In this document: positions 1 to 64,000 of the stretch, in pieces
Layout: each line of letters begins with the position of its first letter
Position numbering within the stretch: position 1 is the first letter of the stretch
IMG/VR virus record: IMGVR_UViG_3300033148_003473
Coordinates: 1 to 64,000 of that record
DNA: 64,000 bases
Direction: 5' to 3' (one strand)
From: a virus
The notes under the pieces: model-generated
Told to the model about the DNA's origin: nothing
Databases searched by the model: none
The model's input: the letters and a program-made list of their open reading frames with translations, nothing else
Translations under genes and position numbers: made by a program

Positions 1-1047
1 ATCCTTGAGTCCGGTAATGAAGTCTGCCGTGGCCCGGGCCGCGTCCTGCGCAAAGGCCTGCTTGAAGCCCTGTGCTGATTTCCCGGCCACTGCCGCAAAC
101 AGTTCAAGCTTTTCACCGCCCGTGGCTGCGGCCTGGGCGAGGTGTATCAGTACCCGCGAGATGGCGGTACCGCCTGCCTGAGCGTAGATACCGACTGAGC
201 TCAGTGTCGCCCCGAAGGCCAGCACGTCGGCCTCCGTTAATCCGACGGTCTTACCGGCACCGGCGATACGGAGTGCGAATTCGGTTATCTCGGCCTCGGT
301 GGTGGCCATTTTGTTGCCCAAATCGACGATAGTGGAGCCCAGCTTATCGGCCTCGGTCATGGGCATTTGCATGATATTGGCGAAACGGGCGAGTGCTGTC
401 GAACCCTGCTCAATCGACAGGTTGGTGGTCTCACCGAGCTTGGCTACCACGTCACTGAACGCGGTGATATTCTCGACACCGCGCACACCTAACTGCCCGG
501 CGAGTTCACCGATCCGTGCAAACTCCTCGGCGGTGGTCGGCATGACCCGGCTCATGTTGCGGAAGTTTTCTTCGAGCTGGGCAAACTCCTCAGCCGTGGC
601 GTCCACGGTTTTGACCACACCGGCAAAGGCCGATTCAAAACCGATACTCAGCTCAGCCGCCGAGCGCACGAACCGCTGGAACGGGTAGGTTATCAATCCA
701 CCCAGTACCGTACCGGCGGAGATAAGGCCCATTTCCACCTTGAAGTTGGCGAGCTTGCCCAGAAAGCCGCTCATCTGTCGATTGGCCGTCTGCATACCTT
801 GCCCCGCACCAACGGCAGAGCGTTCCACTTGCTTCAGGTTGCGCTGGAGAGCGTCGGTAGGCACCAGGAGCCCCGAGGCGGTACGTGAAAAGCCGATGGT
901 GGCCATGTTCAACCCACCCATGGCACCCTGCCCCTGCTGGAGGGTACGTTCCAGTTGTCCCAGGTCGCGCTGGGCCTGCTGTACGCCACGGGTAAAGCCC
1001 GCGAGGTTGGCGCGTATGTTTACCGTTACGTCCGTTACGGTTGCCAG
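1..1047 (-). CDS. Tail tape measure protein, N-terminal part (runs off left edge)
   Basis: The frame is open from 1047 to the window edge (349 codons) and reads as a TP901/phiE125-type tape measure core: FESAFAGVVKTVDATAEEF, ARIGELAGQLGVRGVENI, then AGAGKTVGLTEADVLAFGA. It sets tail length and is threaded through the tail tube. No ATG, GTG or TTG fits before the conserved part; a CTG at 1045-1047 follows a good GAGGTG site by 7 nt, so a CTG start is inferred. It directly follows the frameshifted chaperone, the usual tail order. The C-terminus is missing. Confidence 0.9.
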   Translation of the reverse strand, partial: MATVTDVTVNIRANLAGFTRGVQQAQRDLGQLERTLQQGQGAMGGLNMATIGFSRTASGLLVPTDALQRNLKQVERSAVGAGQGMQTANRQMSGFLGKLANFKVEMGLISAGTVLGGLITYPFQRFVRSAAELSIGFESAFAGVVKTVDATAEEFAQLEENFRNMSRVMPTTAEEFARIGELAGQLGVRGVENITAFSDVVAKLGETTNLSIEQGSTALARFANIMQMPMTEADKLGSTIVDLGNKMATTEAEITEFALRIAGAGKTVGLTEADVLAFGATLSSVGIYAQAGGTAISRVLIHLAQAAATGGEKLELFAAVAGKSAQGFKQAFAQDAARATADFITGLKD

Positions 1048-1112
1048 TTTATCTCACCTCGCAGTTGTACCGGGCTGGTGGTTGTAATAGGCTAAAAGCA
1101 GGAGGTGGCAAC

Positions 1113-1406
1113 ATGCAGCAGTTCGACCAGAGCAAGCTCAGGTCACAGCGGTTCGGACTGGGGTTCCTGCTCGTCATGTTCGGTGGGCTGTTCACGTGGC
1201 TTCTGTTGTGGCCGCTGGGTGTGCCCCTGGTGCTGGCGGGGTTAATCTGCTGGGCCACAATCGGGACTATCAAAACCGACACCGTGACCTGCCCGGTCTG
1301 CGAGCTCGAAAACCGGGTGGACGACAGCATGGAGACGGTAAAGTGCAGGCACTGCGAGGCGGTACTGAAACGCACTGAGTCGGGCTGGGTTAACGTCGGT
1401 TCTTGA
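1113..1406 (+). CDS. Small membrane protein with zinc ribbon, opposite strand
   Basis: A 97-residue protein starting at ATG 1113 behind AGGAGGTGG. Residues about 15-50 are two hydrophobic stretches (FGLGFLLVMFGGLFTWLLLW, then PLVLAGLICWATIG). The C-terminal part has two CxxC pairs (CPVCELENR and CRHCEAVL), a zinc ribbon on the inner face. It lies opposite to the tail operon and its 3' end overlaps the end of the chaperone extension (1390) tail-to-tail. The layout suggests a moron, a gene expressed independently of the late operon. Function unknown. Confidence 0.7.
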   Translation: MQQFDQSKLRSQRFGLGFLLVMFGGLFTWLLLWPLGVPLVLAGLICWATIGTIKTDTVTCPVCELENRVDDSMETVKCRHCEAVLKRTESGWVNVGS

Positions 1407-1943
1407 ACTCCTGTTCGAGCTTGCGCCGGGCCTTGTCGCGGGCCTTTTGTTCAAGCTGCAGGTAGGCCCTCCATTCGGTGAGTTCGCGGGAGGAGATACG
1501 CCCCAACAGTTCAGCCACCGTCATGTGCAGGTGTTCGGCGAGTTGGAAGTAGAAATACCTGTCGGGGCGCGCCTCTAGTTTTTTGCCAGCGTTTCCACGT
1601 CCTCGTCGCTAATACCGCTGAGCCGCTGGGCGACATTGAACACGCGCTGCAGTGCCCGGGCCGACTTCTTGCCGAGCGCTTCCACGTCGGCCTTTGAGAA
1701 CAGCGGCTTGCCGTTCTCGTCCACCACACTCCTGGCTACGAGCTTCGCCCGCAGGTTCTGCGCGTTTATCTTCACGTCACGCCCCTGGCCCTCGGTGATA
1801 CTGGCCTCGAAGCTGTCGCGTTCGGTGCCGGTCATGCCACGCACATACACTGCGCCCCCCCACTCGGGCACAGATACCAGCTCCTGCTGGATGTCGCTGG
1901 CTCCCAGTATGTCCTGCCTGCTCAGTAGTTTTGGTTCAGTCAT
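1390..1943 (-). CDS. Tail assembly chaperone, -1 frameshift product (G-T type)
   Basis: This is the long form of the tail chaperone. The zero-frame gene (1575-1943) ends GCA AAA AAC TAG; slipping back one base on AAAAAAC continues as LEARPDRYFYFQLAEHLHM and SSRELTEWRAYLQLEQKA to a TAA at 1390-1392. The extension has the SRELTEW signature of phage tail T domains. In lambda-type phages the G/GT ratio matters for packing the tape measure and recruiting tube protein, and the next gene here is the tape measure. The frame and heptamer are seen directly; the efficiency is not known. Confidence 0.85.
1575..1943 (-). CDS. Tail assembly chaperone, zero-frame product (G type)
   Basis: A 122-residue protein from ATG 1943 (MTEPKLLSRQDILGASDIQQ) to TAG at 1575. 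It is the short form and shares all but its last residues with the frameshift product. The sequence EWGGAVYVRGMTGTERDSFE is typical of the phage tail assembly chaperone family (XkdN/gp13-like). A GGGGTGAAC ribosome site precedes it. It lies between the tail tube genes and the tape measure, its expected place. Confidence 0.85.
   Translation of the reverse strand: MTEPKLLSRQDILGASDIQQELVSVPEWGGAVYVRGMTGTERDSFEASITEGQGRDVKINAQNLRAKLVARSVVDENGKPLFSKADVEALGKKSARALQRVFNVAQRLSGISDEDVETLAKN
1578..1584 (-). other. Programmed -1 frameshift slippery heptamer AAAAAAC
   Basis: On the minus strand the heptamer A AAA AAC is in the zero-frame register required for tandem slippage and is followed at once by the TAG stop. 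The -1 frame stays open for 62 more codons with family-typical sequence. Confidence 0.85.
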
Positions 1944-1959
1944 GCTCAGTTCACCCCAT

Positions 1960-2586
1960 TCAGGTGTTGAAGGTATAGAGTCGGTCGTCAGTGTCAGGTG
2001 TGCTCTCGAAGGAAAGCGTGTCCTCCACGGAGCCGTCAATCACGCTCGCTATCTCGTCTGCGTTGGCCATAATCCACGTCCGTAGCGTGTAGCTTGATGT
2101 GGACGCGGCATAGAATTCCAATAACAGTGGATTGGGCTCGCTGGTAGAGCTCACCACGTCGTAGAAGTAACGGTCGGTATCGTACCACTTGCCGAGCGTG
2201 CCGTTGACGCTTTCGAGCGTGCGGATACGCGGTATCGCGTCCACGCCGAAGTAGGGCACGTCGAACAGGTTGGTCACGAGGTTGATATTGACTTCCTTGG
2301 CCTTGGCCAGTGTCGAGAGTGTGCGATACTCGCCGGAGGCCTTAAGAGTACGCGAGGCTGAGGAGGAGAACGTTATCTCGCCCTTCAGCCGGTTAGTGGT
2401 ATAGCCTGAAACTGTACCGCCCGAGCTGGTGGTAATGGTAATGTTGGCGGTCGGGTCCCATGGTTCGTTCTGGAGGCTACTTGACAGGGTGTAGGTCAGG
2501 TTGTCAGAGGTTATCATGGTCTCGCTGGAGAATGCTACCGAGGCGCCCGTGACCTTCACGAGTGCCCCTTTACCGGCTAATGCCAC
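1960..2586 (-). CDS. Probable tail structural protein
   Basis: A 208-residue protein with a GTG start behind AAGGAGGGACA. It is rich in Ser and Thr with beta-type alternation (ITITTSSGGTVSGYTTN). It contains LFDVPYFGVDAIPRIRTLES, which echoes VTEFGVDNIQRIEGLKD in the tail tube gene beside it, so the two are probably related folds or an old duplication. It lies between the tube gene and the chaperone. It may be a second tube protein; no named family is recognised with confidence. Confidence 0.7.
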   Translation of the reverse strand: MALAGKGALVKVTGASVAFSSETMITSDNLTYTLSSSLQNEPWDPTANITITTSSGGTVSGYTTNRLKGEITFSSSASRTLKASGEYRTLSTLAKAKEVNINLVTNLFDVPYFGVDAIPRIRTLESVNGTLGKWYDTDRYFYDVVSSTSEPNPLLLEFYAASTSSYTLRTWIMANADEIASVIDGSVEDTLSFESTPDTDDRLYTFNT

Positions 2587-2601
2587 GGGCTGTCCCTCCT
2601 T

Positions 2602-3009
2602 TTAGGCGCTGGAGATACCGGAGCTGGAGGCGTTCTGGAACTCGTAGCTTACAGCCACGCGGTCCGGTGGTGACGTGTCAATGTTGATGGTGCTGCACAG
2701 GCAGCGGGCCTTGAACCCGGCAGAGCCGGTTGATAGCGGGTAGAACTTGATATAGACCATGCTGCCGTTTTCCTTGGCGGTCTTTATCTTGTTCTGGCCC
2801 GCGCCCGTGGTGTAGGAGCCGCTGATGGTGAACGATACGTCCTTCAGGCCCTCGATTCGCTGGATGTTGTCCACGCCGAACTCCGTCACGTCAATCAGGT
2901 TCGTGCCGTCGTTCATGGTGATGGAGTCCATGCCGCCGATATTGGTGCCGCTGGAACCGTCGGTTGAGGTTGAGACCTGTACTACTGCTTGCTTGCCTGG
3001 GTCGGCCAC
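2602..3009 (-). CDS. Probable tail tube protein
   Basis: A 135-residue protein (GTG start, AAGGAGGGACCAG site). The pattern MADPGKQAVVQVSTSTDG ... TEFGVDNIQRIEGLKDVSFT ... PPDRVAVSYEFQNASSSG is that of phage tail tube proteins, in which the middle motif and a late SYEFQ-type strand recur. It is placed after the head-tail connector genes and before the chaperone. It would polymerise into the inner tail tube. The family call rests on pattern and position. Confidence 0.7.
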   Translation of the reverse strand: MADPGKQAVVQVSTSTDGSSGTNIGGMDSITMNDGTNLIDVTEFGVDNIQRIEGLKDVSFTISGSYTTGAGQNKIKTAKENGSMVYIKFYPLSTGSAGFKARCLCSTINIDTSPPDRVAVSYEFQNASSSGISSA

Positions 3010-3115
3010 TAACTGGTCCCTCCTTGTGGTAGACAGATAATCAAACCCGGCAGGCGGTGGGGTGGGGCCGCTTTTCGGTCACCCGGCGTCCCGGGGCCTA
3101 GCCGGGCCATAACTT

Positions 3116-3532
3116 TTACGTGGAAAGTTCCTTCCAGACCTCGTAGTTACAGCCGATAATCGCACGGTCATTGTCGTCTCTACCCAGTGAAAATGGGCTC
3201 TGCTGGGCGTCAATCTTGAGGTAGCGTGTACCGGTTGCAGAAGTGCTGGGAGTAAGTGTTTGGTTGCTGACGTTATCTAAGAGTCGGTAAATAGTCTCGG
3301 CGTTGTCGCGGGCCGTGTCATAGGACTTGGAGCGACACAGCACCTGAATACGCGGGGCCTCCCATTCAGGTGTGGTGGAGCCGAACGTGTGTTGGGGTGG
3401 TCTGCCGCCGTACTCGCGTACCAGAGTAGCCGTGTCGGGTACGTCGTGCCAGAACCCGCGAAACAGGTTCGTGCCGCGCACAAAGCCCGTGGACTGGGTG
3501 CGGATATACTCGACTATCTCCTGTAAGAGCAT
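3116..3532 (-). CDS. Tail terminator / minor capsid protein
   Basis: A 138-residue protein starting with ATG at 3532 and sharing its first base with the stop of the next gene upstream. EAPRIQVLCRSKSYDTARDNAETIYRLL (residues about 57-84) fits the minor capsid family found between gp10-like proteins and the tail tube in Firmicutes phages; these act as tail terminators joining tube to head. Order with the neighbouring genes supports this. Confidence 0.7.
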   Translation of the reverse strand: MLLQEIVEYIRTQSTGFVRGTNLFRGFWHDVPDTATLVREYGGRPPQHTFGSTTPEWEAPRIQVLCRSKSYDTARDNAETIYRLLDNVSNQTLTPSTSATGTRYLKIDAQQSPFSLGRDDNDRAIIGCNYEVWKELST

Positions 3533-4074
3533 TAGCCCAGCCCCTCCATGAGCTGCCTGACCTTCGCGGCCAGCCGCTCGTCAATGTGCTCAAACCACTT
3601 GAGTGCCGGGCGTTCGAGGTACTTCTGGCCCTCGATACCGGGGTGTTTCACGCGACGGCCAAGTATCACGTAGGCGCCATCCCTCGACAACTTGGGTAGC
3701 TCGCGGGCGTTGTAGGGATTGACGGGGCCGTCCCAGTCGCCGACCGGCACCGCCAGCACCTTCTTTTTCCTGGGTGTGATAATGTACGGATCGGTGCCCT
3801 CGTGGACGTACAATGCGTAGGGTGCAGCGGCACCGCCAAAGCCCAGTTCCACGTCAATGAACGTGCCGCGTATTTCGGGCTGTTTCACGCGGCCCGAGCT
3901 CTTGAGTGCACCCGTATCCACTGGGAAGTCGGGGTCGGCCTTCACGCTCGTCATGAGCGCCTCGCCCTCCTCGTAGACTGCCTGGGAAACCAGCCGGGGG
4001 GCGTGCTGGGCCGCCTCCGCAAACTGGGCCAATACCTCGTTAAGGCCCTCCACCTTGTAGTCCAGTACCTTCAT
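3532..4074 (-). CDS. HK97 gp10-like head-tail component
   Basis: A 180-residue protein. The core PVDTGALKSSGRVKQP, followed by YALYVHEGTDPYIITP, is the hallmark of the HK97 gp10-like family (tail completion or head-tail joining). The ATGA start overlaps the stop of the upstream adaptor. It would act in the neck during joining of head and tail. It is slightly longer than usual because of an insert, about residues 115-145, rich in Pro and Gly. Confidence 0.85.
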   Translation of the reverse strand: MKVLDYKVEGLNEVLAQFAEAAQHAPRLVSQAVYEEGEALMTSVKADPDFPVDTGALKSSGRVKQPEIRGTFIDVELGFGGAAAPYALYVHEGTDPYIITPRKKKVLAVPVGDWDGPVNPYNARELPKLSRDGAYVILGRRVKHPGIEGQKYLERPALKWFEHIDERLAAKVRQLMEGLG

Positions 4075-4412
4075 GTAATCGCCCGCTTCGAGGTGCCGTA
4101 GTACGCCTTGTAATGGTGGGTGCCGGTCTCGTCGGGGAACTTATCGAGCCGCAGGGCATGAGTGTACGTCGAACCGTTGACCACCAGCTTCATGTTCGGC
4201 GACAAATCACCGGTGCAGTTTATCCAGATAACCGTCTGGGCCACCTGTTCGGTGCCGTTTTCGTCGTACACGAGCGTCTGGCGGTTAACCTCCCGGGCGT
4301 GGTAGTCCGTGCCTGAGGTGGACCAAGTAATATTGCCGGTCTCAGTCAGGCCAGAGGTGGAGTAGACCGTGGCGGTATGAATTAATAATTCATTGAACGC
4401 CGCTTCTGCCAA
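4071..4412 (-). CDS. Head-closure / head-tail joining protein
   Basis: A 113-residue protein between the connector adaptor and the gp10-like gene. Small beta-rich proteins here, with an early segment like LIHTATVYSTSGLTETGNITW and a late YKAYYGTSKR, are head-closure (SPP1 gp16-like) proteins. The stop overlaps the next start (ATGA). The call is mainly from position, length and general pattern. Confidence 0.6.
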   Translation of the reverse strand: MAEAAFNELLIHTATVYSTSGLTETGNITWSTSGTDYHAREVNRQTLVYDENGTEQVAQTVIWINCTGDLSPNMKLVVNGSTYTHALRLDKFPDETGTHHYKAYYGTSKRAIT

Positions 4413-4428
4413 GGGGTGTCACCGCCTC

Positions 4429-4851
4429 TCAGGTGGATGTGGTGTAGCTGCCGTGCTGGTGTAAATCACGCCGGAACGCCGGTACCACGCGGTTGGTGTC
4501 GGCCTCGTAGCTGTCCTTGTCGCTTACAGAGATTCCGCCTGCATAGGGTGTGAACGCCGAGATAGCGCCCTTGCGTCGGAGTGCCCTTGCTAGTGAGAGA
4601 TATTCCGCCGACTGGTTACGGTAGGAGATTTTGAGGTCCCCGACCTGCTTGTTGGCGTAGCTCGAATACTTGCTGGCGAGTGTCTCGCAGGCCACAGCTG
4701 CGGCGTAGTAGACGTTGGGGTTGTCACTGACAAGCCAGTCCAGTTCCTCGTCCTCGAACTCGTAACTGCCAGAGGAGTTGTCGCGAATTAACAGTCGGAC
4801 CTGGCTCGTGGTATCGCTTGAGAGGCCGGTGGAGTTGTAGGTAAACGTCAC
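4429..4851 (-). CDS. Head-tail connector adaptor (gp6/gp15-like)
   Basis: A 140-residue protein from GTG 4851, which overlaps the upstream TGA as GTGA. It has the helical adaptor pattern: SDTTSQVRLLIRDNSSGSYE, then EDEELDWLVSDNPNVYYAAA, then LASKYSSYANKQVGDLKISY and AEYLSLARALRRK. Such proteins bind below the portal ring. The C-terminus (PYAGGISVSDKDSYEADTN) matches the usual family end. The match is good by eye. Confidence 0.8.
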   Translation of the reverse strand: MTFTYNSTGLSSDTTSQVRLLIRDNSSGSYEFEDEELDWLVSDNPNVYYAAAVACETLASKYSSYANKQVGDLKISYRNQSAEYLSLARALRRKGAISAFTPYAGGISVSDKDSYEADTNRVVPAFRRDLHQHGSYTTST

Positions 4852-5222
4852 TCTGCCACCCCCACCCACACGTCCACGTTGGGTAGCGCAGTGGAACCCG
4901 TGGACAGCGTAAGTGTGTCGAGTACGGAGCGCACATGGCTGACGGGTTTACCGGTGACGAACTTCAACCCGCCGTAGCCCTCGCTGGTCAAGTCCCAGGT
5001 CGAGCCCGAGATATCGCCGTAGTTCGTGCCATTGAGCGAGCCCTGTAGGTATACCTTGAGCGCCGACACCCGGGCCGTGGAGTAGGTGGCCTGAATGCTA
5101 AACGAGCCGTAGGTGCCCCCGAGGTTGTAGCCCGTCGAGGTACCCGTGGAGGTGGAGTCGGTCATGAACTGGGTCGGGACCGGCAGGCCACGCTTTCGGG
5201 TTACCTGCTGGATATTGGTCAA
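4848..5222 (-). CDS. Structural protein of unknown type, beta-rich
   Basis: A 124-residue protein with a TTG start after AAAGGGGTGATACAAC. It is rich in Ser, Thr, Gly and Tyr, with SALKVYLQGSLNGTNYGDIS resembling a beta-sandwich strand pair. It lies between capsid and connector genes, so it may decorate the head or support the neck. No family is recognised. The stop overlaps the next start. Confidence 0.6.
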   Translation of the reverse strand: MTNIQQVTRKRGLPVPTQFMTDSTSTGTSTGYNLGGTYGSFSIQATYSTARVSALKVYLQGSLNGTNYGDISGSTWDLTSEGYGGLKFVTGKPVSHVRSVLDTLTLSTGSTALPNVDVWVGVAE

Positions 5223-5242
5223 GTTGTATCACCCCTTTTCGG

Positions 5243-5279
5243 GGAAAAGTGGGACGGGGAGTACCCCACGCTCCCCGTG
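5243..5279 (-). terminator. Intrinsic terminator after the 201-residue structural gene
   Basis: The hairpin pairs ACGGGGAG (5255-5262) with CTCCCCGT (5272-5279), 8 perfect pairs, with a short T-rich tail on the minus strand. It lies directly downstream of the gene ending at 5289 and probably adjusts the amount of connector transcripts against capsid transcripts. Confidence 0.6.
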
Positions 5280-5288
5280 GGTTCAGGG

Positions 5289-5894
5289 TTACGTGGTGGC
5301 AAAGGCCACCGAACCGACGTTGCCGATGATTTGCCAGCGCACCGTTGACTGCGCCACCAACGTGATTACCTCGTTGGCGGCGTCGAGTGTGGCCTTACGA
5401 TTCGTGCCATTACCAAAGTAGACCGAGCTGGCCGGAATTACATAGACTGGCTTGCCCGTTGAAGCGTTCGAAGCCGCAATCACCTTCCACTGGCCAGCAC
5501 TGGGAACGGGTAGCGTCGCCACCACGCCAGCCGAGGAACCGGTGGTGGTTATTACCGACATACCATAGGCGTTGAGCGTGGTGTTGGAGGAGCTGGCGAG
5601 TATTTCCACCGGCTCGGTTACGATACCACTGAACGCGGCGGAGCCCGCCACGGTCAGTGCCCCGCCGACCGTCACGCCGCCACTGGTCTCGGCGCTCTTG
5701 GCCGAGACCTTGCCGTCAGAGTTGATATTGGCCTGCAGTGCCGTGGCGGAGTCGTAGACGTTAAACGCATACGCCCCAGCCGCGTCACCGAGCTTCAGGT
5801 CAAAACCCGAGGAGCCGTCGAAGGTGATATTGGCAGAGCGCACGTCGAGACCGTAGGGGGCCAGCAGGCAACGGTGAATCTTTTCATAGCCCAA
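5289..5894 (-). CDS. Structural / fibre-like protein
   Basis: A 201-residue protein, TTG start after ACGAGGTGAACTGAC. It has VGGALTVAGSAAFSGIVTEP-type repeats seen in trimeric fibres and head decoration proteins, and a C-terminal beta region ending VRWQIIGNVGSVAF. It lies between capsid and connector genes and has its own terminator downstream, so it may be made in high amount as a head fibre. Inference from composition and position. Confidence 0.6.
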   Translation of the reverse strand: MGYEKIHRCLLAPYGLDVRSANITFDGSSGFDLKLGDAAGAYAFNVYDSATALQANINSDGKVSAKSAETSGGVTVGGALTVAGSAAFSGIVTEPVEILASSSNTTLNAYGMSVITTTGSSAGVVATLPVPSAGQWKVIAASNASTGKPVYVIPASSVYFGNGTNRKATLDAANEVITLVAQSTVRWQIIGNVGSVAFATT

Positions 5895-5895
5895 G

Positions 5896-6297
5896 TCAGT
5901 TCACCTCGTTTCTGTGCTTGAATTCCTGCCAGATTGGGCATTTACCGAGGTGTCCACCGAGTGCCTGTGGAGTGTCGAACTTGCGCCCGCACATACAGTA
6001 GTACACCTCGGGGGGTTGCTTTTCGACTTTACCCAGCTCGACCAGGGCCTCCAGGTTGCGCCGGGGGACCTGGCGGGGGCTGAGCCGGGTACCGGGTGTG
6101 ATTTGTTTACCGTTTACAGTCAGTGATTCCGTGGCCACGTACCTCGGGTAACGGTGCTGGCGGGGTACGATATGCCCGTGGGCTATCATGGTCTGGATTG
6201 GGCGCTCGTCCACGATACAGCCGGGCACCGGGGCACCGGGTGTAAAGGCGTGGCCACCCCAGTTGAACCCACGCCGCACCACGTATCTGTGTGTCAT
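5896..6297 (-). CDS. Small protein with a C2H2-like zinc motif
   Basis: A 133-residue protein. The end carries CMCGRKFDTPQALGGHLGKC, a classical zinc finger spacing (CxC ... H ... C). The middle has VTEAEL-like basic stretches (RLSPRQVPRRNLEALVELGK). It lies between the capsid and fibre-like genes. Similar unnamed proteins occur beside capsid genes of Firmicutes phages, perhaps as connectors. No function assigned. Confidence 0.6.
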   Translation of the reverse strand: MTHRYVVRRGFNWGGHAFTPGAPVPGCIVDERPIQTMIAHGHIVPRQHRYPRYVATESLTVNGKQITPGTRLSPRQVPRRNLEALVELGKVEKQPPEVYYCMCGRKFDTPQALGGHLGKCPIWQEFKHRNEVN

Positions 6298-6316
6298 GGC
6301 AAAACCTCCTTAACGG

Positions 6317-6342
6317 GCATAAAAATACCCCGGCCCGGGGTT
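6317..6342 (-). terminator. Intrinsic terminator after the capsid gene
   Basis: On the minus strand ACCCCG-GGC-CGGGGT is followed by TATTTTTATG. This compact hairpin with a T-run directly follows the major capsid gene (stop at 6370) and would raise capsid mRNA relative to genes further down. Confidence 0.75.
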
Positions 6343-6369
6343 CTGCCCTGGTTACTATGTGTGGTCAGT

Positions 6370-7332
6370 CTAGCTCACTACGCTGGTGAAGTAGGCGGCG
6401 AGGTCAGCACCGACTACCTTCACATCAAAGGCCAGTTCGGCCTCGTAGCGTTCGGCCTTCAGTTCGTCCATGCGGAAGCTGTCAACACCGATACCGTAGG
6501 CGTTGGCGCCTGCGTAACCCGTCCAGATGAAGTTGTAGAGTGCTGACGGGGTACGTAGTCCCGGGTTCGGGGCCACGTGTCCGAGCCAGGCATTCTTGCC
6601 CCAGAAGAACGAGTAAGAACCAGTGGCGCCCTCCTCGGCGGTGTTGCGTGTCGCGAACGGGATAACAAAGCGGTCCACGTCGAACACGGCGGCTATGAGG
6701 TCGGGGGTGACTATACCGCGCTGGGTATACTTGATGCGGTCAAGAATGTCGGGGTGGTCGGCCAGCTTGGCGAAGACCTCGGGACCCACCACCATGAGGT
6801 TAGGTTTGCGCCCGGTGACCTCGCGGATATTGAAGGCCTGCGTGCGCACGTCCTCAATCGGCGTACTTGTTGCGTCGTCCCACTTCGTGCTGACACTGAT
6901 ATCGGCACCCGTGGTCGAGCCGGTCCAGGTCGAGGCCTGGAACACCGTGGAGGCCACCTGGGACTCGCGGGCAATCAGCATCTGCTCGGTGACGAAGTTT
7001 ACAGCGTCGGTCGTGGCATCGAGCGGGTTGTCGGTATTGGCCGCCGTCTGGTCGTCGAGGTCCTTGTGTACCGCCCAGACCTCGCACTCGTAGGTGGCCC
7101 ACTCAATACCGTAGCCCGAGCCAGCGGACTCGGTACCGGGTGCCCGACGGCGGGCGCTGTTCTGCATCCAGTAGGACTTGGTGTAGGTCGGGTACTTGTC
7201 GGACTGCTTCTGGACTGGTACACGGGGGGCTATGGAGTCAGCGGCGAAGTTATCGGCCTGCTGGATATAGGCTATCGACAGGTTGGTCAGCGGCTGGTCA
7301 ACATGGACTTCAGTGCGTTTGGGCTGTGCCAT
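6370..7332 (-). CDS. Major capsid protein
   Basis: A 320-residue protein with the features of an HK97-fold coat family: YPTYTKSYWMQNSARRRAPG then GTESAGSGYGIEWATYECE, ATDAVNFVTEQMLIARESQV, RKPNLMVVGPEVFAKLADHP (A-domain), and a C-terminal MDELKAERYEAELAFDVKVV. It assembles the icosahedral shell on the scaffold encoded upstream and is cut by the protease. It lies after the decoration gene and before a strong terminator. Length is typical. Confidence 0.9.
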   Translation of the reverse strand: MAQPKRTEVHVDQPLTNLSIAYIQQADNFAADSIAPRVPVQKQSDKYPTYTKSYWMQNSARRRAPGTESAGSGYGIEWATYECEVWAVHKDLDDQTAANTDNPLDATTDAVNFVTEQMLIARESQVASTVFQASTWTGSTTGADISVSTKWDDATSTPIEDVRTQAFNIREVTGRKPNLMVVGPEVFAKLADHPDILDRIKYTQRGIVTPDLIAAVFDVDRFVIPFATRNTAEEGATGSYSFFWGKNAWLGHVAPNPGLRTPSALYNFIWTGYAGANAYGIGVDSFRMDELKAERYEAELAFDVKVVGADLAAYFTSVVS

Positions 7333-7355
7333 TTAGGCTAGTTCACTCCTTTCGA

Positions 7356-7745
7356 TTAGCCGACATCAAGGGCCTTAATCAGGCCGGTAAGAATGCGTCC
7401 AGTGGAGCCCGTGGAGGTTGGACCGTCAATACACCAGCCGTTGCGGAACTCGGTGGAGGTCGCCACGGTGAACACGCCGTCAGTGGTGCAGGTGATTTCC
7501 GAACCCTGCACGACCGACCCGTCGGTGTAAATCTTGCTGACACCGGTGACGACAATCTCGCCAACCTCGCCCTGGCCGGGCTCGTTCTGCAGGACGCCCA
7601 GAATCGGCTGTTCCTCGTCAGAGGCCAGTGCGAAGTAACCGCGTGTCGAGGCGGAGACCACCACGCCGTAGTACTGCTTGCCGGTCATGGTGGACCCAGC
7701 ACGCAGTGTGCCAATCTTGAAACCAGACTGTTCGTAGGCGCTCAT
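7356..7745 (-). CDS. Capsid decoration / stabilising protein
   Basis: A 129-residue protein just before the capsid gene. GKQYYGVVVSASTRGYFALA, GVLQNEPGQGEVGEIVVTGV and DGPTSTGSTGRILTGLIKAL match the small beta-barrel head decoration family (DUF2190/lambda D-like) that binds the shell at three-fold sites. Gly-rich and beta-type throughout. Position strongly supports the call. Confidence 0.8.
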   Translation of the reverse strand: MSAYEQSGFKIGTLRAGSTMTGKQYYGVVVSASTRGYFALASDEEQPILGVLQNEPGQGEVGEIVVTGVSKIYTDGSVVQGSEITCTTDGVFTVATSTEFRNGWCIDGPTSTGSTGRILTGLIKALDVG

Positions 7746-7750
7746 TCAAT

Positions 7751-8752
7751 TCACCTCGCGTTCGTGCGGAGCTCGTTGTAGAGCTCGGGGTTTTCGCGCA
7801 GGACCACGGCATAGGCCTGCTCGTAGGTCAGGTCGGAGTGTTCCTTCTGGTGGGCCTTGGCCAGCTGCTCCAGCTTGCCCTCGGGGCTGTCCGCGTCGGG
7901 TTCACCGGCCTTACCCAGCGCCTCGAAGGCCCTGCTCTGCTCGGCGAACTCCTGCGCGGATTTCAGCAGCTGCTCCAGGTACGTAAAGTCCTCCTCGGAA
8001 AGCGTTTCAGCCGCCCGCTTGAGCACCGGCCCAAGCTCGTCGGCCTTGGCAATCGCGGCGTACTTCGACTTGGCCACGTCCACGAACTTGCTGATTTTGG
8101 CGTCGTCCTCGAGCTTCTGAATTCGCTCGTCGCGCTTCTGGAGCTCCTCGTCGCGCTTTTCGAGTTCCTCACGCAGGGCGTCAAGGTCGGCCTTGGACAC
8201 GGTCTCCTCAGGGGTTTTGGTCTGTACGGGGTCGGCCACTTCGTTAACCTCCTTCTTGTCAACCGGCGCGGGGGTGGGTGGATCCTCGTTTACCCAGTCT
8301 CCGTTGAGCCAGTCGCGCAGTTTTTGCAGCAGTGTCTTCTCCTGGTCATTCACAACAGTCTCACTCCTTTTCTCGCTGACCTCGACCCCGGCTGTTCGGG
8401 CAGCGGCCACGAGCTTGCGCCGTGCTTTCGCTCGCTGTTCCTCGGTGAGGTCGGCCTGTGGCAGGCGGGCCAGCGCGTTACGTAGGTGGGGTATATCTAT
8501 CTCGCCGGAAGCGTCCTTGTAGGGGAGCTTGCGAAGCTTGCGTGGCGTGGTCTTGCCGTTCTCGTCCTTCTCACCACCCGGCAGGATAATCGCAAATGAA
8601 CTATCGGGGAGGTCATTTACGAAGGCGGTGGTCCATTCGGCCTTATCAACATTGGTGTCGCGCTTGAACAGCATGATTTTGGCCAGCGGGTTGGCGGGTT
8701 GGTCAACCAGTGAGGCCTCCTCGACCTCAAGGTCAACCAGTTCAGTGGTCAT
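7751..8752 (-). CDS. Scaffold protein (long coiled coil)
   Basis: A 333-residue protein. Residues 180-230 form a strong coiled coil (ADLDALREELEKRDEELQKR, then DERIQKLEDDA). The N-terminal part repeats XkdF-like material (LPDSSFAIILPGGEKDENGK and HLRNALARLPQADLTEEQRA), a fold often carried on phage scaffolds. It lies between protease and capsid genes, is highly charged, and would line the procapsid before removal. ATG start overlaps the protease stop. Confidence 0.8.
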   Translation of the reverse strand: MTTELVDLEVEEASLVDQPANPLAKIMLFKRDTNVDKAEWTTAFVNDLPDSSFAIILPGGEKDENGKTTPRKLRKLPYKDASGEIDIPHLRNALARLPQADLTEEQRAKARRKLVAAARTAGVEVSEKRSETVVNDQEKTLLQKLRDWLNGDWVNEDPPTPAPVDKKEVNEVADPVQTKTPEETVSKADLDALREELEKRDEELQKRDERIQKLEDDAKISKFVDVAKSKYAAIAKADELGPVLKRAAETLSEEDFTYLEQLLKSAQEFAEQSRAFEALGKAGEPDADSPEGKLEQLAKAHQKEHSDLTYEQAYAVVLRENPELYNELRTNAR

Positions 8753-9327
8753 GTTTCAATGGCTACCTCCTTTCGCCGACCAGAACCGCCGATGGAAAAC
8801 GCGGTGTACTCGCCGGACTTGACTTTCTGCCATACCTCGATGTCGGCTATGTGATAACCCACCCACCAGCCAACGGGTACGGTGTTCGGCGGTATGCCCA
8901 GCGCCTGCTGTTTCTCGACGGTGAACACCATCGATTCGACTAGCCGCCCAACACCACGCTTTTTGTGCATTTCTGCGCCCTCGCGGAAGTAGAGCACGTG
9001 GTTGTAGGCGGCCCGTTCGAGCTCGGCGGGGGAGATAATGTCTTCCTGCTTGTCAACGACCCTGTTCCCAGCCGCGTCCTCGCTGACACTGAGCCAGCCG
9101 AACACGAGCTGCTGGTCGTCGTCGCGCTTGATAATGCCGACCTCACGGCTCCAGGCCTGTTTCTTCACAGCTGCGTTGGCCTGCCGGATAGCTGAGGCCT
9201 CGCAGTCCGACCCGCCCTCCTGTTGGCACCGGGCTAAAGCGGCGTTAGCCACGGCCACCCACTGGCGTTTCTGCTCGTCGCTGAGGCCCTGGTTGTGCTC
9301 ATCCACGTCGTCAACCGCCCATGGCAT
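8749..9327 (-). CDS. XkdF-like prohead protease
   Basis: A 192-residue protein. VFGWLSVSEDAAGNRVVDKQ, then EDIISPAELERAAYNHVLYF, EMHKKRGVGRLVESMVFT and YHIADIEVWQKVKSGEYTAF are the signature of the putative phage serine protease XkdF family. The GEYTAFSIGGSG end carries the likely active Ser; a His sits in the MHKK motif. It would cleave scaffold and coat. The first 55 residues (QWVAVANAALARCQQEGGSD) form a helical domain of the type fused to such proteases. Confidence 0.8.
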   Translation of the reverse strand: MPWAVDDVDEHNQGLSDEQKRQWVAVANAALARCQQEGGSDCEASAIRQANAAVKKQAWSREVGIIKRDDDQQLVFGWLSVSEDAAGNRVVDKQEDIISPAELERAAYNHVLYFREGAEMHKKRGVGRLVESMVFTVEKQQALGIPPNTVPVGWWVGYHIADIEVWQKVKSGEYTAFSIGGSGRRKEVAIET

Positions 9328-9340
9328 TTAGACACCTCCT

Positions 9341-9388
9341 CAAACACAAAAGCGGCCCCCGGCACGGTTTCCCGTACTGAGGGCCGCT
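9341..9388 (-). terminator. Hairpin with T-rich tail upstream of the protease gene
   Basis: AGCGGCCC (9351-9358) pairs with GGGCCGCT (9381-9388). On the minus strand the hairpin is followed by TTTGTGTTTG. It would reduce read-through from the upstream sugar and portal genes into the protease-capsid genes, or be overcome by antitermination. Confidence 0.6.
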
Positions 9389-9429
9389 AGTGGGCGCTGT
9401 GAATATGTGGTTGTCGGGTTATCTATATA

Positions 9430-9789
9430 TTAGCAGTAATTTTCCCAAGCGTGCTTCACGTTGTCGGCTACCTGCTCTGCAAAATCCCTGACTGGTTCAT
9501 AAGTCTCCTCAAAGATGTCCGGCTTGCAGGGATAGAACTCGCCCTGCACACCTTGGATAATCCAGTCGCCCGGACAGACGATGTGTCCGCCCTCCAGGGT
9601 GTCGACCCACCCGTGGTCGTGCATCGGCTCACCGCACTTCTCACAAAGACGGTCGCCGTCATCGCCAGGCCGTCGGTAGTATCGGACGAGCTCACCCTCG
9701 GTATCCTTGTCCCCGTCGAGTGGATGGTCACCGTTCTTGAACCACTGGTGTGCCTCAACCACGACTGGCTTCTTGCGGAACTTAGCCAC
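9430..9789 (-). CDS. Conserved phage protein of unknown function (PGDWII family)
   Basis: A 119-residue protein, GTG start. MAKFRKKPVVVEAHQWF and GGHIVCPGDWIIQGVQGEFY followed by PCKPDIFEETYE are characteristic of a small protein found in very many phages with no proven role. Two CxxC-type cysteines (CEKCGEPMHDHGW) suggest zinc binding in the middle. Here it sits between head genes rather than in the early region. Confidence 0.75.
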   Translation of the reverse strand: MAKFRKKPVVVEAHQWFKNGDHPLDGDKDTEGELVRYYRRPGDDGDRLCEKCGEPMHDHGWVDTLEGGHIVCPGDWIIQGVQGEFYPCKPDIFEETYEPVRDFAEQVADNVKHAWENYC

Positions 9790-9808
9790 TCACGCCACCC
9801 CCCCCCTT

Positions 9809-10018
9809 TCACATTAACCCCGTACTACCCCACGCCAGCACTAGCGGTACAAACTGGCGCGTCTCTCGAATCTCGTGCATGTATTCACATTCACCCGTTG
9901 ACGAATACACCCAGCGTCGCTTACATTTCGTGCAGTAGAGCTCCAGGCCCTTGACGGGCTTTACCACCCGGGCCAGGAGCCGATTACATGCGCAGCGTAC
10001 CTCGATTTCATCAGGCAT
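9809..10018 (-). CDS. Com-like zinc-finger protein
   Basis: A 69-residue protein. EVRCACNRLLARV then LELYCTKCKRRW matches the Com family of phage Mu (CxC ... CxxC zinc ribbon), RNA-binding regulators that open mom mRNA for translation. In non-Mu phages such proteins lie near head-morphogenesis genes, as here: its start overlaps the end of the gp7/F-like gene. Whether it regulates one of the methyltransferases here is unknown. Confidence 0.65.
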   Translation of the reverse strand: MPDEIEVRCACNRLLARVVKPVKGLELYCTKCKRRWVYSSTGECEYMHEIRETRQFVPLVLAWGSTGLM

Positions 10019-10949
10019 TGAAAATCAACCCCACTGTGCAACGGCATGACGGATGGAGCGTCGGGAACATGACCTCGCCGAACTGGTCTGAATGAAACGG
10101 TTCAGTCAATCCCACCTCCTGGCCGTCCATGGCCGCACAGTAGATACAGCGCCTGTCGTCGGGTGTGGTAATCCAGACTCGGCGGGTCCGGGTCGGGTCG
10201 AGTATACCCCTGTTGGCGAGGTCCTCCCAGCTCGCCTGCAAACCGGCGTTGGCGGCGTTCAGTGTTTCTGTACGGGCCACATTTCGCGCCCGATAGGTAA
10301 GTAGTCGTTCACGGTAGCCCGAGGCCATACGGTCCACGTAAAGCGGGTTAAAGCCCTCTTCCAGGAGCCCCTGCCGGTAGCTGTCAACGGCCAAGGCGTG
10401 CTGTTCGGTGAGCCCCACAACCTCGCGGATACGCCGTGCCTGTTCGTAGGGGTGGCCCCCCTGGTCAATGGCCCGGCTGACGATACGACGTACAGCCTGT
10501 CTTGTCTCGTCAGTGACCCGTGTAATAAGTCTTGCGCCCTGCTGTTCGGCGTAGCGTACAGCGTAGGGATTGTCGATATTGAACGATAACCCTACCCCTA
10601 ATTGCCGGGTGGTACGTATGGCTGCCGTCAGTGACGTATCACGGATAACCTCGCGTAGTGTGCCCATGATAGCGCCCAATTCAGCTGTCAGTACCCCACT
10701 GGCTACAGCTTCAACTACCTGCTGTATGGCCTGCTCTTTCGTCACTGCCCCGGCGAGTATGGCGCGTACCTGTTCTACGTTTACGTCCTGATTGAGCTGG
10801 CGCAAGGCCCGTAGCACGTCCTCCTCGACCCGGGCCACACGGCTATCAGCGGCTCGATGCACGTACAACCATTCAGTATCGTCTATGGGTACGTCGGTGG
10901 GCTCGAAACGGTCCTGTTTGTGTACTGGTGCGCGGAAGACGAAGCGCAT
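10011..10949 (-). CDS. Head morphogenesis protein (Mu gpF / SPP1 gp7-like)
   Basis: A 312-residue protein. The C-terminus has the family core: RARNVARTETLNAANAGLQA, WITTPDDRRCIYCAAMDGQE and FPTLHPSCRCTVGLIF, with conserved Cys and His of a small metal site. These minor head proteins bind the portal and enter the capsid. It is separated from the portal by the whole 9-kb sugar cluster, whereas the two genes are usually adjacent, which suggests the cluster was inserted here. Confidence 0.85.
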   Translation of the reverse strand: MRFVFRAPVHKQDRFEPTDVPIDDTEWLYVHRAADSRVARVEEDVLRALRQLNQDVNVEQVRAILAGAVTKEQAIQQVVEAVASGVLTAELGAIMGTLREVIRDTSLTAAIRTTRQLGVGLSFNIDNPYAVRYAEQQGARLITRVTDETRQAVRRIVSRAIDQGGHPYEQARRIREVVGLTEQHALAVDSYRQGLLEEGFNPLYVDRMASGYRERLLTYRARNVARTETLNAANAGLQASWEDLANRGILDPTRTRRVWITTPDDRRCIYCAAMDGQEVGLTEPFHSDQFGEVMFPTLHPSCRCTVGLIFNA

Positions 10950-10953
10950 GGGG

Positions 10954-11202
10954 TCACTCCTTCAATATCGGTACACACCAAACGCTTGTCATACCGTCGG
11001 GTCTCGATACAGCACCGCAAACCTTCACCTGATAGTCGTAGTGGTGCTGTTCGTCAATGACCTGTACAACGTCGCCCTTTCGCAGCCACGGTTCGCGAAG
11101 CGTACAGAATTCACGGTAGCCCAGCCGCTCGTGCTTGCGACTAAGTAGTCGCCACCGCCACCAGCGGTAAAGCTCAACGATTCTGTCCCACAACCAGAGC
11201 AA
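10954..11202 (-). CDS. Small basic protein of unknown function
   Basis: An 82-residue protein with a TTG start lying directly after the aminotransferase stop. The N-terminus is aromatic and basic (MLWLWDRIVELYRWWRWRLL), perhaps an amphipathic membrane-surface helix; the C-terminal half (KGDVVQVIDEQHHYDYQVKV) looks like a small beta barrel. It ends the sugar cluster. No family recognised. Confidence 0.5.
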   Translation of the reverse strand: MLWLWDRIVELYRWWRWRLLSRKHERLGYREFCTLREPWLRKGDVVQVIDEQHHYDYQVKVCGAVSRPDGMTSVWCVPILKE

Positions 11203-12315
11203 TCAGTTCACCCCCAATGCGTCCTTCAGCGTCTCAACCACACGGTCCACATCGTTGGCGGTCATGGCCGGAAATAGAGGAAGTGTTAGGGCTCGTTCGT
11301 AGTAAGCATCGGCGTTCGGGAATGTCTGCCCGGGTCGCACGTACTTGTGATAAAGACTCATTTGATGCAGTGGTTTGTAGTGGACCTGCACCCCTATGCC
11401 GTGTTTGTGCATGTAGTGGTAGACAGCTTGGCGGTCAGCGCTTTTGGGCAACTGTACCGGATAGATATGGCACGCATGAAGCCTGTCTTCGGGCCACGGT
11501 GGGAGCTGTAGCCCGTCAACCCCTGCGAGGCACAGGTCGTACATAGTCCACAGTTCGCGACGGGCATCGAGGTAGCGGTCGAGTCGCGCCAGCTGGCTTA
11601 ATCCGAGTGCGGCCTGAATGTCTGACAGGCGGTAATTATAGCCGGTAGCGATTAACAGTCGTTCCCAGTCCACGTAGGGCGCCTGACCGTGATTCCGTAG
11701 TGCCCGTATGCCATTGGCGGATTGTTCATCATTCGTTAGTATCGCTCCACCCTCAGCGGTCGTGATGTGTTTGGCGGGGTGGAAACTGAGGCAGGTGAAG
11801 TCAGGGTACTCGGTGTTACAAGCACCCAATGAGTGGCAGGCGTCGGAAATCAGGTACAGTTCCTGGCCAACCAGGTTAGCCTCGGTCACGTAAGCTCCCA
11901 GTGTTCGGCACTCCGCAGGTAATCCAGCAAAGTCCACGGCCATAACTACCCTTACGTCGTCGTTCATAAGGGTATCCACGCAGTCGAGGTCAATAGTCAG
12001 GTCCTCGCCCACGTCAGCCATCACCGGTGTAGCCCCACAATAGAGCACCGCATTGGCGGTAGCTGCAAATGTGAGTGCAGGTACTATTACCTGGTCGCCC
12101 GGGCCCACCCCTGCGGCGAGTAGAGCTAAATGGAGCGCCGCCGTTCCCGAGTTGACCGCCACGGCATGATTCGCCCCCGTCACCTCGCATAGTGCCTGCT
12201 CGAACTCGGCCACCTTCGGTCCCTGTGTTAACCTATCGCCTTTCAACACCTCGACCACGGCGTCTATGTCGGTCTGTGTTATTTCGTGAGCTGCGTAAGG
12301 GAGGTAGTCCGTCAC
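11203..12315 (-). CDS. pseC: PseC-like aminotransferase (DegT/DnrJ/EryC1 family)
   Basis: A 370-residue PLP enzyme. The Lys that carries PLP is in CLSFHPAKHITTAEGGA, a motif especially like PseC, and LYLISDACHSLGA precedes it. It would aminate the 4-keto sugar made by the PseB-like enzyme to give UDP-4-amino-4,6-dideoxy-AltNAc. Length is normal for the family. The ATG overlaps the PseB stop (ATGA), so the two are coupled. SpsC of spore-coat sugar operons is an equivalent alternative name. Confidence 0.85.
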   Translation of the reverse strand: MTDYLPYAAHEITQTDIDAVVEVLKGDRLTQGPKVAEFEQALCEVTGANHAVAVNSGTAALHLALLAAGVGPGDQVIVPALTFAATANAVLYCGATPVMADVGEDLTIDLDCVDTLMNDDVRVVMAVDFAGLPAECRTLGAYVTEANLVGQELYLISDACHSLGACNTEYPDFTCLSFHPAKHITTAEGGAILTNDEQSANGIRALRNHGQAPYVDWERLLIATGYNYRLSDIQAALGLSQLARLDRYLDARRELWTMYDLCLAGVDGLQLPPWPEDRLHACHIYPVQLPKSADRQAVYHYMHKHGIGVQVHYKPLHQMSLYHKYVRPGQTFPNADAYYERALTLPLFPAMTANDVDRVVETLKDALGVN

Positions 12316-13307
12316 ACCGTCACCCCCACGGTGGTAAGCAAATCTCGCATGGTTTCAACGTCCAGCCACTCGGTGTTCGTGTCTGACCTGTAGCTCCAAT
12401 TTTCGGGTACGCGCTTCCCGCTCGTGTCCTGTCTACCCCAGTAGGGACTCACTGGCTGTATCAGGTAGTAATCGCCCATGTCGAGTGTGTGTGCGGCTTC
12501 CTCCTCAGTAATAAGCACCTCGTAGCTCCGTTCGTAGGCGCGGAGGCCCACGATTTCGTGCTCAGCGTTGGGAGCGATTGCCTCGGCCAGGTCAGCAAGC
12601 TTCATGCTCTTGAGCTGCGGTACGAATATCTCGCCACCAGTCATGTCGCCAAGCCGGTCAATGACGAACCGTACAGCATCAGGCAGCGTTATCCAGAAGC
12701 GCGTCATGCTGGGGTCGGTGATTTGAATGGAGCCCGCTTCGCGTTGCTTCGCCCAGATTTCCACCACGGAACCGCGTGAACCGAGCACGTTGCCATAACG
12801 GACAACCGACAGGTGAGCGCCCGAGTGGGTCGCGTAGCCGTTGAAGTAGACCCACATGGACTCACCAACAGCTTTAGTTTCGCCGTATAGCGTAACGGGG
12901 ACTGTAGCCTTGTCCGAGCTTAGGAGTATCGCCCGTGGGACGTGGTTCGCTATCGCCGCGTCGGCCACGTTGGTGGTGCCGTTAATGTTGGTCTTGGCAG
13001 CCTCGTCGGGGCTGTACTCACAGACCTCGATACGCTTTAGTGCTGCGGCATGAACGATAACGTCCACACCGGTGGCCGCTCTTATGACCCGTTCGCGGTC
13101 GCGCACGTCGCCTATGAGCCAACGTAGCCTTGGATCGTCGCCGAACTCACAGCGCATGTCGTACTGCTTCTTCTCGTCACGGCTGAATATACGGATTGCA
13201 TGTGGGCTGTGGTTCGCCAGAACTTCCCTGCAAAAAGCGTGACCGAAGGACCCCGTACCCCCGGTCAGAAGAATGGTTGTGTTGTTGAGCGTCACCCCGG
13301 TAGTCAC
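12312..13307 (-). CDS. pseB: PseB-like UDP-GlcNAc 4,6-dehydratase
   Basis: A 331-residue enzyme from GTG 13307 (GTGA overlap upstream). It has the NAD(P) Rossmann motif LLTGGTGSFGHAF and the catalytic set AILLSSDKATVPVTLYGETK; a Tyr rather than Met in YGxxK points to the short inverting PseB/FlaA1 type. It would convert UDP-GlcNAc to the 4-keto-6-deoxy-AltNAc form, the first step toward pseudaminic acid. IFSRDEKKQYDMR is also typical. A dehydratase for another amino sugar cannot be excluded. Confidence 0.85.
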   Translation of the reverse strand: MTTGVTLNNTTILLTGGTGSFGHAFCREVLANHSPHAIRIFSRDEKKQYDMRCEFGDDPRLRWLIGDVRDRERVIRAATGVDVIVHAAALKRIEVCEYSPDEAAKTNINGTTNVADAAIANHVPRAILLSSDKATVPVTLYGETKAVGESMWVYFNGYATHSGAHLSVVRYGNVLGSRGSVVEIWAKQREAGSIQITDPSMTRFWITLPDAVRFVIDRLGDMTGGEIFVPQLKSMKLADLAEAIAPNAEHEIVGLRAYERSYEVLITEEEAAHTLDMGDYYLIQPVSPYWGRQDTSGKRVPENWSYRSDTNTEWLDVETMRDLLTTVGVTV

Positions 13308-13552
13308 CCCTTCTCGTTCTGTTTCCACCCCAGTCCTGCCAAATCCAATTTCCCTCGCTGCGCCACCTCCTGAAACACGGGTAGCAGCTCGGTCATGTCG
13401 AGGTCCAGTGGTCTACCGTGAATTACGCCAAAAGCTAGAGCTGCCCTGTAGAGCGCGTCGCCCGGATTGTCCTCGCTGAGCACAGTTTCGCGAAACGTAA
13501 CTGTGGCCGCCTCGAACTCCTCTGCAGCCTTGAGCACGTCGTGGTAGCTCAC
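13304..13552 (-). CDS. Small acidic protein in sugar cluster, unknown
   Basis: An 82-residue mostly helical protein between the GNAT and PseB-like genes, coupled at both ends (GTGA start, GTGA at its stop). It starts MSYHDVLKAAEEFEAATVTF and ends GWKQNEKG; the final codons double as the AAGGGGTGA ribosome site for pseB. It may be an accessory to the sugar enzymes or a phage-specific filler gene. No family recognised. Confidence 0.6.
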   Translation of the reverse strand: MSYHDVLKAAEEFEAATVTFRETVLSEDNPGDALYRAALAFGVIHGRPLDLDMTELLPVFQEVAQRGKLDLAGLGWKQNEKG

Positions 13553-14079
13553 GCTTCCACCTCCACCTTGAGCTCCTGCCAGTCAGCACGATTAAACGAG
13601 AACCACAGCGACGGCCAGAACTCCCCCGCCCAGTATTTCCGCTTGGGCAACACCGTCGTGTAAGCGTTGTAGCGGTCCGCCATGCGTTGCCAGAAGTCGA
13701 TAGCGGGGTTCGACGCATAGCACTCACCGTACACGGTCTCCAGCCCGAGATAGTCGAACGCCTGTTCAAGGATTAGTTCGACCACCTGTGCTCCAAGCCC
13801 CTGCCCACGCAGGTCGGGCCGCACATTCAGCGCAATCTCGGCAGTGCGGTTTTCCCACTGGATACCGACGAGTGAAGCGTGCGCCACGAACTCTCCGGCT
13901 TCCAATACAGCCCACGAACGGCGGTTGGAGTTCCTGTCGCAGATAACACGCTCGTACCAGTCGCGTTGCATTTCTTCAGTGAGGTAGAACGGTGTTCGCC
14001 AGGGGGCTAAATTCTCGTTGCGCCACTGACGGATTTGCTCAGCATACTCGGCAGTGAGTGGGGCGAGCGTGAGTGTCAT
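13549..14079 (-). CDS. GNAT N-acetyltransferase (PseH / SpsD-like)
   Basis: A 176-residue protein from ATG 14079 (ATGA overlap). The start LTAEYAEQIRQWRNENLAPW plus YLTEEMQRDWYERVICDRNS is the pattern of sugar-nucleotide GNATs such as PseH, and the acetyl-CoA loop is VRPDLRGQGLGAQVVELILE. It would acetylate the 4-amino group made by the aminotransferase. The tail GEFWPSLWFSF is unusual. Substrate is inferred from neighbours. Confidence 0.8.
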   Translation of the reverse strand: MTLTLAPLTAEYAEQIRQWRNENLAPWRTPFYLTEEMQRDWYERVICDRNSNRRSWAVLEAGEFVAHASLVGIQWENRTAEIALNVRPDLRGQGLGAQVVELILEQAFDYLGLETVYGECYASNPAIDFWQRMADRYNAYTTVLPKRKYWAGEFWPSLWFSFNRADWQELKVEVEA

Positions 14080-14279
14080 AATGTGGTCGCCTTGCCTATT
14101 GCCCATAGATACTCGTATATCTGCTTATGGAACCTCTCGCCCAGTTGTCTATCGTCAGGCTTGCCTATCTTCTCCCATGTCTGGCGGGTCAAAATCAAAT
14201 CAACGGTCTGCGTACTCCCGCTTGGCGATACCGATATGCTAATAGTATCGCTCACCCCAACAAGCACCCCTTTCAGCAT
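14076..14279 (-). CDS. Small protein in sugar cluster, unknown
   Basis: A 67-residue protein overlapping the deacetylase end (7 nt) and the GNAT start (ATGA). The first half is beta-type (ISISVSPSGSTQTVDLILTR), the second helical (RFHKQIYEYLWAIGKA). A small DNA- or protein-binding fold is possible. No family recognised; tight coupling suggests it is real. Confidence 0.55.
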   Translation of the reverse strand: MLKGVLVGVSDTISISVSPSGSTQTVDLILTRQTWEKIGKPDDRQLGERFHKQIYEYLWAIGKATTL

Positions 14280-14935
14280 ACCTCCCGCACCGTCTCGAAC
14301 GCCTCAGCACATTCAACCCCGGCCACCGAACCCCAGTAACGGTGACGGGCGCAGATGGCCTCCATGCTTCGCGGGTGTGGGAAGTCGCGTAGTTCGCTCT
14401 CGTAGCAGCTAAGCGCCTCCAGTTTGGTCTGCTCATAATCGCCAATATCAACGAAGTGGTTCGGTCTGAACGGTCTCAGGCCCCATTCCGTACTACTGGG
14501 TACCTCGTAGGCGTAAATCGCCTTCACGTTACTGCTGTGCGGCCTACAGGCTATCAGTGTGGCCTCGTGTACGCGGCGGTGGTCCTGGTTCAGGTCGGCG
14601 TAGGAGTGGGTGTAGACGGTGTGGGGGTTGAAGTTTTCGAGCATGAACTCAACATGTTTAGCAATGTCCAGCAACGCAACTTGGTCAAGGCGCTGGTCAG
14701 GTTCATTGGCCTGTCTGTAGTCTGTGAAGCCCAGCACCCCTACTGCACGCTCAAGCGCGTTCATACGCTCTATTTGCGCGAATTCTCTACCTAACGCATT
14801 GCCCCCAAAGCGCGAAGCCACGCCCCTTGAAAGCGTCATAAGGTAGACCGTATCACCCTCAGCCACATGCCTCGCGATAGTGCCACCCATGAAGCTCTCG
14901 TCATCGCAGTGTGCCGCTACGATGAGGATGTTCAT
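14273..14935 (-). CDS. LmbE / PIG-L family deacetylase
   Basis: A 220-residue zinc hydrolase. The metal motif AAHCDDESFMGGTIARH (A-H-x-D-D-E) is at residues 8-24, HSYADLNQDHRRVHEATLIA carries the second HxxDH-type site. The family removes N-acetyl groups from amino sugars. In this cluster it could unmask an amine for re-acylation by the LpxD-like enzyme. A Cys replaces the usual Pro in AHPDDE; the relic copy at 15099-15182 retains Pro. Confidence 0.8.
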   Translation of the reverse strand: MNILIVAAHCDDESFMGGTIARHVAEGDTVYLMTLSRGVASRFGGNALGREFAQIERMNALERAVGVLGFTDYRQANEPDQRLDQVALLDIAKHVEFMLENFNPHTVYTHSYADLNQDHRRVHEATLIACRPHSSNVKAIYAYEVPSSTEWGLRPFRPNHFVDIGDYEQTKLEALSCYESELRDFPHPRSMEAICARHRYWGSVAGVECAEAFETVREVC

Positions 14936-15102
14936 GTCCAGTAGTCCATTTCCGTCAGCCGTCCAACAGTGTAACCAGCAACATACACAGCAAACACAAA
15001 GAACAACGCAAGCCAGAACTCAACAGTCATCCACGTATACCCCAACCAACCCAAACCCAGCCCCGTCAGGCCGCCAATAATGCTTGAGATTATAGTCCTC
15101 AC
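14932..15102 (-). CDS. 56-residue membrane protein
   Basis: GTG start at 15102 behind AAGGGGTGA; the TGA overlaps the deacetylase ATG (ATGA). The first ~45 residues hold two hydrophobic segments, one Gly-rich (IISSIIGGLTGLGLGWLGYT) and one aromatic (EFWLALFFVFAVYVAGYTVG). A two-pass small membrane protein placed in the sugar cluster. Too short for family assignment. Confidence 0.6.
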   Translation of the reverse strand: MRTIISSIIGGLTGLGLGWLGYTWMTVEFWLALFFVFAVYVAGYTVGRLTEMDYWT

Positions 15103-15182
15103 CCCAGCTCACCCCTTCTCGAAATGCTCCCACCCATGAAGCTCTCATCGTCTGGGTGTGCTGCTATGACGAGGACGTTCAT
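15099..15182 (-). pseudogene. Relic of a second LmbE gene fused to the tail of a second NeuB gene
   Basis: From ATG 15182 (ATGA overlap with the upstream stop) the frame reads MNVLVIAAHPDDESFMGG, nearly the same as the intact deacetylase start (MNILIVAAHCDDESFMGG), then passes into GGGAGCATTTCGAGAAGGGGTGA. That DNA equals the last codons of the NeuB-like gene (E-H-F-E-K-G-stop) in another frame. The frame stops after 27 residues. This is a deletion scar joining the 5' end of one gene to the 3' end of another, left from a tandem copy. Confidence 0.8.
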
Positions 15183-15667
15183 GGCTTGCGATCTTTAAGA
15201 TCTTCGTAGACCATGGGCTCTACATCGGCACGCCAACCTAGTGCTGCACGCAGGTCTATCCACATGCCCTCAGGAATCTTGATGGAATATTTGTTATTCC
15301 ACACATCATAAGCGCCAAGCTTGGGTATATCTATATCCACTACTTTGCCGTCAAATATGCCAACTTGATAGTCGTCTCGGCGAATGCGGTCCAGTTTATT
15401 ATTTTCACAATCCCCTCGAAGGCCTATCCTGATTTCATTGACCTTCGCCCTAGCGAGATAAATCGGGGCTTCTTTGAGCCATTCATCAAGCTCGATGCCC
15501 ACTTTCGATGTTCCTGATGCTGCTTCAGTTTGGCGCGCCTCGGCCTTTTCTAGTCGCGCTTGCGCCTTGCGGTAACTCGCCTCCATGCGATTGCTCATAA
15601 GCCACCCCGCAATGCATGAGACCATTAACGTAGTTCCTATGCCCCACAGAAAACTGGGCCAATCCAT
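15179..15667 (-). CDS. Membrane-anchored protein with coiled coil, unknown
   Basis: A 162-residue protein. Residues 5-25 form one membrane helix (FLWGIGTTLMVSCIAGWLMS), followed by a charged coiled coil (SYRKAQARLEKAEARQTEAA) and a soluble domain ending MWIDLRAALGWRADVEPM. Base composition is more AT-rich than the flanking sugar genes (for example at 15280-15400), suggesting separate origin. It lies between the NeuB gene and the LmbE relic. Role unknown. Confidence 0.6.
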   Translation of the reverse strand: MDWPSFLWGIGTTLMVSCIAGWLMSNRMEASYRKAQARLEKAEARQTEAASGTSKVGIELDEWLKEAPIYLARAKVNEIRIGLRGDCENNKLDRIRRDDYQVGIFDGKVVDIDIPKLGAYDVWNNKYSIKIPEGMWIDLRAALGWRADVEPMVYEDLKDRKP

Positions 15668-15672
15668 TCAAT

Positions 15673-16635
15673 TCACCCCTTTTCAAAATGCTCCCAGAGA
15701 ATCGCCTCGTCAGGCGCGTAGTTTCGTGGTGCCTGCCTACCGTAAAGTGCGTGCATGTCGCGGGGCTCGATTCCGCCGTGCCCCGTCCGCTTACAGCCAA
15801 GGTTGGCCCCAGTTAATCTCTCACCCACAGTAATGCGCTTGCTCGCAACCACGTACCGTCTTGCCACGCGCAGTAATTCTTGCTCCTCCGCAAGCGGCCA
15901 TTTCTTGCCGTCGCCGAGCAGGCGTTCGGTCTCGCGAATGTCGGCAACCAATTGCCTTAATTCGTCGGGCTCACAGGCAAAGTGGTGGTCGGGGCCCTCC
16001 ATGGTCTTATCCAGTGTGAAGTGCTTTTCAATAACGGTTGCACCCAAGCCAACCGCTATCATGCAGGCAAGGTTCCCGAGCGTGTGGTCGGAGTAGCCTA
16101 TCCGAAAGTTCGGGAAGGCCCGTTGAAGCGTCGTGATTGCCCGCAGATTCGCGTTCTGGGCCGGATACGCCATGACACAGTGCAGGAGCGTCACGTCGCA
16201 GTTGCGTAGGCGTTTGACGCTTGTGCGTATCTCGTCGAGCGTACACCCGCCTGTGGAGAGAAATACCGGCCAGCCTGTCTCGTTGATAGCGTCAATCAGC
16301 GGCAGGTTGGTCAGGTTCGAGCTCGAGACCTTGAGTTGCGGCGGATTGAGGTCCAGTACGTCGTCGAGTAGAGGAACGCTCACTACCGTCGCAAAGGCGT
16401 CGAGGCCCAAGGCATTGGCGTGGGCGTAAAGCATTTCATAGTCCTCATGGTCGAGTTCACCACGACGGAAGGTGGCGTAATACTCTGAGTCGGGTGTACA
16501 GATTCCACTAGCTACCACGTACTGGAACTTCACTGCGTCGGCTCCGGCCTCATGTGCAGCGTCAATCAGCTCAGTTGCAAGGCCCGTGTCGCCCTGGTGG
16601 TTTAGGCCGATTTCGGCGACAATGTAGGTGGTCAT
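15673..16635 (-). CDS. Nonulosonic acid synthase (NeuB / PseI / SpsE family)
   Basis: A 320-residue enzyme that condenses a 6-carbon amino sugar with phosphoenolpyruvate. Signatures: IVAEIGLNHQGDTGLATELI, AGADAVKFQYVV, PQLKVSSSNLTNLPLIDAI, RIGYSDHTLGN and ATVIEKHFTLDKTMEGPDHH. The C-terminal SAF (antifreeze-like) domain starts near YVVASKRITVGERLTGANL. With the PseB, PseC and GNAT neighbours, the product would be pseudaminic or a related acid. Sub-specificity cannot be read by eye. Confidence 0.85.
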   Translation of the reverse strand: MTTYIVAEIGLNHQGDTGLATELIDAAHEAGADAVKFQYVVASGICTPDSEYYATFRRGELDHEDYEMLYAHANALGLDAFATVVSVPLLDDVLDLNPPQLKVSSSNLTNLPLIDAINETGWPVFLSTGGCTLDEIRTSVKRLRNCDVTLLHCVMAYPAQNANLRAITTLQRAFPNFRIGYSDHTLGNLACMIAVGLGATVIEKHFTLDKTMEGPDHHFACEPDELRQLVADIRETERLLGDGKKWPLAEEQELLRVARRYVVASKRITVGERLTGANLGCKRTGHGGIEPRDMHALYGRQAPRNYAPDEAILWEHFEKG

Positions 16636-16865
16636 GGTCTTTTACTCTGCACGTAGTCGGTTATGTCCTGCCACCAAACAAGGTTGTACCGTATAGGCCC
16701 CATTTTGAAAGTGAGTTCTCTGGCTCGCTCGCTTTCAACGGCTTCCTGTTGCATTTTCCGAAGCCAATCTAGCGGGTGTATGTTGATTGTGGCCGTGCGC
16801 GTTTCCGCGCCTCCTGCGTATGGATTGTACTGCTCATAGCGCACAAAGTAATGCCGCTCAGCCAC
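16632..16865 (-). CDS. Small protein in sugar cluster, unknown
   Basis: A 77-residue protein from GTG 16865, 8 nt after AAGGGG (a GTG at 16874 overlapping the upstream stop is the alternative). It is aromatic and charged (YFVRYEQYNPYAGGAETRTA ... IRYNLVWWQDITDYVQSKRP). Its stop overlaps the NeuB start. No family recognised. Confidence 0.55.
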   Translation of the reverse strand: MAERHYFVRYEQYNPYAGGAETRTATINIHPLDWLRKMQQEAVESERARELTFKMGPIRYNLVWWQDITDYVQSKRP

Positions 16866-16870
16866 CCAGT

Positions 16871-17599
16871 TCACCCCTTTCCAATCTCTTTCGCCGGATC
16901 CCCCACCACCGTCACCCCTGCCGGTACGTCCCGTGTCACCACTGCCCCAGCCCCCACGGTTGCACGTTCACCTACCCGTACATGGTTTAGCACCACTGCA
17001 TTGGCGTACACAGTCGCATTATCTTCGAGCACACATGAGCCACAGAGTACCACACCCGGGGCAATGAAGCAGTTCCTACCCACCTGCACGTTGTGGCCCA
17101 CTGTGACTCGGTTGCCGATTTTGGTGCCGTCGCCGATACGGGTATCCATGAGGTTGCCGCGCATGACCACGGTGTAGGGGCCAAGGTCCACGTCCTCGCC
17201 AATGACTACCCCGCCAAGGTGATAGACTTCGACGTATTCGGGACCGTCCTGTGCGTAAGATAGCCCTGTTGCCCCCAATACGGCCTCGCGAGCAATATTT
17301 GCACTACGAGCCACGTTGAGCGTTGGTGGTGGTGGACCGCTTGGGAAGAGTTTGTGTAGCAGTAGCGCAAAGGTCAGCCGTGGGTTACTGCTCGGGATTA
17401 TGGCCCGATAATCGTGTGGTTCGCCCATATCGCAGACCACGATACCGCGTTCGGGGATATTACCCGTCTCGACGAAGCAGAGCGTGAACGTATCGGAATC
17501 CTCAGGGGTACTCACACCGAGCACAGGGTGACGGTCAAAACCGTGGTAGTTGTCGGTCAAGTCGCGCAGGTCCATGGGGTTCTGTGCAGGTATCACCAT
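16871..17599 (-). CDS. Left-handed beta-helix acyltransferase (LpxD / hexapeptide type)
   Basis: A 242-residue protein from ATG 17599, overlapping the upstream stop. Residues 110-235 are hexapeptide repeats (VVIGEDVDLGPYTVVMRG, IGDGTKIGNRVTVGHNVQVG, RATVGAGAVVTRDVPAGVTV); the His in TVGHNVQVG matches the LpxD catalytic position. It would transfer an acyl group to an amino sugar. A different N-terminal domain (residues 1-100) may bind the nucleotide sugar. In this cluster it may re-acylate a sugar freed by the LmbE-like enzyme. Confidence 0.8.
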   Translation of the reverse strand: MVIPAQNPMDLRDLTDNYHGFDRHPVLGVSTPEDSDTFTLCFVETGNIPERGIVVCDMGEPHDYRAIIPSSNPRLTFALLLHKLFPSGPPPPTLNVARSANIAREAVLGATGLSYAQDGPEYVEVYHLGGVVIGEDVDLGPYTVVMRGNLMDTRIGDGTKIGNRVTVGHNVQVGRNCFIAPGVVLCGSCVLEDNATVYANAVVLNHVRVGERATVGAGAVVTRDVPAGVTVVGDPAKEIGKG

Positions 17600-18159
17600 G
17601 CACCGTCCACCCGGGCGAAGCGTATTGTGCCCACATGTTCCTCGTTGTCGTAGATGCTGGACTCGGTAAACTTGGGACTGCCACAGCGCCCCTCGTAGCA
17701 GAGGTGACATTCACTGCCGTCAAGGGGACGGTGTAAGAACAGGTTGGTCAGTGCCCACTTACTCGGGCCATAGGTCGCGATATGCAGGTGCTTATTCGCG
17801 GCCACCACCGTCTCTATCGGGTTACACTGCCCGCGCCCGGTTATCGCCCACCAATCACCCCAATCGTGCTCAACCCGTACCTCGCCCTCGCGGCAGGGAT
17901 TCCTGCCCCGTATCTCGCCTGGACGTACCACGAGCCAACCCTTACGTTTCTTGCCGTCAGTCTCAATATCGAACTTCACGTTCCAGAACGGCGGTTCGTC
18001 CTCGTCTACAATCAATGTAAGTGGGCCGCGAGCCCAGTGCCGAAACTCCATATAGAGCGAGTCGAAATCGCCAAAGAGCTGTACTACCGCGTCGTACATG
18101 TCAGTGCCGTGGAGATAGTCTCTTTGGCCCTTGTAGCGGAGGCGGAGGGGGATTCTCAT
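17593..18159 (-). CDS. Protein of unknown function in sugar cluster
   Basis: A 188-residue protein. It is rich in Trp, Arg and Asp (EHDWGDWWAITGRGQCNPIE) and has a Cys/Gly segment (GSECHLCYEGRCGSPKF) that may bind metal. It overlaps the acyltransferase start by 7 nt. It has no clear transferase motif. It could be a sugar-modifying or a structural protein; no family recognised. Confidence 0.55.
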   Translation of the reverse strand: MRIPLRLRYKGQRDYLHGTDMYDAVVQLFGDFDSLYMEFRHWARGPLTLIVDEDEPPFWNVKFDIETDGKKRKGWLVVRPGEIRGRNPCREGEVRVEHDWGDWWAITGRGQCNPIETVVAANKHLHIATYGPSKWALTNLFLHRPLDGSECHLCYEGRCGSPKFTESSIYDNEEHVGTIRFARVDGAW

Positions 18160-18341
18160 GGTTTCCCCTCCTCTTCAATCTGTTCTCTTGCAAACGCAAT
18201 CAGGCACTTCCAACTACATACCTCAAACCGCAAGACGTCTCCAAACTCCACCACGTCGTCCCTACGCTCCACACACAGCCGTACATGATACGGGTGGTCG
18301 AAATACTTGCCGCAATGGTCACAACGGAAAGCCTCACTCAC
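18156..18341 (-). CDS. Zinc-finger protein
   Basis: A 61-residue protein with one CxxC pair (FRCDHCGKYFDHPYHVRLC) and a second Cys pair in FEVCSWKCLIAFAREQIEEE. This CxxC...CxxxC pattern resembles the small zinc-binding protein at 30106-30288 (CSLECLLKFIEKLMEVG), showing that this phage carries several related copies. Function unknown. Confidence 0.65.
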   Translation of the reverse strand: MSEAFRCDHCGKYFDHPYHVRLCVERRDDVVEFGDVLRFEVCSWKCLIAFAREQIEEEGKP

Positions 18342-18553
18342 CCCAACAACACCCCATCAGCGCCGCCCCAGTCCCGTCGCAGGTCGGCGTCAGTTATCTG
18401 TCCTACCCACCCTGTGCCATTACAGCGCAGACATGCTACGACCTCATTGGTTTCTATGTGGCGCAGTTGCCCTGCGCCGCAACATGCCGGACAGAGATAT
18501 GCTGTCGCCGTTGTTGGGCTCACAATGTACGGCGCATAATCTTCGCGTTTCAC
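18338..18553 (-). CDS. DnaJ-type zinc-finger small protein
   Basis: A 71-residue protein with CPACCGAGQLRHIETNEVVA and CLRCNGTGWVGQ, the CxxCxGxG repeats of DnaJ cysteine-rich domains. No J-domain is present. Such short proteins are common in phages and may bind RNA or partner proteins. The stop overlaps the next gene. Confidence 0.65.
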   Translation of the reverse strand: MKREDYAPYIVSPTTATAYLCPACCGAGQLRHIETNEVVACLRCNGTGWVGQITDADLRRDWGGADGVLLG

Positions 18554-18568
18554 CCCAACTTCACCCCT

Positions 18569-19297
18569 TTACATATTGGTCGGTCCCGCGTGTTGTCGTA
18601 TCAATCGGTTGCGCTGTAGCACCAGCGGGTTCCGGTCCAGATAGCCCACAATCTCTTCTGCCGTGGCCCAGTACCCCAACTCGGCCACGAGCTTGCGTAC
18701 AACTTCGAGGTCTTCGGGTTCGTCCACACACAGCCGATAGTCGGGCCTACACAGTGCCTGTGGCGCCCACACGTTGCGAACATTGAAATCAATAGCGTGC
18801 TGGTAAAGGTAGCGCGTTGGATGCTCGCGACAATCCTGCGTCAGGCTTGGTACGCTATCGAGTGCGCGGAGCGTCGAGTAGGCGATAACCTCCGTGTCGA
18901 AGCCTCTTGGGTAGGTGCGCGGGTAGGCGTTCGTGGCGAGCGTTACACCCTCGTCGAAGGCCCGTACTACCCGGTCCACTGTCTCAGGGTCAATGAGCGG
19001 GCAGTCGCCCGTGATACGCACCACCGTGTCTGCTTCGAGTTCGTTGGCCGCATGCACGTACTCACCCAGTACGTTGCGGTCTACTCCTGTCGCGAAGCAG
19101 GGATAGCCCCAGAGCCTTACCAGCGTGGCGAGTTCGGTGTCTTCCTTCGGCACGGTGACGGCTATCTCGTCGAGCGTGGTGCAGTGCTGGAGGCGTTCAA
19201 GTAGAAGATGTAGGAGGTAGAAGTCGCCGATTGTTGCGAGTACCTTACGCGGAAAGCGCTCGCTGCCGAGGCGAGCCTGGACTACGGCGACGTTCAT
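18569..19297 (-). CDS. Nonulosonic acid cytidylyltransferase (SpsF / PseF-like)
   Basis: A 242-residue enzyme from ATG 19297 (ATGA overlap). MNVAVVQARLGSERFPRKVL is the N-terminal nucleotide-binding motif of the SpsF/PseF/NeuA superfamily; VVRITGDCPLIDPETVDRVV and DYRLCVDEPEDLEVVRKLV are typical of the SpsF branch. It would couple the acid to CMP, giving the donor for a glycosyltransferase. Length is normal for the family. It stands next to the DUF115/GT42-like gene. Confidence 0.85.
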   Translation of the reverse strand: MNVAVVQARLGSERFPRKVLATIGDFYLLHLLLERLQHCTTLDEIAVTVPKEDTELATLVRLWGYPCFATGVDRNVLGEYVHAANELEADTVVRITGDCPLIDPETVDRVVRAFDEGVTLATNAYPRTYPRGFDTEVIAYSTLRALDSVPSLTQDCREHPTRYLYQHAIDFNVRNVWAPQALCRPDYRLCVDEPEDLEVVRKLVAELGYWATAEEIVGYLDRNPLVLQRNRLIRQHAGPTNM

Positions 19298-19488
19298 AGT
19301 TTGCGCCGCAACTTCCGGCAATCATGTTCAAGCAGCAACGCCACGATAGCCAGGGATCCTAGCATGATTCTGGACGCCCACTCGGGCTGAAGCCCTAGCA
19401 GGACCGCCACAGCGACACCGAGAGCGGCACAAACAAGCGTGATGATAGTGACCTTCACCATCGTGTGTAGTCGGTCGAATTGTTTCAT
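19294..19488 (-). CDS. Small membrane protein
   Basis: A 64-residue protein from ATG 19488 behind GGGGTG. Two hydrophobic stretches (VTIITLVCAALGVAVAVLLG and ASRIMLGSLAIVALLLE) with a basic C-terminus (CRKLRRKL). It lies between the possible glycosyltransferase and the cytidylyltransferase and might anchor them, but no direct evidence exists. Confidence 0.6.
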   Translation of the reverse strand: MKQFDRLHTMVKVTIITLVCAALGVAVAVLLGLQPEWASRIMLGSLAIVALLLEHDCRKLRRKL

Positions 19489-19503
19489 CACCCCACCCAC
19501 CCC

Positions 19504-20577
19504 TTAGCGTGAACTCTCACTGATAATCCCTGCCTGCAGCTCGTAGGACTTCGGCAATCGCCCCGTGCTGGGTGTCACCCCAACCTCCTCGGGTTCAGGT
19601 GAATCCACGTCGTGCAGCAGGTCCCAGTTTTCGAGCCCCACCGTCCACGCCCGTTCGATATATTCCATGTTGCCGAGTGCGCCCATGTACTGGTGTAGCT
19701 CAAACTGCTTTTGCTGCAGTTGGGCCTTGGTTTGCTGCACCTTTTGCTGTTCGGACTGCATACCAGGAGCGAGTACCTGCCACAATGGTACGGATTTGTC
19801 GCCGATTTGCACCACGGGATTCTGGTCCTGCGGGAACTGTCTGGCTATCCACTGGAAGGTCTGGACCGAACCAACTGCTCTTTGCATGGCAGTCGAGGTT
19901 TCGTTGAGCTGGCCCTTGGCACCCTGCAGCTTTTCGGTGAGTTCCTTGAGGCGACCCTTGATTTTGACCTTGAAGGCATTGTCGGACTGGTAGCCGTAGA
20001 GGAAGGGGGTCTTTAAGAGGTCGGCGCCCTGTGGCACGTACAGTGAATACTGCGGGCCGTTATAGATTCCAGCCTTAGCCCAATCACGGGCCATGAGCTC
20101 CTTGCCCTTTTGGAGACCAAGCCAGAACTCGCAGGAGGGCCTTTGCTGAGCATGTTCGATGGTGTGTGCCATATCCACGCCGTAGACAGCGATATGGTGG
20201 AAGTCCATGCGGAGGGCAAGGGCTATCATGTACGAGATTGAGTTGGTGAAGTAGTCGCCCGCATAGCCGATATACTGCACGAGTTCTTTCAGTGGATACT
20301 CGACCGAGGCGGGTACGTCGTCCTCGGTGTCCCACATGTAGATAGGCATTTGCTGGGCCTTTATCCAGTCCACGTGGTTCTCGTCCCGTCTGGCTGTACG
20401 CCAGTCGCGGTGGAGTTGGAACCAGCGGTAGCGCTCAATATCGGTGATAGGAATTATCTTGTAGAGCTCGTTGAGCCCCCAAATCTCGTAGTCGTCAGAG
20501 TGAAACGGTGCCTCGGTCCAGGTGGGTGCAAAGCCCACAATAGCAACCTTGTCCCGTATGCGTTCCAGCGCCTGCAT
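19504..20577 (-). CDS. Rossmann-type protein resembling DUF115/Maf or GT42 glycosyltransferases
   Basis: A 357-residue protein. The N-terminal KVAIVGFAPTWTEAPFHSDD and YEIWGLNELYKI plus the central FTNSISYMIALALRMDFHHI followed by AVYGVDM match the layout of DUF115/MptE-like and GT42 sialyltransferase folds (a Ser-containing loop, then I-x-x-x-GxD). DUF115 members include Maf, which attaches pseudaminic acid to flagellin. Residues 205-300 are a coiled coil (KLQGAKGQLNETSTAMQRA). It sits between portal and CMP-sugar synthase. It may be the transferase using the CMP-sugar; related genes are also seen in phages without such pathways, so this is uncertain. Confidence 0.6.
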   Translation of the reverse strand: MQALERIRDKVAIVGFAPTWTEAPFHSDDYEIWGLNELYKIIPITDIERYRWFQLHRDWRTARRDENHVDWIKAQQMPIYMWDTEDDVPASVEYPLKELVQYIGYAGDYFTNSISYMIALALRMDFHHIAVYGVDMAHTIEHAQQRPSCEFWLGLQKGKELMARDWAKAGIYNGPQYSLYVPQGADLLKTPFLYGYQSDNAFKVKIKGRLKELTEKLQGAKGQLNETSTAMQRAVGSVQTFQWIARQFPQDQNPVVQIGDKSVPLWQVLAPGMQSEQQKVQQTKAQLQQKQFELHQYMGALGNMEYIERAWTVGLENWDLLHDVDSPEPEEVGVTPSTGRLPKSYELQAGIISESSR

Positions 20578-20604
20578 TGGTCCACCCCTTTGATGTGTTT
20601 GGTG

Positions 20605-20787
20605 TTACTGCTCCAGTGGCTCAATCGTGACCAGGAACGCCTGTCCCTGATATAAGAGTAGCCTCGCCACCTGCGCTACCTCACTCGCCGGTATCTCCAA
20701 ATCAAGCCGCGAGGAACTGTCCTGACCGTGTAAGCGTATCGCGCTCAGTGTGTTGGCCAGTGAGGCCACGAACTGAATCTTTTCCAC
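20605..20787 (-). CDS. Small protein, unknown
   Basis: A 60-residue protein from GTG 20787, 8 nt after AAAGGGGTG. The sequence LANTLSAIRLHGQDSSSRLD and EIPASEVAQVARLLLYQGQA resembles a helix-turn-strand fold. It is common for small proteins of this kind to follow portal genes. No family recognised. Confidence 0.6.
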   Translation of the reverse strand: MEKIQFVASLANTLSAIRLHGQDSSSRLDLEIPASEVAQVARLLLYQGQAFLVTIEPLEQ

Positions 20788-20803
20788 AAGTACACCCCTT
20801 TCG

Positions 20804-22105
20804 CTACTCCGCAAGGTCCCGCTGAAGTTCCATGTCTATATAGGGCAGGTCGAGCTTTTCGGCCACGTGCCTTTCGACTCGCCCGTCAGGGCTCGGCGTG
20901 AAAATAAAGCCTGCCTGCGAAGCCTGCAGCAGGGCCTTGGTCCACTGTTCCATGTCCTCCTTCTCGATATCGCCGTGTACGAGTTGGGGCATGGTGTCCA
21001 TGTCGAAGCCGTTCAGCCGCCACAGCCTCGGAATAGCGTGGCGGTTGAATACGCTCGTTATCTCGTCGAGGTAGGCACCAAGAGCAATCGCAAAGACGTT
21101 GGTTTTGCTACTGGACAACGCGAAGCTGCCCACTTTCTCGTGACCTATTAGCAGGAAGTCGGCCAGTACCGTCATGGCGAGACGCTGGTCGTAATATTCG
21201 ATAATGCTTTTCACGTCGAACTGCCGCTGGCCGCCGGTGGAGAGCAGTTTGATTGTGACCAGCGGGTCGCCGTTGTCGTCGCGGGGGGCCGGAAGCACAA
21301 CACCTTCCTGCTCGTCGCGGCGAATATTGGTGACTATCTCCTTGAACTCGTCCTCGAACGCTTTCAGAATCTCGGGGTCACCCTCGATTATCGGATAGCC
21401 CGCCAAATCGCGTTCCACGCCGATACCAAGTATGTTCTCAAGGTTCTGCTTGAAGTACCAGGGACGGAAGGCATTACGCAGCACTGCCATACCCTCGGGG
21501 TTACCCTTGTGTGAACCGGCACGGAAGAGCAATAGCTTGTGGTAGGGGATATACGCTGTCTCGTAGCTGTTGGGCAGGCGCTGGGCGAGCCCCTGCAGCT
21601 CGCCAGAGTCGTCGAAGTCCCAGGTGCTAATGGTATCCTGGGCGCGGATCGGAATCTTGGCCCAGCCAATCTTACCGTCGTCGTACTGACTCGGCTGCGG
21701 GCCACTCCCGGGCCTTGAAGCGTTGTAGCCTGGTGGCACCTCGCCCTGCCTCCGCTTATAGACCAGTTCATGGACCGAGAAACCGTAGGGGATAAACGTC
21801 AGTATTTCCGTCAGCGTGTTTTGCCACGAGTCGGACATGTCGCCCAGGCACGATTCCAGAAAGTCTGCCCCTTCCTGCGCCTCGGGAGTATCGTCAGCTG
21901 GCTCGGCGTTCCACGGCACCTGGCGGCACATGAGGTCCACCAGCCGGAATACCGCCCCCAGCACCGGGTCGTTGTAGAGCATTTCCCTGTAGGTACGGTA
22001 GCGGCGGGCATACTGGAGGTCACGCAAAAACTCCTCCTGCACCTTGCCGCCCCACTGGGCGAGACCGCGCTTGCCGTAGATTTTGAGGTCGAGCTTTTCA
22101 GCCAT
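20804..22105 (-). CDS. Portal protein (DUF935 / Mu gp29-like)
   Basis: A 433-residue protein. Family features: DPVLGAVFRLVDLMCRQVPW, ETAYIPYHKLLLFRAGSHKG, GMAVLRNAFRPWYFKQ, DQRLAMTVLADFLLIGHEKV and SFALSSSKTNVFAIALGAYL. The dodecameric ring is the DNA entry channel of the head. It follows the large terminase by 7 nt. Length is a little below the usual 450-520. Confidence 0.9.
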   Translation of the reverse strand: MAEKLDLKIYGKRGLAQWGGKVQEEFLRDLQYARRYRTYREMLYNDPVLGAVFRLVDLMCRQVPWNAEPADDTPEAQEGADFLESCLGDMSDSWQNTLTEILTFIPYGFSVHELVYKRRQGEVPPGYNASRPGSGPQPSQYDDGKIGWAKIPIRAQDTISTWDFDDSGELQGLAQRLPNSYETAYIPYHKLLLFRAGSHKGNPEGMAVLRNAFRPWYFKQNLENILGIGVERDLAGYPIIEGDPEILKAFEDEFKEIVTNIRRDEQEGVVLPAPRDDNGDPLVTIKLLSTGGQRQFDVKSIIEYYDQRLAMTVLADFLLIGHEKVGSFALSSSKTNVFAIALGAYLDEITSVFNRHAIPRLWRLNGFDMDTMPQLVHGDIEKEDMEQWTKALLQASQAGFIFTPSPDGRVERHVAEKLDLPYIDMELQRDLAE

Positions 22106-22112
22106 GTCTTAC

Positions 22113-23498
22113 CTACCGTCCCTTCCAGCGTGACGGACGCTTGAGCAGTGCGTTGAGCGAGAAATCTATCTTGCCGATATTGCGTCGCCGTCCCAGCATG
22201 AGCTCGGTTAGCGCCCACACCAGTGCGTCCAGCCTGTCAGGCGAGGGGTCGCCCGGTTCCCACGAGCACAGCTGGTCCTCCAGGTCACCGAACGTGCCGA
22301 CGTGGTGTACCAGACCCTGTTCATAGAGCGCCGCTATCGGTTCGGCGCGAATTGCTTTACCACGCGAGGCCCGGACCTGCTTGTAGGCGGCCTTCGGGTC
22401 CACGGTGTGAATCGTGTGCTCTATCATGTCGCCGCCGTTGTTGACCTCACCGATAATGCGGTCTGCCTCATACTGCTCGTAGGCGTTGACGGCGCGTTTG
22501 GCCCACGCGTCGGGCTTGGCACGAACGGTCCGGTCGTCAAGTACAAAGCCGTGTAGTTCGCGCTCACCACGCGCCTTGGAATAGCCGACACCGGCCACGA
22601 CAATACCGGTCTCACTGGAGGTATCGCTGACACTGACGGCGGGGTCAATCGCCACCACGATACGTTCAAGTATTGGTGCCTCGGTGAGGCGTAGCTTGTC
22701 GAGTGTGGCCCGTTTCCAGAGTGCACCGGGGGCATCATCCAGTATCTCGCCGGTGAGCTCCTGTCTACCGAGCCGGGTACCCTCGTACTTGCGGATAATT
22801 TCTGCGAAGAATGGTGGCGCAAGGTTTGCCCTGTTCTCATAGGTGGTGCCCCGGGTGATACGCACATCCTCGGGGTTTTCGGAGCGTGCGACAAGCTCCT
22901 TGATAATCGGGATTGGCTTGGGTGTGGTGGTCACTATGACCCGGGGGTCGTCACCGAGCCGGAGTCCGAACATGAGCATGTCCCAGGTTTCCTGCGGGTA
23001 TTTCCAGGCGGCCAGTTCGTCACACCATGCAGAGTCGTGCTGGGGTCCGCGCAGCTGATTGGCCTTGTGTGAGGAGTAAATAGTGGCCACGGCACCGTTC
23101 TTCCAGGTAAGCCTGCGCTTGGAGGGCTCGTAGAGCGGCCTATCCCATGGCGGGCAGACATTCAAAAGCCCACTCTCGCCCTCAATCATGACGTCCCGGG
23201 CATCGGCGGGCGTGTCGGCCACAAGTGCAATGCGACGGGCCTTGCCGGATTCAACCCGCTGTCGAACCCATTCTGCCCCCGCTCTAGTTTTCCCGTATCC
23301 TCTCCCGGTAAGTAACAGCCAGATTCGCCACTGGCCATCCGGTGGTAGCTGCTTGGGCCGCGCCCAGAAATCCCAGTTGTACATGAGCCCCTCGGACCCA
23401 TGCGGGTCGGAGGCAGCGAGGTCATCCAGTATCAGCTTCTGTTTCTGTTCGCTCAGCGAGGCGACGTATGCGGCCAGCGAGCTCTTCCCGGTCGGCAA
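22113..23498 (-). CDS. terL: Terminase large subunit (packaging ATPase and nuclease)
   Basis: 461 residues if started at TTG 23498, 8 nt after AGAGGTGG; the reading frame is open further up inside the small subunit. Walker A is LLLTGRGYGKTRAGAEWVRQ; Walker B is near SAWCDELAAWKYP; the nuclease Asp residues lie in IVVAIDPAVS and PDRLDALVWAL. It drives DNA into procapsids through the portal and cuts concatemers. It follows the small terminase with an overlap of 77 nt. Confidence 0.92.
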   Translation of the reverse strand: MPTGKSSLAAYVASLSEQKQKLILDDLAASDPHGSEGLMYNWDFWARPKQLPPDGQWRIWLLLTGRGYGKTRAGAEWVRQRVESGKARRIALVADTPADARDVMIEGESGLLNVCPPWDRPLYEPSKRRLTWKNGAVATIYSSHKANQLRGPQHDSAWCDELAAWKYPQETWDMLMFGLRLGDDPRVIVTTTPKPIPIIKELVARSENPEDVRITRGTTYENRANLAPPFFAEIIRKYEGTRLGRQELTGEILDDAPGALWKRATLDKLRLTEAPILERIVVAIDPAVSVSDTSSETGIVVAGVGYSKARGERELHGFVLDDRTVRAKPDAWAKRAVNAYEQYEADRIIGEVNNGGDMIEHTIHTVDPKAAYKQVRASRGKAIRAEPIAALYEQGLVHHVGTFGDLEDQLCSWEPGDPSPDRLDALVWALTELMLGRRRNIGKIDFSLNALLKRPSRWKGR

Positions 23499-23889
23499 GC
23501 GTGTCCACCTCTTTGCGTTCCGTTGGTTCACCGGAGAGTAGCTGGGCCTTGTCGATAAGCGTGCCAATGGCTGTGGTCATGTGGTGAATGGCGGCCTTGT
23601 CCAGCCGCTCCCTTGAGTCCACCTCGTCGAGCATGGTACGGATTTTCTGCCAGGCAATCTCCACGAACTCTGCCTTGCGCTCTACCAACTCGTCGCTGGC
23701 CCGCTGCCAGGCGCGCTCGTTAATGGCCTGCCTGCGAGCCTCCCAGTTATCCTGCCTCGCCCAGTTCTGGAGCGTTGGTATGGACGGTTCGCGTTCGCGG
23801 CTTATCTCGGCCAAAGATTTGCCCATGCAGTAGTAGGTGAAGCAAGTTAGTCGCTCCTTATCGCTATAGGCGTATCCGGGGCCAGCCAT
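23422..23889 (-). CDS. terS: Terminase small subunit
   Basis: A 155-residue protein directly before terL. The N-terminus holds a helix-turn-helix (AYSDKERLTCFTYYCMGKSL and SIPTLQNWARQDNWEARRQA) and the middle a helical oligomer domain (LVERKAEFVEIAWQKIRTM). It recognises the packaging site and loads the large subunit. Size and position fit well. Confidence 0.85.
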   Translation of the reverse strand: MAGPGYAYSDKERLTCFTYYCMGKSLAEISREREPSIPTLQNWARQDNWEARRQAINERAWQRASDELVERKAEFVEIAWQKIRTMLDEVDSRERLDKAAIHHMTTAIGTLIDKAQLLSGEPTERKEVDTLADREELAGRIRRLAERTETEADTG

Positions 23890-23904
23890 GGAGTCTCACC
23901 TTCT

Positions 23905-24261
23905 TTAGTCGCTAATCACGTAAACCATAATCTCTCGCCTCCCCCACTCCAGCGCCTCCGAAACCTCCTGCATGTAGATGTCGATGTGGCCCTCGGTGAT
24001 AGCTCCTCCCCTGTCCTCGCATATGAACGTGTTGCGGAAGGCTGGAATGTAGACCCGTGTGCCGAACTCCCAATCTGGTGGACAGGCGAGGGTCCTGCCC
24101 TCCACGACGTGTTTGCCTGAAGCTGTTATGCCGTAGGCGGGGTGGCTGGGGGCCTTCTGGCATGACTCGTACTGCTCTGTGTAGGCGGTGGCTTCGACCT
24201 GTACCCAGTGGCCGGGGAGGAGTAGCAGGCCAATGAGGAGAAGTCTTATGAGGCCGATCAT
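23905..24261 (-). CDS. Secreted 3D-domain protein (cell-wall active)
   Basis: A 118-residue protein with a signal peptide (MIGLIRLLLIGLLLLPGHW) and a 3D domain: QVEATAYTEQYESCQKAPSH, GITASGKHVVEGRTLACP, and DRGGAITEGHIDIYM giving the three conserved Asp residues (DRGGAI.GHIDIY). The domain is a lytic transglycosylase-like barrel. It may help enter or exit through the cell wall. It sits just upstream of the terminase rather than with the lysis genes. Confidence 0.85.
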   Translation of the reverse strand: MIGLIRLLLIGLLLLPGHWVQVEATAYTEQYESCQKAPSHPAYGITASGKHVVEGRTLACPPDWEFGTRVYIPAFRNTFICEDRGGAITEGHIDIYMQEVSEALEWGRREIMVYVISD

Positions 24262-24432
24262 TTAGCGTTCCCGTATCTGTTGGAGGCGGTGCTGGATGCG
24301 CGCGTGGTTCTTATTCAAGCCTCGTTGTCGCTGACATCGCGGACACATGCACCGCCACTCAATCGGCTCATCCGAGGAATAATGTGTTTTGCACACTGGG
24401 CACTGCCGCCCATACACCCAATGGCCACTCAT
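24262..24432 (-). CDS. 56-residue zinc-ribbon protein
   Basis: ATG 24432 is preceded by GGTGAGAAC. The frame has CPVCKTHYSSDEPIEWRCMC then CPRC-like spacing (MCPRCQRQRGLNKN), two CxxC knuckles. The stop lies next to the start of the 3D-domain gene. Too short for the supplied computations but coupling is tight. Probably a small nucleic-acid-binding zinc ribbon. Confidence 0.6.
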   Translation of the reverse strand: MSGHWVYGRQCPVCKTHYSSDEPIEWRCMCPRCQRQRGLNKNHARIQHRLQQIRER

Positions 24433-24436
24433 GTTC

Positions 24437-24634
24437 TCACCTCTCCCCTGCGAAATCGCTCAAGTCGGTGTCCCACACTGTAATGGTGATGGTTTTCTTG
24501 CCCGTGCAGGCCTTGCAAACATAGCCGTCCTTGGGTGGTATCTCGACAAGCTCAACCTCAACGTCGTATTCAGCGATGAGGCAGTCTGCGAGTTCGTGTT
24601 CTATGCCCTGCCTTAATTGCTCTTGCCAATCCAT
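24437..24634 (-). CDS. Small protein with CxxC motif
   Basis: A 65-residue protein from ATG 24634 behind GAGGTGAGAGC. It begins MDWQEQLRQGIEHELADCLI, and contains one CxxC (GYVCKACTGKKTITITVWDT). The upstream gap 24635-24843 has no convincing gene; it holds a 20-bp palindrome-like hairpin (ACACCCCGCTC with GAGCGGGTGT) near 24750-24770. Function unknown. Confidence 0.55.
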   Translation of the reverse strand: MDWQEQLRQGIEHELADCLIAEYDVEVELVEIPPKDGYVCKACTGKKTITITVWDTDLSDFAGER

Positions 24635-24843
24635 GCTCTCACCTCTCCCGTGATAGTATTGCAGGCCCGGCTTGCCATGGAGCCTCCTGACTCCCACCGG
24701 CTCCCTCCGGCGCACAGCCCAGACACCATTGGCTGTGCCCCTCTACACCCCGCTCCGGAGCGGGTGTCTCGCTCAGCCTGCGTGTGATAGTGTCGGGGCG
24801 CACAGCTGAGCAACGTTCTCCAGCCATGCACCCCACGGGTTAT

Positions 24844-25242
24844 CTAGTACTCGCCATTTGTCTTACTCGGGCCATCTACCTGATTCACGGTGACGGTCCA
24901 ATCAGGTGGGGTCCAATAACCATACGGCAGCTGGTTTATTTCCTCGCGGATAATGCGGCGAATATCGTCAGCGTCGAGCGGTTGCTTGCGCTCAATTATG
25001 GTGGGCTTCCCGTCGCCAGTTTCCCTGCTGTCTGGCTCATCTATCTCGGTCACTCGCAATGCACGAATCCATCCAGTGGGCACCATCAATATGCGACTCT
25101 CATCCATGATGAATAAGCTATGCTTGGTGGCGAGTTTGCCCAGTTGGTCTCTAACCTGCTTTTGTATCTCCTTGATTGGTGCGTTGAACGTCTCGCTAAT
25201 CAGCTCCATATCCGGCCCAAAGTACACAGTCACTCGTACCAC
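24844..25242 (-). CDS. Unknown protein downstream of the structured RNA
   Basis: A 132-residue protein from GTG 25242, after GGAGTGAGCC. It starts MVRVTVYFGPDMELISETFN; the middle is IIERKQPLDADDIRRIIREE and the end is aromatic (PYGYWTPPDWTVTVNQVDG). It is the first gene after the 25295-25751 RNA, which would lie in its 5' untranslated region if co-transcribed. No family recognised. Confidence 0.6.
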   Translation of the reverse strand: MVRVTVYFGPDMELISETFNAPIKEIQKQVRDQLGKLATKHSLFIMDESRILMVPTGWIRALRVTEIDEPDSRETGDGKPTIIERKQPLDADDIRRIIREEINQLPYGYWTPPDWTVTVNQVDGPSKTNGEY

Positions 25243-25294
25243 TGTTGGCTCACTCCTCAGTAAAAGGTAAAGGTAGAAGTGGGTTGGTGTTGGT

Positions 25295-25751
25295 GGACAC
25301 ACAGGGAGCTAACCCCGATTACAGGCCGCGCCTCACGGGACGGGCATAGGTCGTTCGCGGCTAGCTCCACGCCTCGCAGTATATCGGGAGCATTATCGCC
25401 GCGACTGGGGAGCGGGGCCATAATGACTGTTGAGCGCCCCTACGACTCCTAACCCCCACGGCTTTCCCGGCTCCCTGTGTGTCCAGTTGGGCTACATCCA
25501 GCCATGGATACCTCGTTGTCATAGTTGGCCCGCTCCGCCGCCCCTACGTAAGAAGCCCACATATGAACGCAGGCCTTCGAGTTGGCAGAGCGGGAATGAT
25601 TGTCTCCGAGTCCCACGGGCCCACATTCCCTCCAGCCCGTCATTCGCCCTGTCGTTGCTCCACCGCTCGGAGAATGAGTGTGGCCCCACCCGACTGCCGC
25701 AGCTGGTTGGCCAATTGCCTGAGGGTTTTCTGCCGTCATGATAGTGGGGCC
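25295..25751 (-). ncRNA. Large structured non-coding RNA candidate
   Basis: No convincing gene fits the 510 nt between the methyltransferase stop and GTG 25242. It holds many long perfect helices: 25295-25309 with 25470-25484 (15 bp); 25314-25319 with 25383-25388; 25325-25330 with 25356-25361; 25391-25396 with 25420-25425; 25530-25539 with 25584-25593 (10 bp); 25682-25689 with 25744-25751 (8 bp); 25603-25610 with 25666-25673 (8 bp); 25615-25620 with 25635-25640. 25592-25598 with 25624-25630 crosses one of these as a pseudoknot. One helix has U:G on the minus strand but C:A on the plus strand, favouring minus. Class unknown. Confidence 0.7.
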
Positions 25752-25755
25752 GAGT

Positions 25756-26547
25756 CTAAATTGGTAACGCTATTTGCACAGCAGCAAGCCGTCGCCGGAT
25801 AATATCACAATATTCTGCGCTTATCTCGAACCCAACTGCGTTACGTCCGTGCTGAAGTGCCACTTTCAGTGTTGTCCCACTTCCCGCAAAAGGGTCGAGC
25901 ACAGTGTCGCCCTCATTGCTCCATGAAAGAATATGGTCGCGAGCTAGGGCTTCGGGGAATATGGCGGGGTGCTCAAATGCAAATCGGTCTTTAGTGGAGT
26001 GCATGTAGCCAACGTTATACGTCCATACATTTGCTCGATTTCGGTCCTCTTTGCCCGTATCGTACTGCATGGGTACCGTCGTTCCATCAGATTGCCTGTT
26101 CCGGCTATTCTTGTTAGGGTTACGGTTTGCAATTTTTGTGGGAACCCTAGTGATATGCGCCGCCTTGGGTTTACCCCTAGACAATACAAACATATACTCG
26201 AACACCTGGTTGTAGCGATTCACCTCGGAAAACGGGAAGGCGTTCTTCCGGTATATCATTGTGTCGTGTAGCAAGAAGCCTGCCTCCATGAAGCCTAATG
26301 CTTGCCGAAAACTGGAGCCTGTTTCGCTCCCGTTTATCACTGCATCTCCCACTATCCACACCACGACCCCGCCGTCCTTCGTCACTCGGTACAGCTCACT
26401 GCTCACCCCGTCGAAGTCGAACGAGAAGCCATGATAGTCTCTCAGATTGTCATATGGTGGGCTGGTCACGGTCAGGTCTATCGACTCTGTGGGTACTTTT
26501 GCCATGCCCTCCACGCAGTCTTGATTGTAAAGCTGAACGTAAGGCAT
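25756..26547 (-). CDS. DNA amino-methyltransferase (beta-class, N4/N6)
   Basis: A 263-residue enzyme from ATG 26547 behind AGGAGGTACCC. Catalytic motif IV TSPPYDNLRDYHGFSF is near residue 33 and the AdoMet site DPFAGSGTTLKVALQHGRNA is near the end, the IV-before-I order of beta-class enzymes. It would methylate A or C at a short DNA site, perhaps protecting phage DNA. It has no partner nuclease beside it. It lies just upstream of the structured RNA. Confidence 0.88.
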   Translation of the reverse strand: MPYVQLYNQDCVEGMAKVPTESIDLTVTSPPYDNLRDYHGFSFDFDGVSSELYRVTKDGGVVVWIVGDAVINGSETGSSFRQALGFMEAGFLLHDTMIYRKNAFPFSEVNRYNQVFEYMFVLSRGKPKAAHITRVPTKIANRNPNKNSRNRQSDGTTVPMQYDTGKEDRNRANVWTYNVGYMHSTKDRFAFEHPAIFPEALARDHILSWSNEGDTVLDPFAGSGTTLKVALQHGRNAVGFEISAEYCDIIRRRLAAVQIALPI

Positions 26548-26746
26548 GGGTACCTCCTGCTGGGTGCTCGCCCTCCCCTTCCGATTCATTGAGCTAAGGT
26601 GGCAAACGTTAATCGCCCTCCCCCGCCCCACGCTACACCGCCGAGGCGGAGTAGAGGGTATGCTCTATGCGGGGCAGACGGTTCATCGGGCGGGGTTGCT
26701 CTAGTCTTTTTGCTACCCTGTCGTAGCGAACGGGGCATCACCCCCC

Positions 26747-27760
26747 TTAACGCCGCTCGCTCTCCAGCCACTTCGCCGCGTCCTCGATTTCCATGAAGGG
26801 AACCATCTTCTTTTGGTCAGGGTAGAGAATCACGGTCGGTACTGCGGGTATGGCCGAGTAGCCGCCCAGTCGCTGGCCGTAGTCCTCTCTCACCTTGTAG
26901 GCGCCGCAGCGAATGAAGATGGGTTGCTTGTTGGCCTTGGTGGTATGGTGTACGTCGGGGTAGTGTTTATGGCCGACGGCTACGATGTCGGGGTTGCCCA
27001 AATCGCGGAAAAGGTTGCGCTGAGTGTTGGTCGAGTTGAGCTTGGATTCGCCCCAGTACTTATGCCTCGTGGCGATGGTATAGGTGATATTACCGACGCG
27101 GAGCCTCACCAGTCCACCGTGCCAGAGGTTTACCGCGTCAACCTCCTTGGCGATGGTCGCCACGAACGATTCGTGGCCCTGCTGTACATCCCAGTGGTCG
27201 TGGCAGCCCTCTAGTATCCAGAGCGTGTTGTGGCCAATCTTTCGGGCATAGCGCATGGCTACCAGGTCCTGCGTGCCAGGCTTGAACTGTGCCTCGTGCT
27301 GGCCACCCCTTGGGCCGGAGCTTATGTAGTTGTCCTTCATGTCGCCCAGTACCGCGTTCTTGAACCCGTCAACGGTGGCCATTAGCCCGGTGTGGTAGTC
27401 AAGAGCCCCGTAATCTGTCCCAATGTGGCCCGTGTGCCAGTCGCCGGTCAGGTTCAGCCCGATGGGTAGGTCGGTGTCTATTATGATGGTGGCTGTCGTT
27501 TGCCGGGTGTCGAGCCGGTCGTATTCTGACTGTGCCTCCCGCATGACGGCCAGGAAGCGGTCAACGTCCTCGTCGGTAGGTGGCTCACGCTTGTCTTCGA
27601 AGGTCACGTCACCCTTCTTGCGGGCGCGGAAAACCCGTTTCCGTAATGCCTCGCCGGTCGGACAGTTTGCGTCGGGGTACTCCTCGTTTATCTGCTGGTT
27701 AACCTCGTCCCACTGTAAGCCACTGTCGAACAACTCGCGGGCACGGTCGAGGTAGTTCAC
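26747..27760 (-). CDS. Calcineurin-like metallophosphoesterase with N-terminal helical domain
   Basis: A 337-residue protein from GTG 27760 behind GAAGGGGGCG. Metal motifs: GDWHTGHIGTDYGALDYHTG, then ILEGCHDHWD and VAVGHKHYPDVHHT (D-x-H, N/D, H, GHxH order with a GCHDH variant). Residues 1-75 are a helix-turn-helix-like domain (FDSGLQWDEVNQQINEEYPD). It cleaves phosphate esters in nucleotides or nucleic acids. It is the first gene after the late promoter. The gap to 26547 (200 nt) holds only short hairpins. Confidence 0.8.
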   Translation of the reverse strand: MNYLDRARELFDSGLQWDEVNQQINEEYPDANCPTGEALRKRVFRARKKGDVTFEDKREPPTDEDVDRFLAVMREAQSEYDRLDTRQTTATIIIDTDLPIGLNLTGDWHTGHIGTDYGALDYHTGLMATVDGFKNAVLGDMKDNYISSGPRGGQHEAQFKPGTQDLVAMRYARKIGHNTLWILEGCHDHWDVQQGHESFVATIAKEVDAVNLWHGGLVRLRVGNITYTIATRHKYWGESKLNSTNTQRNLFRDLGNPDIVAVGHKHYPDVHHTTKANKQPIFIRCGAYKVREDYGQRLGGYSAIPAVPTVILYPDQKKMVPFMEIEDAAKWLESERR

Positions 27761-27852
27761 GATTCGCCCCCTTCGGTGAAGATAGTTGGGCCGGGTCCGG
27801 GGAGGTGGCAGACCCGACCCCTGCATGGGAGAGCTGCGAGAGGCAGCTGGGT

Positions 27853-27883
27853 GCAAAAGAAAAACGCCCCCGAAGTGGAGGCG
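27853..27883 (-). terminator. Intrinsic terminator in the leader of the late operon
   Basis: CGCCCCC (27865-27871) pairs with GGAGGCG (27877-27883) in a tight hairpin, and the minus strand continues GTTTTTCTTTT. It lies only about 20 nt after the predicted transcription start from 27915-27943, so it would stop most transcripts unless antitermination occurs. Confidence 0.75.
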
Positions 27884-27914
27884 GTTGGTTTTGGGTACAA
27901 GTATCAACAACTAC

Positions 27915-27943
27915 ACTATACTAATCCGCCCGGTCAATGTCAA
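27915..27943 (-). promoter_or_regulatory. Strong vegetative promoter (late operon)
   Basis: The minus strand has TTGACA (27938-27943), a 17-nt spacer and TATAGT (27915-27920), near-consensus. It drives leftward transcription of the phosphoesterase, methyltransferase, structured RNA, terminase and structural genes. The -35 overlaps the stop of the DUF559-like gene. Confidence 0.85.
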
Positions 27944-28326
27944 GCATACGGCTGGGGGCTGTATACCTGTGAGCTCAGCTCGTCCCTGATTATCTCCCAA
28001 CAGCTCTCTAAATTGTTGATTACCTCCCTCTTTCGCAACCGCAACACCCTCCAGCCAATCCTCCACAGCAGCTTGTCCCTATAGTTGTCGCGTTGGCGAC
28101 CATTCTTGGTTCGGTGCTCCTTACCGTCAACCTCAATGTTGAGCTTAACGGGCAGGACAGCAATGTCCATGTAGAATGTTTTGCGACGTGGTTTTATCGG
28201 GTGCTCAAGCCTGACGGCTTCCGTATCAAATGCACCGTGTTCAAGTATTCTGTCATAAACCAGTCGGTTTACCTTGGGGATTACTCTTCGCTTGTGTATG
28301 GGGAGACCCGTACCCTCTAGTGTCAC
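27940..28326 (-). CDS. DUF559 / Vsr-like endonuclease, SOS-controlled
   Basis: About 128 residues. The core LNIEVDGKEHRTKNGRQRDN followed by YRDKLLWRIGWRVLRLRKRE is the DUF559 PD-(D/E)xK-like nuclease signature (E-x-D-G-x-x-H). SD AAGGAGG is at 28351-28357; no ATG, GTG or TTG lies at ideal distance, GTG 28326 being 24 nt away and an ATA at 28341 closer. It has its own promoter with a LexA box. It may cut or mend DNA during damage or target competing DNA. Confidence 0.7.
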   Translation of the reverse strand: MTLEGTGLPIHKRRVIPKVNRLVYDRILEHGAFDTEAVRLEHPIKPRRKTFYMDIAVLPVKLNIEVDGKEHRTKNGRQRDNYRDKLLWRIGWRVLRLRKREVINNLESCWEIIRDELSSQVYSPQPYA

Positions 28327-28363
28327 TCTGGCTAGCCCTATGCCACAGCACCTCCTTAATTTC

Positions 28364-28384
28364 ATTATACCAAACATATGTTCG
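28364..28384 (-). promoter_or_regulatory. LexA box and -10 of the endonuclease promoter
   Basis: On the minus strand CGAACATATGTTTG (28371-28384, one mismatch from the perfect CGAACATATGTTCG) is followed at once by GTATAAT (-10 at 28364-28369). The repressor would cover the spacer and -10. The same layout is found at 41045-41074 on the plus strand. Confidence 0.75.
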
Positions 28385-28386
28385 TT

Positions 28387-28674
28387 TTACCACCTGACTG
28401 CCGCCTGATACCAGGGAATCCAGCTCGTTTGCTTCTTACGCTTGCGTCCTGAGTTGGAATTCCCCTTGCGTTCACCGCGTCTCGTGTCCTCGTAGAAGCA
28501 CGCTCGAATGTCACTGGTCCTGAGCTTGTCCGACTCCAGCGGTGGCCAAAACTCCGACCCGCAACGCGGGCATTTCCAGAAGCCCATATCCTCGTACACC
28601 ATTACCTCGCCGCAGTTGGGACAGTGGAGTATCTCCGTCTCCTGGTCGATCCGTTGTGCGGTCTGTGTGCTCAC
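28387..28674 (-). CDS. Zinc-ribbon protein with basic tail
   Basis: A 95-residue protein, GTG start. CPNCGEVMVYEDMGFWKCPR then C completes two CxxC pairs. The C-terminal third is basic (RRGERKGNSNSGRKRKKQTS), probably nucleic-acid binding. It is the last gene of the early operon before the LexA-controlled nuclease. Function unknown. Confidence 0.65.
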   Translation of the reverse strand: MSTQTAQRIDQETEILHCPNCGEVMVYEDMGFWKCPRCGSEFWPPLESDKLRTSDIRACFYEDTRRGERKGNSNSGRKRKKQTSWIPWYQAAVRW

Positions 28675-28704
28675 CGGCTGACCCCCTCCTAGTCTAGTCG
28701 CGTG

Positions 28705-29067
28705 TCAGTCTGTTCGCGTCTGATACAAAAACCGCGGCTCGCCCAGTTCGCGGTTGCGGTGGTTCAGATACGGGAATACCATGGCAGGCTCAATCACCGT
28801 GTATTTGACCGGCCACCTGCGCTTCGCCCATTCGGGGAGGAAGCGTTCCTTCACCGCCTCCCACCATGTTGCGGGATACTGTATTGGTTTCGCCTTCTGC
28901 CCCAGCACGAACCCGCGAACATCCGCCACCATCAGCTCACCCTCGGACTCAGCATAGACCTCTATGCTGGCTTCCCTGATACAAGCCAACACGTCATTGC
29001 TAAACGCTCGGCGCAGGCCCCACTTGATACGCTCCATCGTTAGTTCCTGCACGCCGTCCACACTCAT
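28705..29067 (-). CDS. Conserved small phage protein, unknown
   Basis: A 120-residue protein from ATG 29067, overlapping the upstream stop. ADVRGFVLGQKAKPIQYPAT, WWEAVKERFLPEWAKRRWP and KYTVIEPAMVFPYLNHR resemble a protein seen in several Firmicutes phages (DUF-type). It is mixed alpha/beta and soluble. No catalytic motif is recognised. Confidence 0.6.
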   Translation of the reverse strand: MSVDGVQELTMERIKWGLRRAFSNDVLACIREASIEVYAESEGELMVADVRGFVLGQKAKPIQYPATWWEAVKERFLPEWAKRRWPVKYTVIEPAMVFPYLNHRNRELGEPRFLYQTRTD

Positions 29068-29321
29068 CCCTCCTCCCGTGTCAGTCTGTCGAGGAGTTCC
29101 AACTGCTTCTCCACGGCATACGCCTCTTTGGCCACTGAGCTGCTAGCCACTGTGCCATAGCGTGCGAGCGTGTCAATGCAGGCCGTGCGTTGTTGGTTGA
29201 GGCGTTGGCGTTCGGCATTGATGCGGCCACGCAGTATCGCTAGCAAATGTGGCGCAGCAAATCTCGGTTGGCCTTCATTGCGCCAGATATCTGCGCGTAA
29301 GCGGTGCTCAGCCTCATTCAT
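29064..29321 (-). CDS. Small helical protein
   Basis: An 85-residue protein coupled at both ends. It is helical and charged: ILRGRINAERQRLNQQRTAC and EAYAVEKQLELLDRLTREEG. A coiled-coil protein-binding role is possible. No family recognised. Confidence 0.55.
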   Translation of the reverse strand: MNEAEHRLRADIWRNEGQPRFAAPHLLAILRGRINAERQRLNQQRTACIDTLARYGTVASSSVAKEAYAVEKQLELLDRLTREEG

Positions 29322-29401
29322 CGCCTCTCATCTCCCATACTCAACACGACTTGGGGACACTGCCTTGCGCTGGAATCGCAGTTGCCCGTATTGGTAGTCA
29401 C
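29318..29401 (-). CDS. 27-residue peptide ORF
   Basis: GTG 29401 overlaps the upstream TGA (GTGA) and its own TGA overlaps the next ATG (ATGA), so it bridges two genes exactly. It reads MTTNTGNCDSSARQCPQVVL and then SMGDERR. An alternative frame from GTG 29405 ends at 29328. Coding is suggested only by coupling. Confidence 0.35.
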   Translation of the reverse strand: MTTNTGNCDSSARQCPQVVLSMGDERR

Positions 29402-29595
29402 TCACTGTCGTTTGCCTCCCACTCAATTGCCAACTCGGCGGGTGCTTTGGTCAGCCAAGCACTCATCAAACACTCACGCTTCGGTGGGTTATCGACTCGG
29501 ATTGTCACGTAAGCGGTGTACTCATGTTCGGGTGCCCACGGCACCGTTTCTAGCCACTGCACGTTGGAGATTTTGCCCCGATAGGTCTCACTCAC
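29398..29595 (-). CDS. Small beta-type protein, unknown
   Basis: A 65-residue protein from GTG 29595, overlapping the upstream stop as GTGA; SD GGAGGCGAG is 9 nt away. It reads as a small beta sheet (YTAYVTIRVDNPPKRECLMS ... APAELAIEWEANDSE). No family recognised. Confidence 0.5.
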   Translation of the reverse strand: MSETYRGKISNVQWLETVPWAPEHEYTAYVTIRVDNPPKRECLMSAWLTKAPAELAIEWEANDSE

Positions 29596-29753
29596 TGTCG
29601 CTCGCCTCCTAACTGTCGCAATTGTTCCTCCAGCCAATCATACAATTCGCGCAGATACAGCTTTTCAGTGAGCAACTCCCATAGGCTTAGCCATGCTTCT
29701 CGAAACTCCCAGAGGTCGTGAAGCCAACTGCCCTCGGGATATGGATTACTCAT
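29592..29753 (-). CDS. 53-residue helical protein
   Basis: ATG 29753 lies inside the end of the upstream gene; the TGA overlaps the next GTG. The sequence is helical and rich in Trp, Glu and Leu (LWEFREAWLSLWELLTEKLY), like a small acidic adaptor. It fills a gap that would otherwise be empty in a dense operon. Confidence 0.5.
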   Translation of the reverse strand: MSNPYPEGSWLHDLWEFREAWLSLWELLTEKLYLRELYDWLEEQLRQLGGERQ

Positions 29754-29970
29754 TAGCGCTTGCCTTCCGGTAAGCTATGGTGTCAATGTGCCTCTCTATC
29801 TGCGCCATGAAGGGTAGGAAGCGCATGAGCCACTCTGCCTTGTCGGCCCTACGTCGCAGGCGGCGGAGCATGCACTCGTCATACAAATGCTTGGCGAGCT
29901 CAGGTCTTATATCCAATTGCCCGCTGAGACGCATAAACTCGGTGCGGTCATTCGTCTCACAGGTCTGCAC
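29746..29970 (-). CDS. Small basic helical protein
   Basis: A 74-residue protein, GTG start after GGAGGTGGGCTAG. The middle is strongly basic (LYDECMLRRLRRRADKAEWL), perhaps nucleic-acid binding; the end is MAQIERHIDTIAYRKASANE. No family recognised. Confidence 0.5.
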   Translation of the reverse strand: MQTCETNDRTEFMRLSGQLDIRPELAKHLYDECMLRRLRRRADKAEWLMRFLPFMAQIERHIDTIAYRKASANE

Positions 29971-30105
29971 CTAGCCCACCTCCCTGCGCCGCATTTCCCC
30001 AATAATCACTACCGTGCAGCCGAGCAAGAATAGAGATAGGTCGTCGAGAACGTACCCGATAAGGATACCTATCGTTCCTAGCAGCTGTGTCACCCATGCC
30101 TGCAC
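29971..30105 (-). CDS. 44-residue membrane protein
   Basis: GTG 30105 follows GGAGGTGGGCTAG; the frame ends MRRREVG-stop, the last codons serving as the next ribosome site. LLGTIGILIGYVLDDLSLFL and LGCTVVIIG form two hydrophobic stretches. Another reading frame spans the same place but is less protein-like. A small two-pass membrane protein is likely. Confidence 0.5.
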   Translation of the reverse strand: MQAWVTQLLGTIGILIGYVLDDLSLFLLGCTVVIIGEMRRREVG

Positions 30106-30288
30106 CTAGCCCACCTCCATGAGCTTTTCGATAAACTTCAGCAGGCACTCCAGTGAACAAAAATGCTGTTCACCCACGCAACGGCCCCATTCCGCCGCGT
30201 CAATATCCTCTAGTCGATACCAGTTCAAAACGGGAAACCGTTCTGTCTTGCCACACTGGTCACCTTCGAGCATGTCGTATTGAGCCAC
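30106..30288 (-). CDS. Small zinc-binding protein
   Basis: A 60-residue protein, GTG start. CVGEQHFCSLECLLKFIEKL carries a C...CxxxC set like that of the protein at 18156-18341. It ends LMEVG-stop, where the stop region forms the ribosome site of the next gene. Unknown role. Confidence 0.55.
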   Translation of the reverse strand: MAQYDMLEGDQCGKTERFPVLNWYRLEDIDAAEWGRCVGEQHFCSLECLLKFIEKLMEVG

Positions 30289-30501
30289 CTAGCCCACCTC
30301 CTCAATAAATCGCCGTATGTTCTCCAACCCCACATACCACCGCCCGTCAGCCACGTACAGAGCTGGCAGTTGGCGAATCCCATAGTCGCGATAGATGCCT
30401 TCCAGTGTATGCGCACTCGCCACAACTACGTCAGCGAGGCGACCCACTATCTCTCGCGCCTTGCGGGAATGTTCACTGCCGTCGAGCACAAACAATACCA
30501 C
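30289..30501 (-). CDS. Thioredoxin/glutaredoxin-like fold without cysteines
   Basis: A 70-residue protein, GTG start. MVLFVLDGSEHSRKAREIVG has the beta-loop-helix entry of glutaredoxins with Ser-Glu-His-Ser where CxxC should be; IRQLPALYVADGRWYVGLEN has the cis-Pro and a family-like end (NIRRFIEEV). It cannot do disulphide chemistry at that site and may only bind a partner. Fold call is by eye. Confidence 0.6.
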   Translation of the reverse strand: MVLFVLDGSEHSRKAREIVGRLADVVVASAHTLEGIYRDYGIRQLPALYVADGRWYVGLENIRRFIEEVG

Positions 30502-30729
30502 CTAGCCCACCTCCTCAGCATGCTTTACTAGTTCCTCCATGCGCCCGGGCTCGGCATAATACCAGCCCGTCGCATGCCAGTCGTACACGAACTGAGCAAG
30601 TGTGTCTGTGTCACCCGTGTTGACCGCATTCATGGCGGCGGCGAGCAGGCCACGGGCCATGTTGCGCAGCTGGTCCTCGGGCAGTACCTCAACCAGCCGC
30701 TTGAGCTGCTCCGTATCCAGTAAGTCCAT
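30502..30729 (-). CDS. Small acidic protein, unknown
   Basis: A 75-residue protein. It is helical (LDTEQLKRLVEVLPEDQLRN and MARGLLAAAMNAVNTGDTDT) and ends HAEEVG-stop. Likely a small protein-protein adaptor. No family recognised. Confidence 0.5.
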   Translation of the reverse strand: MDLLDTEQLKRLVEVLPEDQLRNMARGLLAAAMNAVNTGDTDTLAQFVYDWHATGWYYAEPGRMEELVKHAEEVG

Positions 30730-31125
30730 TTACTCCACCTCCTCTACAGCCAGTAGGGAAGCGATAGCCACAGCACGGGGTGCCCGTTCGTGTATCACGC
30801 CGTCGATGAGTTCCGCCACCGGCTCCCAGTACCCGTCATGTGGGTCGAGTGCGATTGCTGTCACTTCAGCTTCCCCGCTGGGTAGCCACTCGACGTTGAG
30901 CCTAATGTCGCGATTGTGAACGCGCTCTATCACGTCCAGCATGGCGTTGCCGTCGGTGAGCGGGTTCCAGCCATGAATAACGCTCCGAGGGTTCGCAGGG
31001 TCGTGCCAGCCCTCCTCGCCTTGCGCGTTTTGCCAGTTCTTGGTTTGTATCCAGCCCATAACCTTCGTTGCCACGAGTTCAATCAGCTGTTCATCTGTCA
31101 GTTGCTCCAGCTCAGCGTTGGTCAT
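30730..31125 (-). CDS. Phage ABA-sandwich domain protein
   Basis: A 131-residue protein from ATG 31125. LIELVATKVMGWIQTKNWQN and IHGWNPLTDGNAMLDVIERV are typical of the phage ABA-sandwich family (VMGW at the start, then a D-A-x-x-V helix). It ends with an acidic stretch (LLAVEEVE). The family is common in phages with unknown function. A second member lies at 32268-32696. Confidence 0.75.
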   Translation of the reverse strand: MTNAELEQLTDEQLIELVATKVMGWIQTKNWQNAQGEEGWHDPANPRSVIHGWNPLTDGNAMLDVIERVHNRDIRLNVEWLPSGEAEVTAIALDPHDGYWEPVAELIDGVIHERAPRAVAIASLLAVEEVE

Positions 31126-31322
31126 GGTTGCGCCTCCTCCCAGAATGGCAGCTTCCATTGGTCATCCTCGCGCTTCACGTCGTAGCTGATAATGTGCTGT
31201 ACGCCCTGCTCACCACAGCTCGGGCAGAAGTTCGGCCACTCGTTGGGATTAGCCACATTGAGCAGATAGAAAAACTCGCCACAGTCAACACACACGTATT
31301 GGTGAATGGATTGCAGCTTCAT
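31122..31322 (-). CDS. Zinc-ribbon protein
   Basis: A 66-residue protein with CVDCGEFFYLLNVANPNEWP and CPSCGEQGVQHIISYDVKRE, two CxxC knuckles. Possibly a small nucleic-acid or protein adaptor. Its start follows ACCACCTCC-complement ribosome site. Part of a run of zinc-ribbon genes here. Confidence 0.65.
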   Translation of the reverse strand: MKLQSIHQYVCVDCGEFFYLLNVANPNEWPNFCPSCGEQGVQHIISYDVKREDDQWKLPFWEEAQP

Positions 31323-31511
31323 TCAAACCACCTCCCCCAGCAGTCTTGTTCCACAGGTGCAGACATACGTGCCGTATGCGTCGCGAATCATGTCTTCGAT
31401 GCCTTGCGTCTTCCCGCAATGTGGGCACGTAATCGTTGCGTAACCCGCCATTACGAGCCGTTCCAGTTCCGCATCCCGCCTTCGTGGTTTTTCGCTGACA
31501 GGAAAATACAT
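31323..31511 (-). CDS. Zinc-ribbon protein
   Basis: A 62-residue protein with CPHCGKTQGIEDMIRDAYGT and CTCGTRLLGEVV (CxxC, then CxC). Basic N-terminus (EKPRRRDAELERLV). Tight coupling with neighbours. Function unknown. Confidence 0.6.
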   Translation of the reverse strand: MYFPVSEKPRRRDAELERLVMAGYATITCPHCGKTQGIEDMIRDAYGTYVCTCGTRLLGEVV

Positions 31512-31673
31512 TCACCCCACCTCCTCGAATTCGTCCCAGTCCTCCAATACCGTCTCCTCCTCGTCGTGTACCTGCTGGTCGAGTTCGTAGCACGAATGGC
31601 ACAGGTACGCTCCACACTGCTCGCAATAGTACAGGTAGTCGACTCTGCCGCAGTCGTCACAGGGGCCGAACAT
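31512..31673 (-). CDS. 53-residue zinc-binding acidic protein
   Basis: ATG 31673 overlaps the RusA-like stop (TAATG). CDDCGRVDYLYYCEQCGAYL and CHSCYELDQQ give three Cys pairs, like a B-box or a small ring. The end is very acidic (DEEETVLEDWDEFEEVG). Function unknown. Confidence 0.6.
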   Translation of the reverse strand: MFGPCDDCGRVDYLYYCEQCGAYLCHSCYELDQQVHDEEETVLEDWDEFEEVG

Positions 31674-32050
31674 TACCCCACCTCCTCCAGTGGTATAATC
31701 TCAACCTCAACGCGCGGGTTGTCGGGGTCCACACGGAACTCGTGTTCAATGCCTGCGATTTGCTTCCAGCCGTCGTTTTGTAGTATGCCAGCCTTCACCA
31801 GTCCGTCGAGCACGAACTTGGCCCCGGCCTCAATGTTGTCAGGGTCTTTGCGTCGGTTCGGACAGTACCAGGTGATGCGCAACAGGGCGCGTTGCACGGG
31901 TTTGGACCTCAGGCGCCGGAGTTCCTTGGCGAGCCATGCGACCCGCTCAGTCTCCGCCCGTTTCAACGAGGAGTAGGAGCCCCAGTGCGCCTTGCTCTCG
32001 GCGATGATGGTGTTCAGGTCCGGCAGTTCGCCCGGGATGGTGAATCTCAT
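31673..32050 (-). CDS. RusA-like Holliday junction resolvase
   Basis: A 125-residue protein from ATG 32050 (ATGA overlap). MRFTIPGELPDLNTIIAESK is a RusA start and RKDPDNIEAGAKFVLDGLVK then AGILQNDGWKQI has the DPDN metal-binding motif. It would cut four-way junctions made by the ERF pathway during replication or before packaging. Length is normal. Confidence 0.85.
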   Translation of the reverse strand: MRFTIPGELPDLNTIIAESKAHWGSYSSLKRAETERVAWLAKELRRLRSKPVQRALLRITWYCPNRRKDPDNIEAGAKFVLDGLVKAGILQNDGWKQIAGIEHEFRVDPDNPRVEVEIIPLEEVG

Positions 32051-32271
32051 GGGAACAGCCACCCGTAGGCTATGCTTGTGAGCGCCGCAGTAAAGAGCAA
32101 CAGCAGCACCCAATTAAACACCGTACTCGCCTTCTCGCTAGCCCTGTTTAGCCACGGTGACCTACGCTTCAGGTAGTGCGAACCAATGCTTAGCAATGCT
32201 ACCACTACCAAACCCAACAGAAACCCGCCTACCCCCACTACGAAAGACACCAGCAGTCTGTACGCTGTCAC
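32047..32271 (-). CDS. Membrane protein with two or three helices
   Basis: A 74-residue protein, GTG start. Hydrophobic segments LLVSFVVGVGGFLLGLVVVA and TVFNWVLLLLFTAALTSIAY flank a basic loop (YLKRRSPWLNRASEK). Unknown function; its stop overlaps the RusA start. Confidence 0.6.
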   Translation of the reverse strand: MTAYRLLVSFVVGVGGFLLGLVVVALLSIGSHYLKRRSPWLNRASEKASTVFNWVLLLLFTAALTSIAYGWLFP

Positions 32272-32696
32272 GACATCTCCACCTCCGCCAGAATCGCAGC
32301 CAGACAGATTGCCTCGGGTGCTGTGTCTCGCTTGGCTCCCTCAGACATGATAAACTCCACAAAGCCTCGGCCCATTGCGTTTCCGAGTGTTTGGTAGAAG
32401 GGTGCAGAACACCAGCCGGGTTTCGTCATGCGGGGAAAAACAATGAGGTTGTGTTTTTCGGCAACCGCCCATGCCGCAGCCATGTCGGTGGTGTAGTGTT
32501 TGATGTAGCCGAAGACGCCTTCTCCGTGTGGCCGTGGCCCTGCACTATTGGCGCCTCCGCAGTCACAGCGATACCTGGTGCCACTGACCCACCTCTCGGC
32601 GAACACATTACACCCAAGAACGGCCTCCGCCACCCAGGCGTCCCGTTCCCTCGGTGTCATGCTCTCCCACCTTTGCAGTACCTCGTCACGGGTCAC
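32268..32696 (-). CDS. Phage ABA-sandwich domain protein with Cys motif
   Basis: A 142-residue protein. MTPRERDAWVAEAVLGCNVF at the start and YIKHYTTDMAAAWAVAEKHN in the middle fit the ABA-sandwich family; YRCDCGGANSAG adds a metal-like Cys pair. It ends EAICLAAILAEVEMS, as in the family. Related to the gene at 30730-31125. Role unknown. Confidence 0.7.
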   Translation of the reverse strand: MTRDEVLQRWESMTPRERDAWVAEAVLGCNVFAERWVSGTRYRCDCGGANSAGPRPHGEGVFGYIKHYTTDMAAAWAVAEKHNLIVFPRMTKPGWCSAPFYQTLGNAMGRGFVEFIMSEGAKRDTAPEAICLAAILAEVEMS

Positions 32697-32893
32697 TCGG
32701 TATCAGCCTCCTCATACAATTTCGCCGCGTACCCCACACCTGAAACTGCTGGGCCGCAAGCTGCAATGAGTGTCACTGTTGCGATGAACGGATGGATTAG
32801 CACTTGTTCCAACGCGTACCAGCTCACGATGCTCCCTAGCGCGAAACCAATGTACGCCCAGCACAACGCTGTGATGGCGAGTAATGCCCTCAC
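32693..32893 (-). CDS. Small membrane protein
   Basis: A 66-residue protein with two hydrophobic segments (LLAITALCWAYIGFALGSIV and ATVTLIAACGPAVSGVGYAA), acidic end (YEEADTE). It overlaps its neighbours by 4 nt. Function unknown. Confidence 0.6.
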   Translation of the reverse strand: MRALLAITALCWAYIGFALGSIVSWYALEQVLIHPFIATVTLIAACGPAVSGVGYAAKLYEEADTE

Positions 32894-33213
32894 TCCACCT
32901 CAGCCTCCACCAGCTCAAACCGTACCACCCATACCAACCTATCGCCATCCCAGAAGCCGTAGATGTCCTCGAAGGCCCGCCTGTACGCATCCACGGACTC
33001 GTACCCCTCGGCCCGGGCATCGTCGTCATTGAGCGCACCGAGTGGTTCCCGACGGACCCCGAGGATCCGTACCCGCGCAAACGGCTCCGAGACGTAGTTC
33101 AGCTTACACTGGTGCACAGAACCCACATTCCATCGTTTGGCGCCTGTCCTGCGGGTCTCGGTTTTCGTGCCGTTGAGAATGGGTTCCACGTGCTCGGGTT
33201 TGAACAGTATCAC
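32890..33213 (-). CDS. ASCH-domain protein
   Basis: A 107-residue protein. MILFKPEHVEPILNGTKTET then RRTGAKRWNVGSVHQCKL is the ASCH signature (K-T-x-T-x-R near the start) and RVRILGVRREPLGALNDDDA plus YGFWDGDRLVWVVRFELVE completes the beta barrel. ASCH domains bind modified nucleotides or RNA; small phage ones may read base modifications. Good match by eye. Confidence 0.8.
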   Translation of the reverse strand: MILFKPEHVEPILNGTKTETRRTGAKRWNVGSVHQCKLNYVSEPFARVRILGVRREPLGALNDDDARAEGYESVDAYRRAFEDIYGFWDGDRLVWVVRFELVEAEVE

Positions 33214-33368
33214 TCCCGCTCCCTCCTCTCCAGGTACTCCCGAATCGCCTCCGTCGCCACGCGGTAGAGCGGCCTACCGTCCTCGCGGGCTAGCTCTTTC
33301 AGTTGCTCAGCCTCGTCGCGTAGTACGCCCAGTGCTGTTACGTTCTGCTGATACTCGGTGCGCGTCAC
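33210..33368 (-). CDS. Small ribbon-helix-helix-like protein
   Basis: A 52-residue protein from GTG 33368 behind AGGAGGAGAGC. TEYQQNVTALGVLRDEAEQL and PLYRVATEAIREYLERRERE have the strand-helix-helix order of RHH repressors. It overlaps the ASCH gene start. It may control its neighbours. Confidence 0.55.
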   Translation of the reverse strand: MTRTEYQQNVTALGVLRDEAEQLKELAREDGRPLYRVATEAIREYLERRERE

Positions 33369-33516
33369 AAGCTCTCCTCCTTGCATTGCGTTTTGCAATC
33401 TCCTCTGATTGCGGGTTGCAGGCCCCGCCCTCCAGGCCACAGCCCGGGCATATCCAGCAGCGGCCTTCGAGGATTAGTCGTGTATTGCAGTTGGGGCAGT
33501 ACATGGGGATTCTCAC
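33307..33516 (-). CDS. Zinc-ribbon protein
   Basis: A 69-residue protein from GTG 33516 behind AAGGAGGAGAG. MRIPMYCPNCNTRLILEGRC and CPGCGLEGGACNPQSEEIAK carry two CxxC sets; the C-terminus is basic. It overlaps the next gene by 62 nt, more than usual here, so the end may be shared coding or one start may be wrong. Confidence 0.5.
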   Translation of the reverse strand: MRIPMYCPNCNTRLILEGRCWICPGCGLEGGACNPQSEEIAKRNARRRACDAHRVSAERNSTGRTTRRG

Positions 33517-33539
33517 GCTCTCTCCTCCTTCGTTGATGC

Positions 33540-33728
33540 TCATCGGTATATCGCTACGACCATCCACAACACAGCACTCACCCCAAGCACCACGTCAGCT
33601 ATGCTAATGGTCGCCTTCTCAACGTCGCCCTTCTGCCAATGCCGCCACATGCGCCATGTCGTCATACCCACCTCGGAGAGCGTCAGTAGAATCAGCACCC
33701 AGCCATAAATTGCGAAGAAGTTGGTCAT
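33540..33728 (-). CDS. Small membrane protein
   Basis: A 62-residue protein from ATG 33728, overlapping the methyltransferase stop (ATGA). Two membrane segments, FFAIYGWVLILLTLSEVGM and SIADVVLGVSAVLWMVVAIY, with a basic loop (RMWRHWQKGDVEK). Function unknown. Confidence 0.6.
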   Translation of the reverse strand: MTNFFAIYGWVLILLTLSEVGMTTWRMWRHWQKGDVEKATISIADVVLGVSAVLWMVVAIYR

Positions 33729-35884
33729 GAACCCACCTCCCATACGCGGTTAAACAGTGGGCAGTCGTCCTCGATGCGCCGTCGTGACATATCTGTGTAC
33801 TCGGGGTTTAGCTCGATGCCGATGAACGCCCTCCCCTTCCGTGTTGCTACAAGGCCCGTTGTGCCTGCGCCAGCGAAGGGGTCGAGTACGATGCTCTTGC
33901 CACTGCCGTCGTTGCCTTCGCAGGTGCAGGTGGGTTGCCAGCTGGTGGTCTCTCGTGTTGTCTGCCAGCCGCGTTCAGGTGGAGCTGCCTTGCCCATGCG
34001 TTGGTGTGCGAGGCTCTTCGTGCGCCCCGCGTCGTCGCGTTCGCTCAACTCTGTGCGCTCTACTACCCGCGCCCACGGTGCCCCACAATGCGGGCAAGCT
34101 TTCGGGCTTGCTCCGGCGAGGATGCAGGGTTCAATGAGCTTGTCGGGAAAAACTGCGAAGTGACTTCCGGGGAATGGCTGCGTCGCCACGGTCCAGACAT
34201 CCCGCTTGTTGCGGCCCTTGGCGCGCTGCGTACTAACATGGACGCTACTACCGTCGCCATGTGAGGAATTGGACACCCCTCGAGGTTGATTCGTGTATCT
34301 CGATGAACGGAAATCTGTACGGTCCATTGAGGTCTGCCACGGCTCCCGTATCGCGTCAGCGTCGTAATAGTACCGTTGACTCTTGGCCAGCAGGAAGATG
34401 AACTCATGCGCCCGCGTGGGCCTGTCTGTTACGCTTTCCGGGAGCGGGTTCGGTTTGGAGTTATGGGTGAGTACGCCGCTTGCCAGCGCGAACAAATGTG
34501 GCCCGTCGGCTACCCCGATATCCCAAAACTTGCGAGCACGGCTCCTGCCGATAGCAACAATTTCTGTGTCGGGCTTCGCATTAAAGTGGTTACTCGGGTC
34601 AAACCGAATTTCCCCACGGAACGCTGGGTAGGTCTTATCGCCAATGTTGGCCGTTGAGAGATTTATCCGCAGTTGGATTCCGAGCCGAGCAGCAATCGTT
34701 CGCAAGTCTTCAGCCCACGCATAGTTCCTGGTGAAGCCCAGCCGCCAGCGGTTGTTGTGCGGTTCATGGTGGCCGTCGCCTTCGAGATAACCCTGCAGGA
34801 GTGCCCGCAGGAACCCGTTGCTTCTTTGCCATGCGGCGGTCGTCAGGTGTTTGGTCTTTGCCGAGGACCCGCTCACATAGGTGTCGATGATGCCTTCGAG
34901 CACCTTACCCGTGAGGTTGATGCTCATGGCCTTGCCGCCCGTGTGGTACGTATTGCAGGTGCCATGATAGGCCCGGGCAATTTTCGCCAGCCGCTCGGCG
35001 CGTCGCGTTTCCTTGACATGCGCGGCTACTTGAAGCTTGCTCCGAGATTTACTACCCTCAGCGATATACATGCCGACGAACCAACCAATGTCAGTATCGT
35101 CCAACCCCCCTGGGGACTCTGGTTGGTCGGCTTTGGGTATGATTGTGGACTGTATCACGTCACCCGCCTGTAGTTCGTCGGCTCTGAGCAAACCCCGCTG
35201 TGTCGGCCACCTGTGGGCCGGCGTGCAGCCAATGCGTTCGCCGCTGCGTAGCGTAATGGCAATAGGATTATCGGGCCTCGGCGTCTCCGACCAGCCCAAT
35301 ACCTGCGTCCACTTTTCGCCGTTCCAGAGCTGTACGGTTGAGGGGTCAAGGCGAACCATGTCCTTGATCGTCATGGGCATAACGCCTTTTTGCGTCTTGG
35401 CATAGACCTTCGTGCCGCCCGAAAGGCACCAAACTATGTCCGAGCGCAACCACCAGCCATCGGCACGGAGGGCGAAGGCCACGGCCCACGGGATGCCCAC
35501 AAGGTCTTTAGGTTTGAGCGCGTCAACCCGTGTCGGCCGGCCGTTCGCCTGTACCTCCACTACCTTACCCAGCTCAGACGTTACCCCGGCCGGCCCCTTG
35601 CCGCTCCCGTTGTAGGAGTCGCCGAGGTTGCACCAACAGGTTCCATCCGGCCGAAGCACCCGCCGCACCTCGCGGAATATCTCGACCAGCTTCTGCACGT
35701 ACTCCTCGGGCGTGGGTTCAAGGCCGAGTTGCCCGTCTACCCCATAATCGCGAAGCGACCAGTAAGGGGGTGAGGTCACACACGTCTGCACACAGCCGTC
35801 AGGCATGTCGCGTAGCACGTTGAGAGCGTCACCCGTCTCCACATGCCATGTGCGCCTGCCCTCCAGTACGTCGGTGATGCTCAC
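33725..35884 (-). CDS. DNA amino-methyltransferase (beta class) interrupted by an intein
   Basis: A 719-residue precursor from GTG 35884, which overlaps the C5-methyltransferase TGA. TSPPYWSLRDYGVDGQLGLE (motif IV) is near residue 38 and SIVLDPFAGAGTTGLVATRK (motif I) near the end. At SDIVW|CLSGG the frame enters a 323-residue intein and leaves at LTHN|SKPNPLPES; the joined enzyme would read DIVWSKPNPLPES, as in unsplit relatives, about 396 residues. It includes a zinc-like CPHCGAPW segment. It methylates A or C in DNA. Confidence 0.9.
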   Translation of the reverse strand: MSITDVLEGRRTWHVETGDALNVLRDMPDGCVQTCVTSPPYWSLRDYGVDGQLGLEPTPEEYVQKLVEIFREVRRVLRPDGTCWCNLGDSYNGSGKGPAGVTSELGKVVEVQANGRPTRVDALKPKDLVGIPWAVAFALRADGWWLRSDIVWCLSGGTKVYAKTQKGVMPMTIKDMVRLDPSTVQLWNGEKWTQVLGWSETPRPDNPIAITLRSGERIGCTPAHRWPTQRGLLRADELQAGDVIQSTIIPKADQPESPGGLDDTDIGWFVGMYIAEGSKSRSKLQVAAHVKETRRAERLAKIARAYHGTCNTYHTGGKAMSINLTGKVLEGIIDTYVSGSSAKTKHLTTAAWQRSNGFLRALLQGYLEGDGHHEPHNNRWRLGFTRNYAWAEDLRTIAARLGIQLRINLSTANIGDKTYPAFRGEIRFDPSNHFNAKPDTEIVAIGRSRARKFWDIGVADGPHLFALASGVLTHNSKPNPLPESVTDRPTRAHEFIFLLAKSQRYYYDADAIREPWQTSMDRTDFRSSRYTNQPRGVSNSSHGDGSSVHVSTQRAKGRNKRDVWTVATQPFPGSHFAVFPDKLIEPCILAGASPKACPHCGAPWARVVERTELSERDDAGRTKSLAHQRMGKAAPPERGWQTTRETTSWQPTCTCEGNDGSGKSIVLDPFAGAGTTGLVATRKGRAFIGIELNPEYTDMSRRRIEDDCPLFNRVWEVGS
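34460..35428 (-). other. Intein with LAGLIDADG endonuclease inside the methyltransferase
   Basis: The 323-residue intein begins with Cys (CLSGGTKVYAKTQKG, block A), has block B GERIGCTPAHRWPT with TxxH, two LAGLIDADG dodecapeptides (IGWFVGMYIAEG and LLQGYLEGDG), block F (FWDIGVADGPHLFALASG) and ends VLTHN, followed by Ser at +1. All splicing residues appear intact, as do the acidic catalytic residues of the endonuclease (E291 in MYIAEG and D385 in LEGDG, numbered from ATG 35929). Confidence 0.92.
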
Positions 35885-37095
35885 ACTGCCACCCCGCTCT
35901 CCACGGCCATGATTCTCCGCCCTATCCATTCAATGACGGGCACCGTGACGGCGTTGCCCATTGCTCTGTAGCGGGGGCTGTCGGGGGTGTCCTCTCCGTC
36001 GATGGCTGTGAAGTCATCCGGAAAGCCCTGCAGCCGCTCACACTCCCGTGGCGTGAGCCGACGAACGCCCACACATGGTTGACGTTGCCCACCCTGCGCA
36101 GTGTTAAGCGTCGGGCATATTCCGTCGCTGTTCATACGGTGAACACCGTCAGGGCTTCGCGGTTCCCACAAGAGAGACGGCACCTGGTTCGTCCCGCTCG
36201 GTGCCCCACGCAGTGTCGGGCTCTGCTCCTCGCGGTAGCCGAGACTCCCGGCCTTTGCGGATTGGCCAGCAGAAAAGGCGGCCACCAACTGTCCGTCGGC
36301 GGCCTCCTCTGCGTTCGGCCCCTTGTATGCACGCTCCTTGAGTGTTCCTATTGCTTCGGCTACAAAGGTTTCTGTTTCGCTGTCCATTCGAGTGCCCGTC
36401 GTAACGCATTTGGCAAGGCCCTGCCTCGCTTTCTCGCGCGGCGCAGGATTCCCCGGCAGGCTCTCGGGCTCAAATAGTACCTTGGCGGGATAGGCCCGGT
36501 TTCGAGAGTGTCCGACAATGAACACACGGCAGCGTCTTTGGGCCACTCCGAAGTATTGAGAGTCAAATATCCGATAGGCCCACCAGTAGCCGAGCTCTCC
36601 CAGCGTAGCTGTGACGGTCTCAAGGTCGCTTGTCTCTTCCACGTCCCACTGACCCTCCACACTATCTGCCCATTTGCGAGCCTCTTCTTCCGAACCGAAA
36701 TCGCGGGTTGGTATCTCGAACGGCGGCGGTTCAATGGGTGTCCAAGATGAAAGTAACCCAGGGACGTTCTCGATGAGAACCCAACGGGGAGCGAGTTCAC
36801 CAACGATGCGAGCGAACTCGTGGAATAGTCCGGATCGCTCTCCAGCCAGTCCAGCACGGTTTCCAGCCACCGAGAGGTCCTGGCAGGGGAAACCTCCAGA
36901 GATAAGGTCAACTGATGCGAGTTCTGCTTTGCCAACATCTCTCACGTCCTTGAAGTGTTGTACCTCAGGCCAATGTGTCGTGAGCACCCTCTGGTTGAAT
37001 CTGTCTATCTCGACCTGCCAGACAGGTTCCATGCCCGCACGTTCCAGGCCGAGGTCAAAGCCTCCAACACCGGCAAACAGCGACCCAAACCTCAC
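35881..37095 (-). CDS. C5-cytosine DNA methyltransferase
   Basis: A 404-residue enzyme with full motifs: SLFAGVGGFDLGLERAGMEP (I), SGGFPCQDLSVAGNRAGLAG (IV, catalytic Cys), VLIENVPGLLSSW (VI), VAQRRCRVFIVGHSRNR (VIII) and RYRAMGNAVTVPVIEWIGRR (X). It methylates cytosine at the 5 position, perhaps against host restriction. It directly precedes the intein-bearing methyltransferase, so two modification enzymes of different chemistry are co-transcribed. Confidence 0.92.
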   Translation of the reverse strand: MRFGSLFAGVGGFDLGLERAGMEPVWQVEIDRFNQRVLTTHWPEVQHFKDVRDVGKAELASVDLISGGFPCQDLSVAGNRAGLAGERSGLFHEFARIVGELAPRWVLIENVPGLLSSWTPIEPPPFEIPTRDFGSEEEARKWADSVEGQWDVEETSDLETVTATLGELGYWWAYRIFDSQYFGVAQRRCRVFIVGHSRNRAYPAKVLFEPESLPGNPAPREKARQGLAKCVTTGTRMDSETETFVAEAIGTLKERAYKGPNAEEAADGQLVAAFSAGQSAKAGSLGYREEQSPTLRGAPSGTNQVPSLLWEPRSPDGVHRMNSDGICPTLNTAQGGQRQPCVGVRRLTPRECERLQGFPDDFTAIDGEDTPDSPRYRAMGNAVTVPVIEWIGRRIMAVESGVAV

Positions 37096-37637
37096 ACCGA
37101 CACCCCGCTCTCAATGAGTACCCGCTTCCGTTGCGCCACCCACTGCTGTACGCCCTGCGTGGAAATGCCCTCCTCGTCGGCAATCTCGCGGAGTTCGTAG
37201 CCCTCAGCCCGCATACGCAGTCGCTTATCCTGCAGTGCCTCGTTGAGCAGGACGGGCAGGTCGTACTCGACCTCGTAGCCGATGATGTCCGCAAGCGTGG
37301 TGTCGCGGTAGTCGGTGTCGTAGAGCCCGGGGCGCCTGGTGAACCAGCACTCCCTGTCGAGGCTCAGTGTGGTCTGGGCGCGTTTCTGGTACTGGTAGTG
37401 GCGGTAGAGTTTTGCCAATTCGTGGCGGATACAGTTGTAGGCGTAGGTACTGAACTTCGCCTCATCGTCGGGGTCGTAGGTCAGCGCGGCCTGCCAGAGC
37501 CCAATGCGGGCGACGGATACGAGGTCCTCCAGGTCCTCGGGGATACTGTGCTCGTAGCGTCGGGCCCAGTACCAGGTCATGTCTGTGCAGCTCTGGAAGA
37601 GCTCGATTGGTGTCGGGTTGGTGGTGGGGTTGTTCAT
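37092..37637 (-). CDS. Sigma-70 family RNA polymerase sigma factor
   Basis: A 181-residue protein from ATG 37637. Region 2 reads PEDLEDLVSVARIGLWQAAL and TYDPDDEAKFSTYAYNCIRH; region 4 is near the end (MRAEGYELREIADEEGISTQ, then GVQQWVAQRKRVL). It could switch host polymerase to phage promoters, though the late promoter here looks vegetative. It lies between the DnaC-like and C5-methyltransferase genes. Confidence 0.8.
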   Translation of the reverse strand: MNNPTTNPTPIELFQSCTDMTWYWARRYEHSIPEDLEDLVSVARIGLWQAALTYDPDDEAKFSTYAYNCIRHELAKLYRHYQYQKRAQTTLSLDRECWFTRRPGLYDTDYRDTTLADIIGYEVEYDLPVLLNEALQDKRLRMRAEGYELREIADEEGISTQGVQQWVAQRKRVLIESGVSV

Positions 37638-37638
37638 G

Positions 37639-38391
37639 TTAGCGCCCGCCTCCCGGCAGGTGCCCGAACCGCTCCCCATGCAGACTGTAGTTGGCCCTCG
37701 GTTCGTTCACCGTCACCAGATGCCCAGCCCCACGCTCGACTATGCGCCGAGCCAACCCCGCGTCAAGCTGCTGCAACCGCTCCGGCAGCCACTCGGAGTT
37801 GATGATGGTCGGCAGCGTTTCGAGGTAGCGGTAGTAGATTAGCTCGATGATGGTCTCCAGCACGAACTCAGTGGGTCTGCTCCTGCCTTTGAATAAGTCG
37901 TCTATGTACAACAGGTCAATCGTCTTGGCGTGCTCAATGCTCTGGCCCATGTCCCGGTCCGTGCCCACTGCGTCCCGTAACTCCTTGATGAAGTCGAGAT
38001 AGGGGAGATACAGCACACCCACACCCCGCTCAATGAGTTCGTTGCAGACAGCCATGCTCAAATGCGTCTTGCCTGCACCGGGCGTGCCCAGCAGCACGAG
38101 CCAGTTTTGTTCGCAGTCGCAGAGTTCGGTGAACCTGTCGGCGTAGTCGCGGGCCGCGTCGTGCAGCCTGCGAATTACGGGCAGCAGTGATGGGTTGAAG
38201 GTGTCGAAGGTTTTCTCACGAAATGCTCTGGTTATGCGGCTGGCTCGGAACAGGCGCTCGGTGCGGCGTTGCAGTTGGCAGCTACAGGGGCGCACCGTGT
38301 TATCGTCTACGAAGATCCAGCCGTTTTCACAGTTCGGGTTCGTGCATTCTGTACTCGAACTTGCTCCAGTCAACCGTGTCTGTGTCTGCAT
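37639..38391 (-). CDS. DnaC/IstB-like replicative helicase loader
   Basis: A 250-residue AAA+ ATPase from ATG 38391. Zinc-like N-terminus (CTNPNCENGWIFVDDNTVRP, then CSC). Walker A LLGTPGAGKTHLSMAVCNEL, Walker B IDLLYIDDLFKG, and sensor-like IINSEWLPERLQQLDAGLAR. It loads the helicase onto the initiator complex; its gene follows the replication initiator and overlaps it by 65 nt. Confidence 0.88.
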   Translation of the reverse strand: MQTQTRLTGASSSTECTNPNCENGWIFVDDNTVRPCSCQLQRRTERLFRASRITRAFREKTFDTFNPSLLPVIRRLHDAARDYADRFTELCDCEQNWLVLLGTPGAGKTHLSMAVCNELIERGVGVLYLPYLDFIKELRDAVGTDRDMGQSIEHAKTIDLLYIDDLFKGRSRPTEFVLETIIELIYYRYLETLPTIINSEWLPERLQQLDAGLARRIVERGAGHLVTVNEPRANYSLHGERFGHLPGGGR

Positions 38392-39172
38392 TGGCTGCAA
38401 CCTCCTCTCGTACTTTTTCTGTTGCCAACAAGCGGTCAATGATGGGGTCGAAGTAGTTGAGTGAACCAATCTTGTCGCCCTCGTAGGAGGGTTTGAAACT
38501 GGCTTGTCCCTTCTGGAGAGCGGCTAGTATCACCTCATCCGGTGCTCGCTTGCGCCATTCGTGTATCTTGCGTAGATGCTTCGGTAGTAGCGGTGTAAAT
38601 AGGCGCGAAATCTGTTGTTCTACCTCGTCTTCGGGCTGCATAAAACTACTACTACCTACTACTTTTCTTTTAATAATTTCTTTAGCGGTCTCTGTATCCC
38701 AGGCAGCCTCTGGCTTGTAGGCCTCGGGGTCTACGCTGGGTTGCGTACTGTGCATACGCTCACCTGCGTAGTCTACGCTGGGTTGCGTAGAGTCAGCTGG
38801 CTTGCGTACTCCGCACTCATCAGCTAATACCCTCTCCACCTCGTCAGAGAGGGGTTCGGAGAGGACCGTCCACGCTCTCACGTCCTTGTTGAGGCGGTAC
38901 ACGGCCCCCTCATTGAATGTCGGTGGGGCTACCTGGTGAATCACGTTGGCCTCCTGAAGTTGCTTGAGGGGCCTGCGCACGGAGCGGTATTCAATGCCTG
39001 TGAGTTCCGACCATTCGCGGTAGGAGAGACGTGCCGTGGTCTCTCCCCACTTGTAGGTCTTGCGTACCAGCCCGAGCACAAGTCGATACTGGGCAGGGGT
39101 CAGGTCTGCGAGCGATAGCGCCTCCAATATGGGATTCCAAAGCCTCGTGTAATGGGTCAGGCCCACCGGCAC
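38327..39172 (-). CDS. Replication initiator (phage O / DnaD-like)
   Basis: A 281-residue protein. The N-terminal winged helix matches the phage replication protein O type: YTRLWNPILEALSLADLTPA, Q-Y-R-L, LVRKTYKWGETTARLSYREW and SVRRPLKQLQEANVIHQVAP. The C-terminal half has a DnaD-like helical segment (HLRKIHEWRKRAPDEVILAA). It binds the origin, perhaps in its own gene; 38690-38800 shows a repeated GTCTACGCTGGGTTGCGTA motif (two copies) that may act as iterons. Confidence 0.75.
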   Translation of the reverse strand: MPVGLTHYTRLWNPILEALSLADLTPAQYRLVLGLVRKTYKWGETTARLSYREWSELTGIEYRSVRRPLKQLQEANVIHQVAPPTFNEGAVYRLNKDVRAWTVLSEPLSDEVERVLADECGVRKPADSTQPSVDYAGERMHSTQPSVDPEAYKPEAAWDTETAKEIIKRKVVGSSSFMQPEDEVEQQISRLFTPLLPKHLRKIHEWRKRAPDEVILAALQKGQASFKPSYEGDKIGSLNYFDPIIDRLLATEKVREEVAANADTDTVDWSKFEYRMHEPEL

Positions 39173-39723
39173 TACTCCTCGTCGAGTTCTTTGACTATCT
39201 GCTCGTAGTAACTGCCAGGCTTGTTGCCAAACCCGTCATGGTTCACGTAGTCAGCGAATTCCGCCACGTCACCGGCGCACCGGAGAGGGTCGTTGTATAT
39301 CTCGCTACCCGTGAACCTCATGAGCATCCACCCGTTCTTCAGTAGCACTCTCTCCCGCTGGCGGTCGCGCTTCGCCTGCTCCTTGGTTTTCTCGTGAAAC
39401 TCATGCCCGTCGCATTCAATACCAACCTTCATGCCACCCAAGTACAACGCAATATCAACCCGATAAGTGCCACCCGTCTCTGTTTCTATGACTTCTTGCA
39501 CCTGCATGTAGCAATCACGCCCGAAACCGAGCCGGGCGAGCGCTAGGACCATTAACTGCTCTACTGGAGACTCGCACCTTTTTAGGTAGAAGTGATACCA
39601 TGCCCGATCTGCGAGGATGTTGGCCTCTAGCATCTGCTTAACCGCATCTGGCACAACAGGCTCTTCCCACGTTTCTCGCAAGCACTCTACTTCTCGCCGT
39701 GCTGGCTCATAAGCGAACTCCAT
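39172..39723 (-). CDS. DUF559-type PD-(D/E)xK endonuclease
   Basis: A 183-residue protein. VEQLMVLALARLGFGRDCYM and MKVGIECDGHEFHEKTKEQA and KRDRQRERVLLKNGWMLMRF are the DUF559/Vsr-like core (E-x-D-G-x-x-F/H ... R-D-x-x-R). It probably acts in DNA repair, junction cutting or host DNA breakdown. It shares a base with the initiator start. Compare the nuclease at 27940, which lacks the N-terminal 60 residues. Confidence 0.8.
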   Translation of the reverse strand: MEFAYEPARREVECLRETWEEPVVPDAVKQMLEANILADRAWYHFYLKRCESPVEQLMVLALARLGFGRDCYMQVQEVIETETGGTYRVDIALYLGGMKVGIECDGHEFHEKTKEQAKRDRQRERVLLKNGWMLMRFTGSEIYNDPLRCAGDVAEFADYVNHDGFGNKPGSYYEQIVKELDEE

Positions 39724-39726
39724 CTA

Positions 39727-40104
39727 TCACGCCTCCCGCTTCAATCTCTCCCCATATTTCGCGTTCAGCTTGTCGCTTATTGTGAACCCCTGCCTCCATG
39801 CCTCAAAAGGGTGGTCGTGTACCCAGTCGTGGCACATACGGCAGAGCGTGACCAGGTTCTCCAGTTCGTCTCTCCCCCGTCTCCCTCGTGGCAGCTTGTG
39901 GTGTACGTCCAGGTTGCGTGTTGTGCCGCAGCGTTGACAGCATTTGTCGCGCTTGATAGCCTGCCGCTTCACCCGCTCCCAGTTCGTGCGTTCTGCCCCC
40001 TGTCGGCCCCGGGCTTTGAGTGGTGTGTTACGGCTGAGGCGCTTGTTGCTCCTGAGCGGTGTCTTGCGGGTGAGGGTGGAGTTGTATGGGCGGTAGCCCC
40101 TCAC
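39727..40104 (-). CDS. HNH endonuclease
   Basis: A 125-residue protein from GTG 40104 (GTGA overlap). The HNH fold is clear: CCQRCGTTRNLDVHHKLPRG, then ENLVTLCRMCHDWVHDHPFE, with DVHH and the CxxC zinc pairs. N-terminus is very basic (NKRLSRNTPLKARGRQGAER). It is in replication genes, where such enzymes may act in packaging or DNA processing. Confidence 0.85.
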   Translation of the reverse strand: MRGYRPYNSTLTRKTPLRSNKRLSRNTPLKARGRQGAERTNWERVKRQAIKRDKCCQRCGTTRNLDVHHKLPRGRRGRDELENLVTLCRMCHDWVHDHPFEAWRQGFTISDKLNAKYGERLKREA

Positions 40105-40445
40105 CAGCCGCGCCAGCTCCTTACCCAACCCGCGACATTCTGTAGGCTGATAGGTGCCCCATATGGGCCGCGAGGTCGCTTTCCACCAGCCGTCACCAGC
40201 TCCACCGTGTGCCATTTATAGTCCCCGCCATCCAGTTGTATTGCGATATGTTCGAGTACGGCCCAATTGCCCTTACGCGGCGTTTCCAGTGGGCCAATGA
40301 GTACCCCAACCTTCTGCCGCTCGGGCCACACGACAAGCGTATTGGCATGGCACAGGCAGCGCGTGATGATAATATCCTCGCCTATATCGCCCTTGACGGG
40401 CATGTTGGCTCTACAGCCGTTTACTGGGCAGCGTATTGTGGTCAC
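40101..40445 (-). CDS. Small protein with zinc-like N-terminus
   Basis: A 114-residue protein, GTG start behind GGAGGGAGAGGGT. TTIRCPVNGCRANMPVKGDI and IITRCLCHANTL contain four Cys plus His; the rest is mixed. It overlaps the HNH start as GTGA. Function unknown. Confidence 0.55.
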   Translation of the reverse strand: MTTIRCPVNGCRANMPVKGDIGEDIIITRCLCHANTLVVWPERQKVGVLIGPLETPRKGNWAVLEHIAIQLDGGDYKWHTVELVTAGGKRPRGPYGAPISLQNVAGWVRSWRGW

Positions 40446-40470
40446 ACCCTCTCCCTCCTCACAGGATTCC

Positions 40471-40680
40471 TCATACCAGGTCTATCGTGTACGCTATCCC
40501 CTGCCGGTCCAGGGCCGCACACATCTCTTCCGCCCCACTCGTTATCGTCGCGTTGTATTCGGCTTGTGTATCGTTGGTGCTGATTGACTCCTCGCCAGCG
40601 ACAGTCAGGTGGTCCATGATTGCCCGCTCCAGATATGCCTGGTGGTGTCGTGCTACGCGAATGCTCAGATATCGCTCCAT
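40471..40680 (-). CDS. Small protein, unknown
   Basis: A 69-residue protein from ATG 40680 behind GGAGGGAG. MERYLSIRVARHHQAYLERA and EEMCAALDRQGIAYTIDLV; alpha/beta. No family recognised; a strong ribosome site and operon place support coding. Confidence 0.5.
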   Translation of the reverse strand: MERYLSIRVARHHQAYLERAIMDHLTVAGEESISTNDTQAEYNATITSGAEEMCAALDRQGIAYTIDLV

Positions 40681-40718
40681 GCTCTCCCTCCTCACGGTTG
40701 TTGCTGTCCCCCGAGGTG

Positions 40719-40907
40719 CTAGTGTTTCTCCCAGAGGACATCCGAAATGCTCAAGATTCCGCACGGGCCGCTTGGATGAACACACCACTCGCAATCTTCT
40801 CTGATGCACTCCATGAAGTGGGTTTCGGTGATGGTTTTCGTCTGCCCATTCTCGTCAGTGACGGTGTAGGTTTCGGTCCACTTTCGTAGCGGGCATTTCT
40901 TTGCCAC
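40719..40907 (-). CDS. Small Cys-rich protein
   Basis: A 62-residue protein, GTG start behind GGGAGGTGAG. KKCPLRKWTETYTVTDENGQ and FMECIREDCEWCVHPSGPCG carry five Cys, likely a zinc site. It is the first gene of the operon below the HNH insert. Function unknown. Confidence 0.55.
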   Translation of the reverse strand: MAKKCPLRKWTETYTVTDENGQTKTITETHFMECIREDCEWCVHPSGPCGILSISDVLWEKH

Positions 40908-40957
40908 GTTCTCTCACCTCCCAACTCTGTGCTGTCCCCCTATCCTCCGCTTGCTCT

Positions 40958-41038
40958 GTGGAGGCGAGGGGATTTGCACCCCTGTCCGCGAACGTGCAAA
41001 AATCTGTGATTGGACGTTTGCCTGCGGAGCCGCTAGGT
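40958..41038 (-). other. Partial tRNA/tmRNA 3' end-like sequence
   Basis: The minus strand ends GCGGAC-AGGGG-TGCAAAT-CCCCT-CGCCTCC-A: a 5-bp T-arm with a 7-nt loop and a 7-nt acceptor strand plus A, as at the 3' end of tmRNA (CGGAC before the T-arm is typical). No matching 5' acceptor (GGAGGCG or GGGGGCG) is present, so it is a fragment. It stands just before an inverted, SOS-controlled HNH gene and may be an old attachment or insertion site. Confidence 0.45.
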
Positions 41039-41044
41039 ATTGAC

Positions 41045-41074
41045 TTGTCCTCGAACACTTGTTCGTGGTATAAT
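41045..41074 (+). promoter_or_regulatory. SOS-type promoter with perfect LexA box
   Basis: TTGTCC (41045-41050), 18-nt spacer, TATAAT (41069-41074). A palindrome CGAACACTTGTTCG (41052-41065) fills the spacer, an exact CGAAC-N4-GTTCG box. It reads rightward into the HNH gene at 41097. Confidence 0.8.
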
Positions 41075-41096
41075 TGAGGTGAAGGGAGTGTGCTCC

Positions 41097-41744
41097 TTGA
41101 GACCTACAGTCTCTCGAAAATGCAAGGAATGTGGTAAACACTTTGAGGTTCCAGTGTCCGAGGTCAAGCGTGGCTATGGCAAGTTTTGTTCCCTTAGTTG
41201 TAGTGCAACTTATGGGAACAGGCTCAGGGCGAAGAAACCTAAGAGGCAAGTCGAACTCATCTGCGAGCAATGTGGCAAGACCTTCATGCGCACAGAGCAG
41301 TATATCCGCAAAATGCACAAATACACTGATTTCGAGCCACGTTTCTGCTCGCGGAACTGCCTTAATGCCTCTAAGCGCGTTGAGCGAGAAGTTGGTGAGT
41401 GCCTCTATTGCGGCGAAGAGTTCGAAATCATCCCAGGCAAAAAAGAGAAGTTTTGCTCCCGCGATTGTGCTCGCGCTTCTATAAACAGGGTTCGGGCAGA
41501 TAATGCGGCACCAACTCGAAGCTTGCGTCTTAGGTTCAGAGTCTTTAGGCGCGATAGCTTTCGGTGTCAATATTGCGGACGCTCCCCTCGTAAAGACCCT
41601 AGGGTTGTTCTAGAGATTGACCATATCCGCCCCAAATCTGCTGGCGGCTCTGATGATATTGCCAATCTCACAACCTCCTGCTCCGCCTGCAATCGCGGCA
41701 AGGGCGACCTCATTCTTAATCGACGTGCCGACCATGCTAGCTAG
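41097..41744 (+). CDS. HNH endonuclease with zinc-knuckle repeats, SOS-controlled, inverted
   Basis: 215 residues from TTG 41097 (8 nt after AAGGGAG; GTG 41088 is an alternative). Three knuckles of CxxC...C type (CKECGKHFEVP, CEQCGKTFM, CLYCGEEFEIIPGKKEKFC) precede an HNH core CQYCGRSPRKDPRVVLEIDH then NLTTSCSACNRGKGD. It is opposite in direction to all neighbours, is more AT-rich, and has its own LexA promoter, signs of a mobile, damage-induced nuclease. Confidence 0.85.
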   Translation: MRPTVSRKCKECGKHFEVPVSEVKRGYGKFCSLSCSATYGNRLRAKKPKRQVELICEQCGKTFMRTEQYIRKMHKYTDFEPRFCSRNCLNASKRVEREVGECLYCGEEFEIIPGKKEKFCSRDCARASINRVRADNAAPTRSLRLRFRVFRRDSFRCQYCGRSPRKDPRVVLEIDHIRPKSAGGSDDIANLTTSCSACNRGKGDLILNRRADHAS

Positions 41745-41771
41745 CCCTGCGTTCGCGTCGAAACTATTCCG

Positions 41772-41798
41772 CCCCCTGGTACCCCTCACCAGGAGGGG
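41772..41798. terminator. Stem-loop between converging genes
   Basis: CCCCCTGGT pairs with ACCAGGAGGGG (one bulge) between the ends of the rightward HNH gene (41744) and a leftward peptide gene (41808). No long T-run is seen on either side, so it may be a weak two-way terminator. Confidence 0.4.
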
Positions 41799-41807
41799 CT
41801 GTGGTGC

Positions 41808-41897
41808 TCACTCTAGCTCGATATCGATGGCCTTAGACGGTAATTCAACTAGTATTGCTCTTACCGTCTTTAGCCCCTCGTCCTGCACTGCTATCAC
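41808..41897 (-). CDS. 29-residue peptide ORF
   Basis: GTG 41897 overlaps the upstream TGA (GTGA). It reads MIAVQDEGLKTVRAILVELP then SKAIDIELE-stop, a compact alpha/beta pattern with little low-complexity. It is the last gene before the inverted HNH gene and might be cut short by that insertion. Confidence 0.4.
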   Translation of the reverse strand: MIAVQDEGLKTVRAILVELPSKAIDIELE

Positions 41898-42220
41898 TGC
41901 TCGCTCACCTCCCCGTAAGCCCACTGGTTTTCGTCGTCCCAGTCCAGTTTCACCTTATCGGGCACGTAGCCCAACCGCTTCTGCATCGCGGTGATGATGG
42001 GCACAGCGCCTACCGTAGGTCTTGTCCTGTACCCATCGGGGTTATCTGTCGGTGCCAGATAGAGCACCCGTCCATTGAGACCCCAGCGGAACCGCTCACC
42101 CAGCCTGTCTCGAAGCGCCTTGGTCAGTCTCGCGGTTTTTGCCGTGGGGTAAAACTTGACGCTCATACCGCCCCGTGACCAGTAGGACGTGTCGGTCTTG
42201 TCAAACCAGTCAATGCTCAT
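41894..42220 (-). CDS. Unknown small protein
   Basis: A 108-residue protein with MSIDWFDKTDTSYWSRGGMS then RLTKALRDRLGERFRWGLNG, RVLYLAPTDNPDGYRTRP and YVPDKVKLDWDDENQWAYG. Basic first half. No family recognised. Confidence 0.55.
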   Translation of the reverse strand: MSIDWFDKTDTSYWSRGGMSVKFYPTAKTARLTKALRDRLGERFRWGLNGRVLYLAPTDNPDGYRTRPTVGAVPIITAMQKRLGYVPDKVKLDWDDENQWAYGEVSEQ

Positions 42221-42246
42221 AGCTCTCCTCCTCTCATTGCCGGAAA

Positions 42247-42450
42247 TTATCTCTTGTGGTCCAGCAGTATCTCGTAATAACCCCGGTCGGCATCCAGATG
42301 CTCCCCACAGTAGGCAACCCCGTAGTCATAGGCCGTGATATCCCCCGTGTTCTTAACGAGCTCAACTATGGCGGGAATGTCCTCGGGCCGCGCTCGGCAG
42401 AACTTGTGCGGTGTCTCGTCGTCAATATGGCGTAGCATGATTTGTATCAT
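42247..42450 (-). CDS. Unknown small protein
   Basis: A 67-residue protein from ATG 42450 after AAGGAGGTGAAGAGG. MIQIMLRHIDDETPHKFCRA and DIPAIVELVKNTGDITAYDY; perhaps a small metal- or nucleotide-binding domain. Nothing more can be said. Confidence 0.55.
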   Translation of the reverse strand: MIQIMLRHIDDETPHKFCRARPEDIPAIVELVKNTGDITAYDYGVAYCGEHLDADRGYYEILLDHKR

Positions 42451-42464
42451 CCTCTTCACCTCCT

Positions 42465-42683
42465 TCACCAGTTCAACACCCACCGTGTCACCACGCACCC
42501 CACGGCGAAATACGTGGCCATGAGTGCAATTACCATCAGGTCAACTGAGTCCAGTCCCACGTGTTCCCAGCACCAGCGCCTTAATCGCCTCAGTGGTCGC
42601 CACTCCCAGCGACGGTAGGGGCCACTCATGTTGTGTCGGGCGGTGTGGATTACCTTCCCACGTTGCAGTTCAGGCTGGGTCAT
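42465..42683 (-). CDS. Small membrane protein
   Basis: A 72-residue protein from ATG 42683 (ATGA overlap). A basic N-terminus (RRWEWRPLRRLRRWCWEHVG) leads to one membrane helix (VDLMVIALMATYFAVGCVV). Function unknown. Confidence 0.55.
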   Translation of the reverse strand: MTQPELQRGKVIHTARHNMSGPYRRWEWRPLRRLRRWCWEHVGLDSVDLMVIALMATYFAVGCVVTRWVLNW

Positions 42684-42964
42684 TGACGAGGCACCTCCCA
42701 TCCATCGGCGAGCGCCGCATACAGATCGGCGCCCATGACGTCCATGGCTCGCCTATGCCACCGGCTCATGTCGTCGATATAGTGCTGGTCAAGTATTTCT
42801 GCCAGTAATCCCATTAGGCGTGCATGACTGTTGGCAATACGCTCGTTCTCGGCCCCGAGCCTGTCACGTTCTGCCTCCATGTTTGCGACCTGTGCCGCTA
42901 TGCCAGCCACCTCTCTAGCCGCGCACGCGGAAGCTATCGCATTCTGCCAATCGTCAGTTCCCAT
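42680..42964 (-). CDS. Coiled-coil protein
   Basis: A 94-residue protein from ATG 42964 behind GAGGTGAGCAGA. Residues 20-50 form a coiled coil (AGIAAQVANMEAERDRLGAE). It ends ADLYAALADGWEVPRQ. Similar short coiled-coil proteins occur in phage early operons. Unknown function. Confidence 0.55.
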   Translation of the reverse strand: MGTDDWQNAIASACAAREVAGIAAQVANMEAERDRLGAENERIANSHARLMGLLAEILDQHYIDDMSRWHRRAMDVMGADLYAALADGWEVPRQ

Positions 42965-43163
42965 TCTGCTCACCTCGCAAAACCTGCGCGTTCAATGCCT
43001 GTGATAGGGTGTTGAACCCGATGGCGCAATAGTGCTCCTCGCCGTTGACCATGTAGACCTTGACGGTCTTCGGCCTCCGTCCGGGGTACACGCAATCTAT
43101 CTGGGCCGTGTTGAGCAGGAACGGGGTGCCACCCTCGCTCATGACCTGGATAAGCTCACCCAT
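42954..43163 (-). CDS. Unknown small protein
   Basis: A 69-residue protein from ATG 43163. MGELIQVMSEGGTPFLLNTA, QIDCVYPGRRPKTVKVYMVN then GEEHYCAIGFNTL. Beta-rich, compact; perhaps a PilZ-like or transcription-accessory fold, but no family is recognised. It overlaps neighbours on both sides. Confidence 0.55.
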   Translation of the reverse strand: MGELIQVMSEGGTPFLLNTAQIDCVYPGRRPKTVKVYMVNGEEHYCAIGFNTLSQALNAQVLRGEQNGN

Positions 43164-43518
43164 CCGCCTCACCTCTCGCTTTCTGTAATGCAGTTCGACA
43201 CAGTACCATTGCAGAGCTTGGCTGTATCTCGCATTGTTGGTTGTACTCCTCAATTTCGTGCCGCACCTCAAGCTCATGGAGTGCTTTCCTGCACGCCTCG
43301 TACAGCTCAGGTGCGGCGGCTATCAGGTGCGCGTCTGCCATCGTGCGCTCGTGAATCCCCATTAGCCCGCAGACCGCCATGCCTCGGCAGCTCGACATGA
43401 AGCCCTCTCGTGGCCCGTCCCAATGTGCGTGCACTTCGGTGTTTCGGGGATAGCTCTCTGTCCAACCAATGCCACAGCGAACAATCCATGGCCCCGGTGT
43501 GTATCGCTGCTCTCCCAT
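43156..43518 (-). CDS. Conserved phage protein (ADAHLIAAAPELYEA type)
   Basis: A 120-residue protein. MGEQRYTPGPWIVR and MADAHLIAAAPELYEACRKA are standard for a protein found in many siphophage early regions with unknown role. A His/Cys-containing middle may bind a ligand. Length is typical. Confidence 0.7.
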   Translation of the reverse strand: MGEQRYTPGPWIVRCGIGWTESYPRNTEVHAHWDGPREGFMSSCRGMAVCGLMGIHERTMADAHLIAAAPELYEACRKALHELEVRHEIEEYNQQCEIQPSSAMVLCRTALQKARGEADG

Positions 43519-43577
43519 GCTCCTCTCCTCCTCAGCCCCGGAGCCAGCCCCGCAGGACTGACCCCGGGCCCAGTTAT

Positions 43578-43946
43578 CTAGAACGGCACGTTGCTATCAT
43601 CGAACTCGCTGTGGTCGTCCTGCCGTGTACCCCGATTGCTGTCTGGCCAGTCCAGAAACTCCACGTTGTCAGCGACAATCTCAATCTTGCTCCGCTTGCT
43701 CCCATCCCGCGCCTCCCAACGGTTCTGTTGGAGTGCCCCCTCTATCCCAACCAGCCTGCCTTTCTGGCAGTGCTCGGCTACGGTTTCAGCGGTCTTGTTG
43801 AACGTCACGCAGTCGAAAAAATCAACCTCGTCACGCTGGAATCGGCGCTTGACGGCGATACCGAAGTTGCAGACAGCATTACCGTTAGCCGCGTACCTGA
43901 GCTCGGGGTCACGAGTCAGTCTGCCGGTGAGTGTGACAGTATTCAT
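43578..43946 (-). CDS. ssb: Single-stranded DNA-binding protein
   Basis: A 122-residue OB-fold protein from ATG 43946 behind GGAGGGAG. MNTVTLTGRLTRDPELRYAA, then VCNFGIAVKRRFQ and FDCVTFNKTAETVAEHCQKG. The acidic C-terminal end HSEFDDSNVPF is the partner-binding tail of bacterial SSB. It protects single strands made by the exonuclease next to it. Confidence 0.92.
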   Translation of the reverse strand: MNTVTLTGRLTRDPELRYAANGNAVCNFGIAVKRRFQRDEVDFFDCVTFNKTAETVAEHCQKGRLVGIEGALQQNRWEARDGSKRSKIEIVADNVEFLDWPDSNRGTRQDDHSEFDDSNVPF

Positions 43947-43957
43947 ATCTCTCCCTC

Positions 43958-44605
43958 CTAGCTCGCTCGTTTGCGTAGTCGATAAATCTCCAGGCAGTGT
44001 TTGAATATCTGCCAACTCCGTTCGCAGTCGCGAATTTGACGGTCCTCGAAACCCTCCGTCTCGTCACGCCCGATCCGCAGTATCCGCACGTTCTCCACCT
44101 GATGGCCGTGCTCCGTGAGCAGCTGCTTGTAGGCCGCCACCTGATAGTGCATTTCGGGGTAGATACCGGATCCGGTTTTGAAATCTAGCAGTGTGGGTAT
44201 GTCGTCCAGCAGGCAGTAGCAGTCAACAGTACCACCGAAGCGGTAGCGTTCACTGACCAGTGGCTCCTCCAGCAGGATTGGTTCGAGTTCGCGGGTGTTC
44301 AGCCACTCGTAAAACGACAGTAGCGCATTCTCGGCCTTGTCCAGCTGCTCAGCTGAGTAGAGCGAGGTGTCGGGTTCCGACCCCTGCAAATGACACTGCA
44401 CGAGGTAATGAGCTAGCGTCCCTATTGCCGCCGCTTCGGACACGTATTTGTTGGTGTTGATACCCTGCAACCCCATGTTGTTGGCCCACGTGATTAGCGC
44501 TGGTTTGGCGAGAATGCCTGTGATTGTCGTGGTGCCGGGCACGAGTGTCCCGTCCCTGGTGTAATACCGTGTATGTGCTTTGGTGCCGCGCAGTTTGCGA
44601 CTCAT
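43958..44605 (-). CDS. RecB/Cas4-like PD-(D/E)xK exonuclease
   Basis: A 215-residue nuclease. Catalytic core: RFGGTVDCYCLLDDIPTLLD then FKTGSGIYPEMHYQVAAYKQ, with D...D-F-K and a later QVAAYK motif; the N-terminal H is in IGTLAHYLVQCHL. It would resect DNA ends for the ERF annealing protein, in a Red-like pair. It overlaps ERF by 4 nt. Confidence 0.85.
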   Translation of the reverse strand: MSRKLRGTKAHTRYYTRDGTLVPGTTTITGILAKPALITWANNMGLQGINTNKYVSEAAAIGTLAHYLVQCHLQGSEPDTSLYSAEQLDKAENALLSFYEWLNTRELEPILLEEPLVSERYRFGGTVDCYCLLDDIPTLLDFKTGSGIYPEMHYQVAAYKQLLTEHGHQVENVRILRIGRDETEGFEDRQIRDCERSWQIFKHCLEIYRLRKRAS

Positions 44606-45300
44606 GCCGGAACGTCCTCCTCCCCAAAGCGGCCCTCCTGCAGCCTCTCCAACGTAATCTTGCAGAGGCGCTGCAGGCTCTTGCGGATACCCACCCAGTC
44701 GCTGCTTGACAGCTCAGAACACGAATCAACACCATAGGAGTCACGTAAAATTGCCTGTGCAGTATTGGTGAACAGCGCTGGGTCAATCTGTTCTGTACTG
44801 GCGAAGTTGTTGAGGCCAGCGAAGACTGCCTTGCGGTCCCTGCCCTCCGCGTCCTCGCCAGCCTGCGGTTTCGGTTGCGGTCTGTCTTTACGCTCGTGTT
44901 TGTTTGTAGTGTCAGCGTCCTTTGTGTCGTCAATCAGGAACAGGCCATTGAGCGCGTATTTGCGGGCATACGACGACGAAGCCCCGGTTATCTGGCTTTC
45001 GTCCATGCCCTTGCGGTCGCTGGCTTCCCTGGCGAGTGCAGTTACCTCGATAACCTCGCTGGGCTGGTCTACGTCGAAGAACCGCGCTGTGGCTTTCAGG
45101 TAGTACCTATCGCCGATTTGCTCAATACTGTCAGAGATAATAACCGTGGCTCCAACCTCGGCCAGCAGTGGCTTAACACCCTCCAAAATATCCTCGCAGG
45201 AGCGGTAATGGTACTTGCCAAAACTGTTGTACTGCGCCTTGGGGGCGACTAGTTTGGACTGTACCGTCAATAGCTTCTGCGCCAGGGTCAGGTCTGCCAT
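44602..45300 (-). CDS. ERF-family single-strand annealing protein
   Basis: A 232-residue protein. LAQKLLTVQSKLVAPKAQYN, SFGKYHYRSCEDILEGVKPL and YYLKATARFFD then GASSSYARKYALNGLFLIDD are the ERF signature. It promotes strand annealing in recombination and recircularisation. The C-terminus is charged and helical. Its ribosome site is inside the promoter-like module of 45322-45388. Confidence 0.9.
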   Translation of the reverse strand: MADLTLAQKLLTVQSKLVAPKAQYNSFGKYHYRSCEDILEGVKPLLAEVGATVIISDSIEQIGDRYYLKATARFFDVDQPSEVIEVTALAREASDRKGMDESQITGASSSYARKYALNGLFLIDDTKDADTTNKHERKDRPQPKPQAGEDAEGRDRKAVFAGLNNFASTEQIDPALFTNTAQAILRDSYGVDSCSELSSSDWVGIRKSLQRLCKITLERLQEGRFGEEDVPA

Positions 45301-45321
45301 ATTGCACCTCTCTCCCAGTTC

Positions 45322-45388
45322 TGCTATACTCGCAGTTGGTGTGTAGTCGCATTGTGGGGAGCGGGTTGGTGGTCCGCTCCCGTTTTCT
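45322..45388 (+). ncRNA. Short plus-strand transcript candidate (promoter plus terminator)
   Basis: TTGCAC (45302-45307), 17-nt spacer and an extended -10 TGCTATACT (45322-45330) read rightward into a hairpin GGGAGCGG/CCGCTCCC (45357-45364 with 45374-45381) followed by GTTTTC. This is a complete small transcription unit of about 50 nt, opposite to the ERF operon. A homologous unit lies at 45934-45993. Confidence 0.55.
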
Positions 45389-45908
45389 AACTCTCCAGTG
45401 CCGCTAGTTGGTCAGCCAGCCTCTCCGTTTCGGCCTTGACGTACTCGATATCGCGGTAAGTGTCCCCGCGTAGTTCCCACCCGTGCTCCATGCGGAAATT
45501 CATGTCCTTGGGTGCCAAGTCTCCCACATGAGCGCAGTCAAACCCATACCACCAGCAGCCGTCCTTCGCCATTTCGGGGGCCTGCCAGTCGGAGTAGGTC
45601 AGCCCGCCATGAACCTCGAACACCACATCAGGCCGTGGGTCAATCTCTCCCGCCAGTGCGGCCAGTAGTACGGCGAAACGGTCGGGCACGGGTTTGTCCA
45701 TCATGTCGTTCAGCATGTCGCGCAGTGTCTCGCTCCGCGCGTTGTAATCCACGCCATACAGCGGGTGGTTCTTGTAGATTCCCACGTACCCGCACAGGTG
45801 CCCCATTGGGCCACGCCGTATCGCACACTTGAGCCCTGCATGTTCCCAGTCGAGCATGTCGGGTTCGTTGTCCCACGGGCCACACGGCCAGTCGTTCCGC
45901 TCAGTCAC
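45387..45908 (-). CDS. Conserved phage protein, unknown
   Basis: A 173-residue protein, GTG start. GPWDNEPDMLDWEHAGLKCA, GHLCGYVGIYKNHPLYG and VHGGLTYSDWQAPEMAKDG, then WYGFDCAHVGDLAPKDM, are recognisable from a widespread phage protein of unknown role. Several His and Cys residues suggest metal binding. Confidence 0.7.
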   Translation of the reverse strand: MTERNDWPCGPWDNEPDMLDWEHAGLKCAIRRGPMGHLCGYVGIYKNHPLYGVDYNARSETLRDMLNDMMDKPVPDRFAVLLAALAGEIDPRPDVVFEVHGGLTYSDWQAPEMAKDGCWWYGFDCAHVGDLAPKDMNFRMEHGWELRGDTYRDIEYVKAETERLADQLAALES

Positions 45909-45933
45909 TCACTTCACGCTCCTCTCCCCACTG

Positions 45934-45993
45934 TGCTATACTGTGCCTGTGTGCTCGGTGTGGGGAGCGGACTCACACCCCGCTCCCGCTTCT
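45934..45993 (+). ncRNA. Second short plus-strand transcript candidate
   Basis: Extended -10 TGCTATACT (45934-45942) leads to GGGAGCGG (45963-45970) with CCGCTCCC (45980-45987) and a GCTTCT tail. It is a divergent copy of the 45322 unit: same -10, same stem, different loop. It overlaps the 3' end of the gene at 45936. Confidence 0.5.
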
Positions 45994-46199
45994 AGCTCTC
46001 GGTGCTCGCTCTCCCGTAACTCCTCGACATGCGCCTTCAGCTCCGGCCAGACCTCCGTGCCCGTCTTACCCTCCAGCCAGCCAATGAAATGGGCGCAGGC
46101 ATTGAGCATATCGAAGTTGAAGCTGGCATTGTAAGACGGCCTGGTCATGATTCGCTTGGCGTTCTTCAGGGCGTCCTGCATTAGCTCCGCATTGGTCAC
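45936..46199 (-). CDS. Unknown small protein
   Basis: An 87-residue protein from GTG 46199 (GTGA overlap). TNAELMQDALKNAKRIMTRP and AHFIGWLEGKTGTEVWPELK; the C-terminal Glu-rich part (ESEHRELEAGAGCESAPHTE) lies in the short transcript module, so its last codons may serve regulation more than protein. Confidence 0.55.
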   Translation of the reverse strand: MTNAELMQDALKNAKRIMTRPSYNASFNFDMLNACAHFIGWLEGKTGTEVWPELKAHVEELRESEHRELEAGAGCESAPHTEHTGTV

Positions 46200-46402
46200 C
46201 ACAACCACTCTCCTCTCTCGCTGATAACTCTCCCGTCATGGTCAACGTGACCGCGTTCTCCCTCGCGCCCGAAATACTCAGCACAACAGGCGTGCCATGG
46301 CATACCATCCACCATGACAACCTCGTCGTGGACGCAGATGTCGTCTCCGCAGTCCGGTGCCCAGCAGATAATGCGGGTACGCGGTCGCTGTGCGGTGGTC
46401 AT
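46196..46402 (-). CDS. Small Cys/His-rich protein
   Basis: A 68-residue protein from ATG 46402. ICWAPDCGDDICVHDEVVMV and MPWHACCAEYFGREGERGHV hold six Cys and several His, probably two zinc sites. Function unknown. Confidence 0.6.
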   Translation of the reverse strand: MTTAQRPRTRIICWAPDCGDDICVHDEVVMVDGMPWHACCAEYFGREGERGHVDHDGRVISERGEWLW

Positions 46403-46677
46403 ATCTCCTCTCCCCTCGCTTTCTGAACGACTGACAACAGCTTGTCGCAAAGTTCCTGCTCTCCGCCGTAATCCAGCCGCTCAAGCGCCTTTTCACACGC
46501 CTCTAGCAGCTCGTCGTGGACATTGCAGACACGAACGACGAACGCGGCATCCTGCGGGACACCGCTGGACTGATAGCTAAACAGCTTGTCCTCAGCATCG
46601 AGAATGTAGAGTTCGTGGTCGCCGAGGTGCGAACCCTCGTCCGCAATACGTAACGGTAGTTTCGGTGTCTGTCTCAC
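46399..46677 (-). CDS. Small protein, unknown
   Basis: A 92-residue protein from GTG 46677 (GTGA). TPKLPLRIADEGSHLGDHEL and DELLEACEKALERLDYGGEQ; the second half resembles the common phage helical ELLEACEKAL region. The long in-frame extension above is a shadow of the neighbouring gene. Function unknown. Confidence 0.6.
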   Translation of the reverse strand: MRQTPKLPLRIADEGSHLGDHELYILDAEDKLFSYQSSGVPQDAAFVVRVCNVHDELLEACEKALERLDYGGEQELCDKLLSVVQKARGEEI

Positions 46678-47318
46678 CCCACTGTCACCTCCTCCAGTGC
46701 GGTCAGTAGGCGCTTCTCCAGTCGGGCATTGAGCTCGTCCCATGCTGCGCCCGATGTGGCGCCCGATGTTGCGTACCACGCTACGTGCCATGCTGTGTTC
46801 CATGCTACGTCCCGCGCTGCCACGCTCTGTGCTGCGCTCCGTACTGCGGCACATGTTGCGACCCATACTCCGTTCCGCGTTGCGCCCTCTGCTGCGACCC
46901 GTGCTATGGCCAGTTCTGCGTAGCTCGCCTCGCCATCGAGCCAGCGGCGTTTGGTCCAAATGGCGTTCCAGCTGCGCTCGTCGGTTACGTTCGCTCGACG
47001 TAACGCCTGCTCCGCCACGTCGCACGCAAACTCGTGCAACAGCCGCGTTGCATCGACCATCCCCAGCACCGTGCGCTCGGTCGCGCACGCCTTGTCGTCA
47101 TCCTCCACAATCTTGCCGGAGAGTTTGACCCGGCAGGCCAGTGCGCCGGGGGCGTACTTGAGTGCGTCCAGAGCGCGCCTGGAAGCGTGCAGCCCGTGTT
47201 TACACAGCTCCAGCGGTCCCTCCACCCTCAGCGTCTCACCGATCCGTACATCCCTGCCGTCGCCGTTAGCCAGTCTCCCGTCATAGGGTAGAAAATGCCA
47301 GCCTAGCCAGTCAGTCAC
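46674..47318 (-). CDS. DUF7666-like protein with Ala/Trp repeat tail
   Basis: A 214-residue protein. The N-terminus fits a phage family: GWHFLPYDGRLANGDGRDVR, RVEGPLELCKHGLHASRRAL and LSGKIVEDDDKACATERTVL. Residues 130-205 are degenerate repeats (AARDVAWNTAWHVAWYATSG), a long helix of Ala with Trp or Arg. The family often carries such tails, probably coiled or amphipathic. Role unknown. Confidence 0.75.
   Translation of the reverse strand: MTDWLGWHFLPYDGRLANGDGRDVRIGETLRVEGPLELCKHGLHASRRALDALKYAPGALACRVKLSGKIVEDDDKACATERTVLGMVDATRLLHEFACDVAEQALRRANVTDERSWNAIWTKRRWLDGEASYAELAIARVAAEGATRNGVWVATCAAVRSAAQSVAARDVAWNTAWHVAWYATSGATSGAAWDELNARLEKRLLTALEEVTVG
46735..46920 (-). repeat. Degenerate tandem repeat coding Ala/Trp/Thr-rich helix
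   Basis: The DNA consists of imperfect units of about 12-15 bp (patterns such as GTTGCGTACCACGCT and CATGCTGTGTTC) encoding A-W-x-x repeats in the gene at 46674. Likely to vary by slippage. Confidence 0.6.
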
Positions 47319-47569
47319 CCCACTGTTACCTCCTCGGTTATCATGCGCTCCACTGTCTGCTGAGCACCAATGGCGAGGTCGTGGCAGATTGTCGCGTCAA
47401 TGGTGTCCACCAGCCTTAGTTCCGCCTCGTCGGGAAACTGTGGTAGTTCATAACCCCGTATCTCGCGGAACAACCGCTCCCGGTACCGCTCCCACTCGTC
47501 GGTTCGGATCGGTATTGATACTCTGACGTGCCGGGAGTCCTCGTGGTGTATATAGGCCTTGGCCTTCAC
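47315..47569 (-). CDS. Unknown small protein
   Basis: An 84-residue protein from GTG 47569 (GTGA). KAKAYIHHEDSRHVRVSIPI and RTDEWERYRERLFREIRG; a beta-helix small domain. Ends ITEEVTVG-stop. No family recognised. Confidence 0.55.
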   Translation of the reverse strand: MKAKAYIHHEDSRHVRVSIPIRTDEWERYRERLFREIRGYELPQFPDEAELRLVDTIDATICHDLAIGAQQTVERMITEEVTVG

Positions 47570-47739
47570 GCGCTCTCCCCTCCTAACTGCTCTCGTTCCC
47601 AGTCCTCGAATCGGTCTCGCGGTATTCGCCACTGCCTACCAACCCTCACTGCAGGAATCCGCTTCGCGTTCAGGTCGCGGTAAATCGTGTCGAGCGATAC
47701 CCGCAGCTTCTCTGCCAGCTCCTGCGGTGTGTAGTACAT
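47566..47739 (-). CDS. Excisionase / MerR-type DNA-binding protein
   Basis: A 57-residue protein from ATG 47739. MYYTPQELAEKLRVSLDTIY and RDLNAKRIPAVRVGRQWRIP are a helix-turn-helix_17 domain as in excisionases. It may guide integrase to excision, or regulate early genes. Placed next to the Cro-like gene. Confidence 0.8.
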   Translation of the reverse strand: MYYTPQELAEKLRVSLDTIYRDLNAKRIPAVRVGRQWRIPRDRFEDWEREQLGGESA

Positions 47740-47766
47740 ATCTCCCCCACCTTTTGCCATACGCTA

Positions 47767-47985
47767 TTACTCAGTCGGTGTGGTATCATCAAGCAGGGCG
47801 CCAAACATCTCCTCGATGGTGCTGTCGAGCTTCCTGGCAATCAGGAGGGCGTCAACAACTGACACACCACGGACGACACCACGCTCAATCTTGTTGTAGT
47901 TGGTGCGGTGGCAGTTGAGGTAATCCGCCATGTCCTGTTGTGTCAGGTGCTTGGCCTTGCGGGCGTCGCGTAGGCGGTGTAGCAT
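47767..47985 (-). CDS. Cro-like / Xre-family regulator
   Basis: A 72-residue helix-turn-helix protein. MLHRLRDARKAKHLTQQDMA, DYLNCHRTNYNKIERGV and DALLIARKLDSTIEEMFGAL. Leftward first gene of the early operon, divergent from the repressor, so it is the Cro-like switch protein. Its promoter is covered by an operator. Confidence 0.85.
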   Translation of the reverse strand: MLHRLRDARKAKHLTQQDMADYLNCHRTNYNKIERGVVRGVSVVDALLIARKLDSTIEEMFGALLDDTTPTE

Positions 47986-48015
47986 TGGTTCACGTCACCT
48001 CCCGTGGTGTGAGAT

Positions 48016-48063
48016 GGTTTCACCTGCTAACTCCAGTGTAGTGAAACCAATTCACCTTGTCAA
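48016..48063 (-). promoter_or_regulatory. Early leftward promoter with repressor operator
   Basis: TTGACA (48058-48063), 17-nt spacer and TACACT (48035-48040) read leftward into the Cro-like gene. An inverted repeat GGTTTCAC (48016-48023) / GTGAAACC (48041-48048) lies over the -10 and spacer, as an operator for repressor or Cro. A rightward TTGATA (48073) may start repressor transcription. Confidence 0.8.
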
Positions 48064-48180
48064 GCGTAAAATTGATATAGTGTTAATCTTTTTCACATAT
48101 TAGTCGATATCGTGGAGGGGAGAATACCGTTCACGTTATAATGGAGGAAACCTCGCATATGCCTTAGGAAGGTGAGTTCA

Positions 48181-48669
48181 TTGCCCAGTTTTGCTGAGCG
48201 GCTGAAGAAACTCAGAAAAGAACGCGATATACGCCAGCGGGACCTTGCGGAAGTGGCCCGTGTGTCGCGGTCTGCCGTAGCTTACTGGGAATCGGGTAAG
48301 TCTGCCCCCAACACCCACACGCTGGCACGACTAGCTGACTATTTTGGTGTGAGCACAGACTATCTCATGGGCCGCACTGATAATCCTAAACCAAAGCCCG
48401 CGCCTTTTGACCCCACCAATGAGGATTGGCTCTTGCGTCCCAATTGCCCCAGTTACCTCAAACTACTGTACGAGGAACCCGACCTCCGCCCCCTGCTCGA
48501 CGACTCGGAACTCCGCGCCATGCTGGTTGACCCCGAATTCCTCTCTGCTTCGGTCGAGATACGCCGCTCCGGCGAGGTGGACTACTGGAAAATCTTCAAG
48601 CGCATTGTGCGATATTTAGCTTTTGAGCTGTCGCAGGCCCGCCAATCGACGGATAACGATAGAAAGTAG
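48181..48669 (+). CDS. Phage repressor (Xre/ImmR-type)
   Basis: A 162-residue protein from TTG 48181 behind AGGAAGGTG (GTG 48172 is alternative). FAERLKKLRKERDIRQRDLA, EVARVSRSAVAYWESGKSAP and RLADYFGVSTDYLMGRTDNP are a standard HTH_3. The C-terminal 90 residues lack an S24 peptidase, so it is not self-cleaving like LexA or CI; induction would need another route. It keeps the prophage silent. Confidence 0.9.
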   Translation: MPSFAERLKKLRKERDIRQRDLAEVARVSRSAVAYWESGKSAPNTHTLARLADYFGVSTDYLMGRTDNPKPKPAPFDPTNEDWLLRPNCPSYLKLLYEEPDLRPLLDDSELRAMLVDPEFLSASVEIRRSGEVDYWKIFKRIVRYLAFELSQARQSTDNDRK

Positions 48670-48743
48670 TTTAGTGCCAAAGGAACTCCATCCCTCGCGT
48701 CGAACCCTCTGAGTAAACCAGGCCCAAAAAATTTACCCGCTAT

Positions 48744-48757
48744 CGAACATATGTTCG
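48744..48757. promoter_or_regulatory. Perfect LexA (SOS) box before the integrase
   Basis: CGAACATATGTTCG is a perfect Gram-positive SOS box. It lies between the repressor end (48669) and the integrase, 20 nt before the start of the small ORF at 48780. A TATAAT occurs at 48811. Either the small ORF or the integrase would be SOS-regulated. Confidence 0.7.
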
Positions 48758-48779
48758 CCCCTGAAAGGAGTTGTCCACC

Positions 48780-49013
48780 GTGCTCGTATTACGGCGTTGC
48801 GGCAAATGGGTTATAATCGTGGACAGGCAGGCTGAGGAGTGCGAACGGGTTACAATGGCGGAGCTAATCGCACGAGGGGAGGCGGTAAAGCGTGGCAGTA
48901 ACGCAGCTGGAGAACGGCACGTGGCGGGCCGGATGGGTTGTTGGAGTGGGCAGGGACGGGAAGAGGCTCTGGAAGTATCATCAGAAACCCGAATGGACCG
49001 GCGCAGGCGGTAA
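48780..49013 (+). CDS. Possible small SOS-controlled protein overlapping the integrase
   Basis: 77 residues from GTG 48780, 9 nt after AAAGGAG. The first 45 (LVLRRCGKWVIIVDRQAEEC, then ERVTMAELIARGEAVKR) look protein-like, the rest overlaps the integrase by 122 nt and looks like a shadow. It could be a true short regulator or a leader for the integrase. Confidence 0.35.
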   Translation: MLVLRRCGKWVIIVDRQAEECERVTMAELIARGEAVKRGSNAAGERHVAGRMGCWSGQGREEALEVSSETRMDRRRR

Positions 49014-50049
49014 GAAGCAGGCCCAGCTCTACGCGGCGGCCCGCGAGCAGGAGGTCATGCTGGGTATGTACGCTGACCCCGACGGCATGACCGTGGGCGA
49101 GTATCTACGGCAGTGGCTGGACACCTACGGGGAATCGAACCTTGAACAGACCACGCTGTCTGGTTATCGAGCTTACTGCGAAAACCACATTATACCCGAG
49201 CTCGGGTTCTTGCGGCTGGACAAGCTCCAACCCATGCACCTCCAGCAGTACATTACGAAGAAGTTGAGCTCGGGCCGGAAGGACGGAAAGCCCGGGGGAT
49301 TGTCACCCACCACCGTCAGGCAACAGTTAGCAATTCTACACAAGGCACTCAACATAGCTGTTCGCTGGCAGCTCGTAGCCCGTAACGTCGCCGACGTCGT
49401 GGACAAGCCCAGAAAGGCCGACCACGAGCACTCAATCTGGACCAGTGAACAGGCACTGCAGTTCCTGGAAGCGTGCGAGGGACACCGGCTGTATGCGCTG
49501 TACTGGTTGGCGATTACCACGGGCATGCGGCAGGGAGAACTTAAGGGGCTTCGCTGGCAGGACGTGAAGTGGCAGGCACACCATCTCGACCTTCGCCAGC
49601 AGATAACTGAGGACGCGAAGGGGAACCAGATAGTCACCACTCCGAAACAACATTCACAGCGGAAGGTTGCCGTGACCGAGCAGGACCTGTGGGTACTCAA
49701 GAAACACAGGGCCCTCATAGCCGAGGAGCGTTTACAGGCCGGATCCGCCTGGAGCGACGAGTGGGGCGACCTCGTGTTTCCATCGAGCGTCGGCACACCC
49801 CTCTACCGCAGAAACATCCGTCGCCATATGAAGCAGGTTATCCGCAAAGCCGGAGTCCCCGACATCACCTTCCACGAGCTGAGACATACCTCCGCAACGC
49901 TCTTACTGGAGCAGGGCATACACCCCGTAATAGTCTCCGAGCGACTGGGCCATTCGGACGTATCCATCACCATGAACATCTACCAGCACGCCTTACCGCA
50001 CATGCAGAAGGAGGCTGCCGAGAGGCTGGGTAAGGCGCTGGCAAAATAA
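48892..50049 (+). CDS. int: Tyrosine integrase
   Basis: A 385-residue recombinase, GTG start. N-terminal AP2-like and core-binding domains (TVGEYLRQWLDTYGESNLEQ), then the catalytic domain with ITTGMRQGELKGLRWQDVKW (R), HELRHTSATLLLEQGIHPVI (HxxR) and LGHSDVSITMNIYQHALPHM (Tyr). It inserts at a tRNA-Lys gene: attP lies just downstream. Length and motifs are complete. Confidence 0.93.
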   Translation: MAVTQLENGTWRAGWVVGVGRDGKRLWKYHQKPEWTGAGGKKQAQLYAAAREQEVMLGMYADPDGMTVGEYLRQWLDTYGESNLEQTTLSGYRAYCENHIIPELGFLRLDKLQPMHLQQYITKKLSSGRKDGKPGGLSPTTVRQQLAILHKALNIAVRWQLVARNVADVVDKPRKADHEHSIWTSEQALQFLEACEGHRLYALYWLAITTGMRQGELKGLRWQDVKWQAHHLDLRQQITEDAKGNQIVTTPKQHSQRKVAVTEQDLWVLKKHRALIAEERLQAGSAWSDEWGDLVFPSSVGTPLYRRNIRRHMKQVIRKAGVPDITFHELRHTSATLLLEQGIHPVIVSERLGHSDVSITMNIYQHALPHMQKEAAERLGKALAK

Positions 50050-50051
50050 AA

Positions 50052-50330
50052 CTGCGTACATTTTGCGTACTTTCCGAGTTTAGCAAGCGGATAGCTTAGA
50101 AAGGTGAAACCCCCGAAAGCCAGTAGATTCGGGGGTTTCGCGGTTGTAGGCCCTCAGGGATTCGAACCCTGGACACCCGGATTAAGAGTCCAGACCCGTA
50201 CACCGCAGTAGTCCGCAGTAGTTGCGCTCAACACCGCATTCTGCCTGCCCTCCAGCGATTTGGAAACCGCACCCAACAGCACGAACCAGCAGTAGTACGC
50301 AGTAAAAATGCGTACTTTTTGCGTACATGC
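50052..50330. other. attP region with tRNA-Lys core and integrase arm sites
   Basis: On the minus strand 50146-50200 reads as the 3' half of tRNA-Lys(CTT): anticodon arm CTGGA-CTCTTAA-TCCGG and T-arm with GGTTCGAATCC, then GGGCCTAC. No 5' half is present, as expected for an attP core that rebuilds a host tRNA. TGCGTAC direct repeats flank it on the left (50053, 50064) and right (about 50308-50325), and a GCAGTAGT repeat lies at 50206-50222, likely arm sites. Confidence 0.8.
50107..50138 (+). terminator. Intrinsic terminator of the integrase gene
   Basis: AAACCCCCGAA (50107-50117) pairs with TTCGGGGGTTT (50128-50138), 11 perfect pairs. It lies 58 nt after the integrase stop and protects the attachment site from transcription. 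The stem has its own A-rich and T-rich ends, so it may act both ways. Confidence 0.75.
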
Positions 50331-50519
50331 CTACTCCTCAACCCTCACCTCAATCTGCTTCGCCCGCTTGAGCTGGCTCTCCAGCTTGCTCGCCGCCCTT
50401 TTACTGGGCATATCAACGAACAGCTCCCCCGCAACCTCCTGTCGCCAACCCTCGTATTCCTCCCATGCCAACCTTACCGCAACCGTGATGCGATTGAACT
50501 TCATGTTCTCCTCGGCCAT
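50331..50519 (-). CDS. Small regulator-like protein
   Basis: A 62-residue protein from ATG 50519 behind GGAGGTGCAGAGC. MAEENMKFNRITVAVRLAWE and PSKRAASKLESQLKRAKQIE. The middle resembles a small DNA-binding beta-helix fold. It is divergent from the FtsK module with a shared operator between (50587-50637). Possible repressor of that module. Confidence 0.55.
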   Translation of the reverse strand: MAEENMKFNRITVAVRLAWEEYEGWRQEVAGELFVDMPSKRAASKLESQLKRAKQIEVRVEE

Positions 50520-50586
50520 GCTCTGCACCTCCCGTTTTCCTATCCCTATGCACTGTTCGCTCAATTGTTGCATACTCTGTTCGTGC

Positions 50587-50637
50587 AGAGCGTACAGATA
50601 GAACACCAAACGAACAGATATGGTCTGTACGCTCTGA
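50587..50637. promoter_or_regulatory. Operator-like inverted repeat between divergent genes
   Basis: CAGAGCGTACAGA (50587-50599) and TCTGTACGCTCTG (50625-50637) are exact 13-bp inverted arms 25 bp apart. The first faces the leftward gene at 50519; the second overlaps a rightward -10 (TAGAAT, 50639). This fits control of the translocase module by a dimer at each arm. Confidence 0.65.
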
Positions 50638-50692
50638 TAGAATAGAGAGCACCGCGAACGAAGGGAGCGGTGCGAACGGAGGCGGACGAGCC

Positions 50693-50833
50693 ATGCTGGG
50701 GTATATCGGGGTCCTGCTCATTGGGTACGCAGTGTACCATATCTGGCTGGAACTGACATTCTGGAGCCGCCACAGGAGGTTTGAAATGACCATGTTACGC
50801 ATGGAGCGTGAGTACAGTGGACGACGACGTTAG
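50693..50833 (+). CDS. 46-residue membrane protein
   Basis: ATG 50693 after GGAGGCGGAC. One membrane helix (LGYIGVLLIGYAVYHIWLEL) and a basic tail (MERMERE-like, ending REYSGRRR). It opens the rightward module and overlaps the next ORF. It may anchor the translocase. Confidence 0.55.
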   Translation: MLGYIGVLLIGYAVYHIWLELTFWSRHRRFEMTMLRMEREYSGRRR

Positions 50834-51719
50834 GCGCGTGGGCGAGACACTGGGTAGAGAAGCAGTGCTGGGGGCTAAACGGTTAGCAGACGCGGTGCTC
50901 AACGGGCCGGTGAAGGTCACAGGTCTACCTCAGCCCGGTGACAACCTCGGGACTGGTGGCCCACCGGCCAGGGGGAGTGGTTCGTTCACGACCTCCGCAG
51001 GCAGTTTCCCCGGCGGGAGTGGACCGAATCTCCAGGTGGTGCCGCCGTGGTGGATACCGTCGAGGATTCACACGCAACGCGAATGGACGCTCTGGGACAT
51101 GGGGCAGCAGGCGATAGCACTCGCGCTCGCGGTGCTGATTGTGCCGGAGACGCGGGAGTGGGTCATCTCAACCGTGACGACCATGGCGCACGAGGAGCCG
51201 TTACGGTTCGCTCAACTAGTCGCCCCGTGGGTAGCTATCGTGGGGTTGGCTCTGGGTGTCAGGGTGGGCATATTCGAACGACGCAGTAAAGCCGAGCAGG
51301 AGTTTTCCGCAGTCTGCGAGGCGCTCAACTGGGAGGTCAGGGTTATCCGCAGGCAGGAGCTCGACGGTGACGGGGTGAGATTAACGTGTGCAATCCCACA
51401 CCACCTCTCGGTGGACAGTTTTACGCAACAGCGGCAGGTATTTCAAATGCACACCAACCGCCATGTAAGCCTGAAACGCAGCAAGAACCATCTGGTCGTG
51501 GAGCTGTGGCCGGTGCAGGAGGAGGTAATCAGATATGCCGAAATTGGCAGTCCCCTTGGGGAGGGCGCAGGGCCGGTGGGTATACGCAGATTTGCCCAGC
51601 TGGCCGCATTTGCTCGTTGGTGGGGAGACTGGTGGAGGAAAGTCCCGGTGGATAGCGCAGATGATAATGTACCTCGCCGAGAACCACCCTCCGCAAACGG
51701 TCGAGTTCACGCTGATTGA
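50808..51719 (+). CDS. N-terminal membrane part of an FtsK-like system
   Basis: A 303-residue frame; the coding-like part ends near 51540. A Gly/Pro-rich head, a membrane stretch (DMGQQAIALALAVLIVPETR, then VAIVGLALGVRVGIF) and a soluble alpha-domain (VRVIRRQELDGDGVRLTCAI, VSLKRSKNHLVVELWPVQEE). In known conjugation proteins this is joined to the motor; here the motor starts in another frame at 51535 with its own ribosome site. The last 60 codons appear to be a shadow. Confidence 0.65.
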   Translation: MSTVDDDVRRVGETLGREAVLGAKRLADAVLNGPVKVTGLPQPGDNLGTGGPPARGSGSFTTSAGSFPGGSGPNLQVVPPWWIPSRIHTQREWTLWDMGQQAIALALAVLIVPETREWVISTVTTMAHEEPLRFAQLVAPWVAIVGLALGVRVGIFERRSKAEQEFSAVCEALNWEVRVIRRQELDGDGVRLTCAIPHHLSVDSFTQQRQVFQMHTNRHVSLKRSKNHLVVELWPVQEEVIRYAEIGSPLGEGAGPVGIRRFAQLAAFARWWGDWWRKVPVDSADDNVPRREPPSANGRVHAD

Positions 51720-52470
51720 CTTCAAGGAAGTCGAGTACATGGACTTCTGGCAATTACCGCATATTGAGAGCTACGCAGTTAATCTCCAGGAGGCCCGAGA
51801 TACATTGTACGCACTGATAAACGAACTTAATCGCCGCAAACAGCTGTTCCGCAGGGCCGGGGTAAACCGCATAGAGCGTTATAATAGTCAAACCCCAAAG
51901 GACAACCGTTTACCGTATCGAATAGTGATAATCGACGAGTATGCCGACCTCAAGCGGGAGCGGGTTAAACGCTCGGAACTCAGCCTATCGGACATGGTTA
52001 TGTTGCTGGCACAGAAAGCCAGGTTTGTCGGGTTGCACCTCATATTGTGCGTGCAAAGACCAAGCACGCAGATAATCTCAGGTGACATCAAGGCCAACAT
52101 TCCCGCCAGGCTCGCATTCCGCATGTTTTCAGAGACGGACTCACGGGTCATCCTCGACGCACCCGATGCGGCATATCTCGAATATGAAGGTGAGGCCATT
52201 TACAAATGGCGCTCAGAATTAGTCAGGTTGAAAGGCGCATATCTCGACGAGGAGGAGGCGGAGCAGCGGTGTGCGATAGTCGCGACCAGGTACCGTTCTC
52301 ACACCGCGCCCGGGCCCGGGGAAAGGCGAGGGACCGCAAAATCCTCGAGCTCGTTGAACGCTTCCACTTCGTCGATTCCGCAAGCGTGGCGAGGCTTTTC
52401 ATGCGCTTTAAAACGGGCCCGCGAGTGGCTCAACGACGCCTCAAGGCCCTCCACGACGCAGGACTTTTAA
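51535..52470 (+). CDS. FtsK/SpoIIIE-type DNA translocase motor
   Basis: ATG 51535 behind GAGGAGGTAATCAG. Walker A PHLLVGGETGGGKSRWIAQM, Walker B RIVIIDEYADLKRERVKRSE, and IPARLAFRMFSETDSRVILD close the motor. It pumps DNA, as in conjugation or segregation. It has no visible gamma DNA-orienting domain. The C-terminal 60 codons (past EEEAEQRCAIVATRYR) look like overlap with the next gene, so the functional end may be earlier. It is in +1 frame relative to the upstream ORF. Confidence 0.85.
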   Translation: MPKLAVPLGRAQGRWVYADLPSWPHLLVGGETGGGKSRWIAQMIMYLAENHPPQTVEFTLIDFKEVEYMDFWQLPHIESYAVNLQEARDTLYALINELNRRKQLFRRAGVNRIERYNSQTPKDNRLPYRIVIIDEYADLKRERVKRSELSLSDMVMLLAQKARFVGLHLILCVQRPSTQIISGDIKANIPARLAFRMFSETDSRVILDAPDAAYLEYEGEAIYKWRSELVRLKGAYLDEEEAEQRCAIVATRYRSHTAPGPGERRGTAKSSSSLNASTSSIPQAWRGFSCALKRAREWLNDASRPSTTQDF

Positions 52471-52916
52471 AACGTAATCGCGAGCACTTCAGCGACGCCT
52501 ACGTGTACTACCTCGGCAAGTGGTCACGCAACTACCTGCACTGGCTGGAGCTGCTCGACGCATATATATGCACATGGGAAATGTATGGAGTGCAGCTTGA
52601 ATCATTCGCGCTCGAACAGGAGCTGACGATTGACTCCATCGGCGGCGGTGAAACGCTCAGGCCCGACGCAGTAGCGACGATAGATAGTAAGACCCTGCTC
52701 ATCGAGATTGAGCGGGTGCCGCGCTGGAGCGACTACGCAAAATACGCCTGGGCGTGGCGCATGGGACAGCTGCCCGGCCTCGTGGTGCTGTTTCTGCCAA
52801 GCCGACGCAGGCTGGAGAATCGTGACCGCGTGCCATTGGTGCAGGGAGTGTTGAGTGGCAAAAAACAGGCCCTCCGGCTCGCGGTGGAGGCTTATGAGGA
52901 TCTGTTCCGCAGGTGA
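52269..52916 (+). CDS. Replication-relaxation family protein
   Basis: 215 residues from GTG 52269 behind GGAGGAGGCGGAG. Winged helix at the start: KARDRKILELVERFHFVDSA, SVARLFMRFKTGPRVAQRRL and KALHDAGLLKRNREHFSDAY; core RPDAVATIDSKTLLIEIERV. Members accompany FtsK-like motors in integrative elements of Firmicutes and plasmids, where they may aid relaxed-circle replication. Overlaps the motor frame by 202 nt. Confidence 0.8.
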   Translation: MCDSRDQVPFSHRARARGKARDRKILELVERFHFVDSASVARLFMRFKTGPRVAQRRLKALHDAGLLKRNREHFSDAYVYYLGKWSRNYLHWLELLDAYICTWEMYGVQLESFALEQELTIDSIGGGETLRPDAVATIDSKTLLIEIERVPRWSDYAKYAWAWRMGQLPGLVVLFLPSRRRLENRDRVPLVQGVLSGKKQALRLAVEAYEDLFRR

Positions 52917-52945
52917 GGCGTTCCGCAGAAATGCTTTCCGCGAAT

Positions 52946-52975
52946 ACAAAAGGCCCCCTCCGCAGTGGAGGGGGC
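52946..52975 (-). terminator. Terminator after the tRNA gene
   Basis: GCCCCCTCC (52953-52961) pairs with GGAGGGGGC (52967-52975), and the minus strand continues in a short T-run (TTTTGT). It terminates leftward transcripts through the tRNA, and may also stop rightward ones from the relaxation gene. Confidence 0.7.
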
Positions 52976-52983
52976 TGGGGTTG

Positions 52984-53072
52984 CGGAGGGGGTGGGGTTC
53001 GAACCCACGGAGGGCGTGAATCCTCAACGATTTAGCAAGCCGATGCCTTCAGCCAGATTCGGCCACCCATCC
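52984..53072 (-). tRNA. tRNA-Ser (anticodon GCT)
   Basis: 89 nt on the minus strand. Acceptor GGATGGG with CCCCTCC (one mismatch), D-arm GGCCGAATCTGGCTGAAGGC, anticodon loop TTGCTAA (GCT), long variable arm GAGGATTCACGCCCTC, T-arm GTGGG-TTCGAAC-CCCAC, discriminator G; the 3' end CAA is not CCA. The anticodon stem has mismatches (C:A and U:U), common in phage tRNAs. It may support AGC/AGT codons. Confidence 0.75.
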
Positions 53073-53165
53073 CCAGTGCTCAATGGGCGGGCTTTGCGTG
53101 GTATGCGTGGAACAGCGTATATCCCCTACCACAAGCTATACCGTTCACGGCACGTCATTTGGGCA

Positions 53166-53196
53166 CAAAAAAAGACCCCCTCCCGTAGGAGGGGGT
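53166..53196 (-). terminator. Intrinsic terminator
   Basis: ACCCCCTCC (53175-53183) pairs with GGAGGGGGT (53188-53196), and the minus strand ends in CTTTTTTT (53167-53173 on the plus strand). It ends the leftward operon from 54715 to 53212. Confidence 0.85.
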
Positions 53197-53211
53197 TATG
53201 GTCTGTGGCGA

Positions 53212-53481
53212 CTATTCATAAAGCGCGGCCAGATCCTCACGGATCTGCGCGACGCGCTCGTCGTCAACCGGGCGACTCCGATAAAACCGGGCACTGCGGT
53301 ATGTAACCCACAGTACGCCGTCGCGGTAGTCAATCTGTGTCTCCTCGTCACCGTCCACCGTGTCGAACACGACGGCGGTTGACGGCAGTTCATCGCGGTC
53401 GTAGTCGCTGAGCGGCCAGCAGGCGACTTCACGGTATCCGTCTGCTGTCCTGGTTTCGGAACCTTGAAAGAAGACAAACAT
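53212..53481 (-). CDS. Unknown small protein
   Basis: An 89-residue acidic protein from ATG 53481. PLSDYDRDELPSTAVVFDTV and DYRDGVLWVTYRSARFYRSR, ends EDLAALYE. Beta-rich core. Placed downstream of the ribbon-helix-helix gene and before a strong terminator. No family recognised. Confidence 0.55.
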   Translation of the reverse strand: MFVFFQGSETRTADGYREVACWPLSDYDRDELPSTAVVFDTVDGDEETQIDYRDGVLWVTYRSARFYRSRPVDDERVAQIREDLAALYE

Positions 53482-53575
53482 TGTTGCGCTCCCTTTCACC
53501 GGCCCCTGCTCGTCAGGGGTGCGGGCCGGTTGGATTTTGCACCCGACCGGGCCGCTAGTTGGCCCGGTTTCGCGG

Positions 53576-54448
53576 TTAGTTCTCGATTGTGTCGCGGAGT
53601 GGCCAGTCATCGCCAACTCGCCGAACTGCGAGGGTCATCGTTGCCCAGTCTTCATCGAGTCCCCGAAGGGCCTCGATGCCCTCCTGTGCCTCCTCGACGC
53701 TATCAAACTCGTTCGCGTCACTCGCCCCCAGTCCGTCAGTCGTCCACTCTGAGCCGGGCGAGGCAGTCAGTGGGGTGACGATTTCGTACATTTCGTCCTC
53801 CTCCTCGTCGCAGTCGAGGTCGTAGTACACACCCCGACGGTCGAGCTCCTCGGTGATTTCGCGCACGACCTCTGTGGCAATCTCGAATGCCTCGCCGTAT
53901 GCCCTCCATCCCCTGTCTGGCTGGTGCGTGGGGTCCTGCCAGTCAGAGTCACCGGGGCGAAAATCCGTGGCCTCGTCGATGGCCTCGCGCAGCGCGTCGG
54001 CGTCGGCCTCGCGCACGCGGACCTGCCACGCCGCGCTACCCGGGTGTGCGTCGAGCATATCGCACACGTCGCAGCTGCAGTACTCACCCGGCACCCAGGT
54101 GAGCCCGGTCGGCAGCTGGGCCACCAGGTCGGCGAGGTTGTCGAACATTTCCCGGCTGTGTGCGGGCAGGTCGCCCTTGGCAACCGTCAGCTGATAGCCT
54201 TCGGCCTGTCGGCTGGCGCCATAGGTGTAGTTGTCATAGCGAGCTTCGCAGTAGTCGTGCCTGCGAAGCAGGTTCTCGATAATCCTCGTCATTCTTGTGC
54301 CCTCCTCTGGGGTGTTGAAATAAACCTGGTCTACAGCTTCGCGTACCAGGTCGCTCATGCTGGTACGCTTCCGTATTGCGAGGATTTTCAGTTCCTCAAG
54401 TTGCTGACGCTCGAAATAGACCGTTGCTCTCTCCATGTCGTCTGTCAT
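53576..54448 (-). CDS. Ribbon-helix-helix DNA-binding protein with large unknown domain
   Basis: A 290-residue protein from ATG 54448 behind GAGGAGGTAGC. MERATVYFERQQLEELKILA and IRKRTSMSDLVREAVDQVYF form an RHH domain. Residues 50-290 are acidic and unlike any family I know (GEYCSCDVCDMLDAHPGSAA carries a CxCxxC). A second strong ribosome site and ATG near residue 50 (MTRIIENLLRRHDY) suggest a shorter product too. Rich in GC and Asp. Confidence 0.6.
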   Translation of the reverse strand: MTDDMERATVYFERQQLEELKILAIRKRTSMSDLVREAVDQVYFNTPEEGTRMTRIIENLLRRHDYCEARYDNYTYGASRQAEGYQLTVAKGDLPAHSREMFDNLADLVAQLPTGLTWVPGEYCSCDVCDMLDAHPGSAAWQVRVREADADALREAIDEATDFRPGDSDWQDPTHQPDRGWRAYGEAFEIATEVVREITEELDRRGVYYDLDCDEEEDEMYEIVTPLTASPGSEWTTDGLGASDANEFDSVEEAQEGIEALRGLDEDWATMTLAVRRVGDDWPLRDTIEN

Positions 54449-54555
54449 TTTGCTACCTCCTCATGTTGGATTTGAAACCATCGTAGGGAGTCACAACCTA
54501 AGCTGTGGCCCCCGTCGTTGACTTCAATTTCCGTTACGTAGAATACTTGCCACAT
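54445..54555 (-). CDS. Small protein, partly overlapping
   Basis: A 36-residue ORF from ATG 54555 (MWQVFYVTEIEVNDGGHSLG), with its TGA in the ATGA of the RHH gene. The ribosome site is weak. The longer in-frame start above lies inside the next gene. Possible short leader for the RHH gene. Confidence 0.35.
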   Translation of the reverse strand: MWQVFYVTEIEVNDGGHSLGCDSLRWFQIQHEEVAK

Positions 54556-54715
54556 TGTCCATGATTCCAGCCTTCCAGCCCCTGAAGTAGGCCTGCCAGC
54601 TGGTTGGCAAATAAGCGTCGGGCAGCTCGGGTGGGTCTGGTTCGGGACTGCGCTGGTACGGTTTGCCCTCCTGCGCGTCCTTATAGCCACACAATAACCA
54701 GTCGTTGTTAGTCAT
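54524..54715 (-). CDS. Small protein of phage type, unknown
   Basis: A 63-residue protein from ATG 54715 behind AAAGGAGGTGTG, a very strong site. NDWLLCGYKDAQEGKPYQRS and LPTSWQAYFRGWKAGIMDN resemble the small Rmf-like (ribosome modulation) proteins common in phages, with the same G-x-x-A...G-x-x-x-G pattern. Function unproven. Confidence 0.6.
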   Translation of the reverse strand: MTNNDWLLCGYKDAQEGKPYQRSPEPDPPELPDAYLPTSWQAYFRGWKAGIMDNVASILRNGN

Positions 54716-54823
54716 ATCACACCTCCTTTACGGTGTTTGGAAAAGTAGCAGGAGATACTGCGACGGGCATGGTATTCGGTCCGGCCCAGTACGGCCCTTA
54801 GCACCCATGCAGTTGCCGTCTAA

Positions 54824-54969
54824 CACGGATAGGGCAGGCGGTCCGGGCGATGTCCTGTCCCTATCCGTGCGTTCTCTCCCAATGTTTGAATCCTGTGTGG
54901 TGGGTCGGACCCGGAAGTCCGGCCCGGTGTTGCATCAAATCGCGGTTTGGATTTGAAAGCTCCACAGGA
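54824..54969 (+). other. Structured intergenic segment (riboregulator candidate)
   Basis: Perfect stems: CACGGATAGGG (54824-54834) with CCCTATCCGTG (54859-54869); TCCTGTG (54891-54897) with CACAGGA (54963-54969), which encloses GGGTCGGAC (54902-54910) with GTCCGGCCC (54917-54925, one U:G on the plus strand but C:A on the minus). No gene overlaps this 270-nt gap (54716-54989). The plus-strand U:G favours plus. Class unknown. Confidence 0.45.
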
Positions 54970-54989
54970 AACCGGGGCAGACAATGCAA

Positions 54990-55190
54990 CTAGCGAACCA
55001 GCAGCTTCAGGCCAGCGTGCACCGCGCACGACATGCCCAAACCGGCATTCGCTTTACCGCATATCAGCCAGGGGCAACCGCACGATGTGTAGTAGCCCGT
55101 GACCTCCTGCGGTCCCTGCCAGGTATGAAGCAGGATTGTGGCACCCTTCGGGTAATCACCACGCATGTACTGTGCAACCGTGATAGTCAA
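54990..55190 (-). CDS. Possible small protein
   Basis: A 66-residue ORF with a TTG start (MTITVAQYMRGDYPKGATIL). QGPQEVTGYYTSCGCPWLIC carries three Cys. The ribosome site (AAGGGGG) is more distant than usual. It is the first ORF downstream of the structured leader. Coding is plausible, not certain. Confidence 0.4.
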   Translation of the reverse strand: MTITVAQYMRGDYPKGATILLHTWQGPQEVTGYYTSCGCPWLICGKANAGLGMSCAVHAGLKLLVR

Positions 55191-55198
55191 TCAGACTA

Positions 55199-55420
55199 AG
55201 CCCCCTTCGTTGGGATTGACCCCGGCCTCCTGTGGAGGCTTCAAACCTCCTGCCCGGTAAACCCCAGGCCTCTCAACCGGCTTTCATTCGTCTCCCTGCG
55301 CTTTGCGTGCCCCGCTCGCGCTCGCCCTCTCGGGGTCCTGGCGGTCGTGGCAGAGTCTGCTCCACGTGTGTCCCTTACTTGCCGGTCTCTATTCGGTTTT
55401 CAAGGTGCCGTTTCTCTTAC
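55199..55420 (-). promoter_or_regulatory. Long structured leader downstream of a consensus promoter
   Basis: About 220 nt without a start codon of good quality. Stems seen: GCCTCC-TGT-GGAGGC (55225-55239), CCCCG (55310-55314) with CGGGG (55331-55335). It contains CTTGAAAACCGAATAGAG on the minus strand, which resembles the CTTTGAAAACTGAATA of Firmicutes rRNA spacers. It may be a leader RNA or an untranslated RNA. Confidence 0.45.
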
Positions 55421-55427
55421 TATCTAC

Positions 55428-55456
55428 ATTATAACGCCATGGCGTTATGGTGTCAA
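55428..55456 (-). promoter_or_regulatory. Consensus promoter with 18-bp palindromic operator
   Basis: TTGACA (55451-55456), 17-nt spacer, TATAAT (55428-55433) read leftward, a perfect consensus. The palindrome ATAACGCCATGGCGTTAT (55431-55448) covers the spacer and -10; a further CGTTAT half-site lies at 55459-55464. A dimeric repressor should close it tightly. Confidence 0.85.
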
Positions 55457-55526
55457 GTCGTTATAGCAAAAAAGTTGAGAAATTTTCGAAAAAGTTTTGG
55501 CTATACTGGCGGATCGGGGAGATAGC

Positions 55527-55676
55527 GTGGCCAGGAGCACACCAGGAGGAGGGGCAATTCAGGACACGGAACACGGAGGGAGCACCGACAGGAGGCTGGG
55601 TAGTGACACGTCGAGCGAGACAGTCTGTAGCATGACAGACATGGTGGGACAAGTTCGGTGGGACAAGCTAGCTTAG
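55527..55676 (+). CDS. Possible 49-residue protein
   Basis: GTG 55527 after CGGGGAGATAGC. It reads MARSTPGGGAIQDTEHGGST then DRRLGSDTSSETVCSMTDMV, a hydrophilic peptide. It is on the plus strand, reverse to the palindromic promoter, after an AT-rich stretch (55465-55505) with a possible -10 TATACT. The rest of the gap to 55975 shows only repeats and a terminator. Confidence 0.3.
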   Translation: MARSTPGGGAIQDTEHGGSTDRRLGSDTSSETVCSMTDMVGQVRWDKLA

Positions 55677-55843
55677 TGGTCACTGGAGGGGTTACGGTTG
55701 AGGGGACAGGCTCATGGTAGGCGGGGGAGTAGAGGGAGGGCAGACTGAGCTGTGGGAGGGGTAGAGGGAGGTAGATCGGGGCGGGGACGTTATTAGCTCA
55801 ACTCATGTCGCTGATACGAGAAAAAATGAGTGTGACCTGTTGC

Positions 55844-55878
55844 TAACACCTGGTCACCTACTCATAACACCTGCTCAC
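55844..55878. repeat. Two 14-bp direct repeats, 21 bp apart
   Basis: TAACACCTGGTCAC (55844-55857) and TAACACCTGCTCAC (55865-55878) lie on the same DNA face (two helical turns). They precede the recombinase terminator and may be protein-binding or recombination sites. Confidence 0.5.
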
Positions 55879-55912
55879 AATACCGCTATCACCCAAAAGC
55901 GGTACTCTATTC

Positions 55913-55945
55913 GAGCAAAACAGAGCCCGGGCAGAAAACCCGGGC
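55913..55945 (-). terminator. Terminator of the XerD-like gene
   Basis: GCCCGGG (55925-55931) pairs with CCCGGGC (55939-55945); the minus strand continues TGTTTTGC. It lies 30 nt after the recombinase stop. Confidence 0.75.
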
Positions 55946-55974
55946 CAGGACAGCATAAACGGTACTGTATTGTG

Positions 55975-56544
55975 TTAATCACCAGCGGCCAGCCGGAAGC
56001 CCCTCAGCGCGTCCTCCAGCTCCTCGTCAACGACGTGTGTGTAAATCATGGTCGTGGACAGGTCAGAGTGGCCCAGGGCTTTCTGGACAAGCCGTATGTT
56101 CTTGGTCTCCCGATACAGGTCTGTCGCGAACGTGTGGCGAAGCATGTGTGGGTGAACGTCTTTCGTTATCCCGGCCTTACGAGCCAGGCGTTTCACCATG
56201 GCCCTTAGGTACCTGGCACTGAGCTGGCCTCCCTGCAGCGTCACGAACAGGTGTTCTCCCGACGGTCTTACCTCCCGCCACCCACGAAGCTTCTCCAGTG
56301 TGGCCTCGTTGAGCCACAGTACCCGGTCTTTCGCGCCCTTCCCCTCTCTCACGAACAGCTTCCCACTGGTCCAGCCGATATGCTCCGGTTTGAGGTTCAA
56401 CAGCTCACTGGCCCGTAATCCCACGTCGAACATGACTCTCAGCATGCAGTGATTGCGTAACCCCGTTGGGCACCCCTGGTTGGGCTGAGCCAACAACCTC
56501 TTCTGCTCCCTCTCCGTCAGCACCTCTGGCAAGCGTCTACCCAT
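55975..56544 (-). CDS. Second tyrosine recombinase (XerD-like, catalytic domain only)
   Basis: A 189-residue protein from ATG 56544 behind GGAGGTGGAGC. RLPEVLTEREQKRLLAQPNQ then MFDVGLRASELLNLKPEHIG (R), HPHMLRHTFATDLYRETKNI (HxxR) and LGHSDLSTTMIYTHVVDEEL (Tyr). All catalytic residues are there but the N-terminal core-binding domain (about 100 residues) is missing, as in some invertases and plasmid resolvases. It may resolve dimers or invert DNA; CGGTACTCTAT repeats flank it. Confidence 0.88.
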   Translation of the reverse strand: MGRRLPEVLTEREQKRLLAQPNQGCPTGLRNHCMLRVMFDVGLRASELLNLKPEHIGWTSGKLFVREGKGAKDRVLWLNEATLEKLRGWREVRPSGEHLFVTLQGGQLSARYLRAMVKRLARKAGITKDVHPHMLRHTFATDLYRETKNIRLVQKALGHSDLSTTMIYTHVVDEELEDALRGFRLAAGD

Positions 56545-56630
56545 TACGCTCCACCTCCCTGATAGACTACCGCTTTCTCTCCAATCCGGTACTCTATCTG
56601 TAGCATACCACGACCGGGAACCCCACACAA

Positions 56631-56666
56631 CAACAAAACCCCTCCCGGGGTTAGCCAGGAGGGGTT
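56631..56666 (-). terminator. Terminator of the lysis operon
   Basis: AACCCCTCC (56637-56645) pairs with GGAGGGGTT (56658-56666), and the minus strand ends in TTTTGTTGTTG. It lies after the holin stop (56830) with 160 nt of gene-free sequence between. Confidence 0.75.
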
Positions 56667-56829
56667 CGGGTGAATCTCAGATATGCGGTTTTCACCAGAC
56701 ACGGCCCAGAGACGTTCTCTGGCGTGCTTGGGTGGCGATTAAGGTAATTGTACTTGGGTAGGGGTAAAAGTCGCTTACAATGGCTCTCCGTGGCCTCTGA
56801 AGCGATTCTGGGTGGGAACGTGTGTTCGG

Positions 56830-57189
56830 TTATTCGCCCAGGTGTCTTCCCCACTCCTCGCCGAACACGTCCTTGAACTCACGAATAGCTGCCTCGATTA
56901 ACGTCTTTATCTCGTCACCGTCAATGGTGAGCCCGAGTTTACCCAGTTGCTCAGCTACCAGGTTGGTAGCCAGGTCCAGCTTCTGTGGGCCTTCGAGGTC
57001 GTAGAATGCCTGTTCGACGTACTTAACAATGACGGCTACTAGGTCCTGCTTGAGCTGTAACTCCTCGTTGACTCGTTGCAGCGTCTCAGTACCAAACCGG
57101 GCCTTGAGATAGGCCAGGCCGTAGACAGCTAACGCGGTCACAGCTAACTCCAACAGAACACCAATCGCCTTGGTGATTACCTCTTCCAT
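56830..57189 (-). CDS. Holin (LLH family)
   Basis: A 119-residue protein. One N-terminal membrane helix (VITKAIGVLLELAVTALAVY) and a charged helical domain: VNEELQLKQDLVAVIVKYVE, LATNLVAEQLGKLGLTIDGD and EIKTLIEAAIREFKDVFGEE match LLH holins. It forms membrane lesions for lysis. It follows the amidase gene. Confidence 0.85.
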   Translation of the reverse strand: MEEVITKAIGVLLELAVTALAVYGLAYLKARFGTETLQRVNEELQLKQDLVAVIVKYVEQAFYDLEGPQKLDLATNLVAEQLGKLGLTIDGDEIKTLIEAAIREFKDVFGEEWGRHLGE

Positions 57190-57194
57190 TCAGT

Positions 57195-57824
57195 TCACCC
57201 CCTCGTCCTGTGTGGTCGGATCCATTGCTCTGGTCGGTGTGCGCGATACGTAACCCCGGTGAAATCACAGATAGTACGTACTGCTGTCACAGCACAGTCA
57301 ATGCGAAACTGCTCGGTCTGCAGCAGCTCTAAATCCTGTGGGTTGGTCATGAACCCATGCTCAATGAGGATTGCAGGGATACCTAACCAGGCTGGTACCC
57401 GACACATGTGAAAGTTCGGCCAGCCACCAGGTTTGCACGCCCACACCCCTCTGCTGTGGTGTGGTAGCAGGTACCTCGCATGGTGATTCCACGTATCGGC
57501 CAGCTGCCTGGCTCGTGGGTCCGAATGCCAGTAGAAAACCCAGTGGCCGTTAGCTGCGGGGTTCGTGTTCTTGTCAGCGTGAAAGTCCAGGCACAGGTCT
57601 GCGCCCAGCTGGCTGAGTATCGTCGTGCGCTCACCGAGCAATACAGTCTCCTGAAACAGGGGCTGTAATAGCAACACCTCGAACTCCGGCAGGTGTGATA
57701 GCATACGCTCGACGTAGCCCACAACCGAATGCGTAAACTCAAACTCCTCGAACCCCGGCACACAGCCCCCGGGTCGGTCTGTGCCGTGGCCTGCGGATAG
57801 TGCTACTCGTGGCATTTCCCTCAC
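57195..57824 (-). CDS. Endolysin, N-acetylmuramoyl-L-alanine amidase
   Basis: A 209-residue amidase_3, GTG start (GTGA overlap). Zinc and catalytic residues: VALSAGHGTDRPGGCVPGFE (His), LCLDFHADKNTNPAANGHWV (His) and IPAILIEHGFMTNPQDLELL (Glu). It cleaves the amide bond in cell-wall peptidoglycan. No separate wall-binding domain is seen. Confidence 0.9.
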   Translation of the reverse strand: MREMPRVALSAGHGTDRPGGCVPGFEEFEFTHSVVGYVERMLSHLPEFEVLLLQPLFQETVLLGERTTILSQLGADLCLDFHADKNTNPAANGHWVFYWHSDPRARQLADTWNHHARYLLPHHSRGVWACKPGGWPNFHMCRVPAWLGIPAILIEHGFMTNPQDLELLQTEQFRIDCAVTAVRTICDFTGVTYRAHRPEQWIRPHRTRG

Positions 57825-58156
57825 CCCCTGGGCTCGTCATAGTACTGGGTGTAGTCTCCGTAGCCGGGTGGGTAGTAGCTCTTGTAGTAGCGGTACCTGC
57901 CGTAGGTCTGTATGCCCTCGTGCACCCCGTAGCCGGTGACAATCGCTACAATGATAGCGGTCTGCATGCCCACGATTTCGAGCGCCGTGGGGTTGCCGGT
58001 GAGGGCCATGATTACGAGGCCGATATACTGGAGCACGAGTAGGTAGTAGAGGCCGTCCTTAGCGCTAAACCCGTCGGGGTTGTTGAAGGGGTTGGGCTTG
58101 GGTGATGGGGCTGGTGGTCGCGGATACCCGGGAATTTGCTGTTGTTCGGTAATCAT
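57821..58156 (-). CDS. Membrane protein of lysis or tail region
   Basis: A 111-residue protein from ATG 58156. A Pro-rich N-terminus (YPRPPAPSPKPNPFNNPDG) is followed by two membrane helices (LYYLLVLQYIGLVIMALTGN and GMQTAIIVAIVTGYGVHEG) and a Tyr-rich end (YRYYKSYYPPGYGDYTQYYD). It could be a second holin or antiholin. Confidence 0.6.
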   Translation of the reverse strand: MITEQQQIPGYPRPPAPSPKPNPFNNPDGFSAKDGLYYLLVLQYIGLVIMALTGNPTALEIVGMQTAIIVAIVTGYGVHEGIQTYGRYRYYKSYYPPGYGDYTQYYDEPRG

Positions 58157-58157
58157 A

Positions 58158-58343
58158 TCAATGCACCCCGTAGAGCAGCACCATGAGCTGTATGACCAGC
58201 CCGGCAGCGAGCCCCATGAGCCAGTATTGCAACCTGTCAATCTTCGCGTCTAATCTGTCGAGCGTCCCGTTCTGTCGCTTTTGCCATGCCTCCAGTGCCT
58301 CAATGCGAGAGGCGTTTTTTGCCACGTCTGCTTCGGTTGACAC
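58158..58343 (-). CDS. XhlA-like protein (hemolysin/holin partner)
   Basis: A 61-residue protein, GTG start. Coiled coil SRIEALEAWQKRQNGTLDRL and a C-terminal membrane helix WLMGLAAGLVIQLMVLLYG match the XhlA family, associated with holins in Bacillus phages. It opens the lysis operon. Confidence 0.75.
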   Translation of the reverse strand: MSTEADVAKNASRIEALEAWQKRQNGTLDRLDAKIDRLQYWLMGLAAGLVIQLMVLLYGVH

Positions 58344-58383
58344 GTGGGGCTCACTCCGTTTCCTGAGAGGATATTGTTAGCCC

Positions 58384-58478
58384 CGTGACGAACTCTCTCA
58401 CGAGGCGGGTATGTACTGGTTTCGAGGCCTTACGCCCGCCTCAACTGGGCCCGGGGTTTCGTCCCGGGCCTTTCTGTT
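58384..58478 (+). promoter_or_regulatory. Three-hairpin leader ending in a terminator, before the methyltransferase
   Basis: CGTGA/TCACG (58384-58402), GAGGCGGG (58402-58409) with CCCGCCTC (58435-58442), then GGCCCGGG (58448-58455) with CCCGGGCC (58463-58470) and TTTCTGTT. On the plus strand this is a short RNA that ends in a terminator 70 nt before the methyltransferase ATG: an attenuator or a small RNA. No consensus promoter is recognised upstream. Confidence 0.5.
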
Positions 58479-58546
58479 ACAAAAACAGTCAACAGCCCGC
58501 AGGAATGGGGTTGGCTTTGCGAAAATATGTAGTGGAGGTGGCTAAA

Positions 58547-59164
58547 ATGAAGCCCATAAAGCGAGACAACACAATGTTTGCAACCCTCAAGGCCCGCTAC
58601 AGATTTGCGGCTCACTGGGCCGCTGGCCGAATACTCGATTGCGCTTGCGGCTCCGGCTATGGCTCAAATCTGTTGGCTCAAAGAGGTTTCGAGGTTGTGG
58701 GCGCAGACTGCGACACACGAGCCATCGAGATGGCCCGAACAGCCCACCCAGAGCTCGACTTCTATCTCGCCGACGAAGCGTCGTCGCTCCCATTTGCTGG
58801 TGGGTCCTTTGATACCTGTATAAGCCTAACCTCAGAGCATATTGACGATGAGGCCAGCTATATTGCAGAACTCGCTCGTGTCGTGAGGACAGGTGGCAGA
58901 CTCGTCTACGCCATACCGACCCGCCACTACAACGAGCCAGATTATACCTTGAATGGTGCCCTGGAGCTGGTTACTAAGAGTTTCTGTGTGCAATTGTTCT
59001 CCGGGCAGGACTTTCAGCGACCGGGGTGGTTCGGAAGAATCACAGAGGCGCTCGGGTGGAGGCGGCATGATTATACCGTGCTGACATGGATTCCCGAGGA
59101 TATGTGGGAGTGGCCGTGGGAGTGGTTACCCAGCCAGGTCATTCTATGCGGCACGAAGGCTTAG
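58547..59164 (+). CDS. Class I SAM-dependent methyltransferase, opposite strand
   Basis: A 205-residue protein from ATG 58547 behind GGAGGTGGC. AdoMet site ILDCACGSGYGSNLLAQRGF, then VVGADCDTRAIEMARTAHPE, LPFAGGSFDTCISLTSEHID (acidic loop and post-I). It resembles sugar/ubiquinone type methyltransferases, not DNA ones. It ends 4 nt inside the leftward LamG gene. It is a moron that may change host surface glycans or small molecules. Confidence 0.8.
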   Translation: MKPIKRDNTMFATLKARYRFAAHWAAGRILDCACGSGYGSNLLAQRGFEVVGADCDTRAIEMARTAHPELDFYLADEASSLPFAGGSFDTCISLTSEHIDDEASYIAELARVVRTGGRLVYAIPTRHYNEPDYTLNGALELVTKSFCVQLFSGQDFQRPGWFGRITEALGWRRHDYTVLTWIPEDMWEWPWEWLPSQVILCGTKA

Positions 59165-59958
59165 AACGGCGTATCGGTTGACCAGGTGGGTGAGTTATGG
59201 AGCGTCCCATCGTTGTTGTTCGCGGTCGCGTCCTCTGCCGTCGAACCAGAGCCATCGTTCAGCTTCCAGTAGCCGATTAAGCCAGCTTCATTGCCGACCA
59301 GCTCCTTATCCTTGTTGTTGTCAATCTCACTCTGGGTGCGCTTGTCGCTCCAGACGCGCAAGTCATCGACGAGGCCCTTGTGGTAATACTCGGCCTCCGG
59401 GTCACTAAAGCCGCCCTGCGCATCAACCCCAATGTAGGCGATATCAAGGTCAGTCGCGTCCGAACCACGGTTCGTGCTGTCTACTAGAGACCCGTCGACA
59501 TAGAGGTAGATAGTGCTGGCATCCCACACGCATGCATAGTGCCTGTAGGCATCGCACCCTGTCAGGTCACTTAGCACCGCATCGTAATTTGTGTCGGACT
59601 CCCGGTAGCGGGCTATCAGGGTATCATTGCCAGCCTTGCGCAACGCTATGAACTGCCCACGCCCGCCGGAATAGCCCACCTCCACAATACCATGCACAGC
59701 GCTGTCGCTCAGGATGCTTGAGTCCATCTTTACCCAGCACTCAATAGTACCCTCTGTGGGGTTTAGCAGCGAGACCACACCGGAAATATCAACGTAGTCG
59801 TTTGCACCGTCAAAACTAAGCGAATAGGTGTTGCCACTCGGCTCCTCCCCTCCCCCACCCACCCCGGCCGCCGCCTGCTGAGGTATCGTGAGATACGGGC
59901 TGCGATTCGGGATAGTCAGGTACGGGCTCCTCCCCGGTATGGTCAGATACTTGCTCAT
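59161..59958 (-). CDS. LamG-domain tail protein
   Basis: A 265-residue protein. Three near-repeats of YLTIPxRSP open it. Residues 45-260 are a LamG/concanavalin-like jelly-roll: SLSFDGANDYVDISGVVSLL, GTIECWVKMDSSILSDSAVH, VDDLRVWSDKRTQSEIDNNK and AGLIGYWKLNDGSGSTAEDA. Such domains bind sugars on the cell surface. It is likely part of the adhesion device. Confidence 0.85.
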   Translation of the reverse strand: MSKYLTIPGRSPYLTIPNRSPYLTIPQQAAAGVGGGGEEPSGNTYSLSFDGANDYVDISGVVSLLNPTEGTIECWVKMDSSILSDSAVHGIVEVGYSGGRGQFIALRKAGNDTLIARYRESDTNYDAVLSDLTGCDAYRHYACVWDASTIYLYVDGSLVDSTNRGSDATDLDIAYIGVDAQGGFSDPEAEYYHKGLVDDLRVWSDKRTQSEIDNNKDKELVGNEAGLIGYWKLNDGSGSTAEDATANNNDGTLHNSPTWSTDTPF

Positions 59959-59962
59959 GCTA

Positions 59963-60754
59963 TCACCCCGTTATTGGTCGATAGTCGATACCCAGTGTGA
60001 ACGCGGAAGCTACCGAGGTTGACGTGTTCGAAATCAGGTAGTGAATCTGTTTGCCCGTGGAGTTGTCGCGGTACCATGCTATCGGTGCGTACCCACCCGT
60101 GCCGGGAGCGCGTAGTGTGTCGCCTGCCGAGAAGTCCGTCGAGCCCGTACTGGTCAGCCGTGCATAGAGCTGCGCCGAACCATGCGAACTCGTGCCGTAG
60201 AGTTCGACCTTGAACGAGTCAGCTGACGTGGAGGCGGGGTCGAGCGAGATTAGCATGAGGTCGATTTCGTTGGCGAGAATGGAGATATTGCCGCTCAAAC
60301 TTGAACTGGCACCAATGCTGGCCGTGGTGGTATTCGATAGCGTCTGTTTGCCGTACTCCGTGGGCGAGACACGGAGTAACGAGCGTCTGTCGGTGACACC
60401 GGAAATCGTGTTCGCGCTCGTCGCCACTACCACCGTGTAGAGCCACACGTCGCCTGCCGGTACACTGCCCGTGGTTGCAGCTAACCCCGAACTGGATACG
60501 TCAAGATAGACCTGCGAGGTGACACCCGAGGACACCGCGACGGTACCCGAAGATACCGACGTGACCGAACTGCCCACCTGGTAGCGCAGGCCACGGTGTG
60601 CAAACTGCAGCGAGGAATGCGGGGTTATCTGGGCCGCATACGGGCTCATGAGCGCCCGGTCCACAATCGTGTTGTTGCCCGTGATATCGGTTGACCACGA
60701 GGTATCCCCTGCCGTGGTCTGGGTAAGAGCTAGATTTGGAGTCTGTGTGCTCAT
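59963..60754 (-). CDS. Tail fibre-like protein
   Basis: A 263-residue protein from ATG 60754. The start TPNLALTQTTAGDTSWSTDI, then TGNNTIVDRALMSPYAAQIT, is a usual fibre beginning; the body is Ser/Thr-rich. The C-terminal RLTSTGSTDFSAGDTLRAPG ... HYLISNTSTSVASAFTLGID looks like a small beta tip. It follows the propeller/hub protein genes. Confidence 0.7.
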   Translation of the reverse strand: MSTQTPNLALTQTTAGDTSWSTDITGNNTIVDRALMSPYAAQITPHSSLQFAHRGLRYQVGSSVTSVSSGTVAVSSGVTSQVYLDVSSSGLAATTGSVPAGDVWLYTVVVATSANTISGVTDRRSLLRVSPTEYGKQTLSNTTTASIGASSSLSGNISILANEIDLMLISLDPASTSADSFKVELYGTSSHGSAQLYARLTSTGSTDFSAGDTLRAPGTGGYAPIAWYRDNSTGKQIHYLISNTSTSVASAFTLGIDYRPITG

Positions 60755-61272
60755 ACAATCACCGCCACTGCGCCGTACTGTTTGGAGCCCCATGCAACCT
60801 TGACCGTGTTGGAATCCTCTACTGTGACTGTGCCGGTGGAGCTCATGGTCCTGCTCGTACCTGTTGAACCACCAAATGGTGTCGTGCCGAAGGCCTGTAC
60901 ACCGAACCCGTAAACGTCGGCGTCCTGCCAGACCGTCACGTTCGGTGTGCTGTTATTCAGGTTGTGGTTGACCGTCCATTCCGAGGAGTTACTGAAGCTC
61001 TGTGTGTACCTGTCCACGGAGCCCACGCCGGTGGAGGTGCGAATGGTAATGGTCTGGCCGGATTGTACAAGCTCAATGCCACTGGAGGAGGCGAGCATGA
61101 CGTTGCCCGTCAACTGTGTGCCCGAGCTGGTGCGTATGGACAGCACGTAGCTGGTCGGGCTTTTCACGCTCGAACCCGTGGAGCTAATCGTCACGTTCTC
61201 GGAGGGTATGCTCTGGAGTGTAGCTAACTTGTCCTGAAAGCGCCTCAGTTCGCGGAACGGGTTCTTGGGCAT
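60751..61272 (-). CDS. Tail fibre-like protein
   Basis: A 173-residue protein. A basic start (MPKNPFRELRRFQDKLATLQ), Ser/Thr-rich beta body, and RYTQSFSNSSEWTVNHNLNN then STPNVTVWQDADVYGFGVQA, of the type in phage tail tips (a FSxxxxWxxxHNLN motif). Probably a connector between hub and fibres. Confidence 0.65.
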   Translation of the reverse strand: MPKNPFRELRRFQDKLATLQSIPSENVTISSTGSSVKSPTSYVLSIRTSSGTQLTGNVMLASSSGIELVQSGQTITIRTSTGVGSVDRYTQSFSNSSEWTVNHNLNNSTPNVTVWQDADVYGFGVQAFGTTPFGGSTGTSRTMSSTGTVTVEDSNTVKVAWGSKQYGAVAVIV

Positions 61273-61283
61273 ACCGTCACCCC

Positions 61284-63656
61284 CTAGAGCGGCGCGTAGC
61301 CGTAGTGATAGGCCCGGCCTGTCATGATAGCGGTTAACCTGCCGTTGTTGTTCTCGTAGCGGAATTCGAGTTCGAGAATCCGGTAGACTTCCGAAATGGT
61401 GGACATGCTCTCAATGACCTGGATACAGTCACCGACCTCCAGCCACGGGATAGCCACGGCAGCGAACACAATTTCGCGGTACTTTTTCGACATGTCGTTA
61501 CCGAGCCTATCAGCGGCGGCCTGTAATTCAGCCGTGGAATTCAGTTCAGGCAGCGGTATGAATAGTCGTTTCTGGGTGGAAATATCGTAGGTGCCACCGC
61601 AGTTGTAGGTGCCGGTCTTGAGCTCGGTACTGGTGCCGCCGAGGGTCTTGATTTGCTTGTAGATATTGCGGGAGGTTAAAGTGTACTCGAGCTTGAACAG
61701 GTCCTCGCCCTCGGAGAACGACCACGCCGAGTACACGTAGTCGAGCAGCACGTTCGGGCTCGCGGCCGGAATGGATCCGCCGTCACCCGTCGAGATACGC
61801 GCAATGTTCGCCTCGGTCGAGTGTGAGCCGTAGTTTATCACGTAGTCGCCCGTGGTGTAGGTGGTGAGCGTATCGGTGGACGTGACCACCTCGGAGCCAG
61901 AGACGACAGGTGCTCTACCCAGCGAGGTGCTACCCGTTGAACTGGTGATAGCCACAGGTGAGGTCGAGGAGGTTAAATCCACGAGCAGGTTGGTTATCGC
62001 GGGTTGTCTATCGGTCGGGTAATAGAAACTTATCTCGTCATTCTGTACGCTCAGCTCGAACCCCGAGGCGTCGAGTATCCAGCCCAGAGCGTCACCGTAG
62101 GACTGGCGCTCGAATGTCTTTTTGGTGATACTTCTACCCGTCTCCTCGGCGGTGATATTGCCTGTACTCCAACCCGCCCGCTTGAGCAAGTCCACTGCCA
62201 CCGCTTCGAGCGTCGTGGACTCGTAAGTGAGGTAGTCGTTGCCGGAATCGTCCTGCACCTTGAGGTCAACCAACCGTCGGCCGTAGTCGCGGCAGTCTAT
62301 CTCCACCATGTAGCGCACGCCGCGTTCGGAAGGCTCCACGAACAGCCGCGTATCGTCTATCTGCCCCTTGAAACGTGTCACGTAGTGGGAGCCGTAACCG
62401 AGTTCCAGTGTCACTTCACTTTCGGGAAATAATACATGGTACCATGCGTTCTTCTTCGCGGGGTCGTCGTCGCCCCGGTCCGGCGAGTAGTAGCCCACGT
62501 CCGTCGGGTCGTTCGGGTTCACGTTCGGCCATGCAGCTACCAGACGAGCCGCATCAGCGGCGGTGTCCTGCTGAAGTCGGAGGCTGGTGGGGTAAACCGA
62601 TACGTCGGAGGTGGGCACACCCAGCACGCCATCATCGGCACAGATGAGCAGTGTGCCGCCGGAATGCTCTACGACCAGCGGCAGGTCCTTATTGCCCGAG
62701 GCGCTGGTTACGTAGGTGGTGCTTTCATCCACTGAGAGGTCGTCGAAATACTCCACCCGCACAGCAGTGGCCGAATCGTGGTCACAAAACAGGTAGACGT
62801 GCTCGTCTTCCTCGATGTATAACAGGTCCATGCCGAAGGCATATCCCGATCCGGGTTTACTGTAGTGGTACGTCCAATTGGCACCGTTGTCAGTGCTACG
62901 GTATATCCGCCCGTTTCCGCCGCTGTAGGTTCTGCCAATCGCCCACCAGAGATTGCCGTCACCATCCACGGCCACCTGTCGGGAGTGGCTGGTCATGTAG
63001 GAGTTACCGTAGTAGTGGCGGCGGGTCCACGTCACGCCGCCGTCGTCACTGGTCCAAATGGAAAAAAGTCGGTCATGGGCAGCATAATGTGGTTCGACCG
63101 TGGGCATTACCCAGCGGCCTGTCGAGAGCTTGACGGCCTTACCTGCGGCGCCACCCGTATAGCGAGACGTATCGGGCCAGGCATTAGCTGTATCCCAAAG
63201 CGTACCGTGTAGCGCCCAGTCGCCGCCGTTGCCCGAAGCAGACTTGTAGACCTTGCACCAGGTGTTGTTCTCCGAGTCACCGAGCGAGGTCACGTGCAGG
63301 TACAGCCCGCCGTCGAGATTGAACACGCAGGCCCGGGTAGCACCTACTCCGGTAATACCCGTGGAGGTCGCTCCCGTCACGGTACTGTCTCCGCCTAGCA
63401 GGGTATCCACGTCACTGACCGTGCCCTCGTAGACCGTGTTCGAGGCCACCCAGCACCAGATAAGCGAACCGTTGGCTTTCTCAGCTACGCTTACCCCGTC
63501 ATCAGCTCCGGCTTGCGGTGTGCGCCATGTGGTCAGGTTATCCCAGTCGTATGAACCGCTACCGCTGGGAAACGTCAACTTCATATACGGTGCATTACTA
63601 CCCTTGGCTGACTGCGTTTTCAGCTGTGTCTCTATCGCATACGGGATACTCTGCAT
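61284..63656 (-). CDS. Tail-tip protein: sialidase-like propeller plus baseplate hub
   Basis: A 790-residue protein. Residues about 40-360 hold Asp-box repeats (SDDGGVTWTRRHYY, STDNGANWTYHYS) in a sialidase-like beta-propeller; residues about 400-790 resemble a gp27/D-type hub (VEPSERGVRYMVEIDCRDYG, TTLEAVAVDLLKRAGWSTGN and SYGDALGWILDASGFELSVQ). It lies at the end of the tail and probably binds or trims host surface glycan. No catalytic Arg triad can be proven by eye. Confidence 0.75.
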   Translation of the reverse strand: MQSIPYAIETQLKTQSAKGSNAPYMKLTFPSGSGSYDWDNLTTWRTPQAGADDGVSVAEKANGSLIWCWVASNTVYEGTVSDVDTLLGGDSTVTGATSTGITGVGATRACVFNLDGGLYLHVTSLGDSENNTWCKVYKSASGNGGDWALHGTLWDTANAWPDTSRYTGGAAGKAVKLSTGRWVMPTVEPHYAAHDRLFSIWTSDDGGVTWTRRHYYGNSYMTSHSRQVAVDGDGNLWWAIGRTYSGGNGRIYRSTDNGANWTYHYSKPGSGYAFGMDLLYIEEDEHVYLFCDHDSATAVRVEYFDDLSVDESTTYVTSASGNKDLPLVVEHSGGTLLICADDGVLGVPTSDVSVYPTSLRLQQDTAADAARLVAAWPNVNPNDPTDVGYYSPDRGDDDPAKKNAWYHVLFPESEVTLELGYGSHYVTRFKGQIDDTRLFVEPSERGVRYMVEIDCRDYGRRLVDLKVQDDSGNDYLTYESTTLEAVAVDLLKRAGWSTGNITAEETGRSITKKTFERQSYGDALGWILDASGFELSVQNDEISFYYPTDRQPAITNLLVDLTSSTSPVAITSSTGSTSLGRAPVVSGSEVVTSTDTLTTYTTGDYVINYGSHSTEANIARISTGDGGSIPAASPNVLLDYVYSAWSFSEGEDLFKLEYTLTSRNIYKQIKTLGGTSTELKTGTYNCGGTYDISTQKRLFIPLPELNSTAELQAAADRLGNDMSKKYREIVFAAVAIPWLEVGDCIQVIESMSTISEVYRILELEFRYENNNGRLTAIMTGRAYHYGYAPL

Positions 63657-64000
63657 TTACGTGCTCACCTCGATAAACGTTGCTGAGAAGAACACGCGGT
63701 TCGTGCCCAGTACGGGCTCCTCGGAAAACTCGTCCACCATGGCAGTAAACGAGAAGTTGTCGGCAGTGGCCTCGTTGAAGGCGAGTGTTGTGGAGGCATT
63801 TGACTGGGCGTCACTGACGAACCCGGTCCAGTCAGAAGAGTACATCCAGCCCTCCACCTGTGCCGAATGGCCTGAGCGCCCGGCACCGAACTCGTAGGTG
63901 GCCTTCGAGGGCGTACCTGCGGTGGGGGCTGGGACTATCGGCACACTGGTGACATAGGGCTGGCCGCGCTGGAGCTGGAGGCGGGTGACGTGCAGGTTAT
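63657..64000 (-). CDS. Distal tail protein, C-terminal part (runs off right edge)
   Basis: The frame is open from the right edge and reads NLHVTRLQLQRGQPYVTSVP then YEFGAGRSGHSAQVEGWMY, TSDWTGFVSDAQSN-like end, 114 residues visible. LQLxRG is the end of carbohydrate-binding-like tail modules. The gene continues beyond 64000 and probably faces the tape measure end on a circular map. Confidence 0.7.
   Translation of the reverse strand, partial: NLHVTRLQLQRGQPYVTSVPIVPAPTAGTPSKATYEFGAGRSGHSAQVEGWMYSSDWTGFVSDAQSNASTTLAFNEATADNFSFTAMVDEFSEEPVLGTNRVFFSATFIEVST

Follow-up and report, generated by a model that had tools for sequence, protein, structure and literature searches.

What occupies the gene-free interval in the late operon of this phage? 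The window, a 64,000-nucleotide stretch of viral DNA, contains a gap on the minus strand (25243 to 25755) that an earlier note, made from the sequence alone, had described as a large RNA packed with helices and including a pseudoknot. The gap is bounded by the stop, at 25756, of an N6_N4 DNA methyltransferase gene that lies upstream of the RNA (25756 to 26631, minus strand; Pfam PF01555, E 4e-46), and by the GTG start, at 25242, of a downstream gene of no known family (24844 to 25242, minus strand), with GAGGAG immediately 5′ of the GTG. A search of viral contigs for relatives of this downstream product found none. A protein-coding gap is ruled out, as the ORFs within it, of up to 107 residues, had no match in a Pfam search. 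The interval is thus gene-free, as the earlier note had it.

The sole evolutionarily supported RNA of the gap is a hairpin of 66 nucleotides, at 25529 to 25594 on the minus strand, which is the strand of the late genes. It matched Rfam family RF03075, the DUF3800-VIII RNA, over the full length of the model (positions 1 to 64 of 64) with 56.5 bits for a cut-off of 40.2 (E 6.4e-8), and our own covariance model, R1, scored it at 66.8 bits. We are therefore practically certain that the hairpin is a DUF3800-VIII RNA. The gap RNA, which had not been recognized as belonging to a known class, is an added member of a catalogued family and not a novel giant RNA. Among 4227 Rfam families, no other matched in the surrounding 800 bases, including at a permissive threshold. 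The 65.5-kb record has no DUF3800 gene; a neighboring DUF3800 does not define membership of RF03075, however, because DUF3800 is also absent from 34 of the 35 viral records that carry the RNA.

Alignment to the Rfam consensus and to the homologues revealed the features of the family, namely, a two-helix hairpin with an asymmetric inner loop and the conserved CGAAG and GUAG sequences, and the strand logic is also in common. The outer helix, P1, is formed by 25584 to 25594 (5′ arm) and 25529 to 25539 (3′ arm), and all 11 of its pairs change on both sides among homologues. It corresponds to the 10-bp helix of the earlier note, whose remark that the U-G pair between 25530 to 25539 and 25584 to 25593 can form on the minus strand only was correct. 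In the inner part of P1, 25579 to 25581 pair with 25542 to 25544, and the three pairs likewise change on both sides. In the tip helix, P2, the 5′ arm (25567 to 25575) comes after the conserved CGAAG and pairs with the 3′ arm (25554 to 25562), beyond which lies the asymmetric loop that ends in GUAG; 91.9% of cells are paired across 45 distinct sequences. The window hairpin departs from the family in its tip, CAUAUG where CCUACG is usual, and as an orphan located in the late operon of a phage.

Does the hairpin act as RNA or as DNA? Approximately 50 homologues were gathered using DNA patterns and Rfam searches, 37 of which were aligned, and the model built from those 37 sequences then served for the realignment of 48 matches (45 distinct sequences). 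Covariation among these relatives was strong. Eighteen of the 23 pairs change on both sides, and compensatory cells numbered 207, versus 75.8 in column shuffles and 40 to 59 when the partners were slid, in an alignment that was fitted to the structure and is hence biased towards it. When counted independently, on a plain alignment, G-U combinations numbered 217 versus 16 for A-C, and 115 versus 15 once the columns richest in G-U were removed. This strong asymmetry indicates that the hairpin very probably acts as RNA on the minus strand, and it rules out a DNA hairpin, a cruciform or a pac site as explanations of the 66-nucleotide element. The proposal of a structured minus-strand RNA in the late operon thus holds for the hairpin by virtue of covariation, but not for the remainder of the 457 nucleotides to which it had been applied.

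All the helices named for the rest of the gap are present in the sequence. The perfect pairs are 25294 to 25309 with 25470 to 25485 (15/16 bp) and 25529 to 25539 with 25584 to 25594 (10 to 11 bp), in addition to two of 8 bp, 25682 to 25689 with 25744 to 25751 and 25603 to 25610 with 25666 to 25673. Nevertheless, except for the 15/16-bp repeat their frequency is that of chance: we counted 4 perfect stems of 8 bp or more for 1.8 expected (10% of dinucleotide shuffles) and 10 of 7 bp or more for 6.4 expected (11% of shuffles), and the 15/16-bp repeat is the sole stem longer than in all 300 dinucleotide shuffles. Energy folding of the minus strand supported the hairpin, with a z-score of −4.85 and none of 200 shuffles as good, but not the gap as a whole (z −1.61, with 6 of 100 shuffles as good; −1.29 for the plus strand). 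The other parts gave −0.29 (25603 to 25751), −1.00 (25603 to 25673), −1.66 (25682 to 25751), and +0.45 (25325 to 25469). The proposed pseudoknot (25592 to 25598 with 25624 to 25630) is ruled out as a 7-bp match of the chance kind that shares three bases (25592 to 25594) with the conserved helix P1 of the hairpin and hence competes with it. We found no homologues of the gap flanks in phage records, nor among the approximately 50 homologous loci. The conserved part is thus limited to 66 nucleotides, and the helices outside the hairpin are the product of chance or, in one case, possibly of a DNA insertion.

That case is the perfect 16-bp inverted repeat, whose left arm (TGGACACACAGGGAGC, 25294 to 25309) and right arm (GCTCCCTGTGTGTCCA, 25470 to 25485) delimit a segment of 192 bp end to end. 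We tentatively consider that this segment might be a small inserted MITE-like DNA element rather than an RNA domain. Its arms contain no G-U pair, its ends are TG...CA, and its interior is no more structured than shuffled sequences. In addition, GTTGG direct repeats abut the left arm (25289 to 25293) and the right arm (25486 to 25490), the local chance of identical 5-mers flanking both arms being 0.0014. The segment thus combines terminal inverted repeats with a possible target-site duplication, as a MITE-like element does. In contrast, neither further copies nor a matching full-length transposon were found in the window, viral contigs, and plasmids: there was no second copy in the window and none in plasmids, and in viral contigs the arm pattern occurred without its inverted partner.

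The relatives of the hairpin in bacterial chromosomes provide an indication of its possible partner. The DUF3800-VIII RNA is carried by 12 of 398 genomes drawn evenly from the phylum of genome G004. At 7 of the 11 new loci the RNA and a DUF3800 gene converge, with the gene located just beyond the 3′ end of the RNA; one of the seven DUF3800 genes is interrupted by a transposase-like gene. Another new locus is a prophage with a terminase gene downstream, and the remaining three have no assigned context. Together with four earlier loci, this brings the DUF3800-paired copies to 11. The four DUF3800 proteins that we tested all match the PADLOC candidate PDC-M04A (E 6e-20 to 2e-25). DUF3800 has been described as adopting an RNase H fold in which the active site is rearranged, and as being associated with putative noncoding RNAs (PMC10910872). 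It is a candidate defense protein, for which RNA binding is putative. The letters of the conserved loop are identical in the phage and chromosomal contexts. No solved structure related by sequence to the DUF3800 partner was found, and an AlphaFold model based on three sequences was discarded (mean pLDDT 43). In L296 the RNA-paired DUF3800 is interrupted, at 341 to 2121 relative to the motif, by a gene resembling an IS605-type TnpB. The Clostridia genome G565 (L164 to L166) has four A+T-rich motif copies, some of them in long repeated segments more than 90% identical, and one pair of copies is in opposite orientation, 0.6 kb apart.

The phage copies are arranged differently from these DUF3800-paired copies. 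They are on the late strand and are mostly bare hairpins between genes. In the window, the gene for the large terminase subunit (22113 to 23567, minus strand; Pfam PF03237, E 1.3e-30, and PF17289) shares the strand of the hairpin and begins 2.0 kb downstream of it. Using phage lineages grouped by eye, we found the large-subunit gene 1.0 to 4.4 kb downstream of the RNA in about 10 of 18 lineages, or in 8 of 16 if the Rhizobium-type lineages are conservatively merged. These comprise the window phage, the GpA group (L141, L147, and L155), L144 to L146, the Rhizobium-phage type L148/L176, L151 and L182, as well as L153, L154, L156 to L158, and the SPbeta-like group, and the terminases belong to different families (Terminase_6, Terminase_3, GpA, and TerL_ATPase). 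If 10% of positions qualified, the binomial tail would be 2e-6 for 10 of 18 and 6e-5 for 8 of 16; with 20% qualifying, it would be 9e-4 and 7e-3, respectively. The preferred position near packaging genes is real. Other phage copies adjoin portal genes (L174 and L184), follow endolysin, holin or spanin genes (L152, L162, L173, and L175), or are found among tail genes (L143).

Some of these phage loci have additional features. In L148, a NusG-family protein (8158 to 8781, plus strand; PF02357, E 4.8e-11) is encoded approximately 110 nucleotides upstream of the hairpin (8891 to 8957), a neighbor that might point to a link with the control of transcription elongation. The Rhizobium-type phages L148 and L151, which are otherwise different, share 52 nucleotides directly downstream of the hairpin with 96% identity. 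This stretch has small inverted repeats and a terminator-like stem, and it is possibly part of a longer form of the RNA. In Bacillus phage Goe14 (L074, 4690 to 6061), annotated skipping-rope and DUF3800-VIII RNAs enclose approximately 1.2 kb of noncoding DNA upstream of the terminase gene, which could contain a large structured RNA. Lastly, L147 has a match to the Rfam RAGATH-5 ribozyme (64.6 bits) at 6370 to 6422, on the opposite strand and about 2.8 kb from the hairpin.

What might a phage do with such an RNA? Our overall proposal, put forward with less than even confidence, is that a temperate phage produces this 66-nucleotide DUF3800-VIII RNA from its late strand and that the RNA acts via the partner of the chromosomal copies, most plausibly as a decoy or mimic for DUF3800. 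The late transcript would include the RNA. We found no convincing promoter adjoining the hairpin in the window, where a single 9-of-12 match was detected at 25767 to 25738 (0.7 expected); a good promoter is present beside some chromosomal copies (L140). Once folded, the RNA would work in trans by binding the partner of the DUF3800-paired copies. Acting as a mimic or decoy, it would occupy the putative DUF3800 defense protein of the host, or keep DUF3800 inactive, during infection.

Among the conceivable roles, that of decoy or mimic appears the most likely because the phages carry the RNA without the DUF3800 protein, and it is proposed by analogy with the pseudo-ToxI RNA of phage PhiTE, which suppresses ToxIN by mimicry (PMC3475682). 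The likeness is in the proposed mode of action, with a phage noncoding RNA similar to the one that partners a host defense protein. In contrast, the PhiTE ToxI is a tandem-repeat pseudoknot that works with ToxN, whereas the RNA of the window is a single hairpin linked to the DUF3800 family, and we found no tandem repeat of a ToxI-type unit in the gap. The decoy step deserves more caution than the overall proposal. That the orphan phage RNA has a host partner to which it binds, possibly acting as a decoy for DUF3800, is an idea that we favor only hesitantly, and we would grant about as little, or slightly less, to the claim that the RNA specifically is a decoy or mimic for DUF3800. It is rather doubtful that DUF3800 and its convergent RNA gene form an RNA-dependent phage-defense module, which the lone late-operon RNA of many unrelated phages would disarm. 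Furthermore, a standing DUF3800 target cannot be general, because the B. subtilis control genome has the RNA and no DUF3800, and DUF3800 is similarly missing from 7 of the 9 RNA-carrying genomes of the family and class draws (G040, G108, G221, G224, G250, G426, and G565). Nor does the decoy model explain why the RNA tends to lie at the packaging end of the late operon.

The phage RNA might instead regulate the late genes in cis, as a leader element, a processing site or a terminator-like element, or take part in packaging the phage DNA, and in phages it would then be unconnected with DUF3800. Although itself unlikely, such a role, in cis or linked to packaging, is nearly as likely as that of decoy or mimic. 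It agrees with the location of the RNA on the terminase strand, at a limited distance upstream of terminases of different families. In SPbeta-like phages, the RNA is found in the region that precedes the terminase gene, and a review locates potential pac sites of such phages around yonR/yonP (PMC8270828). In the GpA-type and L153 phages, the RNA ends close before the start of the terminase small subunit, and many copies are followed by T-tracts. Nevertheless, chromosomal copies are paired with DUF3800 and not with a terminase, and other phage copies come after lysis genes or among tail genes. We also searched the 80 nearest relatives of the window terminase (46 to 61% identity) with the RNA model. 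None of them carries the DUF3800-VIII RNA, including the 49 for which 2.2 kb or more of upstream DNA was available. This argues against an obligatory packaging RNA, and the hairpin is probably an accessory RNA of the late operon. The suggestion of a packaging RNA in the earlier note remains compatible with the location of the hairpin, but only in such an accessory capacity. The packaging RNA (pRNA) of phi29 is similarly a folded phage RNA near packaging genes; in contrast, the gap has no Rfam match to a packaging RNA, and the relatives of the window terminase lack the hairpin.

Two further explanations appear improbable. The first is that the approximately 457 nucleotides form a multidomain RNA in which the hairpin is one domain and the 16-bp helix closes another. 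Indeed, the minimum-energy fold contains both. In at least one further phage locus, L176, inverted repeats close segments on either side of the hairpin, and in SPbeta-like phages a long noncoding stretch precedes the hairpin. However, z-scores are near zero outside the hairpin, the flanks have no homologue among the phage records and the approximately 50 loci, and many copies are bare hairpins between genes. Large ornate RNAs of the GOLLD, ROOL or OLE types are ruled out because only RF03075 matches and there is no fold signal outside the hairpin. GOLLD and ROOL are also structured noncoding RNAs from phages (PMC12286853), but the conserved part here is 66 nucleotides. The second, equally improbable, is that the RNA is a trigger, the host DUF3800 sensing the phage late RNA as it competes with a host copy that restrains the protein; the common conserved loop and the orphan phage copies would fit this as they fit the decoy, yet selection should remove such an RNA, which is kept in the SPbeta-like records found and in many lineages.

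The two contexts of the RNA give RF03075, a family without known function, a testable pair of protein and RNA, with a phage counterpart that can be tested as well. What is possibly new is the distinction between lone phage copies in late operons, often just before the terminase gene, and chromosomal copies convergent with DUF3800. A search of literature other than the paper that defined the family found no association of the DUF3800-VIII RNA with terminase, and part of this two-context pattern may already have been reported. Two other features of the window are of separate interest. Between the portal and head genes of the late operon, at 11203 to 19321 on the minus strand, is an apparent pathway for a nonulosonic (sialic-acid-like) sugar, with genes for a DegT aminotransferase, a Polysacc_synt_2 dehydratase, a GNAT protein, a PIG-L deacetylase, a NeuB synthase, a hexapeptide transferase, and a cytidylyltransferase. 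Finally, a DNA methyltransferase of 734 residues (33725 to 35929, minus strand) appears to harbor an intein with a LAGLIDADG-like domain, as judged from weak Pfam matches.
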